47,680 bases of DNA, from positions 1 through 47,680 of the IMG/VR virus record IMGVR_UViG_3300025121_000075; one strand, 5' to 3'. This stretch comes from a virus. Below the pieces are notes generated by a model. The model was not told the origin of the DNA, made no database searches, and was given only the letters and a program-made list of their open reading frames with translations. Below, in pieces: positions 1 to 47,680 of this stretch. The position numbers and the translations under genes are program-made. Position 1 is the first letter of the stretch. Every line of letters starts with the position of its first letter.

Positions 1-250
1 GGCAAATATAATATATTGCGGCAATATTTGCCTGTCTCATATTATATTTAGAGGCAATTTATTCCTACGCAGTTTATATATAGGCATTTTTTGCTTTTCA
101 GGAAATTACCATATATTTTACGGAATTTTTTGCCATTTTTGCCGTATTTAATATTTTGCCTCATATTTATTTTTCATTTTGTGTGAATATATTTCTTGTC
201 TCATTTAAATATAATTATTTTTTTTTGCGAATATTAGTTTGTTTATTTAT
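1..250. repeat. AT-rich telomere-proximal region with repeated TTGYCTCAT/GGCAA motifs
   Basis: No gene is seen here. The stretch is very AT-rich and carries several copies of motifs also found in the 82-bp palindrome at the other end of the window. GGCAATATTTGCC is at 20-32, identical to the arm element at 47611-47623. GAGGCAATTT is at 51-60, TTGCCTCATATTTA at 156-169, and TTGTCTCATTTA at 197-208. GGCAAATAT at 1-9 mirrors ATATTTGCC at 24-32. In N15-type phages the telomere core is flanked by binding repeats for the protelomerase. The simplest inference is that this is the right flank of such a site, contiguous with 47680 in the circular form. Confidence 0.6.
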
Positions 251-270
251 TGCGTATTCCATGGCAATAA

Positions 271-306
271 AAAAGCCCAGACAAGTATATGACTTGCTGG
301 GCTTTA
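271..306 (-). terminator. Rho-independent terminator of the leftward operon
   Basis: AAGCCCAG and CTGGGCTT pair, with a second ACAAGT/ACTTG segment inside. On the minus strand the stem is followed by a T-rich run (TTTTTTATT). It lies 26 bases beyond the stop of the helicase gene and should end the leftward operon before the telomere. Confidence 0.8.
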
Positions 307-331
307 TTTGATTATGCCTTATTTTTGTTTG

Positions 332-2092
332 TTAGAATTCCAACTGCACCACTGCCGCTTCGGCTGGTTCAACGGCCCTCTTTTCATCCACCTGGTTCTC
401 AGGTAGCTTGATACCCCTGGCCGCCAAGAATTCCCTGGCGACCTCTTTTAGGTTTTTCTCCTTGATCTCCCCACCACCGGAACCGCTCCCAAAGGGGTTC
501 GTGATCCCCTCTGCTTGGTGCCCTTTGATCGCCAGCCGGTCGATGATCAACGGATCGGCCCCGTAGTTGGTGGTCATAAAAAAAACCGTGATCACTTGGC
601 TCTGCCCGTCCCTACGCAGCCGCCCGATCACCTGCTCGTGGACGGCGGGGCTCCAGTCCAGCTCGCCAAAAACCAAATTGTTACAGACCTCCTGCAACCC
701 GTTGATCCCGGCCCCGGACCGCAAGGAGAGGATCAGCAACTTGGTCCGCCCGGAGATAAACTCCTCCAGGCTGTTGTCCTTGGCCGCCAAACTTTCGGAC
801 CCCGTGTACAGCACCGGGGAGTGATCGGCCAGCTCCTCCAGCCATATCCGGTAAACCTCCCTGTGCCACCCAACCAGAACCACTGGCCGGTCCGGCTCCT
901 CGGTCAACATCTCCCGCACAAAGGCGGCCACCGGCCTAGCCTTGGCCAGACCCGCCGCCTGCCGCATCTTGATGTCCAGTTCCATCGCCGCCCGTCCCCG
1001 CTCCATGAGGCTTTCCCCACTCAAGGTCTGGATCGCCAGGGTCTTGAGCAGTTCTTCGTGGGCCCTGACCTCCTTTTCCTGGTATTCGACCTCCACTTCA
1101 ATCTTTTCGACCCTCGGCAGTTGCAGGTTGACCTCCTCGTCTTTTCGCTCCCGCCTTAAGAATAGCCGAGCCTCCCGAAGGTATGCCCCCAACGCCTCGG
1201 GATCTTTAACTTTGAATTTGTCCTGCCCAATGCTGGTACACCATTCATTCACGAACTCGCTAAAACTGCCCAATGCTCCAGGCTGTAGTACGTTGAGGAT
1301 CGAATAAATCTCGTCCCCGTAGTTAAAGATTGGGGTCGCCGAAAGCCCTAATCGGTAGCGGCATACGCCCGCAACGGTTGTTCCCGCCCTGTATTTTGTG
1401 CTCCCTTCTCTTCGGTACTCCTGGGCCTCGTCTGCCACAAATGTTTGGAGCCCGGCCTGGGCCAATACGTCCACCCACCCAGCCAAACACATGTAGCGGA
1501 TCACGTACACGTCTGCCTTGGGCAGAGGGTAGGGCTGACCGCCTTTGATGGCGTGGACCCGGAGGTGGGAGAACTGCTCAATCATCCTCACCCACTGGCG
1601 CTGCAAGTGGGCCTGCACGACCACCACCGCCGGGATCGCCCCTTCTTGGGCCATTAGCCCAATGGCAGAAACGGTCTTCCCAAGGCCCAATTCGTCCCCC
1701 AAAAGAAGTCCTCCGACCTGCCGGACCAGTTCCACCGCTTGGTTCTGGTAGGTCCGCAGGGATTGGCCCTCCCGAATCCTCTGGGTCTCCACCTTGGGGC
1801 TGTACCCAGGGGCAAAGATCGCCTCCGCTGTCTGTTGCCCCAAAAGAAACGCCTTCTTCCGGCCTTTGAGCCTCGCCGCATCTTCTTTGGAAATTTTAAG
1901 CGGATAACGCTGAACAAACCACTCCAGGTCCATCCCATTCGCTTCAGTGTCCGCAAGAGAATAGGGCAAGCTGGACCCACTCGGGACCGAGCGGAACAGC
2001 GCCTTAAACCGAATGCAAACCTGGGGCTCCATGGCCGTGATTTCCCACCCCCAAGCGTTGTGTTCTATCGATCCATAGGTTTTTACAGCCAT
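332..2092 (-). CDS. SNF2-family (SF2) DNA helicase/translocase
   Basis: A 586-residue superfamily 2 ATPase. Visible motifs in order are Walker A GDELGLGKT (about 132-140), Walker B DEAQ (221-224), GLSATP motif III (249-254), a C-terminal RecA-like lobe with SLRSGAGINGLQ (about 456-467), and motif VI QVIGRLRRDGQ (487-497). This order and the DEAQ-box fit phage SNF2-like helicases, which act on replication forks or in recombination. It is the last gene of the leftward operon and overlaps the nuclease gene by about 10 bases, suggesting the pair may act together. The ATG at 2092 follows GGGAAAAAAA. The residues after 520 are glycine- and glutamate-rich and probably a flexible tail. The biochemical target cannot be told from sequence. 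Confidence 0.9.
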   Translation of the reverse strand: MAVKTYGSIEHNAWGWEITAMEPQVCIRFKALFRSVPSGSSLPYSLADTEANGMDLEWFVQRYPLKISKEDAARLKGRKKAFLLGQQTAEAIFAPGYSPKVETQRIREGQSLRTYQNQAVELVRQVGGLLLGDELGLGKTVSAIGLMAQEGAIPAVVVVQAHLQRQWVRMIEQFSHLRVHAIKGGQPYPLPKADVYVIRYMCLAGWVDVLAQAGLQTFVADEAQEYRREGSTKYRAGTTVAGVCRYRLGLSATPIFNYGDEIYSILNVLQPGALGSFSEFVNEWCTSIGQDKFKVKDPEALGAYLREARLFLRRERKDEEVNLQLPRVEKIEVEVEYQEKEVRAHEELLKTLAIQTLSGESLMERGRAAMELDIKMRQAAGLAKARPVAAFVREMLTEEPDRPVVLVGWHREVYRIWLEELADHSPVLYTGSESLAAKDNSLEEFISGRTKLLILSLRSGAGINGLQEVCNNLVFGELDWSPAVHEQVIGRLRRDGQSQVITVFFMTTNYGADPLIIDRLAIKGHQAEGITNPFGSGSGGGEIKEKNLKEVAREFLAARGIKLPENQVDEKRAVEPAEAAVVQLEF

Positions 2093-2454
2093 TTTTTTCC
2101 CAGCGCTAAAAAATAAACCGGTTTGCCCTCGATCTCCATTGGCAGCCCCATCGATTTCCCTGTAATCAGCACCAAAGCCTTGACCTCCGGGTGGATGGCG
2201 TAGCGCTTGAGCTGGTTAAATATCTGCACTTTCCCCTCGCTGCCCATCACCTTGACCTCCACTGCCACGGACCCGGCCACCATGAAATCAGGCCTGTCCG
2301 CCGCTGACAGTTTGTATTCCCTTTGATAGGGGATTCCAATGCCGCTCAGTATCGCTTCGATCTCGTCTTGGGCTGCTTTTTCGGTCGTGGTCGGGATCTT
2401 CACCAGCCCCACCACGTGGCAAACCAATTGCGCCAGATGTTCCACATCTTCCAC
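2083..2454 (-). CDS. Small PD-(D/E)XK (VRR-NUC/Holliday-resolvase-like) nuclease
   Basis: About 123 residues. An N-terminal helix is followed by RPDFMVAGSVAVEVKV, the D-x(n)-ExK catalytic core of PD-(D/E)XK enzymes, then QLKRYA and a hydrophobic strand. Small phage nucleases of this type cut DNA during recombination or replication. The open frame runs further upstream, but that part overlaps the membrane-protein gene in another frame and is of low complexity. I therefore place the start at the GTG at 2454, three bases after the upstream stop and preceded by GGGGG. It overlaps the SNF2 helicase gene. Confidence 0.75.
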   Translation of the reverse strand: MEDVEHLAQLVCHVVGLVKIPTTTEKAAQDEIEAILSGIGIPYQREYKLSAADRPDFMVAGSVAVEVKVMGSEGKVQIFNQLKRYAIHPEVKALVLITGKSMGLPMEIEGKPVYFLALGKKWL

Positions 2455-2456
2455 CC

Positions 2457-2672
2457 CTACCCCCAAAAATTCCAGATCCCGTAGGCAAAGGCCCCGGCGT
2501 ACCAAACCGACAACACAAACATCCCCAGTTGGCGGCTCTTCCAGGTTTCCCACAACCAAAACGGCTGCCCCAGGATACCCACCACCGGAGCCCAAGCGGT
2601 CCATTCCCCGCCCAGGTTGTAAAACAAAATCGCCGCCCCGCCGGTCAGGGCGATTGTGGTTTGTTTGAACAT
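2457..2672 (-). CDS. Small integral membrane protein
   Basis: About 71 residues with several hydrophobic, tryptophan-rich segments, likely two or three membrane helices. The ATG at 2672 has a strong GGAGG site eight bases upstream. It lies between a hypothetical gene and the nuclease in the leftward operon. No family recognised. Holin-like size and hydrophobicity are noted, but no lysin lies beside it. Confidence 0.7.
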   Translation of the reverse strand: MFKQTTIALTGGAAILFYNLGGEWTAWAPVVGILGQPFWLWETWKSRQLGMFVLSVWYAGAFAYGIWNFWG

Positions 2673-2687
2673 CAAAACACCTCCATG

Positions 2688-3065
2688 TTAGCGGGTATTT
2701 TTGAACTGAAGCACCTTTCCTGTGGCCTTTGCTGGTTCGCTCTGGGTTGCATTCTGGTCATCAATTTTCTGTACCACGTGTACATTTTTGGGGACCTCAA
2801 ATTTTCTTTCGTTTTTGATTTTTTGCCGTTCAAACGGGGAGATTAACTCCCACCTGTGCTCCCTAATATTTTCAAACCTGCAATTCATTGCGCTAATGGC
2901 TCTCATCCCGCTCGAATCAAACCAAGCTTGGCCGCAAACCATGATGAGCCTGTGTCTAGGCGTGACTGGGAAATTTGCAAAAACAAGTTTCCCATCCATC
3001 ATAACCGGCTGGGTGTCCACCAATTGGTTCATCCATTTCGGCACTGAACTACGTTTAATCCCCAT
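2688..3065 (-). CDS. Hypothetical protein
   Basis: About 125 residues, basic and soluble, with no recognised domain. The frame is open further upstream, but the ATG at 3065 overlaps the methyltransferase stop (TGATG) and follows GGAG, so this start is preferred. The C-terminal third is charged and may be disordered. Confidence 0.6.
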   Translation of the reverse strand: MGIKRSSVPKWMNQLVDTQPVMMDGKLVFANFPVTPRHRLIMVCGQAWFDSSGMRAISAMNCRFENIREHRWELISPFERQKIKNERKFEVPKNVHVVQKIDDQNATQSEPAKATGKVLQFKNTR

Positions 3066-3913
3066 CAAAACATCTCCATTTGCTCCGCCCCAGCCCTCAG
3101 CGCCCTTTCGGCGGCGGGGTTGAGCCAAAGCACTTCGGTGCGTTTCCCGCCCTTGTCGGCAAATCCATCGGTCTCAAATTGCCTCCAGCCCTTGTAAAGA
3201 CGGTCGTACAGGGCCGAGTGGTAGCCGGACAGGACCACCATCCCCTTGGCCTCGTGCAGCACTGCGGCCAGCTCACAATGCTGGTCATCGGTCATTTCGT
3301 GGGCGTATCCCCGGCCCTTGTTGTTCCTGGTTGCAGCAAGGTATGGAGGGTCAACGTAAAACAGCACGTCCTTGGCATCCCAACGCTTCAGCACCGCAAG
3401 GGCATCATCGTTTTCAACGTTCACCCCCCGGAGCCGGTCGATCCACCCCAGCATCACCTCTGGCAGGTCTGCCCAGGTGCTAGCCGGGCCGGAACATCGT
3501 TCGCTGATCCGTCTCCTCCAGGTGGTCAACTTGCCAGAACTCCCTCCAGCGGCAGCACAACTCGAATAGGCCTGCCCACCCAAAACCAGCAACCGCCTCG
3601 CATCCTCCAAGAGGTCGTCTGCAGGCTCGGTTGCCAGCCGGTATTCGGCATCGGAGTACAGGGTCAGGTAGACCAACTCCACCAGCTTGGCCGAAGCGGC
3701 CGGGTCCCGGAGCAACCGGAACAGGTTGACCAGCCGCCCGTTCAGGTCGTTGATCACCTCATGGTTGATCCTTGGCTTTTGCGCCAACACCGAGGCGGCC
3801 CCGCAAAAGGGCTCAACATAAACCCGGTGCGGCGGAAAGTGCTCGATCACCCAGGGGGCGAGCTTCCACTTGCCGCCGTGGTACCGCAGGATCGGACGGG
3901 TGGGGGCGTTCAT
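3065..3913 (-). CDS. Dam-type DNA adenine-N6 methyltransferase (D12 class)
   Basis: 282 residues with the full alpha-class order. YHGGKWKLA near the N terminus and VEPFCGAASV (about 32-41) form the SAM-binding motifs, NDLNG follows, and DPPY (about 190) is the catalytic motif for N6-adenine transfer. The length matches phage Dam proteins. It probably protects phage DNA from restriction or marks it for regulation; the target sequence is not predictable. No endonuclease is adjacent, so it looks like an orphan methyltransferase. It is translationally coupled to both neighbours by one-base stop/start overlaps. Confidence 0.92.
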   Translation of the reverse strand: MNAPTRPILRYHGGKWKLAPWVIEHFPPHRVYVEPFCGAASVLAQKPRINHEVINDLNGRLVNLFRLLRDPAASAKLVELVYLTLYSDAEYRLATEPADDLLEDARRLLVLGGQAYSSCAAAGGSSGKLTTWRRRISERCSGPASTWADLPEVMLGWIDRLRGVNVENDDALAVLKRWDAKDVLFYVDPPYLAATRNNKGRGYAHEMTDDQHCELAAVLHEAKGMVVLSGYHSALYDRLYKGWRQFETDGFADKGGKRTEVLWLNPAAERALRAGAEQMEMF

Positions 3914-4101
3914 TATTTACCGATCTGAAAAGGATTTGAACTTCTGGCTTCCTCGATCAGCATCAAGCGGACCTCTGGGATCTTCGATTCAAGCCACTGC
4001 ATCACCCGATTGTGGAAGCGCATCTTCCTTCGGTACCAAACCACGGTTGCAATGTTTGCAATGATTGAAACAACGAAAAGTAGTGCAAAAACGTAGGTCA
4101 T
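3913..4101 (-). CDS. Single-pass small membrane protein
   Basis: About 62 residues: one N-terminal hydrophobic helix (residues about 3-22), then a basic stretch WYRRKMRFHNR, then a soluble amphipathic tail. The positive residues after the helix suggest the tail is cytoplasmic. The ATG at 4101 overlaps the upstream stop as ATGA, and the stop overlaps the methyltransferase start as TAATG. The function is unknown. Confidence 0.65.
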   Translation of the reverse strand: MTYVFALLFVVSIIANIATVVWYRRKMRFHNRVMQWLESKIPEVRLMLIEEARSSNPFQIGK

Positions 4102-4637
4102 GGCCGGTACTCCCAAAGCCCCAGCTTACCTCTCGCCGGGATGAACTGGTCCGGGGTCCAAAGTTGGGGTTCGGCCAAAAGGTGGTGGACCTGCCCATCC
4201 TGAGCCCACGGGCTTTTGCTGTCCCGCTCAACCCCAACCAGTTTGACTTGGCCGATGATTTGCCCGGCTACCGCTTCCCAAATCACAAACGGGTCACGCT
4301 CTTTTGGAGCGTCCAAGGCCTCTGCCGCTGCCTCGTTAAATGGCCGGACGTTTTTTGGCCTTGCCGCTTCCCTGGCCGATTCTAGGGCCTGCACCTGCTC
4401 CAGGATGGTTCGCTCGATCCTCTGCCACTCCTCGCTCACGCTGGATACCGGGCAATAAGTAAAGCCTCTCCACCAGTCCAGGTCAGGCCCAGACGAAGCG
4501 GGGCAATGGATCAAAAGGTCCAGCCCCCCGGCGGGGATGTTCTCAGGCCGAATCAAGGCCCGACTCCGGTTTTCAACGTCCTTGCCACCGGCGAGGATCA
4601 ACAGGCACCAAGGCCAACGGACGCTAAGGACTTTCAT
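4098..4637 (-). CDS. ASCH (PUA-like) domain protein
   Basis: About 179 residues. It begins MKVLSVRWPWCLLILAGGKD followed by VENRS, the characteristic start of ASCH domains, and ends with QIIGQVKLVGVE and a GKLGLW segment typical of the last strands of this fold. ASCH domains bind RNA or modified nucleotides and are common in phages. A charged helical insertion lies in the middle (about 75-115). The start is the ATG at 4637, seven bases after GGAG; an ATG two codons upstream is too close to that site. The substrate is unknown. Confidence 0.75.
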   Translation of the reverse strand: MKVLSVRWPWCLLILAGGKDVENRSRALIRPENIPAGGLDLLIHCPASSGPDLDWWRGFTYCPVSSVSEEWQRIERTILEQVQALESAREAARPKNVRPFNEAAAEALDAPKERDPFVIWEAVAGQIIGQVKLVGVERDSKSPWAQDGQVHHLLAEPQLWTPDQFIPARGKLGLWEYRP

Positions 4638-4746
4638 TTCCATTCTCCAATTTTTCAAGGGTTTCTGGCTTATCCAAGCCGTACTGTTCGATGGAGGTCA
4701 TTCGCTCTTTTAAAGCACCCTGTACAGCATCAACAACCCGGATCAA
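4624..4746 (-). CDS. Possible very small ORF between the exported protein and the ASCH gene
   Basis: A 40-codon frame starting with TTG at 4746, which overlaps the upstream stop as TTGA, and ending 14 bases inside the ASCH gene. The encoded peptide (LIRVVDAVQGALKERMTSIE...) looks like an ordinary amphipathic helix with normal codon use. It fills a gap that would otherwise break the chain of overlapping genes. No homologue recognised, and the ribosome site is weak. Confidence 0.4.
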   Translation of the reverse strand: MIRVVDAVQGALKERMTSIEQYGLDKPETLEKLENGNESP

Positions 4747-5309
4747 GTATTCATACTCTGGGTTGATTTTATCAGGGCGTCCCCGGTTGCGTCCTGCTCG
4801 GACTCGGGGGCCTCCCTTTTGGGCTCGGCGAGTCGTCCACGGACGCAGATGATCCGGCCCAGGCCGGTGCTAAAATCGACAAAGGACATCGGGAGTCGCA
4901 GCATCATTTCCTCTCCCGGAGCAGCGTCTCTTTTTTTAACCCAAAGCTGGATGGATCCGTCCTGCAATTCCGCATCAAAGGTTTTTTCGTCTTCCACGGC
5001 AAACGCTTCTTTCAGTGCGTCTGCATCCTGCACGTAAAAGTCACGCCAACCGCCTACGGCTCTTTTTCCATAAACACGCCTGAAAACTGTTTTCCCGTTC
5101 TCGTTCTTGTTCCTAGTTATTTCGAGACGGTACGGGGCCAACCTGGTGGTACTGCAATAGGTTTCGGCCTCCGACCGGTCCAGTTCCTTAGGCGAGAGCA
5201 CCCAGTTAAAGTCCCCCTCGGGGATCTCGATGGTCACGCCCTTCGCCACCCCGGTGACGAAGGCTAAGGCCAACAAAAATAGGCTGGTCAGAAGTTTTTC
5301 TCGGGTCAT
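4743..5309 (-). CDS. Exported protein of unknown function
   Basis: 188 residues. The N terminus (MTREKLLTSLFLLALAFVTG) is a clear signal peptide with likely cleavage near residue 20-24. The mature part is soluble and charged with no recognised domain. There is no lipobox cysteine, so it is predicted periplasmic. It starts with an ATGA overlap on the upstream gene. A second exported protein (6252-6875) lies in the same operon, so both may alter the host envelope in the lysogen. Confidence 0.65.
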   Translation of the reverse strand: MTREKLLTSLFLLALAFVTGVAKGVTIEIPEGDFNWVLSPKELDRSEAETYCSTTRLAPYRLEITRNKNENGKTVFRRVYGKRAVGGWRDFYVQDADALKEAFAVEDEKTFDAELQDGSIQLWVKKRDAAPGEEMMLRLPMSFVDFSTGLGRIICVRGRLAEPKREAPESEQDATGDALIKSTQSMNT

Positions 5310-5845
5310 TTCAAGTCCCCCAAGTCATTTTTGATCATCTGGCCCACCTCATTCCCCAAGTCAGTTTTGATCATCTGGCCCACCTCATTTTGGATGCATT
5401 CCACGGACTTGTAGTTTTTTCCCCAACTCTTAAACACCTCGTACTCTTTTTTCGGCAAAGTGATCAAAGTGTATCCTTGCTGATCTAGGTCGTCATAGTT
5501 GAACTCCATTTTCCCGGCTTCCAGCACCCGTTCATGCAGCAGCTGGAGGATGCGTTCGGTAAAGTCCTTTTTGCCATTGAACACACCGTGTTGCCCGTCC
5601 GGTTCGGATATCCCAAAGCCAAGGGTAAATGCATTACGGGAGTTGCTGTAGCTGACCTCTGCCAGTTCGAGCAGGCCACGGATCAGTTTTGGGACCATCT
5701 GTTCGACTAAAGGCTCCACCCAGGTGTATTTTCCCAACAAAGCCTCATTCACCAGAACTGGCGTTGCCTGCTCGGGGTCGATCCCTAGTTCAAAAATGTG
5801 GTTCAACAGGGCTGCAACCTCAAATTTTTCCAATTTAAACTCCAT
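5306..5845 (-). CDS. Hypothetical protein with duplicated C-terminal motif
   Basis: About 179 residues, soluble and acidic. The C terminus carries a duplicated 12-residue unit, NEVGQMIKTDLG then NEVGQMIKNDLG, encoded by a 36-bp tandem repeat. The ATG at 5845 sits after GGAG. The N-terminal part reads as a helical domain. No family recognised. The tandem unit suggests recent slippage or a repeated binding surface. Confidence 0.6.
   Translation of the reverse strand: MEFKLEKFEVAALLNHIFELGIDPEQATPVLVNEALLGKYTWVEPLVEQMVPKLIRGLLELAEVSYSNSRNAFTLGFGISEPDGQHGVFNGKKDFTERILQLLHERVLEAGKMEFNYDDLDQQGYTLITLPKKEYEVFKSWGKNYKSVECIQNEVGQMIKTDLGNEVGQMIKNDLGDLK
5321..5389. repeat. 36-bp tandem duplication inside a gene
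   Basis: Two copies of a 36-bp unit beginning CAAGTCA and containing TTTTGATCATCTGGCCCACC, starting at 5321 and 5357, with one mismatch seen. The unit is in frame. Confidence 0.9.
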
Positions 5846-5889
5846 CGTCTGCTCCAAAAAGTTGTTTGAATCTTTCGGCCCACAGGGCC

Positions 5890-6243
5890 TTAGTTCTTGG
5901 CGGCGAGGATGATCCCCCGAGCCGCCGTTTCCATGCCTCCGTAGAGGCTTTCTTCGCCGAAAAAACGGCGAAATTTCTTTTCTAGGAGGTTCCCCCCCGC
6001 TTCTTCCCAGGCGTGGTACCAGCCGAGTATCTCCGTCAGCGTCGGGGCGGGAAAGGTCTGGGCAGGCTCCTGGTGCAGATCGTCCCGCTCAACTAAAACA
6101 TACTCCCCGCCCTCCAAGGCCCAGACCGCCGCCGACCCGCCAAACAGCCCCAGGTCCTTAAACACCCGCCCTTGGCCCAGGCTGGCGAAATTTGATTCTT
6201 TGTTCATCTTGCCGCCGTGAATAGGTGAATCGTTTTCTTGCAT
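5890..6243 (-). CDS. Hypothetical protein
   Basis: About 117 residues, soluble. The middle contains GGEYVLVERDD and a WYHAWEEAGG segment. I chose the ATG at 6243, which follows GAGGTG at good spacing and lies nine bases after the upstream stop; an internal ATG eleven codons later has a weaker site. No recognised domain. Confidence 0.6.
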   Translation of the reverse strand: MQENDSPIHGGKMNKESNFASLGQGRVFKDLGLFGGSAAVWALEGGEYVLVERDDLHQEPAQTFPAPTLTEILGWYHAWEEAGGNLLEKKFRRFFGEESLYGGMETAARGIILAAKN

Positions 6244-6251
6244 CCTGCACC

Positions 6252-6875
6252 TCAATTGCAACCAGCCAAGGGGTCCTTTTTGAACCCATCAAGGATCACC
6301 CCCCAAGCATTGGCTATGTGATCCTCTCCTTCCTGGCGGGCTTTTTGTACCTTCCCGGAGAATTCTTTCAGGTCCTGATCCCTGGCCTTCAGGTAGCTTT
6401 TGAGGACCGTTTGATAAATAGGGTGGCCGACCAGGAAGAACTGGGTTTCCTCTTGTTTTTTGTCGTAAAACATCACCCCAAAACAGGTTTGCAGGCCGTG
6501 CATGTTTTCATCCAGGTTGGAGGCCATCATCCGGTCCGCCCAAAGGTCGTTTTTGTCGATTGCCTCAAAAAAGGACAGCCCGTTAAAATACACCCAACAA
6601 AGCTTCGACTCCGGTCCGCAAAACTCAAGCCGCAAAACATCCGCCTCAAATTTAGGGTCCAGCAGCAGGTTTACCGAGTCCCGGCCCTGGAACAGAAGAA
6701 AACTCCTGCCCTGCTTGCTTTGGAGCGCAACCTGGACCCCCGTTTTTTTTTCGATCTTCTGGGGGGTGTCCCCCGGCTCCAGCCGGGAGATCATCTCCAA
6801 CCGCAACCCCCCGCAAAACCCAGGGGCCGCCGCCAAGGACAGCAGCAGTGCCAACAGTAGGGCGTTAGCTTTCAT
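6252..6875 (-). CDS. Exported protein of unknown function
   Basis: 207 residues with a signal peptide (MKANALLLALLLSLAAAPGF) and probable cleavage near residue 18-22. The mature protein has four or five cysteines, which could form disulfides in the periplasm, and a lysine/glutamate-rich C-terminal helix. No domain recognised. It overlaps the upstream gene by about 10 bases. Confidence 0.65.
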   Translation of the reverse strand: MKANALLLALLLSLAAAPGFCGGLRLEMISRLEPGDTPQKIEKKTGVQVALQSKQGRSFLLFQGRDSVNLLLDPKFEADVLRLEFCGPESKLCWVYFNGLSFFEAIDKNDLWADRMMASNLDENMHGLQTCFGVMFYDKKQEETQFFLVGHPIYQTVLKSYLKARDQDLKEFSGKVQKARQEGEDHIANAWGVILDGFKKDPLAGCN

Positions 6876-7152
6876 TTTCGGTTCCCTCCATGTTTATGAG
6901 GCAGTCCCGAAGTGTTGTCTCCAATCGCTTGACGGTGATCGAGGCTGAAATCTTTCTAAGGTCGGCGGCGGTTTTTAGGTTGCTAGCCGCCTCCAGGGCA
7001 AGGACGTGCCCCCGTTTTTTCTCCGTCAGGACCATCTGGCTCTTGTTGATCCCCGCCTTTTCTGCAGAATCGGCGCAGTCCCCCAAGAGCGTCTTGAACA
7101 CCTTCAACATCAACGTGAGTTCGCCCGGATTGCCGTTGTGTTTGATGTTCAT
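6865..7152 (-). CDS. Hypothetical helical protein following the antirepressor
   Basis: About 95 residues. The ATG at 7152 overlaps the antirepressor stop as ATGA, so translation is coupled. The sequence is alpha-helical and basic, and its position suggests a partner or regulator, but no DNA-binding motif is clear. The frame is open far upstream inside the antirepressor gene; that part is rejected as a shadow. Confidence 0.6.
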   Translation of the reverse strand: MNIKHNGNPGELTLMLKVFKTLLGDCADSAEKAGINKSQMVLTEKKRGHVLALEAASNLKTAADLRKISASITVKRLETTLRDCLINMEGTENES

Positions 7153-7949
7153 CCCCAACCTGCCTTGAAGCGCATCAACTCTTCTTTCAGCTTTTCCAGC
7201 GGTGGAAAACAGTAGCTCCGGATGTTTCCGTAGTTGTTTTTGGCCACCACCTTGGTCTGCCAACCCTTTGCCTTTCCTATCGCCGGTAACAGTACCCCTT
7301 GCAGCACAGAGACAGGGATGTTGATCCCCCCCGGATAGTATTCGTTCAGAGCCGGGTCGTGCAGTTGGGCCAGGCGGCCCGACTCGACCAACTCCGTCCA
7401 CAGTTCCAGGATCCTCACTTCCGATTCGGGCCGAACCCGGAGCTTGCCAACCGGGACCCGTCCCTTTGCGATTGGACTGACCCCAATCGAAACCAGGACC
7501 CCCGCAGCGAAGTCGGAGCCCAGGCGCTGTTCCCGGATCAGGGCCAGGATGTGTTCGTGGCTCCAATCCTCCCGCTCCTCCCCCATCCTCGGGTTGAGGG
7601 CCTCGCCGTGGAACCAGTAGTTGTAGAGAACCTCAAAACATTCCTCTTGGTACTGGATCAGCCGGTCTTTCAGGTCTGGACGGACCTTGTTTGGGTTGAT
7701 GCTGAACAGCCACCCGTTGAGCTTCTTGAGGGGGAGGCAGAGCGTCATCTGCTCACCTCCAGCTGAAGGTGTGCACTTAAGTGCACACCCTAGCCGACCC
7801 GCTTCAGCTTTGATTCGTTCCGATTGCTTGGACCAACTCAGCCCCAGGTTTTCGCAGATTGGACGGAGGGCTACAAAGACCCCTTCGGGGGTCTCAAGGC
7901 AGGTCACGGACTGGCCGTGGAAGTCCACTTGTTGGATCGTTTGGCTCAT
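7149..7949 (-). CDS. ant: Phage antirepressor (P22-AR N-terminal family)
   Basis: 266 residues. The N-terminal part has VDFHGQSVTCLETPEGVFVA, then RPICENLGLSW, LPLKKLNGWLFSI and KDRLIQYQEECFEVLYNYW, the conserved order of the P22 Ant/P1 Ant1 N-terminal domain. The C-terminal half is different and probably sets the target. Antirepressors bind and inactivate the phage repressor, triggering induction. The ATG at 7949 overlaps the stop of the leader ORF and follows AAGGGGG. A C4-like antisense RNA lies just upstream on the same strand, as in P1 and N15, so control is probably by RNA pairing to the leader. Confidence 0.85.
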   Translation of the reverse strand: MSQTIQQVDFHGQSVTCLETPEGVFVALRPICENLGLSWSKQSERIKAEAGRLGCALKCTPSAGGEQMTLCLPLKKLNGWLFSINPNKVRPDLKDRLIQYQEECFEVLYNYWFHGEALNPRMGEEREDWSHEHILALIREQRLGSDFAAGVLVSIGVSPIAKGRVPVGKLRVRPESEVRILELWTELVESGRLAQLHDPALNEYYPGGINIPVSVLQGVLLPAIGKAKGWQTKVVAKNNYGNIRSYCFPPLEKLKEELMRFKAGWG

Positions 7950-8056
7950 GCGGCCCCCTTGGCTTTGGCCGAGAGGGTGAAGCCTGGCTGGCCCTTGCGG
8001 CGGATGCCGATCAGGACCAGACGGGGGACTGTATTGGATTTTGAGTTCTGTTGCAT
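7946..8056 (-). CDS. Short leader ORF coupled to the antirepressor (icd/orfX position)
   Basis: A 36-codon frame starting ATG CAA CAG at 8056 and ending in an ATGA overlap with the antirepressor start. GGAAGGCGG precedes the start. The product is small and basic with a KAKGAA tail. In P1-like immunity loci a short ORF (orfX, then icd) sits between c4 and ant, and antisense pairing at its ribosome site silences ant through coupled translation. The position here matches; sequence similarity to Icd cannot be claimed. Confidence 0.6.
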   Translation of the reverse strand: MQQNSKSNTVPRLVLIGIRRKGQPGFTLSAKAKGAA

Positions 8057-8063
8057 GCCGCCT

Positions 8064-8088
8064 TCCGCTGGAGGGAAGTTCGGGCAGG
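8064..8088 (-). repeat. 25-bp inverted duplicate, copy 1 (antirepressor leader)
   Basis: Exact inverted copy of 9135-9159. On the minus strand it begins CCTGCCCGAACTTCC and ends CCAGCGGA, just upstream of the leader-ORF ribosome site. Confidence 0.9.
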
Positions 8089-8133
8089 TGTTTTGCCGCC
8101 AAGGGCCTGGGGGTCTTTGTTTGGCTGGAGGTC

Positions 8134-8222
8134 CAAAAGAAAAGAGCCCAGGTCCTCGGCGGTGCTGTAACACCGTAGGGCGGGGGTGATTAGTCCCCAC
8201 CTTGCCGAAAACCTGGGCTCCT
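8134..8222 (-). ncRNA. c4: Candidate C4-type antisense RNA controlling the antirepressor
   Basis: GAGCCCAGGT (8144-8153) and ACCTGGGCTC (8211-8220) form a perfect 10-bp closing stem around a cloverleaf-like interior: an inner TCGGC/GCCGA stem and hairpins GGTG/CACC and GGGG/CCCC. The closed segment is 77 nt, the size reported for P1 C4 RNA. On the minus strand the stem is followed by TTTTCTTTT. It lies about 90 bases upstream of a leader ORF and P22-type antirepressor. The RNA segment TTCGGCAAGGTG can pair with the leader segment CACCTGCCCGAA at 10 of 12 positions. The C4 assignment is an inference from structure and context. Confidence 0.6.
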
Positions 8223-8261
8223 TTCCTAACACCTGCAACAATTGTGGAAATCACTCCCAAA

Positions 8262-8281
8262 AGGTCGATTACAGCCGACCT
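8262..8281. promoter_or_regulatory. Inverted repeat AGGTCG-N8-CGACCT
   Basis: A 6-bp inverted repeat with an 8-base spacer, upstream of the C4-like RNA, in the region where its leftward promoter should lie. Likely an operator. Confidence 0.4.
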
Positions 8282-8332
8282 CTCCAATCCCAGATGTTGA
8301 ACCGAGCGCACCAGGGGTACGTCTTGGCGACT

Positions 8333-8347
8333 AAAGTACTGTACTTT
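8333..8347. promoter_or_regulatory. Palindrome AAAGTAC-T-GTACTTT, operator candidate
   Basis: A perfect 7-1-7 inverted repeat between the leftward immunity operon and the rightward small gene. Its size fits an HTH repressor dimer site. Confidence 0.45.
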
Positions 8348-8426
8348 TTCGCCGCCGTCAAGGATTTTTGGGAAAGGCCAGCTTTGAAGGCTGACAAAGC
8401 CAGGGCCGGGGCCTATTTTGTGGATT

Positions 8427-8454
8427 TTGTGGACCTTGTAAACATTGTTTATAC
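8427..8454 (+). promoter_or_regulatory. Possible sigma70-type promoter
   Basis: TTGTGG (-35) and TTATAC (-10) with a 16-base spacer, ending about 25 bases before the ATG at 8480. No ribosome site is visible, so the message would have a short leader. Confidence 0.35.
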
Positions 8455-8479
8455 CCCTAATTTTTGCTTTATTGGCCCC

Positions 8480-8767
8480 ATGAAGACGAACCCACCCCCT
8501 GAGCCAAAAACCCTGTCCTACCGTGCCGACGATGAACTCCGAGCACGGCTGACCGCCTTTGTCAAAGCGGACGGAGGGACTCTCTCCAGTTTTTCGAGGG
8601 AAGCGGCCGAGTTGATGCTGGACCTGCTGGAAGCGCACGCCAGGGAGATCGAAGCCCTGGGCCAGGGCCTGGGCTACGCCAGCCGCAGCGAACGCAGGCG
8701 AAAGGGGATCCTTTACCTGGTCGAAGAAGGGCTGGTCGCCCGCAAAAAAGCCAAAAAACCGACCTAA
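8480..8767 (+). CDS. Small basic protein, possible ribbon-helix-helix regulator
   Basis: About 95 residues. After a proline-rich start it reads TLSYRADDELRARLTAFVK, a polar strand followed by helix, then a second helical region and a very basic end (SRSERRRKG...RKKAKKPT). This resembles short ribbon-helix-helix DNA-binding proteins, but the match is weak. It is the first rightward gene facing the C4/antirepressor operon, the usual place for a phage regulator. The frame extends upstream to 8186 but overlaps structured RNA and operators, so the ATG at 8480 is used. Confidence 0.5.
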   Translation: MKTNPPPEPKTLSYRADDELRARLTAFVKADGGTLSSFSREAAELMLDLLEAHAREIEALGQGLGYASRSERRRKGILYLVEEGLVARKKAKKPT

Positions 8768-9076
8768 GCGGACCGGATTACCGACCAAAACAAAAAACAT
8801 TTCCCAACCCATCGCCTTCCGCTCCAAAATGGAGACAAGGCCCGGCTGGGGACGGAGCTGGAACTCCCCGCAGGGGCAACATCCGGATATCCGGACCCAA
8901 GCGGCCCCCAACCGGGCCCCTGCTTGGAGAGCGGGGAAAACTCTCTCTCCAGCATTTGGTCTAGGGTGTTGCCCCCTAGGGGACCTATGGGTTCCAGCCC
9001 AACCGGTCCTTGTCAACCAAGATTGACAACTGCCCCAGTCTATAAATTCAAATTTAATGTACTGCAATATAAAGGT
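8768..9076. promoter_or_regulatory. Regulatory region with several operator-like palindromes
   Basis: No convincing gene in either strand. It contains TCCGGATATCCGGA (8882-8895, perfect palindrome), CCCCTAGGGG (8971-8980, perfect), and TTGTCAA-N6-TTGACAA (9010-9029), whose right arm is also a consensus -35 TTGACA. A TATAAATTCAAATTTAATG stretch follows. This density of dyads suggests the main control region of the lysogenic state. Confidence 0.55.
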
Positions 9077-9128
9077 CCGATTTTGACCGACTTTGGCCGA
9101 ATAGGTCCAATAGGGTTTTTACCCTATT
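9077..9128. promoter_or_regulatory. CCGATTTTGACCGA motif and AATAGGGT/ACCCTATT dyad
   Basis: CCGATTTTGACCGA is at 9077-9090 and recurs exactly at 41923-41936 before the lipoprotein gene. AATAGGGT-TTTT-ACCCTATT is at 9109-9128. Both precede a candidate small RNA. Confidence 0.55.
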
Positions 9129-9208
9129 TATTCGCCTGCCCGAACTTCCCTCCAGCGGACTGAGAGCAGCGCCTGGGCTCCGACCTCGCTGCGGGGGTCC
9201 TGTTTTTT
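9129..9208 (+). ncRNA. Candidate small RNA carrying a copy of the antirepressor leader
   Basis: Bases 9135-9159 are identical to 25 bases of the antirepressor leader mRNA (minus strand, 8088-8064). They are followed at once by a hairpin (GGAC...GCAGCG / CGCTGC...GTCC, 9157-9200) and TTTTTT (9203-9208), a good intrinsic terminator. The 5' end is not defined by sequence; the upstream TTGACC element may be a -35. No ORF is convincing here. The RNA would share the region predicted to pair with the C4-like RNA. Confidence 0.45.
9135..9159 (+). repeat. 25-bp inverted duplicate, copy 2
   Basis: Exact match to the minus strand of 8064-8088. Sequence on either side differs. Confidence 0.9.
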
Positions 9209-9345
9209 ATCAACGCCATTGTGCAGGCGGTTCTGGCCGATTCCTACCGGGTTATCTACCGTAATATAACTTGCAAAGCCTCCTGGGTTTTGTTAGGAGT
9301 TTGTGAAAAGCATCGGAATTTCAGGCCCCACCAAAGGCCGCAACG

Positions 9346-9418
9346 AAAGGCCGAGAGAAACGGATTTGCCGGTCCACCAAAACCGGAGCCCATCCCTTTC
9401 TCTCGGCCTTTTTTTTTG
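9346..9418 (+). terminator. Strong intrinsic terminator just before a small gene
   Basis: AAAGGCCGAGAGAAA and TTTCTCTCGGCCTTT pair over 15 bases, with an inner CCGG/CCGG hairpin in the loop, followed by nine T. It ends only about 11 bases before the ATG at 9429, so it could attenuate that gene or end a separate RNA from 9209-9345. Confidence 0.85.
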
Positions 9419-9428
9419 TGGATTTTTT

Positions 9429-9650
9429 ATGGCCAAACTACTTGAAGCAATCAACAAATCTCCGGTCAAAGAAGCCCGGATCGAGTACGTCACCTCCAAT
9501 CGGCGCAAGGTTGCGATCTACGCCAAGGAAGAGAACGGGCGACTGACCTTCCGCCAGCTTTGTGGCCGCCAAAAGGAACGGGTGTCCAAGGCGTTCTCCA
9601 CGATGGAGAAGGCCTTGGCTTTTGACGGCTGGGTGCCGTACCGTTCCTGA
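9429..9650 (+). CDS. Small hypothetical protein downstream of a terminator
   Basis: 73 residues, basic. It begins MAKLLEAINKSPVKEARIEY, and the middle has an SNRRKVAIYAKEENGRL strand-turn-strand look, perhaps a small beta-hairpin DNA- or RNA-binding fold. No family recognised. The ATG at 9429 lacks a purine-rich ribosome site, and the terminator immediately upstream is odd. An upstream in-frame ATG at about 9303 would include the terminator stem, so it is not used. Confidence 0.6.
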   Translation: MAKLLEAINKSPVKEARIEYVTSNRRKVAIYAKEENGRLTFRQLCGRQKERVSKAFSTMEKALAFDGWVPYRS

Positions 9651-9658
9651 TTTTTCCC

Positions 9659-9699
9659 TTATCGGAAATTATCTTGCCAGGATAATTTGTTTCCGATAA
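9659..9699. promoter_or_regulatory. Nested dyad operator before the HTH gene
   Basis: TTATCGG ... CCGATAA forms the outer arms, and AAATTATC-N7-GATAATTT forms the inner arms, all within 41 bp. It precedes the HTH gene by about 30 bases and is a likely autoregulation site. Confidence 0.6.
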
Positions 9700-9727
9700 A
9701 GGAAGGTAAAACGAACCAAGGACCCCC

Positions 9728-9937
9728 ATGATCGACCAGTTGATGACCACAGCACAGGCAGCGAAGGAATGCGGGACTTCTGACCGCAACATCCGCTACC
9801 TCGTCGAAAAGGGAACGCTGGTGGACCGGGCGCCGCAAGGGGCGAGGAACCACCTTTTTTTGAAGGAAGACGTGCTCCGGGTCAAACGGACTTTAAAGAG
9901 GAACAACCAACAACTCAAGATCCAGCTCGGGACCTGA
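9728..9937 (+). CDS. Small MerR/excisionase-like HTH protein
   Basis: 69 residues. MTTAQAAKECGTSDRNIRYL is a typical winged-HTH of the MerR/Xis-like (HTH_17) type: a strand-helix-turn-helix with VEKGTLVDRAPQGARNHLFL as the wing, then a basic tail. In phages, proteins of this size regulate replication or immunity promoters. The nested operator just upstream suggests autoregulation. The start is the first ATG after a GGACCCCC leader; a second ATG lies five codons later. It precedes the replication gene. Confidence 0.75.
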   Translation: MIDQLMTTAQAAKECGTSDRNIRYLVEKGTLVDRAPQGARNHLFLKEDVLRVKRTLKRNNQQLKIQLGT

Positions 9938-9949
9938 GTTTTTAAACAA

Positions 9950-9990
9950 AAAAAAACCCACGGTTTCTTGGCAGAGCACGTGGGTTTTTA
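9950..9990 (+). terminator. Intrinsic terminator between the HTH gene and the primase
   Basis: ACCCACG and CGTGGGT pair, flanked by a run of A upstream and TTTTT downstream, so it may work in both directions. The primase gene therefore needs readthrough or its own promoter. Confidence 0.7.
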
Positions 9991-10005
9991 TATCGGTCAC
10001 ACAAG

Positions 10006-13000
10006 ATGAGTTCTACCAAATCCGGCTCAGGTGAGCAAGGGAAAAATCCATCCCTTGCCCCCGATGACCGCATCCCGGAAATCCTGAAACGGACCGACCT
10101 GGTCCAGTTGATCGGCAAGAGCACCGAACTCAAGCCCCAAGGGGAAGGATTGTTCAAGGGGCTCTGCCCGTTCCACCAGGAAAAGACCCCCAGTTTCCAA
10201 GTCCAAACCAAAAAAGATAAACCTACCTACCATTGTTTCGGTTGCGGAGCCCACGGGGATGCCTTGGACTACGTCCAGGCGCAAATGGGTCTCCAGCCAC
10301 ATGAAGCAATCGACTACCTAGGAGAGTTGGCGAACCTGCCCAAACGATTGTCCGACCCCGCTGCCGAACCACAAATCGCCGCTCGCCAAGCGGCCCAAGC
10401 GGCACAGCAATGGTACTGCGATCAACTGGCCCATCCTCTGGCCCAGGTGTACCTGAAGCGGAGAAAAATCACTCAAACTCGAGCCAAGGAGTTTGGCCTT
10501 GGGTTTGCCCTGCCCGAAGCCCAGGGCTGGGACAATCTCCACCGCCACCTTTCCAAACTAGGGTTCTCCACCCAAGCACAAGATGATGCGGGACTGATTA
10601 AACAGCGCCCAAAAGAGGGGAGTTGGTATGACCGGCTGCGAAACAGACTGGTGTTCCCAATCCACAACCACCGTGGGGAGCTTTGTGGGTTCAGCGGTAG
10701 GGAGGTGGAGGACAAAAACCCCAAGTACATCAACCCCAGCAACAGCGGGCTGCTTTACAAAAAGAAGCAAATCCTTTTTGGCTGGCCACAGGCTAAAGCC
10801 CACATTCGAAAAAAGGGTTGGACTATCCTGACGGAGGGTTACCTTGATGTCATCGCCCTACACGAGGTTGGTCGCAAGGAAGCGATCGGGAGTTGTGGTA
10901 CGGCTCTTTCAGTGGAAACCGTAGAGTTGATGGCAGAACTTGGGATCCGCAAGTTGTTTTTGGCCTACGACGGTGACCAGGCGGGAAAGAATGCCGCCCT
11001 CAGTGCGGCCAAAAAGCTGATCCAATCCGAGATCGACGGTAAAATCCTGTTCCTGCCAAACCAAATGGACCCAAAGGAACTGGTTGATCAGGCCGGAAAA
11101 ACCGCTTTTGACCAATTGCTCAAAAACGCCGTTGCCGACTACCGCCATGTGATCGACACCGGTATTTTTGAAATCGAAGGGAAGGGCTTGAGCGAGAGGG
11201 AAACCCAGCTCTCAAAGTTTCTGGAGTTTTCTTCGCAGATCAAAAATGAGGCTAAACGGGCGTTTTTTATTGAGGAGTTGGCCCGGTCTTGGGGGATCGA
11301 CCTGGAGATACTCAACAAACGTCTCATCGAAATAGGAAAACCCCAGAAGGCACAAAAGGCGGCGGAGAAAGTAGAGCCCCAAAAACCTCTCTTGGACAAC
11401 GCAGAGACTACCGCCCTCAAAAGAAGCACGGCGCAAAACCTGTACAACAAAATCTTGGCTTTGGCCAAGTCAGACCCGGCCAGCCTAGTCGAGGGAGAGC
11501 ACCCCGAATGGTTCTACCAACTCGACAAGCTCAATACGTTGCTCTTCGACGATCTCATCGAAGCCCTAAAAAAACTCGGGCTCCGCTCCGGGACCATCCG
11601 CAAGATCATCGCTGCCCAAAAGGCCACCCAGGTCGCCGCTCAAAAGAAGGCCGAAGCGGAAGCCAAGGAACGTAAGCCACAAAGCAGAGAAGAGCATGAT
11701 TCTTATTTTGAAGAGGACAACTCCTTCAAATACTGGGGGCTCCGAGGACCTGAAAAATTAAGCAACTTCGGTGCCCGGATTGTGGAGGAGTTGGTAGTGG
11801 ACGATGGGGCCGAGCAAACCCGTGATTTTGTGCTGCAAGGGCGGCTAGAGGACCAGTCCCTCTTGCGGAGGATCCAGATCCCCGCCTCAAAGTTCGGCGA
11901 GATGAAGTGGGTGGCCGAAGAATGGGGGGGAAGAGCCGTGGTCTATGCCCGGAAAAAAGAGGAGGTCCGCACAGCCATCCAGCTACTGAGCGCCAAGGAC
12001 GGGATCACCATCTCAAATTTTTACGGGTACACCGGATGGGTTCAAAACCAAAACGGAGATTGGGTCTATCTCACCAACAGTGGCGGGATCACTGCCAATG
12101 GTCTCGACCCGAATTACAAAGTCCGCCTCCATGAGCTGAAAGATTACAACCTCCCTGCTCCGGTGGGTAACCCCAAGGAAGCAGCCAATGCCGCTCTACA
12201 ACTGCTCATTGACCTTCCTCTCCGCCTCGGGGTCGCCGTTTTGAGTACCGCCATCCGGCCTCTTTTTTCGTTTTTGTCTCCTTGTGATTTCTCCGTCTTC
12301 TACTACGGTGAGTCCGGATCTAAAAAGAGCTGTTTGACCGCTTTGTCCTTAGGATTCTACGGGAGTGGGTTCAAGTACAACCACCTCCCGGCCAACTGGT
12401 CATCAACCGCAAACGCCCTGGGGCGGATGCAGTTTCAATCCAAAGACGCTCCACTCGTCATCGACGATTTTGTCCCCCCTGGGATCGGGTCCAAGTACGC
12501 CCAGGAAATGCACGCCAAGGCAGAACAGGTCCTGAGGTCACAGGCCAACGGTGGGGGCCGACAACGACTGAACCCGGACTCCTCCTCCAAACGTACCTGG
12601 AGCCCCAGGGGCCTGACGATCTCCAGCGGCGAGGACATCCCCAAGGGGAAGAGCCTCAAGGGTCGAATGCTGACCATTGAGGTGAAGCCAAAAGAGGTGG
12701 ACAACGAAAAATTGACCCGACTCCAAGATGCCTCCGAGAGAGGGGATTTTGCCAGAGCTGCATCCCATTTTATTTGTTGGTCGGCCCAAAACATGGATTG
12801 GGTCAAGGAGCAACTCCGGGTGCTGGAAAAGGGCTACCTGGAAAGCGTCTCCATCACAGGCCATGCTAGAGCACCTAAAATTGCCGCCTCCCTGATGGCT
12901 GGGGTCAGCCTGTTTTTTTCCTGGGCAGAGTCGGTAGGCGCTTTTTCCGGCACGGTTGAGGACCGCCAATCCTACGAAGGTTCTTGCTGGGATATCCTCG

Positions 13001-13554
13001 CAGAACTGGCAGCGGATCAGGCCGCCTACCAAGAAGACGAAAACGAAGCCGCTACCTACCTAAGGCTCCTGCAAAGCGCAATCAGCAGCAAAGCGGCCCA
13101 CCTGGAGCGCCTAGAAGGCTCCGATCTGGATTTTAATCAACTGGGGTATCACCAGGATCTAGAAGCAAAACAAGGGTTTGGGGAGGAAGTTAGGTACCGG
13201 TCGGGGAACCCGGCCATCGGGTTTGTTGATGACCTATACGCCTACATCACCGAGGAAACGGCTTTTTCGGTGATCAACGAATTGGCCCGCAGGCAAGGAA
13301 ATCAACTGCCACTGACGATGGGGACTTACGCCAAACGGCTTAAAGAAGCAAACCTGATCATTCCCGAGATCGAAAACACCGGAAAAAAAGAAGCCCGAGT
13401 CAGGGCGACCAAAAAGAAGAACATCAAAGGCCATGGAACCCACCGTTACCTTTGGTTCCCGATAGAAATCCTTTTCCCTGATGAAACCACAGAAGAGGAA
13501 CGGAAGGCTCACCAAACCAACAGACCACTACAAGACAAAGACCTCCCTTATTGA
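10006..13554 (+). CDS. Primase-helicase replication protein (CHC2-TOPRIM-DUF927)
   Basis: 1182 residues with three parts. A DnaG-type zinc finger (about 50-90) has LCPFHQEKTPSF and YHCFGCGAHGD. A TOPRIM catalytic domain (about 270-345) has the acidic TEGYLDVIAL and YDGDQAGK. A C-terminal DUF927/SF3-like ATPase region has Walker A YGESGSKKS (about 765) and an acidic LVIDDFVPP (about 815). N15 RepA and related plasmid-prophage initiators have this primase-plus-helicase build and replicate the element from an internal origin. A linker rich in lysine, glutamate and glutamine lies near 540-570. Iteron-like DNA follows directly downstream. This is the most likely replication initiator. Confidence 0.88.
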   Translation: MSSTKSGSGEQGKNPSLAPDDRIPEILKRTDLVQLIGKSTELKPQGEGLFKGLCPFHQEKTPSFQVQTKKDKPTYHCFGCGAHGDALDYVQAQMGLQPHEAIDYLGELANLPKRLSDPAAEPQIAARQAAQAAQQWYCDQLAHPLAQVYLKRRKITQTRAKEFGLGFALPEAQGWDNLHRHLSKLGFSTQAQDDAGLIKQRPKEGSWYDRLRNRLVFPIHNHRGELCGFSGREVEDKNPKYINPSNSGLLYKKKQILFGWPQAKAHIRKKGWTILTEGYLDVIALHEVGRKEAIGSCGTALSVETVELMAELGIRKLFLAYDGDQAGKNAALSAAKKLIQSEIDGKILFLPNQMDPKELVDQAGKTAFDQLLKNAVADYRHVIDTGIFEIEGKGLSERETQLSKFLEFSSQIKNEAKRAFFIEELARSWGIDLEILNKRLIEIGKPQKAQKAAEKVEPQKPLLDNAETTALKRSTAQNLYNKILALAKSDPASLVEGEHPEWFYQLDKLNTLLFDDLIEALKKLGLRSGTIRKIIAAQKATQVAAQKKAEAEAKERKPQSREEHDSYFEEDNSFKYWGLRGPEKLSNFGARIVEELVVDDGAEQTRDFVLQGRLEDQSLLRRIQIPASKFGEMKWVAEEWGGRAVVYARKKEEVRTAIQLLSAKDGITISNFYGYTGWVQNQNGDWVYLTNSGGITANGLDPNYKVRLHELKDYNLPAPVGNPKEAANAALQLLIDLPLRLGVAVLSTAIRPLFSFLSPCDFSVFYYGESGSKKSCLTALSLGFYGSGFKYNHLPANWSSTANALGRMQFQSKDAPLVIDDFVPPGIGSKYAQEMHAKAEQVLRSQANGGGRQRLNPDSSSKRTWSPRGLTISSGEDIPKGKSLKGRMLTIEVKPKEVDNEKLTRLQDASERGDFARAASHFICWSAQNMDWVKEQLRVLEKGYLESVSITGHARAPKIAASLMAGVSLFFSWAESVGAFSGTVEDRQSYEGSCWDILAELAADQAAYQEDENEAATYLRLLQSAISSKAAHLERLEGSDLDFNQLGYHQDLEAKQGFGEEVRYRSGNPAIGFVDDLYAYITEETAFSVINELARRQGNQLPLTMGTYAKRLKEANLIIPEIENTGKKEARVRATKKKNIKGHGTHRYLWFPIEILFPDETTEEERKAHQTNRPLQDKDLPY

Positions 13555-13800
13555 TCCTTTCCGCCTGGGCATTCCAGGCAAGAAAACCCTTCAAACCTTA
13601 CAGAATAAAGCAGTTGGAGTGACTACACAGATCAGGGTCTTTAGCCCTGAACTGTGTTGTCACCTCCTCTTGGCTTAAATATTACACTCGCCTGCCGTAT
13701 CCTTGGCCGCAACTTTAAAACCAGTCTGTTCTTTCCTTTTTCCACCCTCCCTTTGGTGGACGTGGTTTTGTTGATCATATCCATTGTTCGTCGGCCAAAA
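13555..13800. other. Non-coding spacer with a large imperfect hairpin
   Basis: GTGAC-N2-CACAG (13619-13630) pairs with CTGTG-N2-GTCAC (13652-13663), with an inner TCAGGG/CCCTGA pair, making a cruciform of about 45 bp. A smaller GCCTGG/CCAGGC hairpin is at 13563-13579, without a T run. No gene is seen. Confidence 0.5.
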
Positions 13801-14160
13801 CAACCAGGTGATTTTCCCCAAAATTTTAGGCCATAATCCCCATTTTCCCCAGAAGTAAAATCAGGCTAAAATGTTTACTGGCGTATGTTTGCAGTTGTTT
13901 TCCCCATTTTCCCCACTTTAACGAGCTACTATCCTCATATACAGGGTAGTGCTCAAAAAAAAGAGTGTCAGACAACAGATCCAAAAACGCACATTCAATA
14001 GAACTTGGTTCTCTATAAAGCCATACTTTTAAAAATGGGGAAAATGGGGAAAATGGGGAATTTAGATATAATACTATGACAATAATAGCTTTTTAAAAAT
14101 GAAACCATTCCCCACTCTGTATTTTTACTGGGGAATCTGGGGAATCAGAAATGGGGAATG
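13800..14160. repeat. TTTTCCCC/GGGGAAAA iteron region, possible origin
   Basis: No gene. Copies of ATTTTCCCC on one side (about 13811-13918) face copies of ATGGGGAAA in the opposite sense (about 14035-14060), with a direct triplet AAAATGGGG at 14035-14060. Further GGGGAATC/GGGGAATG copies follow to 14158. Between them the DNA is AT-rich. Opposed iterons next to a replication gene are what a plasmid origin looks like, but function is inferred. Confidence 0.55.
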
Positions 14161-14253
14161 ACAGAAAGGTCTTCTTGAGTCCAGGGATGCTCTAGGCTCT
14201 GTTCACTAAGACAGGGGCAGTGGGATAAAGCTTGGAGTGGAGTAAATGGTTGA

Positions 14254-14309
14254 AAAGTAGCAAAGTAGCAAAGTAGCAAAGTAGCCTAAGAACAAAAGAA
14301 CAGAAGAGC
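14254..14309. repeat. Four AAAGTAGC units and three degenerate 8-bp units
   Basis: AAAGTAGC occurs four times in tandem (14254-14285), then CTAAGAAC, AAAAGAAC and AGAAGAGC follow in the same 8-bp register to 14309. It belongs to the same repeat family as the two longer arrays downstream. Confidence 0.8.
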
Positions 14310-14434
14310 AAGAAAATTTGACCAGCTGAACCGCTCCGGTCTCTATGGCCGCAGGCTGGAACTTTTCCAGGAGGGGATGATCTTAAAAGTAGCGGGAATA
14401 AGCCTTGACAAATGGAAAGCCGGGGCGAATTTTT

Positions 14435-14566
14435 GAGCAAATGAGCAAATGAGCAAATGAGCAAATGAGCAAATGAGCAAATGAGCAAATGAGCAAATGA
14501 GCAAATGAGCAAATGAGCAAATGAGCAAATGAGCAAATGAGCAAATGAGCAAATGAGCAAATGAGC
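14435..14566. repeat. 8-bp tandem array, GAGCAAAT x16
   Basis: Sixteen identical GAGCAAAT units (14435-14562) plus a partial one. In the phase ending GAGC the unit is AAATGAGC. It lies upstream of the partition genes. The low-complexity ORF on the opposite strand is an artefact of the repeat. Confidence 0.95.
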
Positions 14567-14600
14567 AGTTGACAAAATTAAAGTAACAAAATATCTTTTA

Positions 14601-14720
14601 AGCAGAAGAGCAGAAGAGCAGAAGAGCAGAAGAGCAGAAGAGCAGAAGAGCAGAAGAGCAGAAGAGCAGAAGAGCAGAAGAGCAGAAGAGCAGAAGAGCA
14701 GAAGAGCAGAAGAGCAGAAG
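14601..14720. repeat. 8-bp tandem array, AGCAGAAG x15
   Basis: Fifteen identical AGCAGAAG units (AGAAGAGC in the phase ending GAGC), ending about 40 bases before the first par-operon ATG. Probably a centromere-like site for a ParB-type protein, and perhaps the operator of the operon. Confidence 0.95.
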
Positions 14721-14761
14721 AGGCCAAGAAATAAAACCATCTTTTTACCTAAAGAGGAACC

Positions 14762-14977
14762 ATGACTACCAAAACCAGCGAACCCAGCGAAACCTTTAAA
14801 GGGCAGCGTTCAGCAGCCCAAAAAAGCTACATTCACCATGGCAAAATTAGCGATGCCATCTTCATGGTCATGCAAGAACGTAAGGCAAAAAACGATGCCC
14901 AAAAACACCATCTCGAAGGGATGCGGGAGGCGCTGGACATCGCAATTAAGTTTGAAGCCCAACAGAGGGATCAATAA
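14762..14977 (+). CDS. Small par-operon protein, function unknown
   Basis: 71 residues, polar at the N terminus with a helical, basic C-terminal half. It starts 41 bases after the 8-bp array with AGAGGAACC before the ATG. It directly precedes parA, so it could be a repressor or centromere-binding adaptor, but no ribbon-helix-helix or HTH signature is clear. There are 24 bases to the parA start. Confidence 0.65.
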   Translation: MTTKTSEPSETFKGQRSAAQKSYIHHGKISDAIFMVMQERKAKNDAQKHHLEGMREALDIAIKFEAQQRDQ

Positions 14978-15001
14978 ACAAAAACCAACGGAGAAAAATT
15001 C

Positions 15002-15679
15002 ATGGAAAATTTCACGATCACCATCGGCGGCAGAAAGGGCGGGGTAGGGAAGAGCACCACCGCCTGTAACCTGGCGGCGGAACTCTCCAAAAAGGGCTAT
15101 GAGGTCCTTTTGGTGGACACTGATGAGCAGCACACCACCCGTGACTGGGCAGACCGCAGAAAAGAAGACCCAAGTTTGCCGCAGATCCAGACGATCCAGC
15201 TGACCGGGAAGACGATTGGCAGCGATCTTAGGGGTTTGCAGTCCAAATACCAACTGATCTTGATTGATGCAGGCGGCCGGGCAACCTTGGAGCTGAAAGG
15301 AGCGATGTTGGCCAGCGATCTGGCGATCATCCCCATCGTCCCCAGCCAGCCGGATCTGGATACGTTGCAGTACATGGCCGACTTCGTCGAAGACGCAAAA
15401 TTGACCAACACCGGCCTGATGACCAAGGTCTTGATCAACATGGCCTCGACCAACCACAACGAGAGGGACACCGCAGGCATCAGGGGCGTGATCACCCAAG
15501 ATTACACCGAGTTTGAGATGCTTGAATCAGTAGTCCGGCAGCGGAAAATCTACCGGACTGCCTATGCCCTTGGTCGGACGATCTACGAGATCGAAAACGA
15601 CTGGAAAGCCAAACAGGAATTTGACCATCTTTTGGGGGAAGTGGAGAGTCTCATCAAGGAGGTGGTCCATGGAGTCTAA
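15002..15679 (+). CDS. parA: ParA-family partition ATPase
   Basis: 225 residues with a deviant Walker [11 protein letters not shown] (about 12-21), LLVDTDEQ Walker A' (about 37-44) and LILIDAGG Walker B. There is no N-terminal HTH extension, so it is the short type Ib class (ParF/delta-like) rather than the long SopA type used by N15. ParA proteins form ATP-dependent gradients on the nucleoid that pull the plasmid-bound partner and so segregate copies at division. The stop overlaps the next gene's ATG. Confidence 0.92.
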
Positions 15680-16121
15680 AAAGACCAGTGGAAGGATCGG
15701 GTTCCAGGGGAGGAAAAAGCCCACTGCCGAAGAGATTGAAAATGCACTGAACCAAGGCCTGCCGCCGGACCCGCTGTCCGGCAAAGTCGGGCAGGATGTC
15801 CAGCCGGTAAAAGTAGCAGAAGAACAAAAGAGCAAAAGAGCAGAAACGCAAGAGATTGATTTGGAAATGATTTCGGTCAGCCGGACCGAACTTCCCCTGG
15901 TGTACGTCCAGCGCTTTGAAAAGCTCTCCAGCCTCTACAAGGAGAAGAAAGGGAAGGGAAGGGTGAAGGGGCTCAAACTGCTGCCCCTGACCCGGACGTT
16001 GCTCATGAAAGAAATCGACGACCGATGCGCACAAGAAGGCCTGGATTTTAAAGCCCAAGAGGCAGCCCAGGTCAAAGCTGCCTGCCTGGCCAAAAAACTG
16101 ATCTACCCGGAGGAAAGATGA
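15669..16121 (+). CDS. Probable ParA partner (centromere-binding) protein
   Basis: 150 residues with an ATG overlapping parA by 11 bases. The N-terminal 60 residues are polar and probably disordered, as in ParA-stimulating partner tails. The C-terminal part is helical and basic. Position strongly suggests the partition partner, though no ParB domain is recognised. The gene itself contains five tandem 8-bp units at 15810-15849 of the same family as the upstream arrays, so a centromere-like element lies inside it. Confidence 0.6.
15810..15849. repeat. Five tandem 8-bp units inside the parA-partner gene
   Basis: AAAGTAGC, AGAAGAAC, AAAAGAGC, AAAAGAGC and AGAAACGC follow each other in perfect 8-bp register. 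They fit the same consensus as the non-coding arrays at 14254-14720, although they encode protein ([13 protein letters not shown]). Confidence 0.85.
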
Positions 16122-17092
16122 TCTCGCAAGAGGCGATGGACAAATATCGGGCAAAGTACCCTAAAGCAACGTTGCAGGATGCCCTGGCGCAATTCCCGGA
16201 GCCGAAGTACCAAGCCAAGCTTGTGACCTACTACTTTAACGTATACGGGCAGGCAAATGGCAAGGAGCAGGAACATCTCCAAGGGGAAAAAGGAAGCCTA
16301 AACAAACAAGTGACCCAGTGGTTGGAAAACAACCCGGAAAGCACTACGGAAGAATTGATCGCCGCTTTCCCGGGTGAAAAGCCCAATTCCCTGAAGCAAT
16401 ACCGTTCCGGGTATATGCAGGTAAAGAAAGGGCGGGACGGGAGGGGCCGGAAGCCCAAAGACCCGGACCAGAACCGGGAAGCGGTGTTTCGGCTGTTGTC
16501 CGTTGCAGACCAGCGTTGGAAATTCAGTGAGGACGTAAAGCTGGCCGATCTTTTCCCGCACTTTCCCCAAGATGCAATTACCCGGTTGGAGGAACTGCAA
16601 AAAGAAAAGGCAGCCCCCAAGAACAGAGACTTGAAAGACTTTTTCCCCAAGCTGTCCACGTCCGCCTTGAGGACCTACCGAGCGGATTGGGAAGAGGACA
16701 AAAGGGTCAAGGCCTTAAAAGAGGAGGAAACCAAAATAGAAGCGCCCAAAGCGGTGGAGGCCAAAGCCCCGGCTTCTCCGGATGCGGTAATAGCCCAAAA
16801 AGGGGTGGAAGAAAAAAAGGCTGAATCGCTAGCAACCACCGAAGTGACCCAGCCGTCCTTTGATGTCCTGGCCCAGATCCTGGTCAAGCTGTTGGTCCAG
16901 GTGGGGGAAGTCTCGGGGAAAATCGATCTGCTGTTGGAGCAGACCAAACCAGCCCAGCCGTCTGCGGATCCCAACCAATTGCTGCAAAGTCTGCTGGGGT
17001 TGCTGGCGAAAAAGGAGGAACCTCCCAAACCGAAGGACCCGTCCAGCGATCTGTTGGACCTTCTCAACCAAGTCTTGAAGAGGAAGCCGTGA
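16118..17092 (+). CDS. Protein with four repeated FP...Y modules, between par and protelomerase
   Basis: 324 residues. The first 200 contain about four repeats of one helical module with a phenylalanine-proline core and a tyrosine near the end: DALAQFPEPK...YYFNVY, ELIAAFPGEK...QYRSGY, LADLFPHFPQDAITRL, and LKDFFPKLS...TYRADW. The middle is lysine-, glutamate- and alanine-rich, and the last 80 residues hold leucine-rich helices, probably an oligomerisation part. The repeats look like small helical DNA-binding units in tandem. It starts with an ATGA overlap on the partition gene. Function unknown; a role in telomere or centromere binding is only an inference. Confidence 0.6.
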   Translation: MISQEAMDKYRAKYPKATLQDALAQFPEPKYQAKLVTYYFNVYGQANGKEQEHLQGEKGSLNKQVTQWLENNPESTTEELIAAFPGEKPNSLKQYRSGYMQVKKGRDGRGRKPKDPDQNREAVFRLLSVADQRWKFSEDVKLADLFPHFPQDAITRLEELQKEKAAPKNRDLKDFFPKLSTSALRTYRADWEEDKRVKALKEEETKIEAPKAVEAKAPASPDAVIAQKGVEEKKAESLATTEVTQPSFDVLAQILVKLLVQVGEVSGKIDLLLEQTKPAQPSADPNQLLQSLLGLLAKKEEPPKPKDPSSDLLDLLNQVLKRKP

Positions 17093-17271
17093 TGGGTAAA
17101 TTGGACCGTATTCGGGAGATCGTTTTTGGTCTGTGGAGCTTCTTTTTTGTGCTCCTTCCGGGGGGGATTGTCCTGGCTGGGATTATCCTTTTGTTCCTGA
17201 TTTTGGTGCTCAACCAGATCTTCCCCGGCAGTGCGGATGCAATCAGCCAATGGATAGCGGAGGAACAGTGA
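17092..17271 (+). CDS. Small membrane protein upstream of protelomerase
   Basis: 59 residues with a hydrophobic helical stretch covering about residues 12-42, enough for one long or two tight membrane helices, then an acidic end. It is coupled on both sides (TGATG at the start, GTGA at the stop). Why a membrane protein lies between partition and telomere genes is unclear; membrane tethering of the plasmid is one possibility. Confidence 0.65.
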   Translation: MGKLDRIREIVFGLWSFFFVLLPGGIVLAGIILLFLILVLNQIFPGSADAISQWIAEEQ

Positions 17272-18299
17272 GCCTAAAGGAACTGGTTGAACAACGGATC
17301 GGGAACCTGTTGCGGTTTTTGAACAAAAACCCGCCCGACTTGGAGATCGTCAAGGAAATCTGCCTGGAGGAGGTCAACTTTTTGCGGTGTTGGAAAAAGG
17401 AGGACGGGTCTTCGATCAGCCTGAACTACCTGGTTAGCACCCTGACCACCTACAGAAACGCCATCAAAGAGCAGATGGGCCCCGATTACAAGGCCCTAGA
17501 AAACCAATGGCGGGAACTCAAGCGCAACCGTCGGCAAGCGGTCGAGGCGGTTTACAAAGACAACCCCGACAAACTTTCAAAGGCGCTCAAGGAAATTGAC
17601 GAGATCCCAGAGATCAAGGCGCTCAAGGAAAAATTGGAACCACAGAACGCACACGGGTACGCTTTACGGTACCTAAAGGCTGAACCGGAATTGATCCAGA
17701 CCTTCAACTCCGAGATCCGCAATCAAATGGTCAAAAGCCAAGAGCACCAGACCGAGCTTGACGAAGAAAACTTCATGGCGACGACCCTTGAGTTTTTGAA
17801 GTCCGAAAGCTTGGTGGAACTGTTTTTGGGCCTGATGGCCGCAACCGGCAGGCGGAATGCGGAGATCATGGAGACCGGAGAATTTACCTTGACCGAGGAC
17901 CCAGGGCCCTACCGCTTTGCGGCCCAATACCGGCTGCTGTTTAAGGGGCAACTGAAGACCAGATCGGTAGAGAAACTGGAAATCTTGATCCCCGTCCTTG
18001 CGCCGGTGGAGTTGGTTTTATCGGCGTTTGACAAGTTTCGGGATGCCATGGCGCAAAAAAAAGAGGAGGGGAAGGCCACCAGAGAATATATTATGTACCA
18101 CTGCCTCCCTATGATCCGGATCAAATATGGCCTGGGGGACGATAAAAAGGTCGAAAAGGTGCGGTCCGTATATGCACACCTGGCCGCCAAAAAATTCAGG
18201 CCAAAAACGGTATCGGAAGACGTCTTTATTGCCGACATTTTGGGCCAGAGGTCCGAGAGCTTTGGTGCCGCTCAATACTACAAAACCGTCACCACCTGA
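17268..18299 (+). CDS. Telomere resolvase (protelomerase), compact form
   Basis: 343 residues from a GTG at 17268 after GGAGGAACA, overlapping the upstream stop. The C-terminal tyrosine-recombinase core has MAATGRRNAEI (catalytic Arg about 195), LLFKGQLKTR (beta-hairpin Lys 230), KVRSVYAHLAAKKF (second Arg about 299) and SEDVFIADILG...QYYK (nucleophile Tyr 337 or 338). TGRR, GQ-KTR and the final YK motif are typical of TelA/TelK/TelN. The enzyme would cut and refold the 82-bp palindrome into two hairpin ends. Odd features are the size (N15 and phiKO2 enzymes are over 600 residues, TelA about 440) and a Gln where the ILGH histidine usually stands. Confidence 0.9.
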   Translation: MSLKELVEQRIGNLLRFLNKNPPDLEIVKEICLEEVNFLRCWKKEDGSSISLNYLVSTLTTYRNAIKEQMGPDYKALENQWRELKRNRRQAVEAVYKDNPDKLSKALKEIDEIPEIKALKEKLEPQNAHGYALRYLKAEPELIQTFNSEIRNQMVKSQEHQTELDEENFMATTLEFLKSESLVELFLGLMAATGRRNAEIMETGEFTLTEDPGPYRFAAQYRLLFKGQLKTRSVEKLEILIPVLAPVELVLSAFDKFRDAMAQKKEEGKATREYIMYHCLPMIRIKYGLGDDKKVEKVRSVYAHLAAKKFRPKTVSEDVFIADILGQRSESFGAAQYYKTVTT

Positions 18300-18304
18300 C
18301 CAAG

Positions 18305-18332
18305 CTGCGGAACGGTGTTTCCTGTTCCGCAG
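18305..18332 (+). terminator. Hairpin after the protelomerase gene
   Basis: CTGCGGAAC and GTTCCGCAG form a 9-bp stem with a 10-base loop just after the stop. No T run follows, so termination is only probable. Confidence 0.5.
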
Positions 18333-18396
18333 GGCCACGAAAAAACCCCACCAATCCCCTTCTTTCTTCGCTCTGCACGAAACCGTTTTTAAAAAA

Positions 18397-18431
18397 TTGC
18401 CTTATATTAACCGTATGGTATTTTAAGGCAA
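18397..18431. promoter_or_regulatory. Telomere-like inverted repeat over the late-operon promoter
   Basis: TTGCCTTA (18397-18404) and TAAGGCAA (18424-18431) form an inverted repeat with a 19-base spacer. The left arm TTGCCTTATAT is identical to 47619-47629 of the telomere palindrome. A promoter-like pair TTGCCT-N16-TATTTT overlaps it. The site may bind the protelomerase or another telomere-binding protein as a regulator of the operon that starts at 18453. Confidence 0.5.
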
Positions 18432-18452
18432 AACTTTTTAAGCGGAGGTTTG

Positions 18453-18662
18453 ATGAATTCTTCTTTTGTCCTCACCGACAAACGACGGCGCAAGCGAAAA
18501 AAATACGGAGACCAGATGTCGGTCTCGGTTGGCCTGACTCTGGACCAAACGATCCGGTCAGCTTGGTCCGCCATGGGGTACCGGTCCCAAGGGGAACTCC
18601 TGCGCAAGCTGGTGGAAATCGGCGCCGAGCAGATGCATCTTGGCCACACGGGGGAAGCTTGA
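18453..18662 (+). CDS. Small basic protein at the head of the late operon
   Basis: 69 residues: a basic start (DKRRRKRKKYGDQ), then MSVSVGLTLDQTIRSAWSAM and a helical RSQGELLRKLVEIGAEQ, which reads like a strand-helix-helix (ribbon-helix-helix) DNA-binding fold. GGAGG precedes the ATG at 18453. As the first gene before portal and terminase it could be a late regulator; a small-terminase role is possible but the size is low. Confidence 0.6.
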   Translation: MNSSFVLTDKRRRKRKKYGDQMSVSVGLTLDQTIRSAWSAMGYRSQGELLRKLVEIGAEQMHLGHTGEA

Positions 18663-20026
18663 ACGCTGCTGGACCAGACAAAAAAGGGGTGCTGGAAGCC
18701 ATCGGCAACCAGGTAGCTCTAAAGGACGGATGGGTTAACCCCGTGTCCGGCTTTGGGGCTGCTGGCTTTGATCCGATGGCCATCACCTTTTTTTCCTGGT
18801 CCGGGACTCTGGACGAACCAACCTTGGAATGGATGTTCCGGGGCAGCTGGGTCGCCAGGAAGATTGTCACGGCCCTGCCTGAATGGGCGACCCAAAACGG
18901 TTTTGAGCTTGAAGGGGAAAACCCGGCGGAATTGGAGCGGATCAAGGCCCAGTTGAAACGGTGGAACGTATTGTCCCTACTCGAAAACCTCGGGACCGAA
19001 GCGTCTTTGTACGGTAGGGCGTACCTCATTGCCTGGGGCAACGACGGTCGGTCGATGGAATACCCTCTGGACGAAAGAAACTTAAGAGGAGAGGTCAAGT
19101 TCCGGGTGATCGGCGGGAAATACCGGTGTTATCCCAGGCTTTGGGGAGACAACTACTTTGACCCGACCACTCTTTTTGAGCCAAAGCTTTATCAGGTCCT
19201 GGACGTTTCCGCCTACGGACAGACGCTCAACTACTTTTGCCACCAAAGCCGACTCCGGGGGATGGACGGGAACTACCTGCCCGAACACCTCAAGGCCCAA
19301 AATTTCGGCGCCGGAGATCCGGTCTTGCAGTTAGTCAACAACGAGATCCGCAACCACGGGGTGGCCACCCAGACCTTGGGGAGTCTGCTCCAGGACTTCA
19401 TCACCAAGAAGCTAAAGATGGGCAACCTCGCCGAGATGTTGACCATGCCCAACGGAGACGCAGCGGTCAGGGAGCGGCTGCGAAAGCTGTCAGAGCTGCT
19501 TTCTATCCACAACATCGCCGCCATCGGTGAAGAAGAGGAATTTGAAAAAATATCCACTTCCATAACGGGGCTGCCAGAAATGTACGGGGTTGTGCGCAAG
19601 GAAATCTCCGGCGCAGCGCATATGCCAGAATCGGTCATCTACGGTAATTCCGCCTCCGGCGGGGCGATCTCCGCCAGTTCTGGCTACCACGACAAAGGAA
19701 ACTGGCTCGACCGGGTCGAGGGGTACCAGGAAAAGCGTTTGGACCCTGTGTTGAGCTGGGTGATCCGGCTGGCCTGTTTGGTCAACAAAGTGGACCCGGA
19801 AAGCATCAAGTACCGGTGGAATACCATCCGTGAGCTGGGGCTAAAGGAAGAGGCGGACATTACGCTGATCCAGTCCCAAGCCCAGAAGGTGGACGCAGAA
19901 ACCGAAGCGATCCGTGCGGGGAAAATGGCACCCAAGGAGACCCTCACCCTGGACCGACCCGGTCACACCCTCAACGAATTGAACACGCCGGGCCCGCAAA
20001 CCTCAAAACTCACGGCGCAGGAATGA
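18659..20026 (+). CDS. Phage portal protein
   Basis: About 455 residues from a TTG at 18659 that overlaps the previous stop (TTGA) after GGGGGAAG. The order WMFRGSWVARKIVTALPEWA, SLYGRAYLIAWG, VPE-like TGLPEMYGVVRKEISGAAHM and ISASSGYHDKGNWLDRVEGY follows the DUF1073/HI1409-type portal family. Portal forms the dodecameric channel at the capsid vertex through which DNA enters. It lies before the large terminase, the reverse of the common order. The last 40 residues are polar. Confidence 0.85.
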   Translation: MNAAGPDKKGVLEAIGNQVALKDGWVNPVSGFGAAGFDPMAITFFSWSGTLDEPTLEWMFRGSWVARKIVTALPEWATQNGFELEGENPAELERIKAQLKRWNVLSLLENLGTEASLYGRAYLIAWGNDGRSMEYPLDERNLRGEVKFRVIGGKYRCYPRLWGDNYFDPTTLFEPKLYQVLDVSAYGQTLNYFCHQSRLRGMDGNYLPEHLKAQNFGAGDPVLQLVNNEIRNHGVATQTLGSLLQDFITKKLKMGNLAEMLTMPNGDAAVRERLRKLSELLSIHNIAAIGEEEEFEKISTSITGLPEMYGVVRKEISGAAHMPESVIYGNSASGGAISASSGYHDKGNWLDRVEGYQEKRLDPVLSWVIRLACLVNKVDPESIKYRWNTIRELGLKEEADITLIQSQAQKVDAETEAIRAGKMAPKETLTLDRPGHTLNELNTPGPQTSKLTAQE

Positions 20027-21465
20027 ACTTGGCTCTCGCTCCAAAAAGTCAGGCGAACCCGGTCAACGACCTTTTGGAGTTCACCAAAAGGACGTTCGGC
20101 AAGCTGGGCCGGGTTTATGTGCCCAATTGGCACCACGAGCTTTTGGCCAAGGAACTCGAAGCCTGGGCCAGGAGGGAGTTCGAGTTTTTGTTTGTGTCGA
20201 TGCCTGCGGGCTACGGGAAAAGTGAATTGATCAGCCGAAGTCTTCCTGCTTGGTTGATGGGCCGTGACCCGGCCACGACGATTATGGCCGCCTGCCATAC
20301 CCAACAAAAGGTGGACAAGTTCAGCGCCGACGTGAAGCGGAAGATCGGCTCGGACGAGTACCGGTCAATTTTCCCCGGTCTCGAAGTGGATCCGGAGTTC
20401 AAAAGGGCGCTTGGGTATTGGCGCAACAATTTCGGCGGGGCCTTTTATGGTTTTGGCACCGGGGCAGCTTGTTCGGGCGACCATGCCAACTGGATCATCG
20501 TTGACGACCCGGTCAAGGGTGACAAACACATCCAAAACCCGCTGAACCGGGAAAAGGACTGGAGTTGGTTCACCGCAGAGATCACCCAACGGGTGATCCA
20601 CGCCGAAGGGAGACCCCAGGTGCTCCTGATGCACACAAGGTGGAACCACGACGACATCGCCGGAAGGATGATCAAGTTGGTCGAAAGGATCCCCAAAAGC
20701 CAAAAGGCAAAATATCGCTTTTTGGTCTTGCCCGCAGTGCTGGACGACCGGACGGTGCGCACCAAGCACTCAGGCGACCCAAGGGGGGTAGGAGAACCTT
20801 TGTGGCCTACGGCCCACAATCTGGACCAACTAAAGGTCGAAGAACTCAGGAACCGCAGGAACTACCAGGCCCAGTTTTTGTGCAACCCGATCACCCCAAA
20901 CGCCGGGATGGTAAAGCGAAGTTGGTTTAAACCAGTAGCCCAAAACGCTTTGGAGCGTGGCCTTTTGTGGCACCGCTATTTTTGGGTTCCGGCGTTGGAA
21001 CCTTCGAGCCTCGACCAGCGGGTGGGGATCTGCGACGCAGCCAAGGACGACCAGGGGCAGGTCTTTTTTAGGATGCCCAGGGCTTTGGATCTGCACTTTG
21101 ACGAAGCGCTGGAGTTGATGCGCCAGTCGGTCAAGGAAGGGGGGATCAAAAAGATCGGCGTTTATGAAGGCCGCCAAAAAAGCACCCTCCTAGAAGACCT
21201 GCTGCGGTTCCCGTCTTTGGTCTCCAAAGTGCGCACCATCTCCGGGTCCGACCCACTCAGCCTTGCAGAACCGGGTTTGGCGGGGAAGTTGTTTTTGGTG
21301 GAAGACCCGCAAAACGAATCTTTTTTGGAGGAGTGCGACCAATGGCAAGGTCGTCTCGATTCCGCAGAGGCTATGATCCGAGCGGTCTCTGGTGCGTTTT
21401 CTTTGTTCCGTTCCCAGCGCTCTGTGCTTGAAGTTTGTTTGTCCAAAATAACCACCCCTGCCTGA
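20023..21465 (+). CDS. terL: Terminase large subunit
   Basis: 480 residues. The ATPase has Walker A MPAGYGKSEL (about 66-75), Walker B WIIVDDPV (about 160) and coupling residues in LLMHTRWNHDDIAGRM. The C-terminal RNase H-like nuclease begins RVGICDAAKDDQG, and the GVYEGRQKS segment probably holds later acidic ligands. It pumps DNA into the prohead and cuts it. It starts with an ATGA overlap on portal. No small terminase subunit was recognised beside it. Confidence 0.9.
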   Translation: MNLALAPKSQANPVNDLLEFTKRTFGKLGRVYVPNWHHELLAKELEAWARREFEFLFVSMPAGYGKSELISRSLPAWLMGRDPATTIMAACHTQQKVDKFSADVKRKIGSDEYRSIFPGLEVDPEFKRALGYWRNNFGGAFYGFGTGAACSGDHANWIIVDDPVKGDKHIQNPLNREKDWSWFTAEITQRVIHAEGRPQVLLMHTRWNHDDIAGRMIKLVERIPKSQKAKYRFLVLPAVLDDRTVRTKHSGDPRGVGEPLWPTAHNLDQLKVEELRNRRNYQAQFLCNPITPNAGMVKRSWFKPVAQNALERGLLWHRYFWVPALEPSSLDQRVGICDAAKDDQGQVFFRMPRALDLHFDEALELMRQSVKEGGIKKIGVYEGRQKSTLLEDLLRFPSLVSKVRTISGSDPLSLAEPGLAGKLFLVEDPQNESFLEECDQWQGRLDSAEAMIRAVSGAFSLFRSQRSVLEVCLSKITTPA

Positions 21466-21472
21466 GAGGACC

Positions 21473-22762
21473 ATGAGCAGCCAGTTCGTTTTGAAACACC
21501 AATCCGTCCCCCCCAGCCTGAGAATCCCGGTGCACAGCAATTTTTCCGGCAGCCCCCAGGCGAGGTTGACCAACTACGACAACCAACCCCACCCGACCCT
21601 TGAAAGGGACGGCGATGGGCAGTGGTTCCTTTTGTTTGCTCCCCAACTGATGGGCAGGCCGGTCGAGGTTTGTGTGTTTGAGGATGCCCCCCTCTTGCCG
21701 GTACTGCCCAGGCTGGAAAACAAGATGATCCCCAACCAATTGAGCAGTTCCAAAATGGTGGGTTGGTTGTCTGGCCTGGGTTGGGTGGGTAAACTCTCCT
21801 GCCTCTTTTTGGCGGCCATCGCCGTTGGTTTTTACCTGGAAAAAAACGGGTCAGAGTTGCTTCCTGCCTTTTGGGCTGGGTTTCCATTTGGGCTTAAGGT
21901 TTTGGTGGCGGCGCTCTTGGGCATCGGGGTGGCCAAGGGTGGGGCCTTGACCGCTTGGTGGTCCCGCTTGAGTGGGGCGAAGCAGACCGCTTTGACTTCG
22001 GCCTTGTTGTTCGGGGGGCTGGTGCTCTCCCACCTGACCGGGTCTGATGCGTTGCCGGTGCTTTACAGCGAGGTAAACGTGGGCCAAGCGGCAGCCAAAA
22101 CGGCCAATGCCCTCAAAAACCCAAGGCAAATCCTCGCCGAAGGTGGGGAAGCCTTGGAAGAGGCCTCCAAGGTGGCCGTCAACGAACAGAAGTTTTTGGA
22201 CCATCCGTTTTTTAAGGACCTGGACCCCTCCATCCGTGAGGACCTGGGGGAACATTACATCTACACCGGTGCGGGGGTGATCGTTCGCTCCGAACCCTAC
22301 GAACCTGCGGAACTCTCAGAAGCGGAGGCCGTCTGTAATCAGATCCCCGGCGGCAGATTGGGGACCCCCGCCGAACTGGAGCAACTCAGCGGCAGCCCCC
22401 TGGTTGGCCTTCGCTACAACCAGGCGGAGAAGGGCGAATGGACTGCCGAGCGGTATTGGTTCGGCCCTGGGGCAGACCACAAACTTTACCACCACAAACA
22501 CCCGGAGACTCGGTTTTTTATGGTCACCGAAAAGGCGGACAGCCTAAGCGGCGAGGACCTCCAGACTTTCGTCAAAGCACGGGGATACGAAACCGGGACG
22601 TTAAACGACCAGCAGATCCAGCGCACCTTGTACCAAGCAGAAAAGCGAAAAGCCCTGGAACAACTACCAGTCGGTACTGATTTGTCCGGCAAGTTCGCTT
22701 GGCTGGATGGGGGGAAAAAGGCCGCTTACCGCTGCATCCTGGGACAGCCGGAGGGGATGTGA
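21473..22762 (+). CDS. Large membrane protein of unknown function
   Basis: 429 residues. The first 100 are soluble. Then come about three membrane helices (about 108-128, 132-153, 165-182), followed by a helical linker and a C-terminal soluble region rich in charged residues. It lies between terminase and another membrane protein, where structural genes would be expected. No endolysin domain is recognisable. It may be a lysis, injection or superinfection-exclusion protein; this cannot be decided here. Confidence 0.65.
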   Translation: MSSQFVLKHQSVPPSLRIPVHSNFSGSPQARLTNYDNQPHPTLERDGDGQWFLLFAPQLMGRPVEVCVFEDAPLLPVLPRLENKMIPNQLSSSKMVGWLSGLGWVGKLSCLFLAAIAVGFYLEKNGSELLPAFWAGFPFGLKVLVAALLGIGVAKGGALTAWWSRLSGAKQTALTSALLFGGLVLSHLTGSDALPVLYSEVNVGQAAAKTANALKNPRQILAEGGEALEEASKVAVNEQKFLDHPFFKDLDPSIREDLGEHYIYTGAGVIVRSEPYEPAELSEAEAVCNQIPGGRLGTPAELEQLSGSPLVGLRYNQAEKGEWTAERYWFGPGADHKLYHHKHPETRFFMVTEKADSLSGEDLQTFVKARGYETGTLNDQQIQRTLYQAEKRKALEQLPVGTDLSGKFAWLDGGKKAAYRCILGQPEGM

Positions 22763-23787
22763 ACCTAAAGCTCAAGGAGTTCTTGCGGCGCATGACCACC
22801 CAACCTACCGACCCCCAAAGGATCCTGGTGTGGATGGGGCTCAATTGGTGTCTGCTTCACCTGACCTTGATCCCAGGACCGGAGCCCTCTCCGCTTCGTG
22901 GCGGGGCCCCGATCTGGATGGATACGCTTGTGGTGGCTTCAATGGCCTTGAGCATCTGCTTGTGGATCTTCTTTAGCGGGGAAAACAATTTATCCCTGGC
23001 CATGCGTATGGCCTATACCGGAGCCACAACGCAGGTCAGCTACATGATCCTGTTTGAGGGCTGGTCCTCCAACTCCGTTCTTTATCAGGCCTTCAGTCTG
23101 CTTTCGATCAACATCCTCGCCGGGTTCGCCCTGACCGGGATCACCCCGGTTCGGCTGTTTGAAGTAACGGCCCCGGAGTTCCAAGGGCTGAGTGCGGCCC
23201 AAAGGGGCTGGGCGAACATCAAGGCAGCATTCCTGGCCCCAGAACTCAGGATCACCCAGGCTTCGGCAATTCGGGGGATCATCTACTGGTATGCGATGCT
23301 TTTGGTGGTGCTGTTGTTGGTGCTGTGGCCGACTCGTGGGCAATCCATGGGCCTGAACGACGTGGTCCAGGGCTGGGTGCTGTGGTCCAACTGGAGGATC
23401 GTTCTTTCAGGCGCCCTGTTGGGGGTTTGCGGGGTTGGTTGGATCAAGCTCAGGTCTGAAAACATCCCCCAAGAACTGGCCCAATCGGTGGGCCTGTTGC
23501 TGCGGGTTTTGGTGGCGCTCTCGGTGTTTTTGATCCTGGGCCAGTATTGGCCGCAATCCCTGACTAGGCCGGAACTTGGGGCAGCGGTGATCATTCTTTT
23601 GGTTTTCCCCCAGGCCTTTGGGGATCTCGAAGATTTTTTGACCAGAAACTTTGGGCTTCTTGCAGCCCGGTCCTTTCGGGCTTTGCCTTTTGTTTTGTTG
23701 TTTTTGATCGGGATCAACGTTTGGATCCCGGTCAACGAGCTGGCCTCGATCTCGGCCGCTTGGGTAAAAGCCCAGAGTTGGAGGTAG
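22759..23787 (+). CDS. Polytopic membrane protein
   Basis: About 342 residues with some eight hydrophobic helices. The GTG at 22759 overlaps the upstream stop and follows GGAGGGG, so it is coupled to the previous membrane gene. No transporter motif is recognised. Two adjacent membrane proteins inside the head-gene block are unusual for a myovirus and suggest a pair acting together. Confidence 0.65.
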   Translation: MNLKLKEFLRRMTTQPTDPQRILVWMGLNWCLLHLTLIPGPEPSPLRGGAPIWMDTLVVASMALSICLWIFFSGENNLSLAMRMAYTGATTQVSYMILFEGWSSNSVLYQAFSLLSINILAGFALTGITPVRLFEVTAPEFQGLSAAQRGWANIKAAFLAPELRITQASAIRGIIYWYAMLLVVLLLVLWPTRGQSMGLNDVVQGWVLWSNWRIVLSGALLGVCGVGWIKLRSENIPQELAQSVGLLLRVLVALSVFLILGQYWPQSLTRPELGAAVIILLVFPQAFGDLEDFLTRNFGLLAARSFRALPFVLLFLIGINVWIPVNELASISAAWVKAQSWR

Positions 23788-23788
23788 C

Positions 23789-25003
23789 GTGAACGTTCAA
23801 CTGCTGGATTATGTTGATCTTGGAAAGCAGGTCCTCAAAAAAGACCCGGTCAGCGGGTTTTTGCGGATCCCCGTTGCCCTAACCTGTGTGCAGGTACGTG
23901 ATTACCCGGAGATCAGCAGACCAGACGGAAGGATGGGGACCAAGATCGCCTTCCCGAACCAGACGATCCAAGATGCCGCTCCAACCTTTAACGACGTCCC
24001 GGTGGTCGTCCACCACGGGGTAGATTGGGTAACTACCGGGAATTTCAGGGACAGGGCCGTGGGGCACGTTTCCTCCGGAGTTAGGTTCGACGAAAAAACC
24101 AAGCACCTCCGGGGGGAGGTGATCATCTCCGATGAAAAAACGATCAAGGAAGTCTTAGGCAGGAAACAATACCGGGAGGTCAGCATCGGGGCCCCTGGGG
24201 CGATTGAGTTCCAGGCTTGTTATCTGTTGCAAGACGGGACCCTGAGCTTCGACCCAAACTCCGGTGGAGAACCGGCAGACGCCTGGTGCTCCGGTATGAC
24301 GGGGAACCACCTGGCCTTGGTTCCCCAAGGAAGAGCTGGGGCCAGCTGTCGTCTTTTGATTGACCATGACACCCCGCCAAAAGGCGGCGAACCTAAACCT
24401 AATCAAGGAGCAAACGTGAAAATCAAGATCACCCTGCCCATTTACTTGGCAGACGGGAAGCCCGTAGTTGAGCAAAGGGAGGTGGAGTTTGAAGACACCG
24501 TCGAGCCTCTCGTTGCCGTGTTCAGGGACCGAGAGGCAAGGATCAAGGCGCAAATTGACCTTACGGACACCTCTAGGCGGACCGCCGAGGAAAGGGCCAA
24601 ACAAGCCGAAGCCAAGCTGAAAGATGCCGAAGACAAGGCCAAGGAACTGGTTCCAAAAAAGGAAGTAGCGGCAATGGTCCAGGATCATTTGGTGGCAATG
24701 GGCGCAGCTCAAAACCTGAGGATCGAGATCAAAGACGGCCAAGGGGCGATGGAAATCAAGCTGGCGGTGATCGAACAGCTTTTGCCTTCGGTTCGCCAGC
24801 ACTTAAAGGACAGCAAGCACGACCAAGAAGCAACCCACGTTGACATTGCCTTCAAGGCGTCCACGGCCAACTTGAGGGATGCGGCGGAGATGGCTCTGAT
24901 CAACAAGGCCATGAAGGGCGGGATGCAGCAACAGACCGGCTTTAATGACGCTCCTGTGGCCAAAACTCCCCGGCAGATCCACGAAGAACGTTACAACCCT
25001 TAA
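23789..25003 (+). CDS. Prohead protease fused to scaffold (DUF2213)
   Basis: 404 residues from GTG after GGAGG. The N-terminal 190 match DUF2213 protease features: SRPDGRMGTKI, a VPVVVHHG histidine, VGHVSSGVRFD, RGEVIISDEKTI and YREVSIG with the probable serine. The C-terminal half is a coiled-coil, lysine- and glutamate-rich scaffold part (about 265-300). The protease matures the head after assembly on the scaffold. An internal start at 24416 probably makes scaffold alone. Confidence 0.82.
   Translation: MNVQLLDYVDLGKQVLKKDPVSGFLRIPVALTCVQVRDYPEISRPDGRMGTKIAFPNQTIQDAAPTFNDVPVVVHHGVDWVTTGNFRDRAVGHVSSGVRFDEKTKHLRGEVIISDEKTIKEVLGRKQYREVSIGAPGAIEFQACYLLQDGTLSFDPNSGGEPADAWCSGMTGNHLALVPQGRAGASCRLLIDHDTPPKGGEPKPNQGANVKIKITLPIYLADGKPVVEQREVEFEDTVEPLVAVFRDREARIKAQIDLTDTSRRTAEERAKQAEAKLKDAEDKAKELVPKKEVAAMVQDHLVAMGAAQNLRIEIKDGQGAMEIKLAVIEQLLPSVRQHLKDSKHDQEATHVDIAFKASTANLRDAAEMALINKAMKGGMQQQTGFNDAPVAKTPRQIHEERYNP
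24416..25003 (+). CDS. Nested scaffold protein, in-frame internal start
   Basis: A GTG at 24416 lies five bases after AAGGAG, in frame inside the protease gene, exactly at the boundary between the DUF2213 domain and the coiled-coil part. The 195-residue product would be a free scaffold, as lambda Nu3 is within gene C. Confidence 0.55.
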   Translation: MKIKITLPIYLADGKPVVEQREVEFEDTVEPLVAVFRDREARIKAQIDLTDTSRRTAEERAKQAEAKLKDAEDKAKELVPKKEVAAMVQDHLVAMGAAQNLRIEIKDGQGAMEIKLAVIEQLLPSVRQHLKDSKHDQEATHVDIAFKASTANLRDAAEMALINKAMKGGMQQQTGFNDAPVAKTPRQIHEERYNP

Positions 25004-25018
25004 CCTACCAGAGGAACG

Positions 25019-25525
25019 ATGCAAACAAGTTACGCCAACCCTTCCACCGGCTACGCCGGGCAATTGTTGAACCAGGGCGAAGTCCCGGACCTTGAGGCCT
25101 TGTCGGTCGAGGGAGCGGAGATCGCCTTTGGGACCGGCGTTATCAGCGGGACCAACAAAGAGACCCAAATCAAAACGCCCGCTGCGGTCTTTACCCTGGC
25201 CCAGTTCCGGGGTGTGGTCATTGCCACCGCAGCGAGGATCGAGCGGCTTTACAAACAAGTTGGCCTGCCCAAGGTCCCGGTTGGGGAGGCCATCGACGTG
25301 CTGCGGCAGGGTTATGCCAAGGTGTTGACCAAAGCGTCTCCGATCAGCAGGGGCGACGCAGTTTATCTGCAACACACCGCAGGCGGGGTTTATGCCCCCG
25401 GCGACCTGCACAACGATGCCGCTCAAGCGGCCAACGCCGTGGACGTTTCCGCAGTTGCCGCTTGGTACCGTGGGGTATCTGTTGCGGGCGAATATGCCAC
25501 CATCCAACTTTCGATCAAGGGGTAA
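25019..25525 (+). CDS. Head decoration/structural cement protein (DUF2190-like)
   Basis: 168 residues. It starts MQTSYANPSTGYAGQLLN, the typical opening of Gp24/DUF2190-type cement proteins, followed by strands with GTGVISG, FRGVVIATAARI and GDAVYLQHT. It lies between protease/scaffold and the major capsid protein, the usual place. It is expected to bind and stabilise the capsid surface. Confidence 0.7.
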   Translation: MQTSYANPSTGYAGQLLNQGEVPDLEALSVEGAEIAFGTGVISGTNKETQIKTPAAVFTLAQFRGVVIATAARIERLYKQVGLPKVPVGEAIDVLRQGYAKVLTKASPISRGDAVYLQHTAGGVYAPGDLHNDAAQAANAVDVSAVAAWYRGVSVAGEYATIQLSIKG

Positions 25526-25528
25526 ACA

Positions 25529-26686
25529 ATGCAATTTCTTAAACCGCATCCGGAACAAACCTTGATGGACAGCACCGTTTCCATGCTGCTCAAGACTCCT
25601 GGAGTCGTTGGGCAGATGCCGATCCTGCAAGAGCCCCAGGCCCAAAAGAACCTGCGGGACGCCCTCAACAAGGCGGAACTGCTGGCCTACAACCTCACTG
25701 CCACAAGCAGCCAACAATCCAAGGTCTTGATCGGGTCCGCCGGAGCCCATCAGGTCATCATGGATGGGAAAATGGTTCCCCTTAAGGACGGTCCGGGTGA
25801 CTACTCCGCAAGGTCGTTGGAGCGATTCGATCCCAAAATGCGGGAGGCAAAGTTAAAAAAGCTCAACTTTGCCGACATCCTCCCGGTCAATAACTTGGCC
25901 GACCCTGCCGTGACGGCGGAAACCTACGAGATGAGTTTCCCGATCATCGAAGCCAAGGAGCAGTACTCGGAACACGGCCAAAAGTCCAACCAGATTGATG
26001 TGATCGTGAAGGAATTTACCTCTACCGTAAAACGGGAAGACGTCGAGTTCGTCCTGACCTACGACGACATCCAAGCCATGGCCCGCACGGGGAGAATCAA
26101 CCAGGTCGAACGCAAGATCCGGGTGGCCTATCGGGCTTACCAGGAAAAAGCCCAAGCCCGTTTTATGCTGGGGGATGCAACCCAAGGGGTGAAGGGCTTC
26201 ACCAACCACGCCTACATGCCGGGGGCAGCAATTTCGCAAGGCGGGAAAACCACCATCGCCTCCATGCTGCCAGAAGAGCAGATTAAGTTTTTTAACAGCC
26301 TGATCACCCAGGTCTATATGGCCACGGGGATGAACCATTCCCCCAATGCTTTGTGCTTGGCACCCAACATTTGGTCCACACTTTTTAACCAGATCGTCGA
26401 TTTCCAATACCGAAGAGTTTTAGAATATCTGCTCGACCAGCTGGGGGGCATGGGGTACCGGGAAATTCACCCCTGCTTTGAACTCCAGGCAACTGGGGTC
26501 AACGCCAAAGACCAAGTGATTGCCTACGAAAAAAGTATCGAAAACATGGAGGCAACCATCCTCCAAGACCTGACCTGGATTCCCCAGCAGCCTGTAGGTT
26601 CCTCGATCAAGTTCACCGGGACCTTCAAACTGGGCGAATACAAGTCCTTTTTCCCACTCTCGGCCCTCCGGGCATACGAGCAATAA
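25529..26686 (+). CDS. Major capsid protein (DUF2184-like)
   Basis: 385 residues. The content fits the DUF2184 capsid family: an N-terminal extended arm, then EQYSEHGQKSNQIDVIVK, YDDIQAMARTGRINQVERKI, the FMLGDATQGVKGFTNH segment and a C-terminal strand near YKSFFPLSALRAYEQ. HK97-fold subunits build the icosahedral shell. Position after protease and cement protein supports this. The gene has its own spaced ribosome site. Confidence 0.85.
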   Translation: MQFLKPHPEQTLMDSTVSMLLKTPGVVGQMPILQEPQAQKNLRDALNKAELLAYNLTATSSQQSKVLIGSAGAHQVIMDGKMVPLKDGPGDYSARSLERFDPKMREAKLKKLNFADILPVNNLADPAVTAETYEMSFPIIEAKEQYSEHGQKSNQIDVIVKEFTSTVKREDVEFVLTYDDIQAMARTGRINQVERKIRVAYRAYQEKAQARFMLGDATQGVKGFTNHAYMPGAAISQGGKTTIASMLPEEQIKFFNSLITQVYMATGMNHSPNALCLAPNIWSTLFNQIVDFQYRRVLEYLLDQLGGMGYREIHPCFELQATGVNAKDQVIAYEKSIENMEATILQDLTWIPQQPVGSSIKFTGTFKLGEYKSFFPLSALRAYEQ

Positions 26687-26697
26687 AGGAGCGATTC

Positions 26698-27231
26698 GTG
26701 AGCAAAATGTTTGTGATCCAAAACAACGGTACCAGCCAAACCAGCTTTTTCTTTGAGGTCAAAAACGAAGAGGAAACGGAGCAGGTGACGCTGGTGATCC
26801 CGGCCAGTTTTAACGGCGTTCCCGGCATCAGCCGGGAGTTGAGCGAAGCCGAAGTAAAGGCGTTGCAGGAAGACCCCAAACAAAAGGCCTTTAAGGTTCT
26901 TTGTGAGCAAGGGGTGTTTCTGGTGGTGGAAAAAAAGCCGCAAGTCTCCCCCACCAAAAAGGCGGAAGAGCTGGCCCAATTTGATCCCCAAGGCCCTGCG
27001 GGGCAAGAGATGATCAAAAAGGCCACGGAGCAGGCTCTCGAAGGGTTGGTCAAAAAGCTGGAAGGCCTGGGGCTGACTCCCGAACTGCTCCAACAGTTTG
27101 GGCAATTTAAGGCGGTTTTTGAAGAGGCCAAGGCTATCCTCTCCAAGGTGGAAGCAGCGGCCAAAGCAGTCGATACCAGCGCCAAGGAGGCGGCAAAATC
27201 CGCCGCCGAAGCGAAAAAAAACAAAGAGTAA
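26698..27231 (+). CDS. Hypothetical structural protein with alanine/lysine-rich tail
   Basis: 177 residues from GTG after AGGAG. An N-terminal beta-rich domain of about 75 residues is followed by a long helical region rich in alanine, lysine and glutamate. It lies between the capsid and connector genes, so a head-completion or accessory capsid role is likely but unproven. Confidence 0.6.
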   Translation: MSKMFVIQNNGTSQTSFFFEVKNEEETEQVTLVIPASFNGVPGISRELSEAEVKALQEDPKQKAFKVLCEQGVFLVVEKKPQVSPTKKAEELAQFDPQGPAGQEMIKKATEQALEGLVKKLEGLGLTPELLQQFGQFKAVFEEAKAILSKVEAAAKAVDTSAKEAAKSAAEAKKNKE

Positions 27232-27234
27232 CCA

Positions 27235-27903
27235 ATGGGATTGTTGATCACCTGGGAAGACGTGCTGCTCATCGCAGCGGGGGAAAAGGACCTGGCCAAC
27301 GAGGACAAGTTCACCTTGGACTTGCTGGCCAGGGTTACCGTCACCGATGTTGGGAGCACGTCCTACAACCTAACCTTGTTGGGTCAGGTGATCAGCTTCC
27401 AGCGGCAAGTCGAGGATAGTCTCGCAGCTGTGGCGGCGGGACTGATCCAAGGCATAAACGAATGTAGGCCCTTGGTTGATCAGGCCAAGGCCAAGCCGGG
27501 CCGGTACCCGGACGAGTTCTCCATTTATGGGAAAATCAGTTTGAATTGGTTTGAAGTGAGCCCCGGAACTGGGACGACGGTGGCCCAGTCCCTGGCAAAA
27601 GCGATTGTGTATGGGGGAAGAAGCTTCATCCTCAAGCTCTGCGAAAAGAAGGTACAGGCCTCGGTTTTTGGGGATTTCACCTACGAAGCACAACTGTATT
27701 ATGCGGCCCACCTGGCAGCACAAACCAGGACCCCGGCCCAAGGCAAAGGGAGCCTTTCGGGCCAAAGCTTTGGTGGAGAATCAATGACTTTTACCATGCC
27801 CAACCTCAACCCAAAGGCGGGAGAGGTCTTAAAACAAACCACCTACGGGCAGGCATTCCTCGAACTTTCAAGGGGCTTGGTGTTCCCGATGGTGGTCGGG
27901 TGA
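27235..27903 (+). CDS. Head-tail connector-type protein
   Basis: 222 residues, soluble. The position directly after the capsid block and before the neck genes is that of head-completion (gp6-like, DUF4054-type) proteins. No single motif decides this. The stop overlaps the next GTG. Confidence 0.5.
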   Translation: MGLLITWEDVLLIAAGEKDLANEDKFTLDLLARVTVTDVGSTSYNLTLLGQVISFQRQVEDSLAAVAAGLIQGINECRPLVDQAKAKPGRYPDEFSIYGKISLNWFEVSPGTGTTVAQSLAKAIVYGGRSFILKLCEKKVQASVFGDFTYEAQLYYAAHLAAQTRTPAQGKGSLSGQSFGGESMTFTMPNLNPKAGEVLKQTTYGQAFLELSRGLVFPMVVG

Positions 27904-28286
27904 GCGGTCTGGTGATTGAGGTCCTGATCGAGGAGGACTCCAAAAATTTTGACCAAATGGAAACCCGGTGTTTTGCGGAGGTGCCGTTTGTCGAGATCGG
28001 CCTCCTGGAGGAAAGCCCCAGAGCACAATTCAAGCGGGGGGAAGACCAGATGATCCGCCAAGAGACGGCGGCCTTGCTCCTTCGTGGGCTTGAGTCCAGT
28101 CACATCACGGTAACGACGGACCAGGTGGCAGAGTCGTTGTTGTTGTACTTGATGGAAAACCAAGCCCCGGAACAGGAGCTCAAGATCGTAGGGCAGTTGC
28201 TTGGGGAGGTCATGGCCGGACAAACCAACCCCGCCGCCACCAAGGGAGAACTGAAAAAAGCGATCATTGCCCAGGTAAGAAAGTGA
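27900..28286 (+). CDS. Small neck/accessory structural protein
   Basis: 128 residues from a GTG that overlaps the previous stop. Acidic and helical; the N-terminal GLVIEVLIEEDSKNF reads as a strand. No family recognised. It belongs to the connector/neck cluster by position. Confidence 0.5.
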   Translation: MSGLVIEVLIEEDSKNFDQMETRCFAEVPFVEIGLLEESPRAQFKRGEDQMIRQETAALLLRGLESSHITVTTDQVAESLLLYLMENQAPEQELKIVGQLLGEVMAGQTNPAATKGELKKAIIAQVRK

Positions 28287-28633
28287 CCCCAGATCCGCAG
28301 TTCTTGGATACGATTTTGGATAACGCCGTGCCGGTCGAATTGGTTTCTGCGGGGACGGTTGAGGTCATCCAGGGCCGGGCGACCGGGAGCGAGCAGGTCT
28401 TGCCCCTGGTCGCTTGGCCTCAGCAATCAAGCCCAGAGGAGATTAAATTTGCAAGGCAAGACGGGGACCGAATTGGCGAATGGCTGACGTTTCGTGGTGC
28501 CTTTGACCCGTTGGTCAAGTCTGGGGCTTCCTTACGGTACCGGGGCCGGGATTATCAGATCAGAAAACTTTGGCGGGTACCGGTTGCGGAACCCGTATTT
28601 TACATAGCTGTAGGCTATTGGAGCGAGGCTTAG
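28283..28633 (+). CDS. Head-tail joining (neck) protein
   Basis: 116 residues from GTG overlapping the previous stop. Beta-rich with ASLRYRGRDYQIRKLWRVP near the end, similar in build to phage head-closure/stopper proteins. Probable role: closing the portal and receiving the tail. Confidence 0.55.
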   Translation: MTPDPQFLDTILDNAVPVELVSAGTVEVIQGRATGSEQVLPLVAWPQQSSPEEIKFARQDGDRIGEWLTFRGAFDPLVKSGASLRYRGRDYQIRKLWRVPVAEPVFYIAVGYWSEA

Positions 28634-29251
28634 GTGGACGGATTGCAAAACAACTTCGGCCAGCAGATCAATTCGCTGGTTTTTTGGATCACCGAACTGA
28701 CCGGGTTGGCCCCAAATAGGGTCCTGGACGGGCGTTCGGTTGGTGCGGATCGCCCCAAAAACGAGGCTTACACCTTGTTCTACGTGGTCCACAACGATGA
28801 TGCCGGCCAAATCGGGGTCAAAAGGATCAGCAACGGGGATGGAACCGTGGCGGTCTGGAGGTATCGGCCCAAACAGTTGGGGATCGACCTGCACTTTTAC
28901 AGCCCTGACCACAAGCCGGTCAGCCACAGCGACCAGCCGCAAGACGCCGGGTACTACGCCAGGAGGTTCTCCGCTGGTGTAAAAACCGAAAAAGGAAAGA
29001 CGGCCTTGGCCGAATCAGAACCTTTGTCCGGGCGCTGCGGTGGGTTGGCCCTGCAAGATTTGGCCGGGCCGATCAACCAGGATTTTAGGGAGGAGCAGTC
29101 CTCCGGTTGGGTCAGGCACCAATATCTGGATCTGACCTTGAGTTACACCGAGGTAACCTTGGAAACCCTGCCGGAAATCAACGAAGTCAGAATGACCGGA
29201 ACCGGGGCCGGGGCGGCCCCAAATACGACCATCGCAGTTAACGCCAACTAA
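28634..29251 (+). CDS. Neck/tail-terminator-like protein
   Basis: 205 residues. GTG follows the previous stop directly. It has a first-half helix with FWITELTGLAPNRV, then beta segments and YLDLTLSYTE. The place immediately before the sheath gene is that of the tail terminator in contractile phages. Family (LIC_12616 neck type) is suspected, not confirmed. Confidence 0.55.
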   Translation: MDGLQNNFGQQINSLVFWITELTGLAPNRVLDGRSVGADRPKNEAYTLFYVVHNDDAGQIGVKRISNGDGTVAVWRYRPKQLGIDLHFYSPDHKPVSHSDQPQDAGYYARRFSAGVKTEKGKTALAESEPLSGRCGGLALQDLAGPINQDFREEQSSGWVRHQYLDLTLSYTEVTLETLPEINEVRMTGTGAGAAPNTTIAVNAN

Positions 29252-29259
29252 GAGGACCA

Positions 29260-30897
29260 ATGAACAGCTCCAAATTCGTCAAAGCCCAAACCAGCACGAC
29301 CCCTTCGGCACTTGCCGGAGATGACTTGAGCATCATTCTGTTTCTTAGTGATGTCTCGACCGCCAGCAACTGGGACGGGAAAACGGTCAAAAGTTATTCC
29401 AACCCAGATGAAATCGCCTTGGACTTCCCCGAAAACCACTGGGCCAGGACGGTAGCGGCAAAGGTCTTTGGACAAGTGCCTTCGGTTTCAACCTTGAAGA
29501 TCGGCAGGCGTAACCTCGCCCAAACCATGACCGGGGCGCTGGACGCAGCCGAAGCAGCGGACTCGAAGTGGTTTTTGCTGGTCGGCGCCAGGGGGGAGGA
29601 TATTTTTGAGGCTGGAGATTGGATCGAGGCCAGGGTCCTCAAGTTCGGTATTTATGCCTCGGAAGACCCGTTTAGCTTGGATGCGCAAGTGACCACCAGC
29701 ATCAAGGCCCGGTTTGCTTTGAAGGGTTACAAAAAATCATGCCTGCTTTGGCATCACCAGTCCGGTACCAAGTTGACCGGGGTCAAAATCACGGTTGCGG
29801 CTGGCGTTGCCACCGCCACCGCCGCCAGTGTGGCGCAAGTGGCCAAAGTTGCGGTGGACACGGTCCTGGACTCCACCAACTACACTCTGACCTTCAACGG
29901 GCAAGCGGTCACCTCCAACTCCGGGGTGGGGGCAACGTTCACCACCATCCGGGATGGGCTGATCAACGTGTTTAACCAGCTTCCTGGGGCCATCGGTCTG
30001 GCGGAAGTTGGCGTTGGGGCCAACGAGTTGAAGATCACGGCCATCGATCCCGGCACTCCCTTTACCTTGGCGGCCGTCGCCAACATGACCGTCACCGAGA
30101 CTACCGCCAACCAAACCGCAGAGCACCTTCGCAGGGTGGGGGATCAAGTGGTGATCGAAGGCAGCAGCGCTGCCTTTAACGGCTTGCGGACGGTCAAGGA
30201 GGTGATCCTCCAGAGCAACGGCAAGTCCGACCAATTCACTTTTGACGCTCCCCTGGCGGTGGCCAACGATGTAAGCGGGAACGCTTCGATTGACGGCGGA
30301 TTTACCTACCCGGACGCTGCGGCCGCCGGGATGGGCTTGGCCTTCCCGATGGGCAAGATCGACTGGGCCTTCAAGTCGCTAGGAGGCATCGAGCCGAGCC
30401 CCGAGACGTTGATCACAGAATCGGTCTCGCAGGCGCTGGAGCTGGCCAACTGCAACTACTACACTGCCGTAGGCGGCAGGAACATCCTCTTTGAGGCGGT
30501 CACCGGGTTTGGGATCCCCATCGACCAGATGATCGGCCTGGGCCTTTGGCTGCCCAATTTGATCAAGGGCGACGTGTACGCTCACATCACCGGCCAAAAA
30601 CGCTTTACCTTGGACGACTCCGGGCTTTTGGCGGTCAAGGTGCTGGTGGAGCAATGTCTGGCCAGAGCCCAGGCGGCAGGACTGACCGCTCCCTTTGTCG
30701 AGGACTTTGCCCTTTACCCGGACACCGGGCTTCCGGCTGGGGCCCAATTGGGGGACCACTACGTCGTCAAGGTGCCGCAGCTCAAAGATGTCCCCAAGAT
30801 TGAGCGGGAGGCAGGCAAAGTCCTTTCGGGGATTGAGTACCAGATCCAAGGAGCCAAGGGCTTCCATTTCGTCAACATTTTCGGAAACTTCACTTAA
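29260..30897 (+). CDS. Tail sheath protein (DUF3383)
   Basis: 545 residues. The N-terminal part with SIILFLSDVS, WARTVAAKVFGQ, and LKIGRRN, and the C-terminal GLWLPNLIKGDVYAHITGQK plus GAQLGDHYVVKVPQ are typical of DUF3383 sheath proteins. Between about residues 170 and 330 there is a low-complexity, alanine/threonine/valine-rich beta domain that looks like an insertion exposed on the sheath. The sheath contracts to drive the tube into the cell, which makes this phage a myovirus. Confidence 0.85.
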   Translation: MNSSKFVKAQTSTTPSALAGDDLSIILFLSDVSTASNWDGKTVKSYSNPDEIALDFPENHWARTVAAKVFGQVPSVSTLKIGRRNLAQTMTGALDAAEAADSKWFLLVGARGEDIFEAGDWIEARVLKFGIYASEDPFSLDAQVTTSIKARFALKGYKKSCLLWHHQSGTKLTGVKITVAAGVATATAASVAQVAKVAVDTVLDSTNYTLTFNGQAVTSNSGVGATFTTIRDGLINVFNQLPGAIGLAEVGVGANELKITAIDPGTPFTLAAVANMTVTETTANQTAEHLRRVGDQVVIEGSSAAFNGLRTVKEVILQSNGKSDQFTFDAPLAVANDVSGNASIDGGFTYPDAAAAGMGLAFPMGKIDWAFKSLGGIEPSPETLITESVSQALELANCNYYTAVGGRNILFEAVTGFGIPIDQMIGLGLWLPNLIKGDVYAHITGQKRFTLDDSGLLAVKVLVEQCLARAQAAGLTAPFVEDFALYPDTGLPAGAQLGDHYVVKVPQLKDVPKIEREAGKVLSGIEYQIQGAKGFHFVNIFGNFT

Positions 30898-30906
30898 AAA
30901 GGAAAC

Positions 30907-31356
30907 ATGCCAAACGAACCTGAATTGCTGGCGACCGACTCTTTTCCGCACATCATCGTGACGATCACCAGGGTAAAAAACGGCAAATCGGAAACCTTGA
31001 GCGGGCTCAACGGGATTGAAGTCGCTCGGGCTGCCGGGAAGTACGAAAAAGACGTAAAAATCAGCGAAGACGGCAAAGTGGGGGTCCGCACGGTCAACGC
31101 CAACAGCCGGTCGGGGACGGTAAACCTGGTGCTGGCCCATCACAGCCCCAGCATCGCTTTTTTGAGCGAGTTGGACGCAGCTGACCCCAAGGACGACCTG
31201 GTTGCGATCGACATCACCGACACCATGAACAAAAAAAGCTGGAAGGCCGGTGTGGCATGGCTGTGTGAGTTTGCTACGGCGAACTTGAAAAAAACCAAGG
31301 AAGACCGAACCTTTGCGTTTGCCTCGACATTTCTGAAGATGGACGCCCAAGGGTAA
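30907..31356 (+). CDS. Tail tube protein (DUF3277-like)
   Basis: 149 residues, beta-rich. IIVTITRV, the SGTVNLVLAHHSPS segment and the final FAFASTFLKMDAQG resemble contractile-tail tube proteins, which polymerise inside the sheath. It directly follows the sheath gene. Confidence 0.75.
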   Translation: MPNEPELLATDSFPHIIVTITRVKNGKSETLSGLNGIEVARAAGKYEKDVKISEDGKVGVRTVNANSRSGTVNLVLAHHSPSIAFLSELDAADPKDDLVAIDITDTMNKKSWKAGVAWLCEFATANLKKTKEDRTFAFASTFLKMDAQG

Positions 31357-31361
31357 ACAAC

Positions 31362-31796
31362 GTGGACAAGCCGGAACTCATCACCATCGGGGGGGACCAA
31401 CTCCAAGTCAATTTTGGAGGTAAGCCCCTCAAAGGGTACGCCCAAAAAGGCGTAGTCATCGAGCCAGCAGCCCCCAGGTTTGGAACCAAAAGGGCCCTGG
31501 GCGGGCAGGTGATCCCGGTGATGAGCAGGGACAACAGGGCCAAAGCCACGTTGACCCTGCTTCGAGGTTCCGAAAGCAACTCCCTCTTGGACATGTTAGC
31601 CAAGGCCGACCAGTTTACCGGCAAGGCGGCCTTGCCGTTTATCGCCCACGACAAGGTCAGCGGAGGGTTTTATTTTTCCCTCCAGTCCAGGATCACCAAG
31701 GTCCCAGGGTTCCAAAGCGGGGAGTCGGAGTTGGTCTGGGAGTTCGAGTTGTATTATTTGATCAGCAAAGTTGGTTATATTCCAACCCTAATTTGA
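31362..31796 (+). CDS. Second tail tube-like/tail protein
   Basis: 144 residues from GTG. Also beta-rich, with KATLTLLRGSESNSLLD in a place like that of the tube SGT segment. It may be a tube-capping or initiator subunit, or a diverged duplicate of the preceding tube gene. No family is certain. Confidence 0.6.
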   Translation: MDKPELITIGGDQLQVNFGGKPLKGYAQKGVVIEPAAPRFGTKRALGGQVIPVMSRDNRAKATLTLLRGSESNSLLDMLAKADQFTGKAALPFIAHDKVSGGFYFSLQSRITKVPGFQSGESELVWEFELYYLISKVGYIPTLI

Positions 31797-31802
31797 GGCA
31801 CC

Positions 31803-32399
31803 GTGAAGGGTAAATTTGTTTTATTGTTGCTTGCCTTTGTTTTGGCAGGTGTGGCCCCGGCGTGGGCCGAATGTTGGTTTTTTTGTGGTGCGGCGGAAGC
31901 AGCAAAAGAAAGTCTGGCCGAGAGCTGCGATGCATTGTCCGACCCGGAGACCAAGCCTTTGGACTACTCCTTGGACGGAAGTCTGATTCTTTCCCCGGCC
32001 CAAAGGGCAAAAAGGGGCACCAATCTTTTTGAGGCCTTTGGGGCCGGTGTCAGTTACGGATTAAGCCCTGATTGGAGGCTCTTCGGCAGGTACGGGCAAA
32101 GCCGAACGACGGTCTTAGAAGGCCAAGTGGAGACCCAGGCCCGGACGCTGACCGTCTTGGGTGGGGGCAGTTTTTTGACCAAGCTGCAAGGGGGTAGTTT
32201 GCTTGAGCTGTCTGTGGGCACCGGGTGGGCCGGTGCGGACGGAGAAACCGTCTTTGGCCCTCCTTTGTACCTGCGGGCGCAGTGGTTCCCCTTGCCCACC
32301 CTTGGGGTGTATTATTCGATTCTTGACCTCCGGGCGGCAGATTCCAGGCAACTGGGCTTTGGCCAACTGGGGGTCAGCTTTTCTCTTAACCTCAACTAA
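31803..32399 (+). CDS. Exported beta-rich, outer-membrane-like protein inside the tail operon
   Basis: 198 residues from GTG. MKGKFVLLLLAFVLAGVAPA-WA is a clear signal peptide. The mature part has alternating strands with LFEAFGAGVSYGL, LTVLGGGSFL and the C-terminal GQLGVSFSLNLN, as in small outer-membrane barrels. It sits between the tube and tail-chaperone genes. A virion role is hard to reconcile with a signal peptide, so surface change or exclusion is more likely. Confidence 0.65.
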   Translation: MKGKFVLLLLAFVLAGVAPAWAECWFFCGAAEAAKESLAESCDALSDPETKPLDYSLDGSLILSPAQRAKRGTNLFEAFGAGVSYGLSPDWRLFGRYGQSRTTVLEGQVETQARTLTVLGGGSFLTKLQGGSLLELSVGTGWAGADGETVFGPPLYLRAQWFPLPTLGVYYSILDLRAADSRQLGFGQLGVSFSLNLN

Positions 32400-32409
32400 A
32401 AAGGCCTCT

Positions 32410-33153
32410 GTGATCACTCAAAAGACCCTTTCCATCGGGGAAAACCAGTACAAAATCCAAAGCCTCCCGGCAATTGCGGCCTTGGCGTACAAGGCAAAAT
32501 TGCTGAAACAGTTGGCCCTGATCGGCAACGACGTGACCAGCGCCGGGGATCTGCGTGATTATTTTGTCAACAAGGTTGGCGGGGAGGCGTTGGGGGAGGA
32601 AATTTTTAAGCAGCTCGGATCCAGCCCGCTGGCCAAAAAACTGGAGCCCTTGCGGGGCAAAACCTTTTCCGGGGCCCAGGAACTCATCACGGCGGTGACC
32701 GTACAGATGGGCCGTGAATTAAACGAAAAGGAAACCGCCCAACTTTCGGAAGCGCTGGGAAAAGCGAAGTTCGGAAAGGACCGGGTCTCGGACGTACTTT
32801 TTGGCAACCCAGAACAGATGTTTGGAGTTGTGACCAAGCTGTCGAAGCGGCTGGACGACCTGGAAGTCCAAGAGATATTCTGGGGGGTTTTGGGTAGGTC
32901 TTTGATTTATGCCTGCGAGCTGGGGGCAGACGGTGCGGAAAAAAACAAGGCCAGCTTCCAAGCCAAGGACGACAAGGCCCTGGACCAATGGTTTTCAAAA
33001 AAACTTGATGAAGCGGTAATTCTTTTTTGTGAGTGCCTGGTCTTCAACTATTCCAGTTTTCTCGAAGGCCTCAAAAAAAAAGGGAACTGGAAAGAGATTG
33101 TCCAGCGGATGGGGATCAAGCTGGAATCAGGAACCCCAGATCAGAACGACTAG
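32410..33153 (+). CDS. Tail assembly chaperone, frame-0 product
   Basis: 247 residues from GTG at 32410. Helical, with an N-terminal SIGENQYKIQSLPAIAAL resembling tail-assembly chaperone starts in contractile phages. It precedes the tape measure gene, as lambda G does. Near its end is a run of nine A followed by GGG, a slippery site leading into the -1 frame. Confidence 0.75.
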   Translation: MITQKTLSIGENQYKIQSLPAIAALAYKAKLLKQLALIGNDVTSAGDLRDYFVNKVGGEALGEEIFKQLGSSPLAKKLEPLRGKTFSGAQELITAVTVQMGRELNEKETAQLSEALGKAKFGKDRVSDVLFGNPEQMFGVVTKLSKRLDDLEVQEIFWGVLGRSLIYACELGADGAEKNKASFQAKDDKALDQWFSKKLDEAVILFCECLVFNYSSFLEGLKKKGNWKEIVQRMGIKLESGTPDQND

Positions 33154-33338
33154 AGCGCCTGCTCAACGAGTCGTGGGACGAGGAACTTTCGGTGCTGCGG
33201 TTGGTTGTCACCGAAGGTTCAAACGTTACCCTAGCAGACCTGGAGACCCGGCTGACGCTTGAAGACGTGTTCAAATTGCAATTGTACCTGGAATTCCAAA
33301 AAACGCCGTTTTACAGCCTAAAAACCGACCAAAGGTGA
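33081..33338 (+). CDS. Frameshift extension of the tail chaperone (G/GT type)
   Basis: The nine-A run at 33073-33081 followed by GGG allows a -1 slip after codon 224, and the new frame stays open to 33338, giving a fusion of about 309 residues. The extension adds about 85 residues (RELERDCPADG...). This frame has no convincing start or ribosome site of its own after the frame-0 stop. Programmed -1 shifts at this place are conserved in long-tailed phages. Confidence 0.75.
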   Translation, partial: RELERDCPADGDQAGIRNPRSERLERLLNESWDEELSVLRLVVTEGSNVTLADLETRLTLEDVFKLQLYLEFQKTPFYSLKTDQR

Positions 33339-33342
33339 CCCA

Positions 33343-35229
33343 GTGGCCAGAACTCCCGCCAACCTATCAAAGCTGCTCAAGTCCTACGCCGTCCAGATCA
33401 AGGTCATGGTGGACAAGGCCTCGACCAACGAGGTTCGCACCCAGATCAGGACCCTGGTCAACGGGTATGGAGAGCTTTTTAAGGCAGCAAACAGCGCCAA
33501 AGCGGCACAAGCCGCAGAGCTTAGGGGGCAGGCCCAAGCAGAGCAGGAAAAGCTCAAGATGGCCCGGCTTGCCGAGCAGATCGAACAAGAAAGGCTCAAA
33601 ACGGCAACGGCGGCAGTAAAGGTCAAACAGCAGGAGTCCAAAGCGAATGCGGAAGCGGCCAAGGCCGCGGCGATCTCCGCCAAGACCCAGCAGGAGATGA
33701 ACATCAAGGGGGCCAAAGGGCTGGTTGACATCCAGACCAAACTGGAGCGGCACCAACAAGCCATCAACATCCAAGCCTTGAAGTTCGCCAGATCCCAAGA
33801 ACGGGCACAGGGATACCTGGAGATCGCCAAGAACAAGGCCAAGGAACTTGCCCAAGCGATCCAAGCGGTGGCCGGGGCCGTTGGGGCCACCCAGGCCCTT
33901 AAGTTTTCCGTTGATTCGGTAGGGATTGCCTCGGGGATCGAAAAGGACAAGACCGCCTTGGCCGGTTTGCTGGGCCCCGAGGGGATGGGGGAGGTCGAAG
34001 CCAAGATCGAAAAGATCAAAAAGAGCACCAACAACGTCATCTCCGGGGAAGAGATCACCAGGGCGGCGGTTGAGTACGCCCAGCTGGACCGCAACGTGAC
34101 GAGGTTAAACAAGTCCTTGGACTACGCCACTGTAAAGGCGGCGGTCTCGGGGCGAAGTTTCGCCGAAGTCATGAAGGCTCAGTCCGACTTTATCCGCGGC
34201 GGAAATATCGGCAGCCTAGAGGGGTTGATGGACCCCGAACTGCTGCGGCGGATGCAGTTGGCACAGATCAACTTCACCAACACCTCCTTGGAGGCAAGGC
34301 ACAGGTGGCTCCGGGAGAACATCAAGCTCACCCAAAACGAGATCCACACCTACCAGACCACCCAAAACAAGTGGGACAAGAGTATGGACCGGGCCAAAAA
34401 CAAGTGGGCGGCCATCAAAGAAAGGCTCGGAAAGGAGTTTGTCCCCATTTTGAACGTTTTGGTCAACAGCTTGACCCGGGTGTACAATTTTTTGGACCGA
34501 ACCGACAGTTTTGGCGCTGTGGCGATGATCGTGGGCGCCGGGGTCGCCGTCTCTGGCTTGGTGGCGGCTTTGGCGGTCTTACCTAGCGTGATTGGCGGGT
34601 TACAGATGCTCGCAAAAGTTGGAAGCATTTCAAAGGTCGCTGCCGCAGGTTTGTGGATCTACCACGGTGCGGTCAAGGCGGTGACCCTTGCCACTTGGGG
34701 CATGAATGTGGCCTTGGGGGCCTTTCATGCTTTGGCGGCGATCTTGGAGGTCCCGGTCCTGGTCGTGGTCGCCTTGATTGTGGGCTTGGTGGCTTTGGGA
34801 TGGCTGTTGTGGGAGGTGTTTAACGACGAAGAGAACCAAAAGAAGATCATGGAGTTCTGGAATTCGGTCAAAGAAGCGGTCAAAGCGGCCTACGAGTGGG
34901 TGGAAAAGTTGGTCAGTTCGGTGTTGCCAGACTGGATCAAAAATCTCCACATCCCCAGCCTGGAGGGGGTGATCAACTACTCCGCCGAGGGGATCGGCGG
35001 CGTAGGCTCGGTGGTCGGAAACCTTTGGTCGAACCCTTATGGGCCACAAATACCGGCCCCGGTAAACTCTCCCCAGACGGTCATCGACCAGTCGAAATCG
35101 ACGTTGATCAACATCGGCGGGACCAGCATCACTGCTAATTCGGGGATGAGCGCCGAAGAGGTAGGGGGGCTGGTTAAAAAGGTGGTGGTTGAAGAGATGC
35201 ACAAGAACTCGATGGGAGCGATGCCCTGA
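33343..35229 (+). CDS. Tape measure protein
   Basis: 628 residues from GTG. A long coiled-coil first half rich in alanine, glutamine, lysine and glutamate (about 40-200) is followed by a helical part, then hydrophobic segments (about 390-500) that may insert in the host membrane, then a glycine-rich end. This layout and the position after the chaperone are diagnostic. It sets tail length; 628 residues implies a rather short tail. Confidence 0.85.
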   Translation: MARTPANLSKLLKSYAVQIKVMVDKASTNEVRTQIRTLVNGYGELFKAANSAKAAQAAELRGQAQAEQEKLKMARLAEQIEQERLKTATAAVKVKQQESKANAEAAKAAAISAKTQQEMNIKGAKGLVDIQTKLERHQQAINIQALKFARSQERAQGYLEIAKNKAKELAQAIQAVAGAVGATQALKFSVDSVGIASGIEKDKTALAGLLGPEGMGEVEAKIEKIKKSTNNVISGEEITRAAVEYAQLDRNVTRLNKSLDYATVKAAVSGRSFAEVMKAQSDFIRGGNIGSLEGLMDPELLRRMQLAQINFTNTSLEARHRWLRENIKLTQNEIHTYQTTQNKWDKSMDRAKNKWAAIKERLGKEFVPILNVLVNSLTRVYNFLDRTDSFGAVAMIVGAGVAVSGLVAALAVLPSVIGGLQMLAKVGSISKVAAAGLWIYHGAVKAVTLATWGMNVALGAFHALAAILEVPVLVVVALIVGLVALGWLLWEVFNDEENQKKIMEFWNSVKEAVKAAYEWVEKLVSSVLPDWIKNLHIPSLEGVINYSAEGIGGVGSVVGNLWSNPYGPQIPAPVNSPQTVIDQSKSTLINIGGTSITANSGMSAEEVGGLVKKVVVEEMHKNSMGAMP

Positions 35230-35777
35230 TGTTTGGACTCCTCGCTTTTGAGCCCAGTTTTCAGGCGGAACTGCCGTTTCGGCGGCTGGCCGTGGACGGC
35301 ATGGTCCGGGAGTCCCACAAATACAGCTCCAAAATCGCCCAACACCCGGTCGAGGAGGGTAGCCCCGTTACCAGCAACATCCGTTTGTTGGCGCCGGTCT
35401 TGGAGATCGAAGGGATCTGGACCGACACCCCGGTCCAGTTCGTCAACGCCCTTTTTGGGACCCTGAACAGCTCCGAGGGCCGGTCTGTCGAAAAGGTGTT
35501 GGATCTGATTGATTTGAGGAACAAAAAGAAGCTTTTCGACATCGTCACCAGCCTGGGGGTGTACAAGAACTATTTCTTCCAAGAGCTTACGTTTCCAAGA
35601 GAGGTGGAGGACGAATATTCGAGCCGCTTCACCGCCACGTTGGTCAAGATCAACTACGTCAAGGCCGCCTTCGGGGTCAGGACCATGATTGGTTTTGGGG
35701 TAGAGGATACATTGGGGCCGATCAAAGAAGTGGGGGCTGTAACCCCGCAGTCGGTCCCACTCAAACTTTGGGGTTAA
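35229..35777 (+). CDS. Baseplate (Dit-like/LysM-region) protein
   Basis: 182 residues, ATG overlapping the tape-measure stop (TGATG). It resembles the phage tail N-terminal domain found right after the tape measure in DUF3383-type phages, with VLDLIDLRNKKKLFDIVT and a mixed alpha/beta content. It is expected in the tail hub between tube and baseplate. Confidence 0.6.
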   Translation: MFGLLAFEPSFQAELPFRRLAVDGMVRESHKYSSKIAQHPVEEGSPVTSNIRLLAPVLEIEGIWTDTPVQFVNALFGTLNSSEGRSVEKVLDLIDLRNKKKLFDIVTSLGVYKNYFFQELTFPREVEDEYSSRFTATLVKINYVKAAFGVRTMIGFGVEDTLGPIKEVGAVTPQSVPLKLWG

Positions 35778-36125
35778 GTGAGCGCCATTTATACCGTCCA
35801 AAACATCCCCGTCTTTCGTGGGGCGAGGCATTATGCCCAGGACGTGGTCTTGGACCGGGTGATGTACCGGTTTGAAATTTTGCGCAACGACAGGGACAAC
35901 GGGTTTTATCTGGACCTGTGGTGTGGACAAGAACTGGTTGCGGCCGGGATCAGGCTGGTATCCGGTCACGACCTCTTAAAGCCGTATAGCCACAACAAGC
36001 TTCCTCCAGGGAGGCTTTTGGTCGTTGATCTGGACGCAAAGACTCCTGGGGCGGAGGGCTTGGGCAGAGACCCGGACCCGGAAACCTTTGGAGACCGGGT
36101 GATCTTGGTTTATCAGGGGGTGTAG
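35778..36125 (+). CDS. Small baseplate plug-type protein
   Basis: 115 residues from GTG, beta-rich with DRVMYRFEILRNDRDNGFYL and PPGRLLVVDLD. Small proteins of this build (cyanophage plug family) lie between the hub genes in related phages. It is not coupled by overlap but abuts the previous stop. Confidence 0.6.
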   Translation: MSAIYTVQNIPVFRGARHYAQDVVLDRVMYRFEILRNDRDNGFYLDLWCGQELVAAGIRLVSGHDLLKPYSHNKLPPGRLLVVDLDAKTPGAEGLGRDPDPETFGDRVILVYQGV

Positions 36126-37001
36126 GTGGAACCTTCAAGCCTGTTTGGTTGGATCTACGAATTGGAGATCACCCCCTTTCGAGGGGGACTGCCGTTGGTG
36201 TTTACCGAACTGCGGGTGGAGTTCGAGATCAACAAGGTCATAGGTGCGGATCTGGACCGGGCCAATTTTAAGGTCTGGGGCATGGGCCCCGACACCAGGG
36301 AAGCGGTGGACCAGCCGTTTAACGCCAATCTGCAAAGAGGCTCCAAGCTGGCGTTTAAGGTGGGGTACGAGTCCTCGGGCCTGTTGGCTCTGGTGTACAA
36401 AGGTGAATCCATCGAGGTGCGGAGCTGGCTGGAGGGGGAAGATTGGGTCACATATTTTGACACCGCCACGATGTACGGGGCACTGGCGGTGGACACGCTC
36501 ACGGAGTCCTTTAAGCCTGGGACCGGGGTGATTGACGCCCTCAACAAGGTGGCCGGTAAAAATGGTCTCCAACCCAGTTTTTTTGGGGAGGTTTCGGCGT
36601 TCGTCAAGAAGCGGTTCATCAACGGCAAAAGTTTTACAGGAAACCTCAAGGCGTTTTTAAAGGAACTGATGGCCGACGTGTCCGGGATGTTTGAGATCAC
36701 CGTCACTAGTGAAGGGGAGATGCAGGTGACCCAGTTCGGGATGCCCAACGGTGATCGTCCGGTGGCGCTGCGCAGCGACACGGGGTTGTTGGGGGCGCCG
36801 GAGCCGTCTAGGACCGGTTGTAACCTAAAAACCCTGATCGACCCCAGGATCAGGCCCGGAACTCCGTTGGTGGTGGTGGCAAAGTCGCTCTTGCATTACG
36901 GGCAAAACTACACCGCCACAAAGGTAACCCACCGTGGAGACACCCACGGGGCAGAACTGTTGAGCGAGGTCGAAGCCCTTTTTTTTCCCCCGAGGTTTTG
37001 A
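36126..37001 (+). CDS. Baseplate hub protein
   Basis: 291 residues from GTG. Beta-rich domains with LRVEFEINKVIGADLDRANF, GVIDALNKVAG and VVVAKSLLHYGQNYTATKVTH follow the order of gpD/gp27-like hub proteins. The hub forms the trimeric adapter for the spike, encoded next. Confidence 0.7.
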   Translation: MEPSSLFGWIYELEITPFRGGLPLVFTELRVEFEINKVIGADLDRANFKVWGMGPDTREAVDQPFNANLQRGSKLAFKVGYESSGLLALVYKGESIEVRSWLEGEDWVTYFDTATMYGALAVDTLTESFKPGTGVIDALNKVAGKNGLQPSFFGEVSAFVKKRFINGKSFTGNLKAFLKELMADVSGMFEITVTSEGEMQVTQFGMPNGDRPVALRSDTGLLGAPEPSRTGCNLKTLIDPRIRPGTPLVVVAKSLLHYGQNYTATKVTHRGDTHGAELLSEVEALFFPPRF

Positions 37002-37633
37002 TGCGGCCTGGAAACGAAAACGCTATGAAGATCGTCTTGGAACGGTGGTTCGACAAGGTCATGGACGACCTAAACGTCAGCTGCCCGGCGACGGTGGTGG
37101 CCTACCACGCCGCTTCGGGAACGGTGGATGTCCAGCCAACGGTCGGCACGAAAGGGGAAGACGGACTCCCGGTGGTTCCCCCGGTTCTTCATGAGGTGCC
37201 GCTCAGGAGCCCCAGGACTATAAAAGCCATGATCCGGATGCCGATTGGTGTCGGGGATCTGGTGGACCTGATTTTCACCAATAAAAGTTTGGAAGAACAC
37301 CAGTCCGGGGCCGGGATAGCTCCGGTTTTTCCGCTGTCAAAACGGCGGCACAGCTTGTCTGATTGTTACGCCATGCCCCAGGGCGAAACCAAGGGCAACC
37401 ATACCCCTTCTTTGGCCGAAGGCCATCTGGAGGTGATCCTTACCCCTGGGACCAAGCTGCACATCGGCAACGGGGCCGATGATCTGACCTCGATCCTCTC
37501 TGACCTGCTGGCGATCCTAAAAGGACCGGTGGCGATGGGTGGCGTGGCCTTCCCTGGTACTCTCAACCTGGTCAACCAACCGCTGGGCCCTTTGGACCTA
37601 GTGGAACTGCGGTTGGCCCAAATCCTGGTTTAA
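37001..37633 (+). CDS. Baseplate spike (Gp138 N-terminal type)
   Basis: About 210 residues from the ATG at 37001, overlapping the previous stop. PATVVAYHAASGTVDVQP, then IRMPIGVGDLVDLIF, and SLSDCYAMPQ are typical of the Gp138/Mu-gp45-like OB-fold spike. The spike trimer pierces the outer membrane. The C-terminal part is a probable beta-helix needle. Confidence 0.75.
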   Translation: MRPGNENAMKIVLERWFDKVMDDLNVSCPATVVAYHAASGTVDVQPTVGTKGEDGLPVVPPVLHEVPLRSPRTIKAMIRMPIGVGDLVDLIFTNKSLEEHQSGAGIAPVFPLSKRRHSLSDCYAMPQGETKGNHTPSLAEGHLEVILTPGTKLHIGNGADDLTSILSDLLAILKGPVAMGGVAFPGTLNLVNQPLGPLDLVELRLAQILV

Positions 37634-37635
37634 AC

Positions 37636-37893
37636 GTGGCGGGAACAACTTTAATCCAAGACAAAAGCTACAGCAGCTTTTCGGAAATTGAAGCGGACAT
37701 CAACACCGTCTTGGCCGGGGTCAAAGGGGACGCCTTCGGCGATGCCACCTTGGCCAAGAACCTGACCAAAATCATGGAGAACCTGGTGGGAAGCCTCAAG
37801 GGGACAAGCACGGTCAACGGGCCAACAGACCCCTATGGCGGGATGATCCCAGGGGCAACGGGAACGATCAACAAAGGAGGGATCACGCTGTGA
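37636..37893 (+). CDS. Small baseplate-region protein
   Basis: 85 residues from GTG, soluble, mostly helical with a glycine/threonine-rich end. It lies between the spike and wedge genes. No family recognised; possibly a spike tip or chaperone. Confidence 0.55.
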   Translation: MAGTTLIQDKSYSSFSEIEADINTVLAGVKGDAFGDATLAKNLTKIMENLVGSLKGTSTVNGPTDPYGGMIPGATGTINKGGITL

Positions 37894-37970
37894 AACTGGA
37901 AACCTTGTACCTTATCTTGTACCTGAGCCCCTTCGCCGCCTTAGCGATCATCATCCGGTTTTGGCCGTGA
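37890..37970 (+). CDS. Very small membrane peptide ORF
   Basis: 26 codons from a GTG overlapping the previous stop, ending by overlap with the next GTG. The peptide (KLETLYLILYLSPFAALAII...) is one hydrophobic helix. GGAGG lies upstream. Both overlaps of the GTGA type argue that it is translated. Confidence 0.5.
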   Translation: MKLETLYLILYLSPFAALAIIIRFWP

Positions 37971-38335
37971 AAGACCTCAAAGAAGTGATCGTAGGCGGAA
38001 GGCCTGTTTTAATTTTAAGTGCGGCCAAAGACCTGGAGCTTGCATCCGGATCCCAATGCACGGCCCAACTGGCCCGTGCCTCGGTGCAGATGATCCGGGG
38101 GGAGTGGTTTTTGGACCGGACCTTGGGGCTGCCGTTGTTTGACGAAGAGATGACCCGTGGGAAAAACCTTCCCATTGCCAAGGCCCATTACCGCAGCGCA
38201 ATCGAGCAGACCCCCGGAGTGACGGCGCTTAAAAGTTTGGAGATCAACCCCAAGGGGAGCAGGGTAGAAGTCGTTTTTGAGGCGATCACGGACACGGGAG
38301 AGCAGATCAACAACAACGGAGTAAACGGTGGGTAA
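37967..38335 (+). CDS. Baseplate wedge protein (gp25/GPW-like)
   Basis: About 122 residues. The final half has EWFLDRTLGLPLFDE and later AIEQTPGVTALKSLEI, with NPKGSRVEVVFEA, the shape of gp25-like wedge proteins found before baseplate J. It begins with a GTGA overlap on the small membrane ORF. Confidence 0.75.
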   Translation: MKDLKEVIVGGRPVLILSAAKDLELASGSQCTAQLARASVQMIRGEWFLDRTLGLPLFDEEMTRGKNLPIAKAHYRSAIEQTPGVTALKSLEINPKGSRVEVVFEAITDTGEQINNNGVNGG

Positions 38336-39527
38336 TTTGATTTTTGAGGGGCAAGAATACGGACTTTTAGAGACCGGATTGAGGATACCGCCCTTTAACG
38401 TGCTGCAAAAAATACTGGAGGCGGACCTCAAGGCCGTTTTTGGGAACGACATTGCGCTGACTCCGACCTCAAAATTCGGCCAATTTCGGGACGTGTTGTC
38501 CGAGCGAATGTATCTGCAATTTGAGGCACTTTTGGCGCTTTACAACAGCCTGGACCCGGAGTTGTCCACCGGGCAGGCCTTGGAGCGAAACTCCCACCGG
38601 ATCGGGGTTTACCGGAAAAAGGCGCTTCGTAGCCGGGCCCCTGTGCTTCTGAGCGGTTCCCCCGGCACGCTGGTCCCCAAGGGCAGCTTGGTGGCCCACA
38701 ACTCAAACGGGGTCCAGTACCGGCTCGTTGAAGACGTGGTGATCGGTGCCGGTCCGACCGGCCTTGATACCCTCGGCAACGTGGCCCAATTGGAATCGGT
38801 GGAGCACGGTGAATTTATTGCGGCGGCTGGTAGTTTGTCGGTGATCCTCACCCCAAGGTTTGGCTGGGACGGGGTCAGCAACCCCTTGGACGCAACTCCT
38901 GGCCGCTTGGCCGAGACCGACCCGGAACTGAGGATCCGGCGGGAACAAACCCTGGTTTCCGGCGGAAACGGCAAGGCGGATGCAATGAATGTCCAGATCG
39001 GAAACTTGGCCACGGTCACGGCGGTAACGTATTTCGAAAACACCACGGACCAAGCGGACGGGCGGGGGCAAGCGGCCCACAGCCTGGAATTCTTCGTGAT
39101 CGGCGGAACAGAGGCCGAGATTGCGGCCCTGCTTTGGCTCAAAAGGGGAACCTTCGTTAACTTCCAGGGCAACACCTCCGTGACCGTCAACGACTCCGAA
39201 GGGTACCCGCAGACGGTCCGGTTTTCCAGGCCCTTGTTGGTGGAGATATGGGTGATCGCCGAGATCCAAACCGGCCCCAGCTACCCGGCGGGAGGGGACG
39301 ACTTGATCAAGGCCAACCTTTTGGCCAGAGGTTCGGCCCTGGGGATCGGGGACGACGTTGTGGTGGACCCCTACCTCAAAGGAGCGCTGGCAGACATCCC
39401 CGGTATTTTGGGGGTCACGTTGAAGGTGGGGACGGCCCCATCCCCTACCCAGAGTGCCAACATCCCCATCGACATCACCGGGATCGCAGTGTTTGCGACC
39501 CCAAGGATCACGGTGGCCCATGTTTAG
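38328..39527 (+). CDS. Baseplate J-like wedge protein
   Basis: 399 residues from GTG overlapping the previous gene. SRAPVLLSGSPGTLVPKGSL, then LAETDPELRIRRE and IPGILGVTLKVG are hallmarks of the J/gp6-like family, which forms the outer wedge ring of the baseplate. The gp25-J-DUF2612 gene order confirms it. Confidence 0.88.
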   Translation: MGNLIFEGQEYGLLETGLRIPPFNVLQKILEADLKAVFGNDIALTPTSKFGQFRDVLSERMYLQFEALLALYNSLDPELSTGQALERNSHRIGVYRKKALRSRAPVLLSGSPGTLVPKGSLVAHNSNGVQYRLVEDVVIGAGPTGLDTLGNVAQLESVEHGEFIAAAGSLSVILTPRFGWDGVSNPLDATPGRLAETDPELRIRREQTLVSGGNGKADAMNVQIGNLATVTAVTYFENTTDQADGRGQAAHSLEFFVIGGTEAEIAALLWLKRGTFVNFQGNTSVTVNDSEGYPQTVRFSRPLLVEIWVIAEIQTGPSYPAGGDDLIKANLLARGSALGIGDDVVVDPYLKGALADIPGILGVTLKVGTAPSPTQSANIPIDITGIAVFATPRITVAHV

Positions 39528-39536
39528 GAGGAAGCG

Positions 39537-40253
39537 GTGAAATTTATTGCTGACCACCAGGGGGAATCAGTATCCAGGCTACTTTCGGCCTCCAAGGGGA
39601 ACCTGGAATTTGTGGGGCTGGTGCGGGCGGCGGTCAGACCGTTGCAACTGACCGAGGACCTGATTGCGGCGATGTGGGACGGGCTGCACCTGGACCAAGC
39701 GGTCGGAAAACAATTGGACCTCGAAGGAAAGCACTTCAAGGAGCAGAGAGGTGGCCGGACGGACGAGGTTTACCGGGCGGCCCTGGGCGGGAAGTGGGGG
39801 GAATACCAACAGTCCGGGGAGCCGGAGGTCCTGATCCCCATTTTTAAAGGGCTGATCGGTGCCTACCGGGTCCGCTGGATCGATTGGGAGGTCCACCGCA
39901 GCCCGGTCGTGGAGATGATCGCTTATTTGACCGTCAACCAAAAAACAACAGAGACCCTGAGTGGCATTTGCCGGACGGTTAAAAAGTCTGCCCAAAACGG
40001 CGGGGATATGCGGTTGGCCTTTTTTACCGACCAGACCCTGGACCTGTTTGTGCCCCATGAACTGAGTTTTTTTGAGGAGGTGTTTTTTTGTTTTTTGTTT
40101 GCTTTTATCGGCGAAGCGACCGGCCCCAAAAACGAATTTGTTTTTGAGGGCGAATCTCTGGAACTGCCGCAATTTCAGTTTTTATCCAACGAATCCCTGC
40201 CGGTTGGGTGGGATGATTCTTACAGGCAACTCTCTTTTTACCTCAAACCATGA
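39537..40253 (+). CDS. Tail/baseplate protein (DUF2612-like, gpI position)
   Basis: 238 residues from GTG after AGGAGG. LDLEGKHFKEQRGGRTDEVY is the DUF2612-type signature (genome partner of J), followed by a helical part and a hydrophobic FFEEVFFCFLFAFIGE stretch. It is expected to link the wedge to the tail fibre. Overlaps the fibre gene by ATGA. Confidence 0.7.
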   Translation: MKFIADHQGESVSRLLSASKGNLEFVGLVRAAVRPLQLTEDLIAAMWDGLHLDQAVGKQLDLEGKHFKEQRGGRTDEVYRAALGGKWGEYQQSGEPEVLIPIFKGLIGAYRVRWIDWEVHRSPVVEMIAYLTVNQKTTETLSGICRTVKKSAQNGGDMRLAFFTDQTLDLFVPHELSFFEEVFFCFLFAFIGEATGPKNEFVFEGESLELPQFQFLSNESLPVGWDDSYRQLSFYLKP

Positions 40254-41875
40254 ACAAACAAATCAAACCCAATTTTGTTCCTACCTGGGCAGAAAACGGA
40301 ACGAATGTGACCGCTCCTTCTGTCGGTCAGGCGGATGTAGGGCTAAACCCGGCAACCTTTCGCAGTCTGTTGGGGGACCACTTCAACCATCTTTTCCGGG
40401 AAATTTACCGCTGGATCCGGTTTTTGTCTCGGACCTCCAGCCCTAAAGACGAAATCCTTTCGACCCGTGTGGCGGTGGAAGATTCCATGCAGTCCGCCAC
40501 CATTTGGTACGACTCCGCCTTGGGGGTGTTTAAAGACGCAGCCGGGGCCCCAGTGGTTTTGCCTGCCGGGGCGAGGGTGCGGGTTGACGGGGTGGACGCC
40601 TTGACCGCCGACTTGGTGTTCCCCGCTGCCGTGGAGCTGGAGTTTATGGCCGAGGTCAACCTTGGCGGCCACGGCCTGACCTTGGCCGACGTTCGGGGCG
40701 AAATCCGGGCGACCGGCGGCACCGTCACCTTGGGCGGCAACAGCGAGGCAACCAAGATCAGCGGGGCAGCCCTGACCGTCACCCAAGGGCCGGGGTTTTC
40801 GGGGAGTTACTTTTTGAACGGGGTGCTGACCAGCCCCGCCGAGGCGGCGCAGGACAGCCGGATCGAGGTTTTGGGGGGCCGGAAAAACCGTCTGGACAAC
40901 GGCTGGATGGACCTGTGGCAGCGGGGGACGGATACGGGTGCGGGGCATTCCGCAATTAAATTTGTAGCCGATCGCTACTTCAGCGAAGCCTCTGGGTCCA
41001 GCTACCAGACCCGCCAGTCGGCGGTGGCCCTGGGGCTGATCGCTGACGGCTGCCCCAGGTACGCAATGGAGACCCTGGTCACGTCCGTGGCCGGGGCCGG
41101 AAACTTTGTCCGGGTGGGGCAGCGGATCGAAGGGGTCTGGAGTTTTTGTAACACCCTAGCGACCTTTAGTTTTTGGGCCAAGGCCAGCGTTGCCGGGAAG
41201 TCGGTGGCGGTGGAGGCGGTCCAGCACTTTGGCACCGGCGGCGGCAGTGCGGAGGTCACCGGGATCGGCGTGACCAAGCTGGCCCTGTCCGGCGGGGCAG
41301 ACTGGACCCGCTACCAAGCCACCTTCACCCTACCCAGCCTGTTCGGCAAGGTGCTGGGCACCGGGGCCGATTGGCTGGAGGTACGGATCTGGCTGGATGC
41401 CGGGGCGACCTTTGATGCCCAAACCGGCGGCTTGGGCCAGCAGGGCGACTGGTCTTTCTTTTGGACCCTTCCCCAGCTGGAGCCAGGGGCCTACGCCACC
41501 AGGCGGGAGCAGCGGTCTTTGGCCGAGGAATTGGCCGGTTGCCTGCGGTATTTTTGGCATTACGAGGATGATAATGGGCAGGCCATGGGAAGCGGATGGG
41601 CCGACATGGGCACACAGACATTTATCTTTCTGAACTTACCTGTGCCCATGCGGGCGGCTCCTAGCCTCACTGGTTATAGTCCCGTAGGCAGCTGGCTGGT
41701 CGCAGGCCCAAACATTGGTGGGCAGGCGGTCTCCGGGGTCAGCCTCCCCCAGTCCAGCCCGTATACCGCAGTCATCAACTTTACCCGGTCGGCCTCCGCC
41801 ATTTTTCCACAACAACCGGCCCATGTTTACCCCAACGGCCAGACCGCATATCTTGAATTTTCTTCGGAGTTGTAG
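40250..41875 (+). CDS. Tail fibre with carbohydrate-binding-like C-terminal region
   Basis: 541 residues. The N-terminal part probably attaches to the baseplate. A beta-rich shaft (about 70-220) follows. From about 240 it reads like the jelly-roll module common in phage fibres (NRLDNGWMDLWQRGTD, RIEGVWSFCNTLATFSFWAK, QQGDWSFFWTLPQLEPG, then LAGCLRYFWHYE). This module binds cell-surface sugars, so the gene likely sets host range. It ends the late operon. Confidence 0.8.
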   Translation: MNKQIKPNFVPTWAENGTNVTAPSVGQADVGLNPATFRSLLGDHFNHLFREIYRWIRFLSRTSSPKDEILSTRVAVEDSMQSATIWYDSALGVFKDAAGAPVVLPAGARVRVDGVDALTADLVFPAAVELEFMAEVNLGGHGLTLADVRGEIRATGGTVTLGGNSEATKISGAALTVTQGPGFSGSYFLNGVLTSPAEAAQDSRIEVLGGRKNRLDNGWMDLWQRGTDTGAGHSAIKFVADRYFSEASGSSYQTRQSAVALGLIADGCPRYAMETLVTSVAGAGNFVRVGQRIEGVWSFCNTLATFSFWAKASVAGKSVAVEAVQHFGTGGGSAEVTGIGVTKLALSGGADWTRYQATFTLPSLFGKVLGTGADWLEVRIWLDAGATFDAQTGGLGQQGDWSFFWTLPQLEPGAYATRREQRSLAEELAGCLRYFWHYEDDNGQAMGSGWADMGTQTFIFLNLPVPMRAAPSLTGYSPVGSWLVAGPNIGGQAVSGVSLPQSSPYTAVINFTRSASAIFPQQPAHVYPNGQTAYLEFSSEL

Positions 41876-42014
41876 CCATGTACAAACTGGCTGCTCCCGA
41901 AATGCTGACCTAAAAGTCGGCCCCGATTTTGACCGATTTTGACCGAGATTTGACTTACCCCCTAGGGTAAATCCCGCTACCCTAGGGGCAACCTGAATTG
42001 ATAAGGAGGGAAAA
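41876..42014 (+). promoter_or_regulatory. Regulatory region of the lipoprotein gene
   Basis: CCGATTTTGACCGA (41923-41936) is an exact copy of 9077-9090, followed by another TTTTGACCGA at 41937-41946. CCCCTAGGGTA (41959-41969) and TACCCTAGGGG (41978-41988) are inverted, and CCCTAGGG also occurs at 8972-8979. TTGACC or TTGACT may be the -35. AAGGAGGGAAAA is the ribosome site of the gene at 42015. Confidence 0.6.
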
Positions 42015-43874
42015 ATGCGATCTTTGACCTTGACTCTAGCCGCTCTGGCCCTGCTTGCCCTGTCCGGCTGCAAAAGTGCCTCCACCGGCACAACCGCCGA
42101 TGCCAGCAGTGACACTTACACCGTCTCCGGGGTGGCCGAAGGCGGGCCTTGCAACCAAGGCAGCTCCGTCACCTTCCAGGATTTGGACAGCACCTTGGCC
42201 CAAAGCGGCAGGTCCTTTGAAACCACCACCACCGACGACACCGGCGCCTACAGCCTCAGCGTCCAAACCGCTTTGGGGCTGGTGGACGCCAAGGTTGAGG
42301 GGTATTGTTTCCACGAAGTCAAAGGCACCGCCGTTTCCCCCGTGACCTTGCGGGCCTACGCAGACGTCTCCGCCGGGCAAACCGTCCACATCAACATCGC
42401 CACCACCCTGGAGCGCCCCCGGATTGCGGCCCTGGTCAAGGGCGGGTCGAAGTTCGCCGCCGCCGAGGGCCAGGCTGAAACAGAGGTTTTTGCCGCTTTC
42501 GGGCTAGGCGTGCCGGCCAAATCACCAAAACAGATGTCCGTGGCCGTCGATTCTACCCTCCTGGCCCTTTCGGTGTTGGTGATCGGCAATGACGACGAAA
42601 GCACCTACAGCCAGCGGATGTACCAGATCGCCGACGACCTCGCCGATGGCTCCCTCGACTCGGCCAGCCTCAAGGCGGCGATCGTGGCCAACCGCAAGGT
42701 GACCTACTCCGCCGTCTCGGGCAACCTAACGACCCGGTACGCCAAGTCTGGCAAAACCGTGACTCCCCCTTCGATCAGCGACTACATGGACGATGATGGG
42801 GACGGAGTCCTCAACCCGGTTGACGATGACACCCCCGCCGCTTTTGCGTTCACGGCCCAAACTGGCCTAGCGGCCTCGACCGCCGCCAGCAGCAACACCA
42901 TCACCATTTCCGGGATCTCGGCGACCACCAAGGCCAGCCTCTCCGGTTCCGGGTTTGCCGCCTACAAAAACGGAACGGCCCAAACCGGGGACTTTATGGT
43001 CACCAACGAAGACCGGGTCAGCCTGACCGGCACCAGCAGCTCCAGCTACAACAGCACCGTCACCGCCACCCTCACCGTGGGCGGAACCTCGGGGACCTGG
43101 TCCCTTTCGACCTTCACCCCGTCCGGGTATTCGTTCGCCGCCAAAACGGGCCTGGAGCTATCGGCGAGCGTGACCAGCGATTCGGTGACCCTCTCGGGCT
43201 ACACAGGCAGCGAAACCGTCACCCTTTCGGGCTGCACCGCCACCAAGGACGGCGTGGCCCATACCGGGACCAGCTTCAGCGCCGCCGCTGGGGCCGTGGT
43301 CACCCTGACCGGGACCACCTCTTCCAGCTTCGGCACCGCCCAGAGCTGCACCCTAACCCTGGGCGGGGTCACTAGCACCTGGACCTACACCACCTACAGC
43401 CCCGTCCTTTATGGTTATTTTGACGGTTCGGCGGGGACCTTTAGTATGAATTTGGGAGCAATTTACTTGGCTTTGCCCTTGACCACCAGCGCCACGGCTT
43501 CGGTCAAGTATATGGGGATCGGTTCCACATGTTCTTTTACCGGGGCCTACCTGTACAGCAACAACGGAGGCAATCCGGGGACGTTGCTGGCCACCGCCAC
43601 CCTGGGCTACGCTCCGGCACTGTTGGGCAGCCTGGCCTACAGCAAAAACACCGGCGGCACCGCCACCCTGCCCGGAGGGACCCAGGCCAGCCTTTCCAGC
43701 CGATACAGCCTGGCCGCTGGGGACTATTGGATTGTGCTTTCCAAGCCATCCGCCTGCCAGACAGGTGGGGCCGGAGGCACGTCCACCCACGACACCATGA
43801 AGTGGTCTAATGACCTGAGCACCTGGACCTCTTACGGAGGCGGGACCAACATCACCCTTTGGCTGGCGGACTGA
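42015..43874 (+). CDS. Surface lipoprotein with repeated beta domains (lysogenic conversion candidate)
   Basis: 619 residues. A signal sequence with lipobox ALSGCKS predicts a lipid anchor at Cys 19. The early part has carboxypeptidase-regulatory-like strands (SGVAEGGPCNQGS), then a helical part. YMDDDGDGVLNPVDDDTP is a calcium-binding thrombospondin type-3-like linker. Two related beta repeats follow (FTAQTGLAASTAASSNTITI and FAAKTGLELSASVTSDSVTL), and a last 150-residue domain. It has its own regulatory region, so it is probably expressed in the lysogen. Serine/threonine-rich codon use differs from the virion genes. Confidence 0.75.
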   Translation: MRSLTLTLAALALLALSGCKSASTGTTADASSDTYTVSGVAEGGPCNQGSSVTFQDLDSTLAQSGRSFETTTTDDTGAYSLSVQTALGLVDAKVEGYCFHEVKGTAVSPVTLRAYADVSAGQTVHINIATTLERPRIAALVKGGSKFAAAEGQAETEVFAAFGLGVPAKSPKQMSVAVDSTLLALSVLVIGNDDESTYSQRMYQIADDLADGSLDSASLKAAIVANRKVTYSAVSGNLTTRYAKSGKTVTPPSISDYMDDDGDGVLNPVDDDTPAAFAFTAQTGLAASTAASSNTITISGISATTKASLSGSGFAAYKNGTAQTGDFMVTNEDRVSLTGTSSSSYNSTVTATLTVGGTSGTWSLSTFTPSGYSFAAKTGLELSASVTSDSVTLSGYTGSETVTLSGCTATKDGVAHTGTSFSAAAGAVVTLTGTTSSSFGTAQSCTLTLGGVTSTWTYTTYSPVLYGYFDGSAGTFSMNLGAIYLALPLTTSATASVKYMGIGSTCSFTGAYLYSNNGGNPGTLLATATLGYAPALLGSLAYSKNTGGTATLPGGTQASLSSRYSLAAGDYWIVLSKPSACQTGGAGGTSTHDTMKWSNDLSTWTSYGGGTNITLWLAD

Positions 43875-43921
43875 TTGAGGGAGGGGCTGGATCGCCCACC
43901 CACCATCCAGGTCCATCCCAC

Positions 43922-43937
43922 GGGGGAATTATCCCCC
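43922..43937 (+). terminator. Small GGGGG/CCCCC hairpin between genes
   Basis: GGGGG-AATTAT-CCCCC, 48 bases after the lipoprotein stop. No T run, so weak termination at best. Confidence 0.3.
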
Positions 43938-43968
43938 AAGGGCAGAAAACCCCCAAGCCAAGGAAAAA

Positions 43969-44151
43969 ATGGCGCAATTGGAAGTTGGCGATACGGTCTG
44001 CCTAAAGTCTGGCGGTCCTTTGATGACGGTCACAAAGGTGCATGAAACTGGGCTCGTCGAAGTTGTGTATTTCGACAAAAACCAAAACCCCAAGAACGAG
44101 AGATTCCAGGAGAAAGTCCTGGAGAAGGACAACGGAATCCCGCCGGTCTAA
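43969..44151 (+). CDS. DUF2158 (YodC-like) small protein
   Basis: 60 residues. LEVGDTVCLKSGGPLMTVTK is the DUF2158 signature, a small SH3-like barrel of unknown role. AAGGA lies before the ATG. It ends just before two hairpins that should close the rightward transcription. Confidence 0.8.
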   Translation: MAQLEVGDTVCLKSGGPLMTVTKVHETGLVEVVYFDKNQNPKNERFQEKVLEKDNGIPPV

Positions 44152-44159
44152 GACAACAT

Positions 44160-44184
44160 GAGGCGCAACACGTTGCTGCGCCTC
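44160..44184 (+). terminator. Hairpin after the DUF2158 gene
   Basis: GAGGCGCA and TGCGCCTC form an 8-bp stem. No T run. It is followed by a stronger terminator 30 bases further. Confidence 0.45.
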
Positions 44185-44215
44185 TTCGCTCCCTCCCATC
44201 CTCCCCTCCACCAAC

Positions 44216-44258
44216 AAAAAAGCCCCTGGCAGGTTTCCCCCGCCAGGGGCTTTTTTTT
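44216..44258. terminator. Bidirectional terminator between convergent operons
   Basis: AGCCCCTGGC and GCCAGGGGCT form a perfect 10-bp stem, flanked by six A on the left and eight T on the right. It lies between the rightward operon and the leftward genes from 44859. Confidence 0.9.
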
Positions 44259-44350
44259 ATCCCCACGGGGGTGGGGAACGTTCGCAGCCTTTTGGCCACT
44301 AGCTCAATGCCATTCGGCATTTTCGAGACATCCCCACGGAGGTGGGGAAC
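44259..44350 (-). CRISPR. Two type I-E-like CRISPR repeat units (mini-array or repeat mimic)
   Basis: On the minus strand, GTTCCCCACCTCCGTGGGGA(T) at 44350-44330 and GTTCCCCACCCCCGTGGGGA(T) at 44279-44259 differ at one base. The stem-loop GTTCCCCAC...GTGGGGAT is that of type I-E repeats. The start-to-start distance is 71 bp, not the 61 bp usual for I-E. The 50-base interval has its own AATGCC/GGCATT hairpin. No cas gene is present. A two-unit remnant or an RNA anti-CRISPR-like repeat mimic are both possible. Confidence 0.45.
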
Positions 44351-44364
44351 ACTTGAGGGGGACT

Positions 44365-44859
44365 TTACTCTACCGCTGGTCCCGGCGCAACTATTTTTTT
44401 TAACAACCAGAGCAGGTAGTCCGCCTCCAGCTCCAATGTGGTCCGGCGTGCCCCGTCTGGGAACAGGTAGTACCGTTTTTTAGAGACGAACGGCGCTACT
44501 TGGCGGACCCACTCATTACCCGTTTGATCCAGCCGTCTTGTGCTGGTAACCCTCCCCTGACTCCAGTCCAGATCAAACCGCTCTTTCGCCTCTGGGTTGT
44601 TCTCCGGGTGGAGCCAATAGGTAACCCCCTCGATCTCCACGTTCAGATCCTCTGGTACCGGCTGGCCCAGCTTCTGGTAGGCGATCCGTTTGCCGTTCGA
44701 GGTCAGTTTTGCGGAATAATATTTTTCGGTGCCGTACCTGGACAGGAGCGAAAAGTAGCCCTCTGCCGCAACCCTCGGGATGCGAGTAGTGAAACGCTCG
44801 TTCTCGTCCCGCTGTCCATCCGGCCCGATCAGGAGCACCCGGAACACTGATTCATGCAC
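44365..44859 (-). CDS. Hypothetical protein, paralogue of 45545-46015
   Basis: 164 residues from GTG. It shares a layout with the protein at 45545-46015: an FRVLLIGPDGQ/YRVYIRLPNSQ start, a central (N/Q)VEIEGVTYW / IQIEGITYR, and an ending RRIYEWPNGD / KRYYLFPDGA then a helix. So the two flank the AcrVA2-like gene as diverged copies. No family known. It ends next to the CRISPR-like repeats. Confidence 0.6.
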   Translation of the reverse strand: MHESVFRVLLIGPDGQRDENERFTTRIPRVAAEGYFSLLSRYGTEKYYSAKLTSNGKRIAYQKLGQPVPEDLNVEIEGVTYWLHPENNPEAKERFDLDWSQGRVTSTRRLDQTGNEWVRQVAPFVSKKRYYLFPDGARRTTLELEADYLLWLLKKIVAPGPAVE

Positions 44860-44891
44860 GATTTCTCTTGGGTAGGGGTCGTTGTGGTTAA

Positions 44892-45539
44892 CTATACGCT
44901 GGGAGCCCGATCCTCAGGGTTACCCCCAAGGGCAATTGCTTCATCGCCTTTCGGCCAGACCCCTGGTATAACCATCGATTCGGCGTAGAGGTCCAACAGT
45001 CGGATGATTAGACGAACTATTGCGAGGCGGTACTCGTGGTCGCTGTAGACCGGCGGGGTGTAGAACCTCGCAACGGCCTGTTGGTGGAGCAGAAACCGCA
45101 GCTCCGTGAAACCGTGATTGGTGTCGTACTCCAGGTTCGCCCAAAACCCCAGCAAATCCCGACCATCCCAGACTAGCCCCGGCGACTCGACATAAACGCA
45201 CCGCTCGGGTAGCCGCTCAAGCACCAAGGGGGGTAGCTCCCCGGTCAGCGCCATCCGGCCCAAGTCGGCGGCCCCCGACTCATTAAACCGGAGCAGCTCC
45301 TTGGTGTATCTCCAGGTCCCCAGGGCCACCTCTTGGCCTGTCAAGGGGGTTTTGTCTGGCCCCAGGGCCGGGAACCTCAGAACCGCTGTTAATACAGCGT
45401 AGGACTCAGAGTCAGGCAAAAAGCACCAGTCCGGCCATCTCGGCACCCCCTCCCAATGGAGGTGTGCCTGCTCCACCCAGGGCCAAAGGTCGGGATAAGC
45501 CCGGCGGAACCGGTTTAGTGCTTCAAGGGGGGCTATCAA
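44892..45539 (-). CDS. AcrVA2-like protein (anti-CRISPR candidate)
   Basis: 215 residues from TTG after GAGG. The stretch from about 70 to 155 follows AcrVA2 of Moraxella bovoculi: a GTWRYTK (GAWRNT) segment, then a helix, then LPERCVYVES (LPDWCVYVD), then LLGFWANLEY (IKGFWAIYD) and LRFLL (LDFVV). AcrVA2 blocks Cas12a production by acting on its nascent chain and message. Here the C-terminal 100 residues of AcrVA2 are missing. Similarity is judged from memory of the family, so treat as a candidate. Broad AcrVA2-like families also occur in hosts without Cas12a. Confidence 0.55.
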   Translation of the reverse strand: MIAPLEALNRFRRAYPDLWPWVEQAHLHWEGVPRWPDWCFLPDSESYAVLTAVLRFPALGPDKTPLTGQEVALGTWRYTKELLRFNESGAADLGRMALTGELPPLVLERLPERCVYVESPGLVWDGRDLLGFWANLEYDTNHGFTELRFLLHQQAVARFYTPPVYSDHEYRLAIVRLIIRLLDLYAESMVIPGVWPKGDEAIALGGNPEDRAPSV

Positions 45540-45544
45540 TGACC

Positions 45545-46015
45545 TCAGGCCCTCCCAAGTTTTGCCAGCATCTCCAGCAACACCGACTCTGGCAGTTCAA
45601 CGGTGGGCACAGTATCACCGTTGGGCCACTCGTAGATCCGGCGTTTGACCATCTCTGGCCAAAGGGCGAGTGATTTTTTGGTCCCAGGGTCCCCGGGCCT
45701 CAGTGTGGTGCGGACATGGGCCAAACCAAAATCCATCGTCGCCTGCTCTTTGGCCGGTCGCCGGTAGGTGATACCCTCGATTTGGATTTCCAGCTGCGGG
45801 TCCAAGGGGCTATCCAGACAGATGTAGGCCTGCTGCTGGTTGTTGAGCGAAAGCACCGCTGCCCTCGGCTCCTCGGATGGCTCCGGGTACTGGTCGAGTA
45901 GCCCCCAAAATGCGGCCAGCGCAACCCCAAGATCAGGGGTGTTGGTTTTGTTGTTCCGGTCCACCTGCTGGGAGTTGGGCAAGCGGATGTAAACCCGGTA
46001 GATTGGTTTAGCCAT
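45545..46015 (-). CDS. Hypothetical protein, paralogue of 44365-44859
   Basis: 156 residues, ATG overlapping the previous stop (TAATG). It shows the same order as the protein at 44365-44859 (see there), including IQIEGITYR and RIYEWPNGD. It directly precedes the AcrVA2-like gene with a five-base gap. Confidence 0.6.
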   Translation of the reverse strand: MAKPIYRVYIRLPNSQQVDRNNKTNTPDLGVALAAFWGLLDQYPEPSEEPRAAVLSLNNQQQAYICLDSPLDPQLEIQIEGITYRRPAKEQATMDFGLAHVRTTLRPGDPGTKKSLALWPEMVKRRIYEWPNGDTVPTVELPESVLLEMLAKLGRA

Positions 46016-46515
46016 TATATCCCTCTAGGTTTCAATGGTTTTAAAGTAAAATCGTCCTTTTCTTCGTCCCACTCCCAATCATCGGAATCATCGCCATGCT
46101 CAGGCGCTGGGGCTCTCCCGTCAATTACAGCTGAGATACCGTCAATCGCCGTTCTCAGGAGCTCACATTGGGCCAGCGTCTCACAGGCCCTGCCCCAAAT
46201 TGCCTCTGCCTCCTCCAGCGGTGAACGATCAACCTCCCGGTCCTCACAGATCAATGTTGGCCGCCCTTGTTGCAGCCGGACGGCGATCCAATTTGGCGCA
46301 ATGCCTACCGGATACCGGCTGATAGGCATCCATCTATGCCCCCCAGGGATTCTAGGTCGCACCTGGAGTTCACCCCAGCCAAAATTGGCGAACTTCGGCG
46401 CATTACTAAAATAGTGTAACCTAGCGATTGCCAAGGCCCGCATCAATTGATGCGGGTTGTTCACCTCTGGCAGATTCGTGGCCCGGCTCATGGTGTCCGT
46501 GATTCTGATTTTCAT
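46015..46515 (-). CDS. Hypothetical protein with acidic tail
   Basis: About 166 residues. The ATG at 46515 follows GAGGTC; the frame extends 12 codons upstream without a better start. Contains FGWGELQVRPRIPGGH in the middle and an acidic DDSDDWEWDEEKDD segment near the end, a DNA-mimic-like composition. No family recognised. Confidence 0.55.
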   Translation of the reverse strand: MKIRITDTMSRATNLPEVNNPHQLMRALAIARLHYFSNAPKFANFGWGELQVRPRIPGGHRWMPISRYPVGIAPNWIAVRLQQGRPTLICEDREVDRSPLEEAEAIWGRACETLAQCELLRTAIDGISAVIDGRAPAPEHGDDSDDWEWDEEKDDFTLKPLKPRGI

Positions 46516-46516
46516 G

Positions 46517-46744
46517 TTAGACCTCAAAATTGGATTTAACCCAGGCCCCAAACCCCTTCCAGGCGATGCAGTGGTCTGGGATACCGGGAGTCCGTTCGAT
46601 CACCAGTATCTGGTCGTTGGCCCTGGCTACCCCAGCCCACCTTTTAGTGGCCTCGGTTTTTGCCCCGGCCAGAGTGGTGGATCGAATGGGCTCGACCGGC
46701 ATTTTTTCGCCAATCCGGCGGATCGTTGTCAGGTAGGTTGCCAT
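46517..46744 (-). CDS. Small hypothetical protein
   Basis: About 75 residues from the ATG at 46744, after CTGGAGACAG. Mixed alpha/beta with a basic middle (AGAKTEATKRW). The stop is two bases from the next start. Function unknown. Confidence 0.55.
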   Translation of the reverse strand: MATYLTTIRRIGEKMPVEPIRSTTLAGAKTEATKRWAGVARANDQILVIERTPGIPDHCIAWKGFGAWVKSNFEV

Positions 46745-46768
46745 AGCTGTCTCCAGAAGTTGGTTCAA

Positions 46769-46789
46769 GCCCCGGCGGGGTGCCGGGGC
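46769..46789 (-). terminator. GC-rich hairpin between two small genes
   Basis: GCCCCGGC-GGGGT-GCCGGGGC, an 8-bp stem with a 5-base loop, without a T run. It may attenuate or stabilise the message. Confidence 0.45.
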
Positions 46790-46796
46790 AGGGTCA

Positions 46797-47078
46797 TTAC
46801 TTGATGTTGTTCAGGTATTCCTCAATGTCGATGAGTCCCTGATAGTGTTGGCACCGTTCGGTGCTGCCCTCGTCAGCGCTAAAAGAGACCCAAAATTTGC
46901 ATTTCCTCGAATTGCTAGGCCTAGTGCCAATTGGGGCCAGTCCGTAGGTTACGGACAACCCCCCACCGTTGCGGCTATTGCCTCTGGTCCGGTAGCGTTG
47001 GATGGACAGCCCCTTGGAGTTGGCCAAAGCCTCAACGGCGGAAAATTTGATTTGGACGGGATTTTTGGATGCTTGCAT
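46797..47078 (-). CDS. Small hypothetical protein
   Basis: About 93 residues from the ATG at 47078 after GTGGAG. The track upstream is open to 47174 but crosses a promoter-like TTGACA, so the inner start is used. Basic in the middle (YRTRGNSRNGG), and the end has CQHYQGLIDIEEYL. No family recognised. Confidence 0.55.
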   Translation of the reverse strand: MQASKNPVQIKFSAVEALANSKGLSIQRYRTRGNSRNGGGLSVTYGLAPIGTRPSNSRKCKFWVSFSADEGSTERCQHYQGLIDIEEYLNNIK

Positions 47079-47145
47079 GATGATCTCCACTGAGATTCGC
47101 CCGGAATCCGCCGGGTCGGTGGGGTTTTGCCCCTTGTATGACTCA

Positions 47146-47197
47146 ATCCTGCCAGGATCGTTTTTGCATGTCAATTAAAAAAATGCATATATGCATT
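47146..47197 (-). promoter_or_regulatory. Promoter and AATGCATATATGCATT palindrome
   Basis: A consensus TTGACA (47174-47169 on the minus strand) with a 17-base spacer to a weak -10, CAGGAT. Directly upstream of it lie an A/T-rich run and the perfect 16-bp palindrome AATGCATATATGCATT (47182-47197), an operator candidate. It would drive the leftward genes from 47078. Confidence 0.45.
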
Positions 47198-47205
47198 AAA
47201 TAAAA

Positions 47206-47481
47206 CTAGATTGCAGCCTGCAGCTTTTTGAGCGCCAGCTCAACGACAGATTCATCACCATTCACATGAAATTGGCCTTCTTCCAGATCAAACCAAAACT
47301 TGATCCCGCACAACCGGTTGAGGATGCGCTTTGCACCGCTGTTACTGATCGATTCCCCCTCCAGGGTGGCGGATCTGATGTTTCCGGTGCCGTAGTGGTT
47401 GAGGTCTAGCTCGATCAATTCGAGCAATTCGGATTCATTTGTAAATCTGACTAAGCTATGTGGATAACTGTATACAAGCAA
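47206..47481 (-). CDS. Small hypothetical protein nearest the right telomere
   Basis: 91 residues from TTG at 47481, with no ATG in frame. Mixed alpha/beta with an acidic middle (NESELLELIELDLNHYG). It lies about 20 bases inside the telomere-flank repeats. No family recognised. Confidence 0.5.
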   Translation of the reverse strand: MLVYSYPHSLVRFTNESELLELIELDLNHYGTGNIRSATLEGESISNSGAKRILNRLCGIKFWFDLEEGQFHVNGDESVVELALKKLQAAI

Positions 47482-47497
47482 TTTAATTCACAAAACA

Positions 47498-47598
47498 AAT
47501 GAGGCAAACATTAAAAGCAATAAATAAATGCACAATAAATACGCATAAAATCTAGAAATATGTTGAAAATAATACAGGGAAAAAATTGCCTCATTTAT
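47498..47598. repeat. Right telomere flank with GAGGCAA/TTGCCTCAT motifs
   Basis: AATGAGGCAA (47498-47507) and TTGCCTCATTTAT (47586-47598) are inverted copies of one motif also found in 1-250 and inside the palindrome. AT-rich; no gene. Confidence 0.6.
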
Positions 47599-47680
47599 CC
47601 AGTAATTTGAGGCAATATTTGCCTTATATAATAATATTATAATATTATTATATAAGGCAAATATTGCCTCAAATTACTGG
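47599..47680. other. Telomere (telRL) palindrome, 82 bp, protelomerase target
   Basis: A perfect palindrome centred between 47639 and 47640, 41 bases per arm. Each arm runs CCAGTAATTTGAGGCAAT, then ATTTGCCTTATATAAT and AATATTA at the centre. This is longer than the 56-bp N15/phiKO2 telRL and the 42-bp PY54 core. Cleavage about the centre would leave two hairpin ends, 47639 and 47640. The window stops exactly at the palindrome end, so it is unclear whether it is a true molecular end read through the hairpin or an opened circle. Confidence 0.9.

Follow-up and report, generated by a model that had tools for sequence, protein, structure and literature searches.

N15, phiKO2 and PY54 combine a protelomerase, a palindromic, AT-rich telomere flanked by inverted repeats, ParA, an anti-repressor and the logic of a plasmid prophage, and the published description places the protelomerase gene immediately beside the telRL site (PMC10612081). 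Across N15, PY54, VP882, phiHAP-1, VP58.5 and Valp1, the centre of the target site (tos) lies only 141–193 bp from the start of the protelomerase. The marine contractile-tailed telomere phages (VP882, phiHAP-1, VP58.5, VHML and Valp1) are likewise characterised by a protelomerase, ParA and motif-rich flanks, have palindromes of 24–92 bp and prophage contigs that end in snap-back palindromes, and keep the tos beside the gene in the four that were examined (VHML being left out). A different layout is found in the linear phage-like plasmids of the cyanobacteria Stanieria (pSTA7437.04) and Chondrocystis (plasmid5), which encode short telomere resolvases (335–336 aa) internally, kilobases from the ends, with a large terminase gene following the resolvase in Stanieria. 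The compact enzymes TelA (Agrobacterium) and ResT (Borrelia) act on bacterial chromosome and plasmid telomeres rather than on those of phages, and their genes are not known to lie beside the telomere.

The virus record IMGVR_UViG_3300025121_000075, classed as linear in IMG/VR, shares traits with each of these systems; the window analysed here is the entire record, 47,680 bp in length. We consider it very likely that the record is the linear phage-plasmid prophage of a contractile-tailed temperate phage, whose closed hairpin telomeres are formed by its own protelomerase. Phage genes co-occur in it with a protelomerase and a partition gene (tailed-phage functions and ParA by Pfam and PHROG), and the structural genes (portal, large terminase, major capsid protein, sheath, baseplate and fibre) occupy the rightmost two thirds:

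7149–8102, minus strand: anti-repressor Ant (phrog_524, 5e-50), pointing to a temperate lifestyle
10006–13554, plus strand: DnaG-type primase/replication protein, 1182 aa (CHC2, DNAG_N and Toprim; phrog_6444)
13800–14745, no strand: candidate internal region for replication or partition (inverted repeats of TCCCCATTTTCCCCA, arrays of 8-bp repeats, GC-skew minimum close by)
15002–15679, plus strand: ParA-type partition ATPase (Pfam AAA_31/CbiA), first in the gene run that ends with the protelomerase
15564–17092, plus strand: two ORFs (15564–16121 and 16118–17092) between ParA and the protelomerase
17133–18299, plus strand: protelomerase (telomere resolvase), 388 aa, GTG start (PF16684; TelA in the PDB; Foldseek)
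18563–21465, plus strand: portal and large terminase, immediately 3′ of the protelomerase (phrog_146, phrog_38)
25529–41875, plus strand: major capsid protein, contractile tail sheath, baseplate and tail fibre (phrog_264, 205, 196, 6, 4492)

ParA, the primase and the anti-repressor together make up the gene set of a phage that is temperate and maintained as a plasmid. The two ORFs that follow ParA had no match in Pfam and PHROG searches, and the terminase is only distantly related to those of known phages. Within the candidate replication region, TCCCCATTTTCCCCA repeats at 13811–14060 are both direct and inverted and lie close to the GC-skew minimum, making them a candidate origin; tandem arrays of 8-bp units at 14434–14740 (also at about 14255–14290), beside ParA, contain about 17 copies of TGAGCAAA, about 18 copies of AGAGCAGA and a few of GTAGCAAA, and are possibly a centromere or iterons. 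A leftward gene cluster at the left end encodes an SNF2-type helicase and a D12 adenine methyltransferase (332–2092, 3065–3913). A second copy of the virus (L002, 26.5 kb) is identical in sequence where compared, protelomerase included; it starts within the 8-bp array at 14434, and the right end of the record is unmatched in it.

The presence of a protelomerase gene, first proposed in an earlier sequence-only reading of this DNA, is agreed upon by Pfam, PDB sequence and fold comparisons. The product scores 107 bits against the ResT/TelK catalytic domain (PF16684; curated cut-off 27) and finds TelA among PDB sequences (E = 1.7e-11). Its AlphaFold model (mean pLDDT 73) retrieves TelA (1.4e-10), TelK (1e-8) and ResT (2.2e-6) with Foldseek, the top eight structures all being protelomerases that rank above all integrases; TelA and ResT, compact as is the enzyme of the record, are its best relatives of solved structure. 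R240, R241, K275, R344 and Y383 are invariant across 94 aligned family members, the record's enzyme included, and the catalytic Arg, Lys, Arg and Tyr are all kept. The position of TelA His394 (for the roles of active-site residues in TelA, see PMC3558466) is taken by Gln372 here, in place of the His found in the other 93 of the 94 members, and catalysis could therefore be altered. Only five residues follow the nucleophile Tyr383; a frameshifted C-terminus was considered and rejected, the overlapping ORF being unlike a protelomerase tail.

At 388 aa the enzyme is much shorter than those of N15-type phages (about 630 aa), and the record further differs from these phages in its contractile tail and its replication protein, for which BLASTP against N15 RepA (gp37) gave no significant match, the record encoding a DnaG-type primase instead. 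Identity to other family members is at most about 31%. The enzyme shares about 20–30% identity with those of the marine telomere phages and is not nested in their clade; in the protelomerase tree it falls outside the N15, VP882 and Valp1 clades, on long branches that make its placement unsure, such that the sequences would suggest a deep branch, depth being all that we claim from the tree. (An alignment of seven diverse protelomerases, tried as the query for the collection scan, proved too divergent.) The nearest layout to that of the record belongs to the linear phage-like cyanobacterial plasmids, although their resolvases share only 24–28% identity with it, their termini are of other kinds and the Stanieria terminase is GpA-type. 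Of these two plasmids (L024 and L025), L024 has the GpA-type terminase and a tandem array at one end, and in L025 one 240-bp sequence stands at both ends in opposite orientations.

The right end of the record is a perfect palindrome of 82 bp (47599–47680), in which, as had been noted from the letters, 41 of 41 bases are mirrored, about a dyad between 47639 and 47640. Those that follow it in length measure 22 and 20 bp, a search across the window for a second perfect palindrome of at least 24 bp found none, and a chance origin (expectation about 4^-41 per position) is excluded. The true length of the palindrome is undefined because it stops exactly at the contig edge; it is possible that 82 bp is k − 1 for an assembler k of 83. 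The end regions have a GC content of 24–27%, compared with 42–63% in 1-kb windows across the record.

We calibrated the meaning of such palindromes on contigs of known telomere phages, using a profile of the N15, PY54, VP882, phiHAP-1 and Valp1 enzymes (80 loci in IMG/VR) and 39 selected IMG/VR contigs with one end close to the protelomerase gene. Perfect terminal palindromes of 18–126 bp were present at 16 of the 39 gene-proximal ends, a fraction that is not a population estimate because the contigs were chosen for a gene near an end, and at 8 of the 39 opposite ends. For 15 of the 16 contigs with a gene-proximal palindrome, the distance from the tip to the start of the profile match is 155–352 bp (724 bp in the remaining one, L114). 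Three contigs (L099, L100 and L102) share one telomere, identical over the 130 bp inward of the tip, and yet end in palindromes of 68, 102 and 42 bp. A contig with the Valp1-type enzyme (L114/L134) finishes on both sides in a perfect palindrome of 94 bp, the outer sequences of the two being different, whereas the palindrome at tos in the Valp1 phage genome is only 30 bp; the two Valp1 tos flanks match the L114/L134 ends at 89% and 81%, compared with 40% for the cross-matches. These two cases show that such terminal palindromes consist of both strands of a single arm, read round a closed hairpin. In the literature, hairpin ends are recognised by reads that pass the end of a linear replicon into its other strand (PMC13293297).

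Applied to the record, this read-through rule makes 47640–47680 most likely a snap-back and means that a junction from 47680 to 1 is not to be assumed:

47599–47639, minus strand: right telomere arm, with the hairpin tip most likely at 47639/47640 (perfect terminal palindrome, the signature found at hairpin ends of known telomere phages)
47640–47680, plus strand: probable snap-back, the opposite strand of 47599–47639 read round the closed hairpin, with no new sequence (exact reverse complement; calibration contigs)

The proposal that the 82 bp are themselves the resolution site is not supported by this comparison, as a single telomere can end in palindromes of different lengths, all longer than the one present at the site before resolution. 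The survey also turned up internal perfect palindromes of about 290–860 bp or more near seven protelomerase genes (L057, L065, L079, L083, L094, L110 and L120), which we read as assemblies that ran far round a hairpin, and a 92.5-kb contig, the two ends of which are L080 and L081, that is apparently a palindromic dimer of one phage.

Motifs were said to recur in the two end regions, and they do: GGCAATATTTGCC occurs exactly at 20 and 47611 (mirrored as GGCAAATATTGCC at 47656) and TTGCCTCAT exactly at 156 and 47586. Together the flanking motifs build two arms in mirror order, each of which, read outward from its end, gives GGCAANNNTTGCC, GAGGCAATTTWTTCC and TTTGCCTCAT (motifs A, B and C), and none of the three has an exact copy elsewhere in the 47.7-kb record:

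1–208, plus strand: left subtelomeric arm, homologous to the outward-read right arm (local alignment score; shared order of motifs A, B and C)
20–32, plus strand: motif A GGCAANNNTTGCC, left arm
51–65, plus strand: motif B GAGGCAATTTWTTCC, left arm
155–164, plus strand: motif C TTTGCCTCAT, left arm
47499–47508, minus strand: motif C TTTGCCTCAT, right arm (exact only at 155, plus, and 47499, minus)
47578–47592, minus strand: motif B GAGGCAATTTWTTCC, right arm (exact only at 51, plus, and 47578, minus)
47611–47623, minus strand: motif A GGCAANNNTTGCC, right arm (mirrored at 47656–47668; exact only at 20, 47611 and 47656)

The outward-read right arm aligns locally to 1–208 with a score of 82, which none of 1000 and none of 2000 shuffles reached (maxima 66 and 69), and the GC-containing 10-mers common to both arms are significant; a plain count of 9-mers shared between the AT-rich arms (equalled in 446 of 2000 shuffles) and a gapless alignment of the two are not. 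Motif A is 31 bp from motif B in both arms. Its start lies 17 bp inward of the right tip and, on the other arm, 20 bp inward of the contig end, which places this left contig end at or near the left tip; the contig probably reaches this hairpin tip or misses it by a few tens of bp. Against the hairpin reading, the left end has no snap-back and its opening bases do not reproduce the right tip core, only GGCAAATAT (positions 1–9) being equal to right-arm positions 17–25. In known telomere phages the tip core is common to both ends, whereas only 9 bp are common here; alternatively, the GGCAAATAT match may fit a shared tip core of which 16 bp are missing, as at the truncated far ends of two calibration contigs (L123 and L138). 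Elsewhere, pairs of motifs A and B gave 26 matches, roughly the chance number, with none in protelomerase contigs and none with a terminal palindrome, and exact patterns from both ends, searched for a second assembly of these ends, matched no other viral contig.

The likeness to an N15 tos holds in part: the right end has the character of a protelomerase-phage telomere, and repeat arms are present on either side, but the site is not beside the gene as in N15, the ends lying 17.1 and 29.3 kb from the protelomerase. In the gap between protelomerase and portal there is an imperfect inverted repeat (18396–18432, TTGCCTTATAT...TAAGGCAAA) that resembles a telomere centre and is not significant genome-wide; as a tos relic 3′ of the protelomerase it was rejected, other sites in the genome scoring equally, and it is possibly an operator or a relic.

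The strongest competing explanation is that the molecule is circular or circularly permuted, that 47599–47680 is the whole of an unresolved tos, and that 47680 joins 1, the assembler having broken the sequence at the palindrome. The two flanks would then be the inverted-repeat arms expected on either side of a tos, unresolved sites of 88–92 bp are known in VP58.5 and phiHAP-1, and joining would set successive GGCAANNNTTGCC sites (47611, 47656 and 20) at spacings of 45 and 44 bp. It would, however, also put the left A–B module 44 bp farther from the dyad than its right counterpart, whereas treating the ends as separate gives nearly equal positions for A and equal A-to-B distances; moreover, the terminal palindromes of telomere-phage contigs are read-through of arbitrary length, and IMG/VR classes the record as linear. 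We regard the circular arrangement as unlikely, and the 47680/1 junction, on our analysis, as probably not a genuine piece of DNA; the telomere reading is supported, and an 82-bp circular-junction tos of the N15 type is not.

A variant that we hold to be somewhat less probable again starts from the position of the protelomerase between the partition and the portal/terminase genes, without an adjacent tos, from which a use of resolution in packaging may follow. Telomere resolution by the Gln372 enzyme, on non-identical tips, would here be part of packaging, and the particles would contain hairpin-ended DNA, in contrast to N15-type phages, which circularise by cohesive ends and resolve tos after infection. 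We give little credence to an assembly or amplification artefact, in which a chimera would have snapped back at some arbitrary contig end that is no telomere: such a chimera would likewise yield a palindrome ending exactly at the contig edge, but none of 40 unrelated contig ends had a terminal perfect palindrome of even 18 bp, and the palindrome here lies outermost on arms whose mirrored motifs are unique, in a record that has a protelomerase. Other kinds of hairpin or inverted-repeat ends (from rolling-hairpin replication, or as protein-primed terminal repeats), in which the protelomerase homologue would act as an ordinary recombinase, are barely credible, since, for all that Gln372 and the very short tail after Tyr383 allow a changed chemistry, the fold search places TelA, TelK and ResT far above any integrase and a rolling-hairpin virus is at odds with the presence of primase, ParA and tailed-phage genes.

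For the preferred reading, that of a linear prophage with hairpin telomeres, we propose the following mechanism. Replication from an internal origin near 14 kb would proceed round the hairpins to give a head-to-head dimer, which would carry right–right and left–left junctions that are perfect palindromes by construction. The protelomerase would bind these symmetric, AT-rich replicated junctions, whose arms contain GGCAANNNTTGCC, GAGGCAATTTWTTCC and TTTGCCTCAT, cut both strands near the dyad and rejoin each strand to itself, yielding hairpin-ended monomers. With the right tip at 47639/47640, sequencing that passed round the tip would have produced the repetition of 47599–47639 as 47640–47680.

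A scan of one genome per species in 84,980 bacterial and archaeal species found a sole close relative of the protelomerase, a truncated N-terminal copy with 53–55% identity (53–62% for L026, 9969–10474) on a contig of a Candidatus Lambdaproteobacteria metagenome-assembled genome whose GC content, 56% according to its name, is close to that of the phage. No intact protelomerase was found in 52 genomes of this phylum. This copy hints at a relic and, as a sequence match, offers a lead to the host and not an assignment; we know of no telomere phage from this host group.

For metagenome assemblies, these results provide a rule: where a contig finishes in a perfect palindrome, it marks a hairpin end, the palindrome's length is without biological meaning, and its far side is not to be joined to base 1. 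The rule can be used for finding hairpin-ended replicons in public assemblies. For the telomere phages themselves, a small set is joined by a deep, previously undescribed branch in which the enzyme is uncoupled from its target site.
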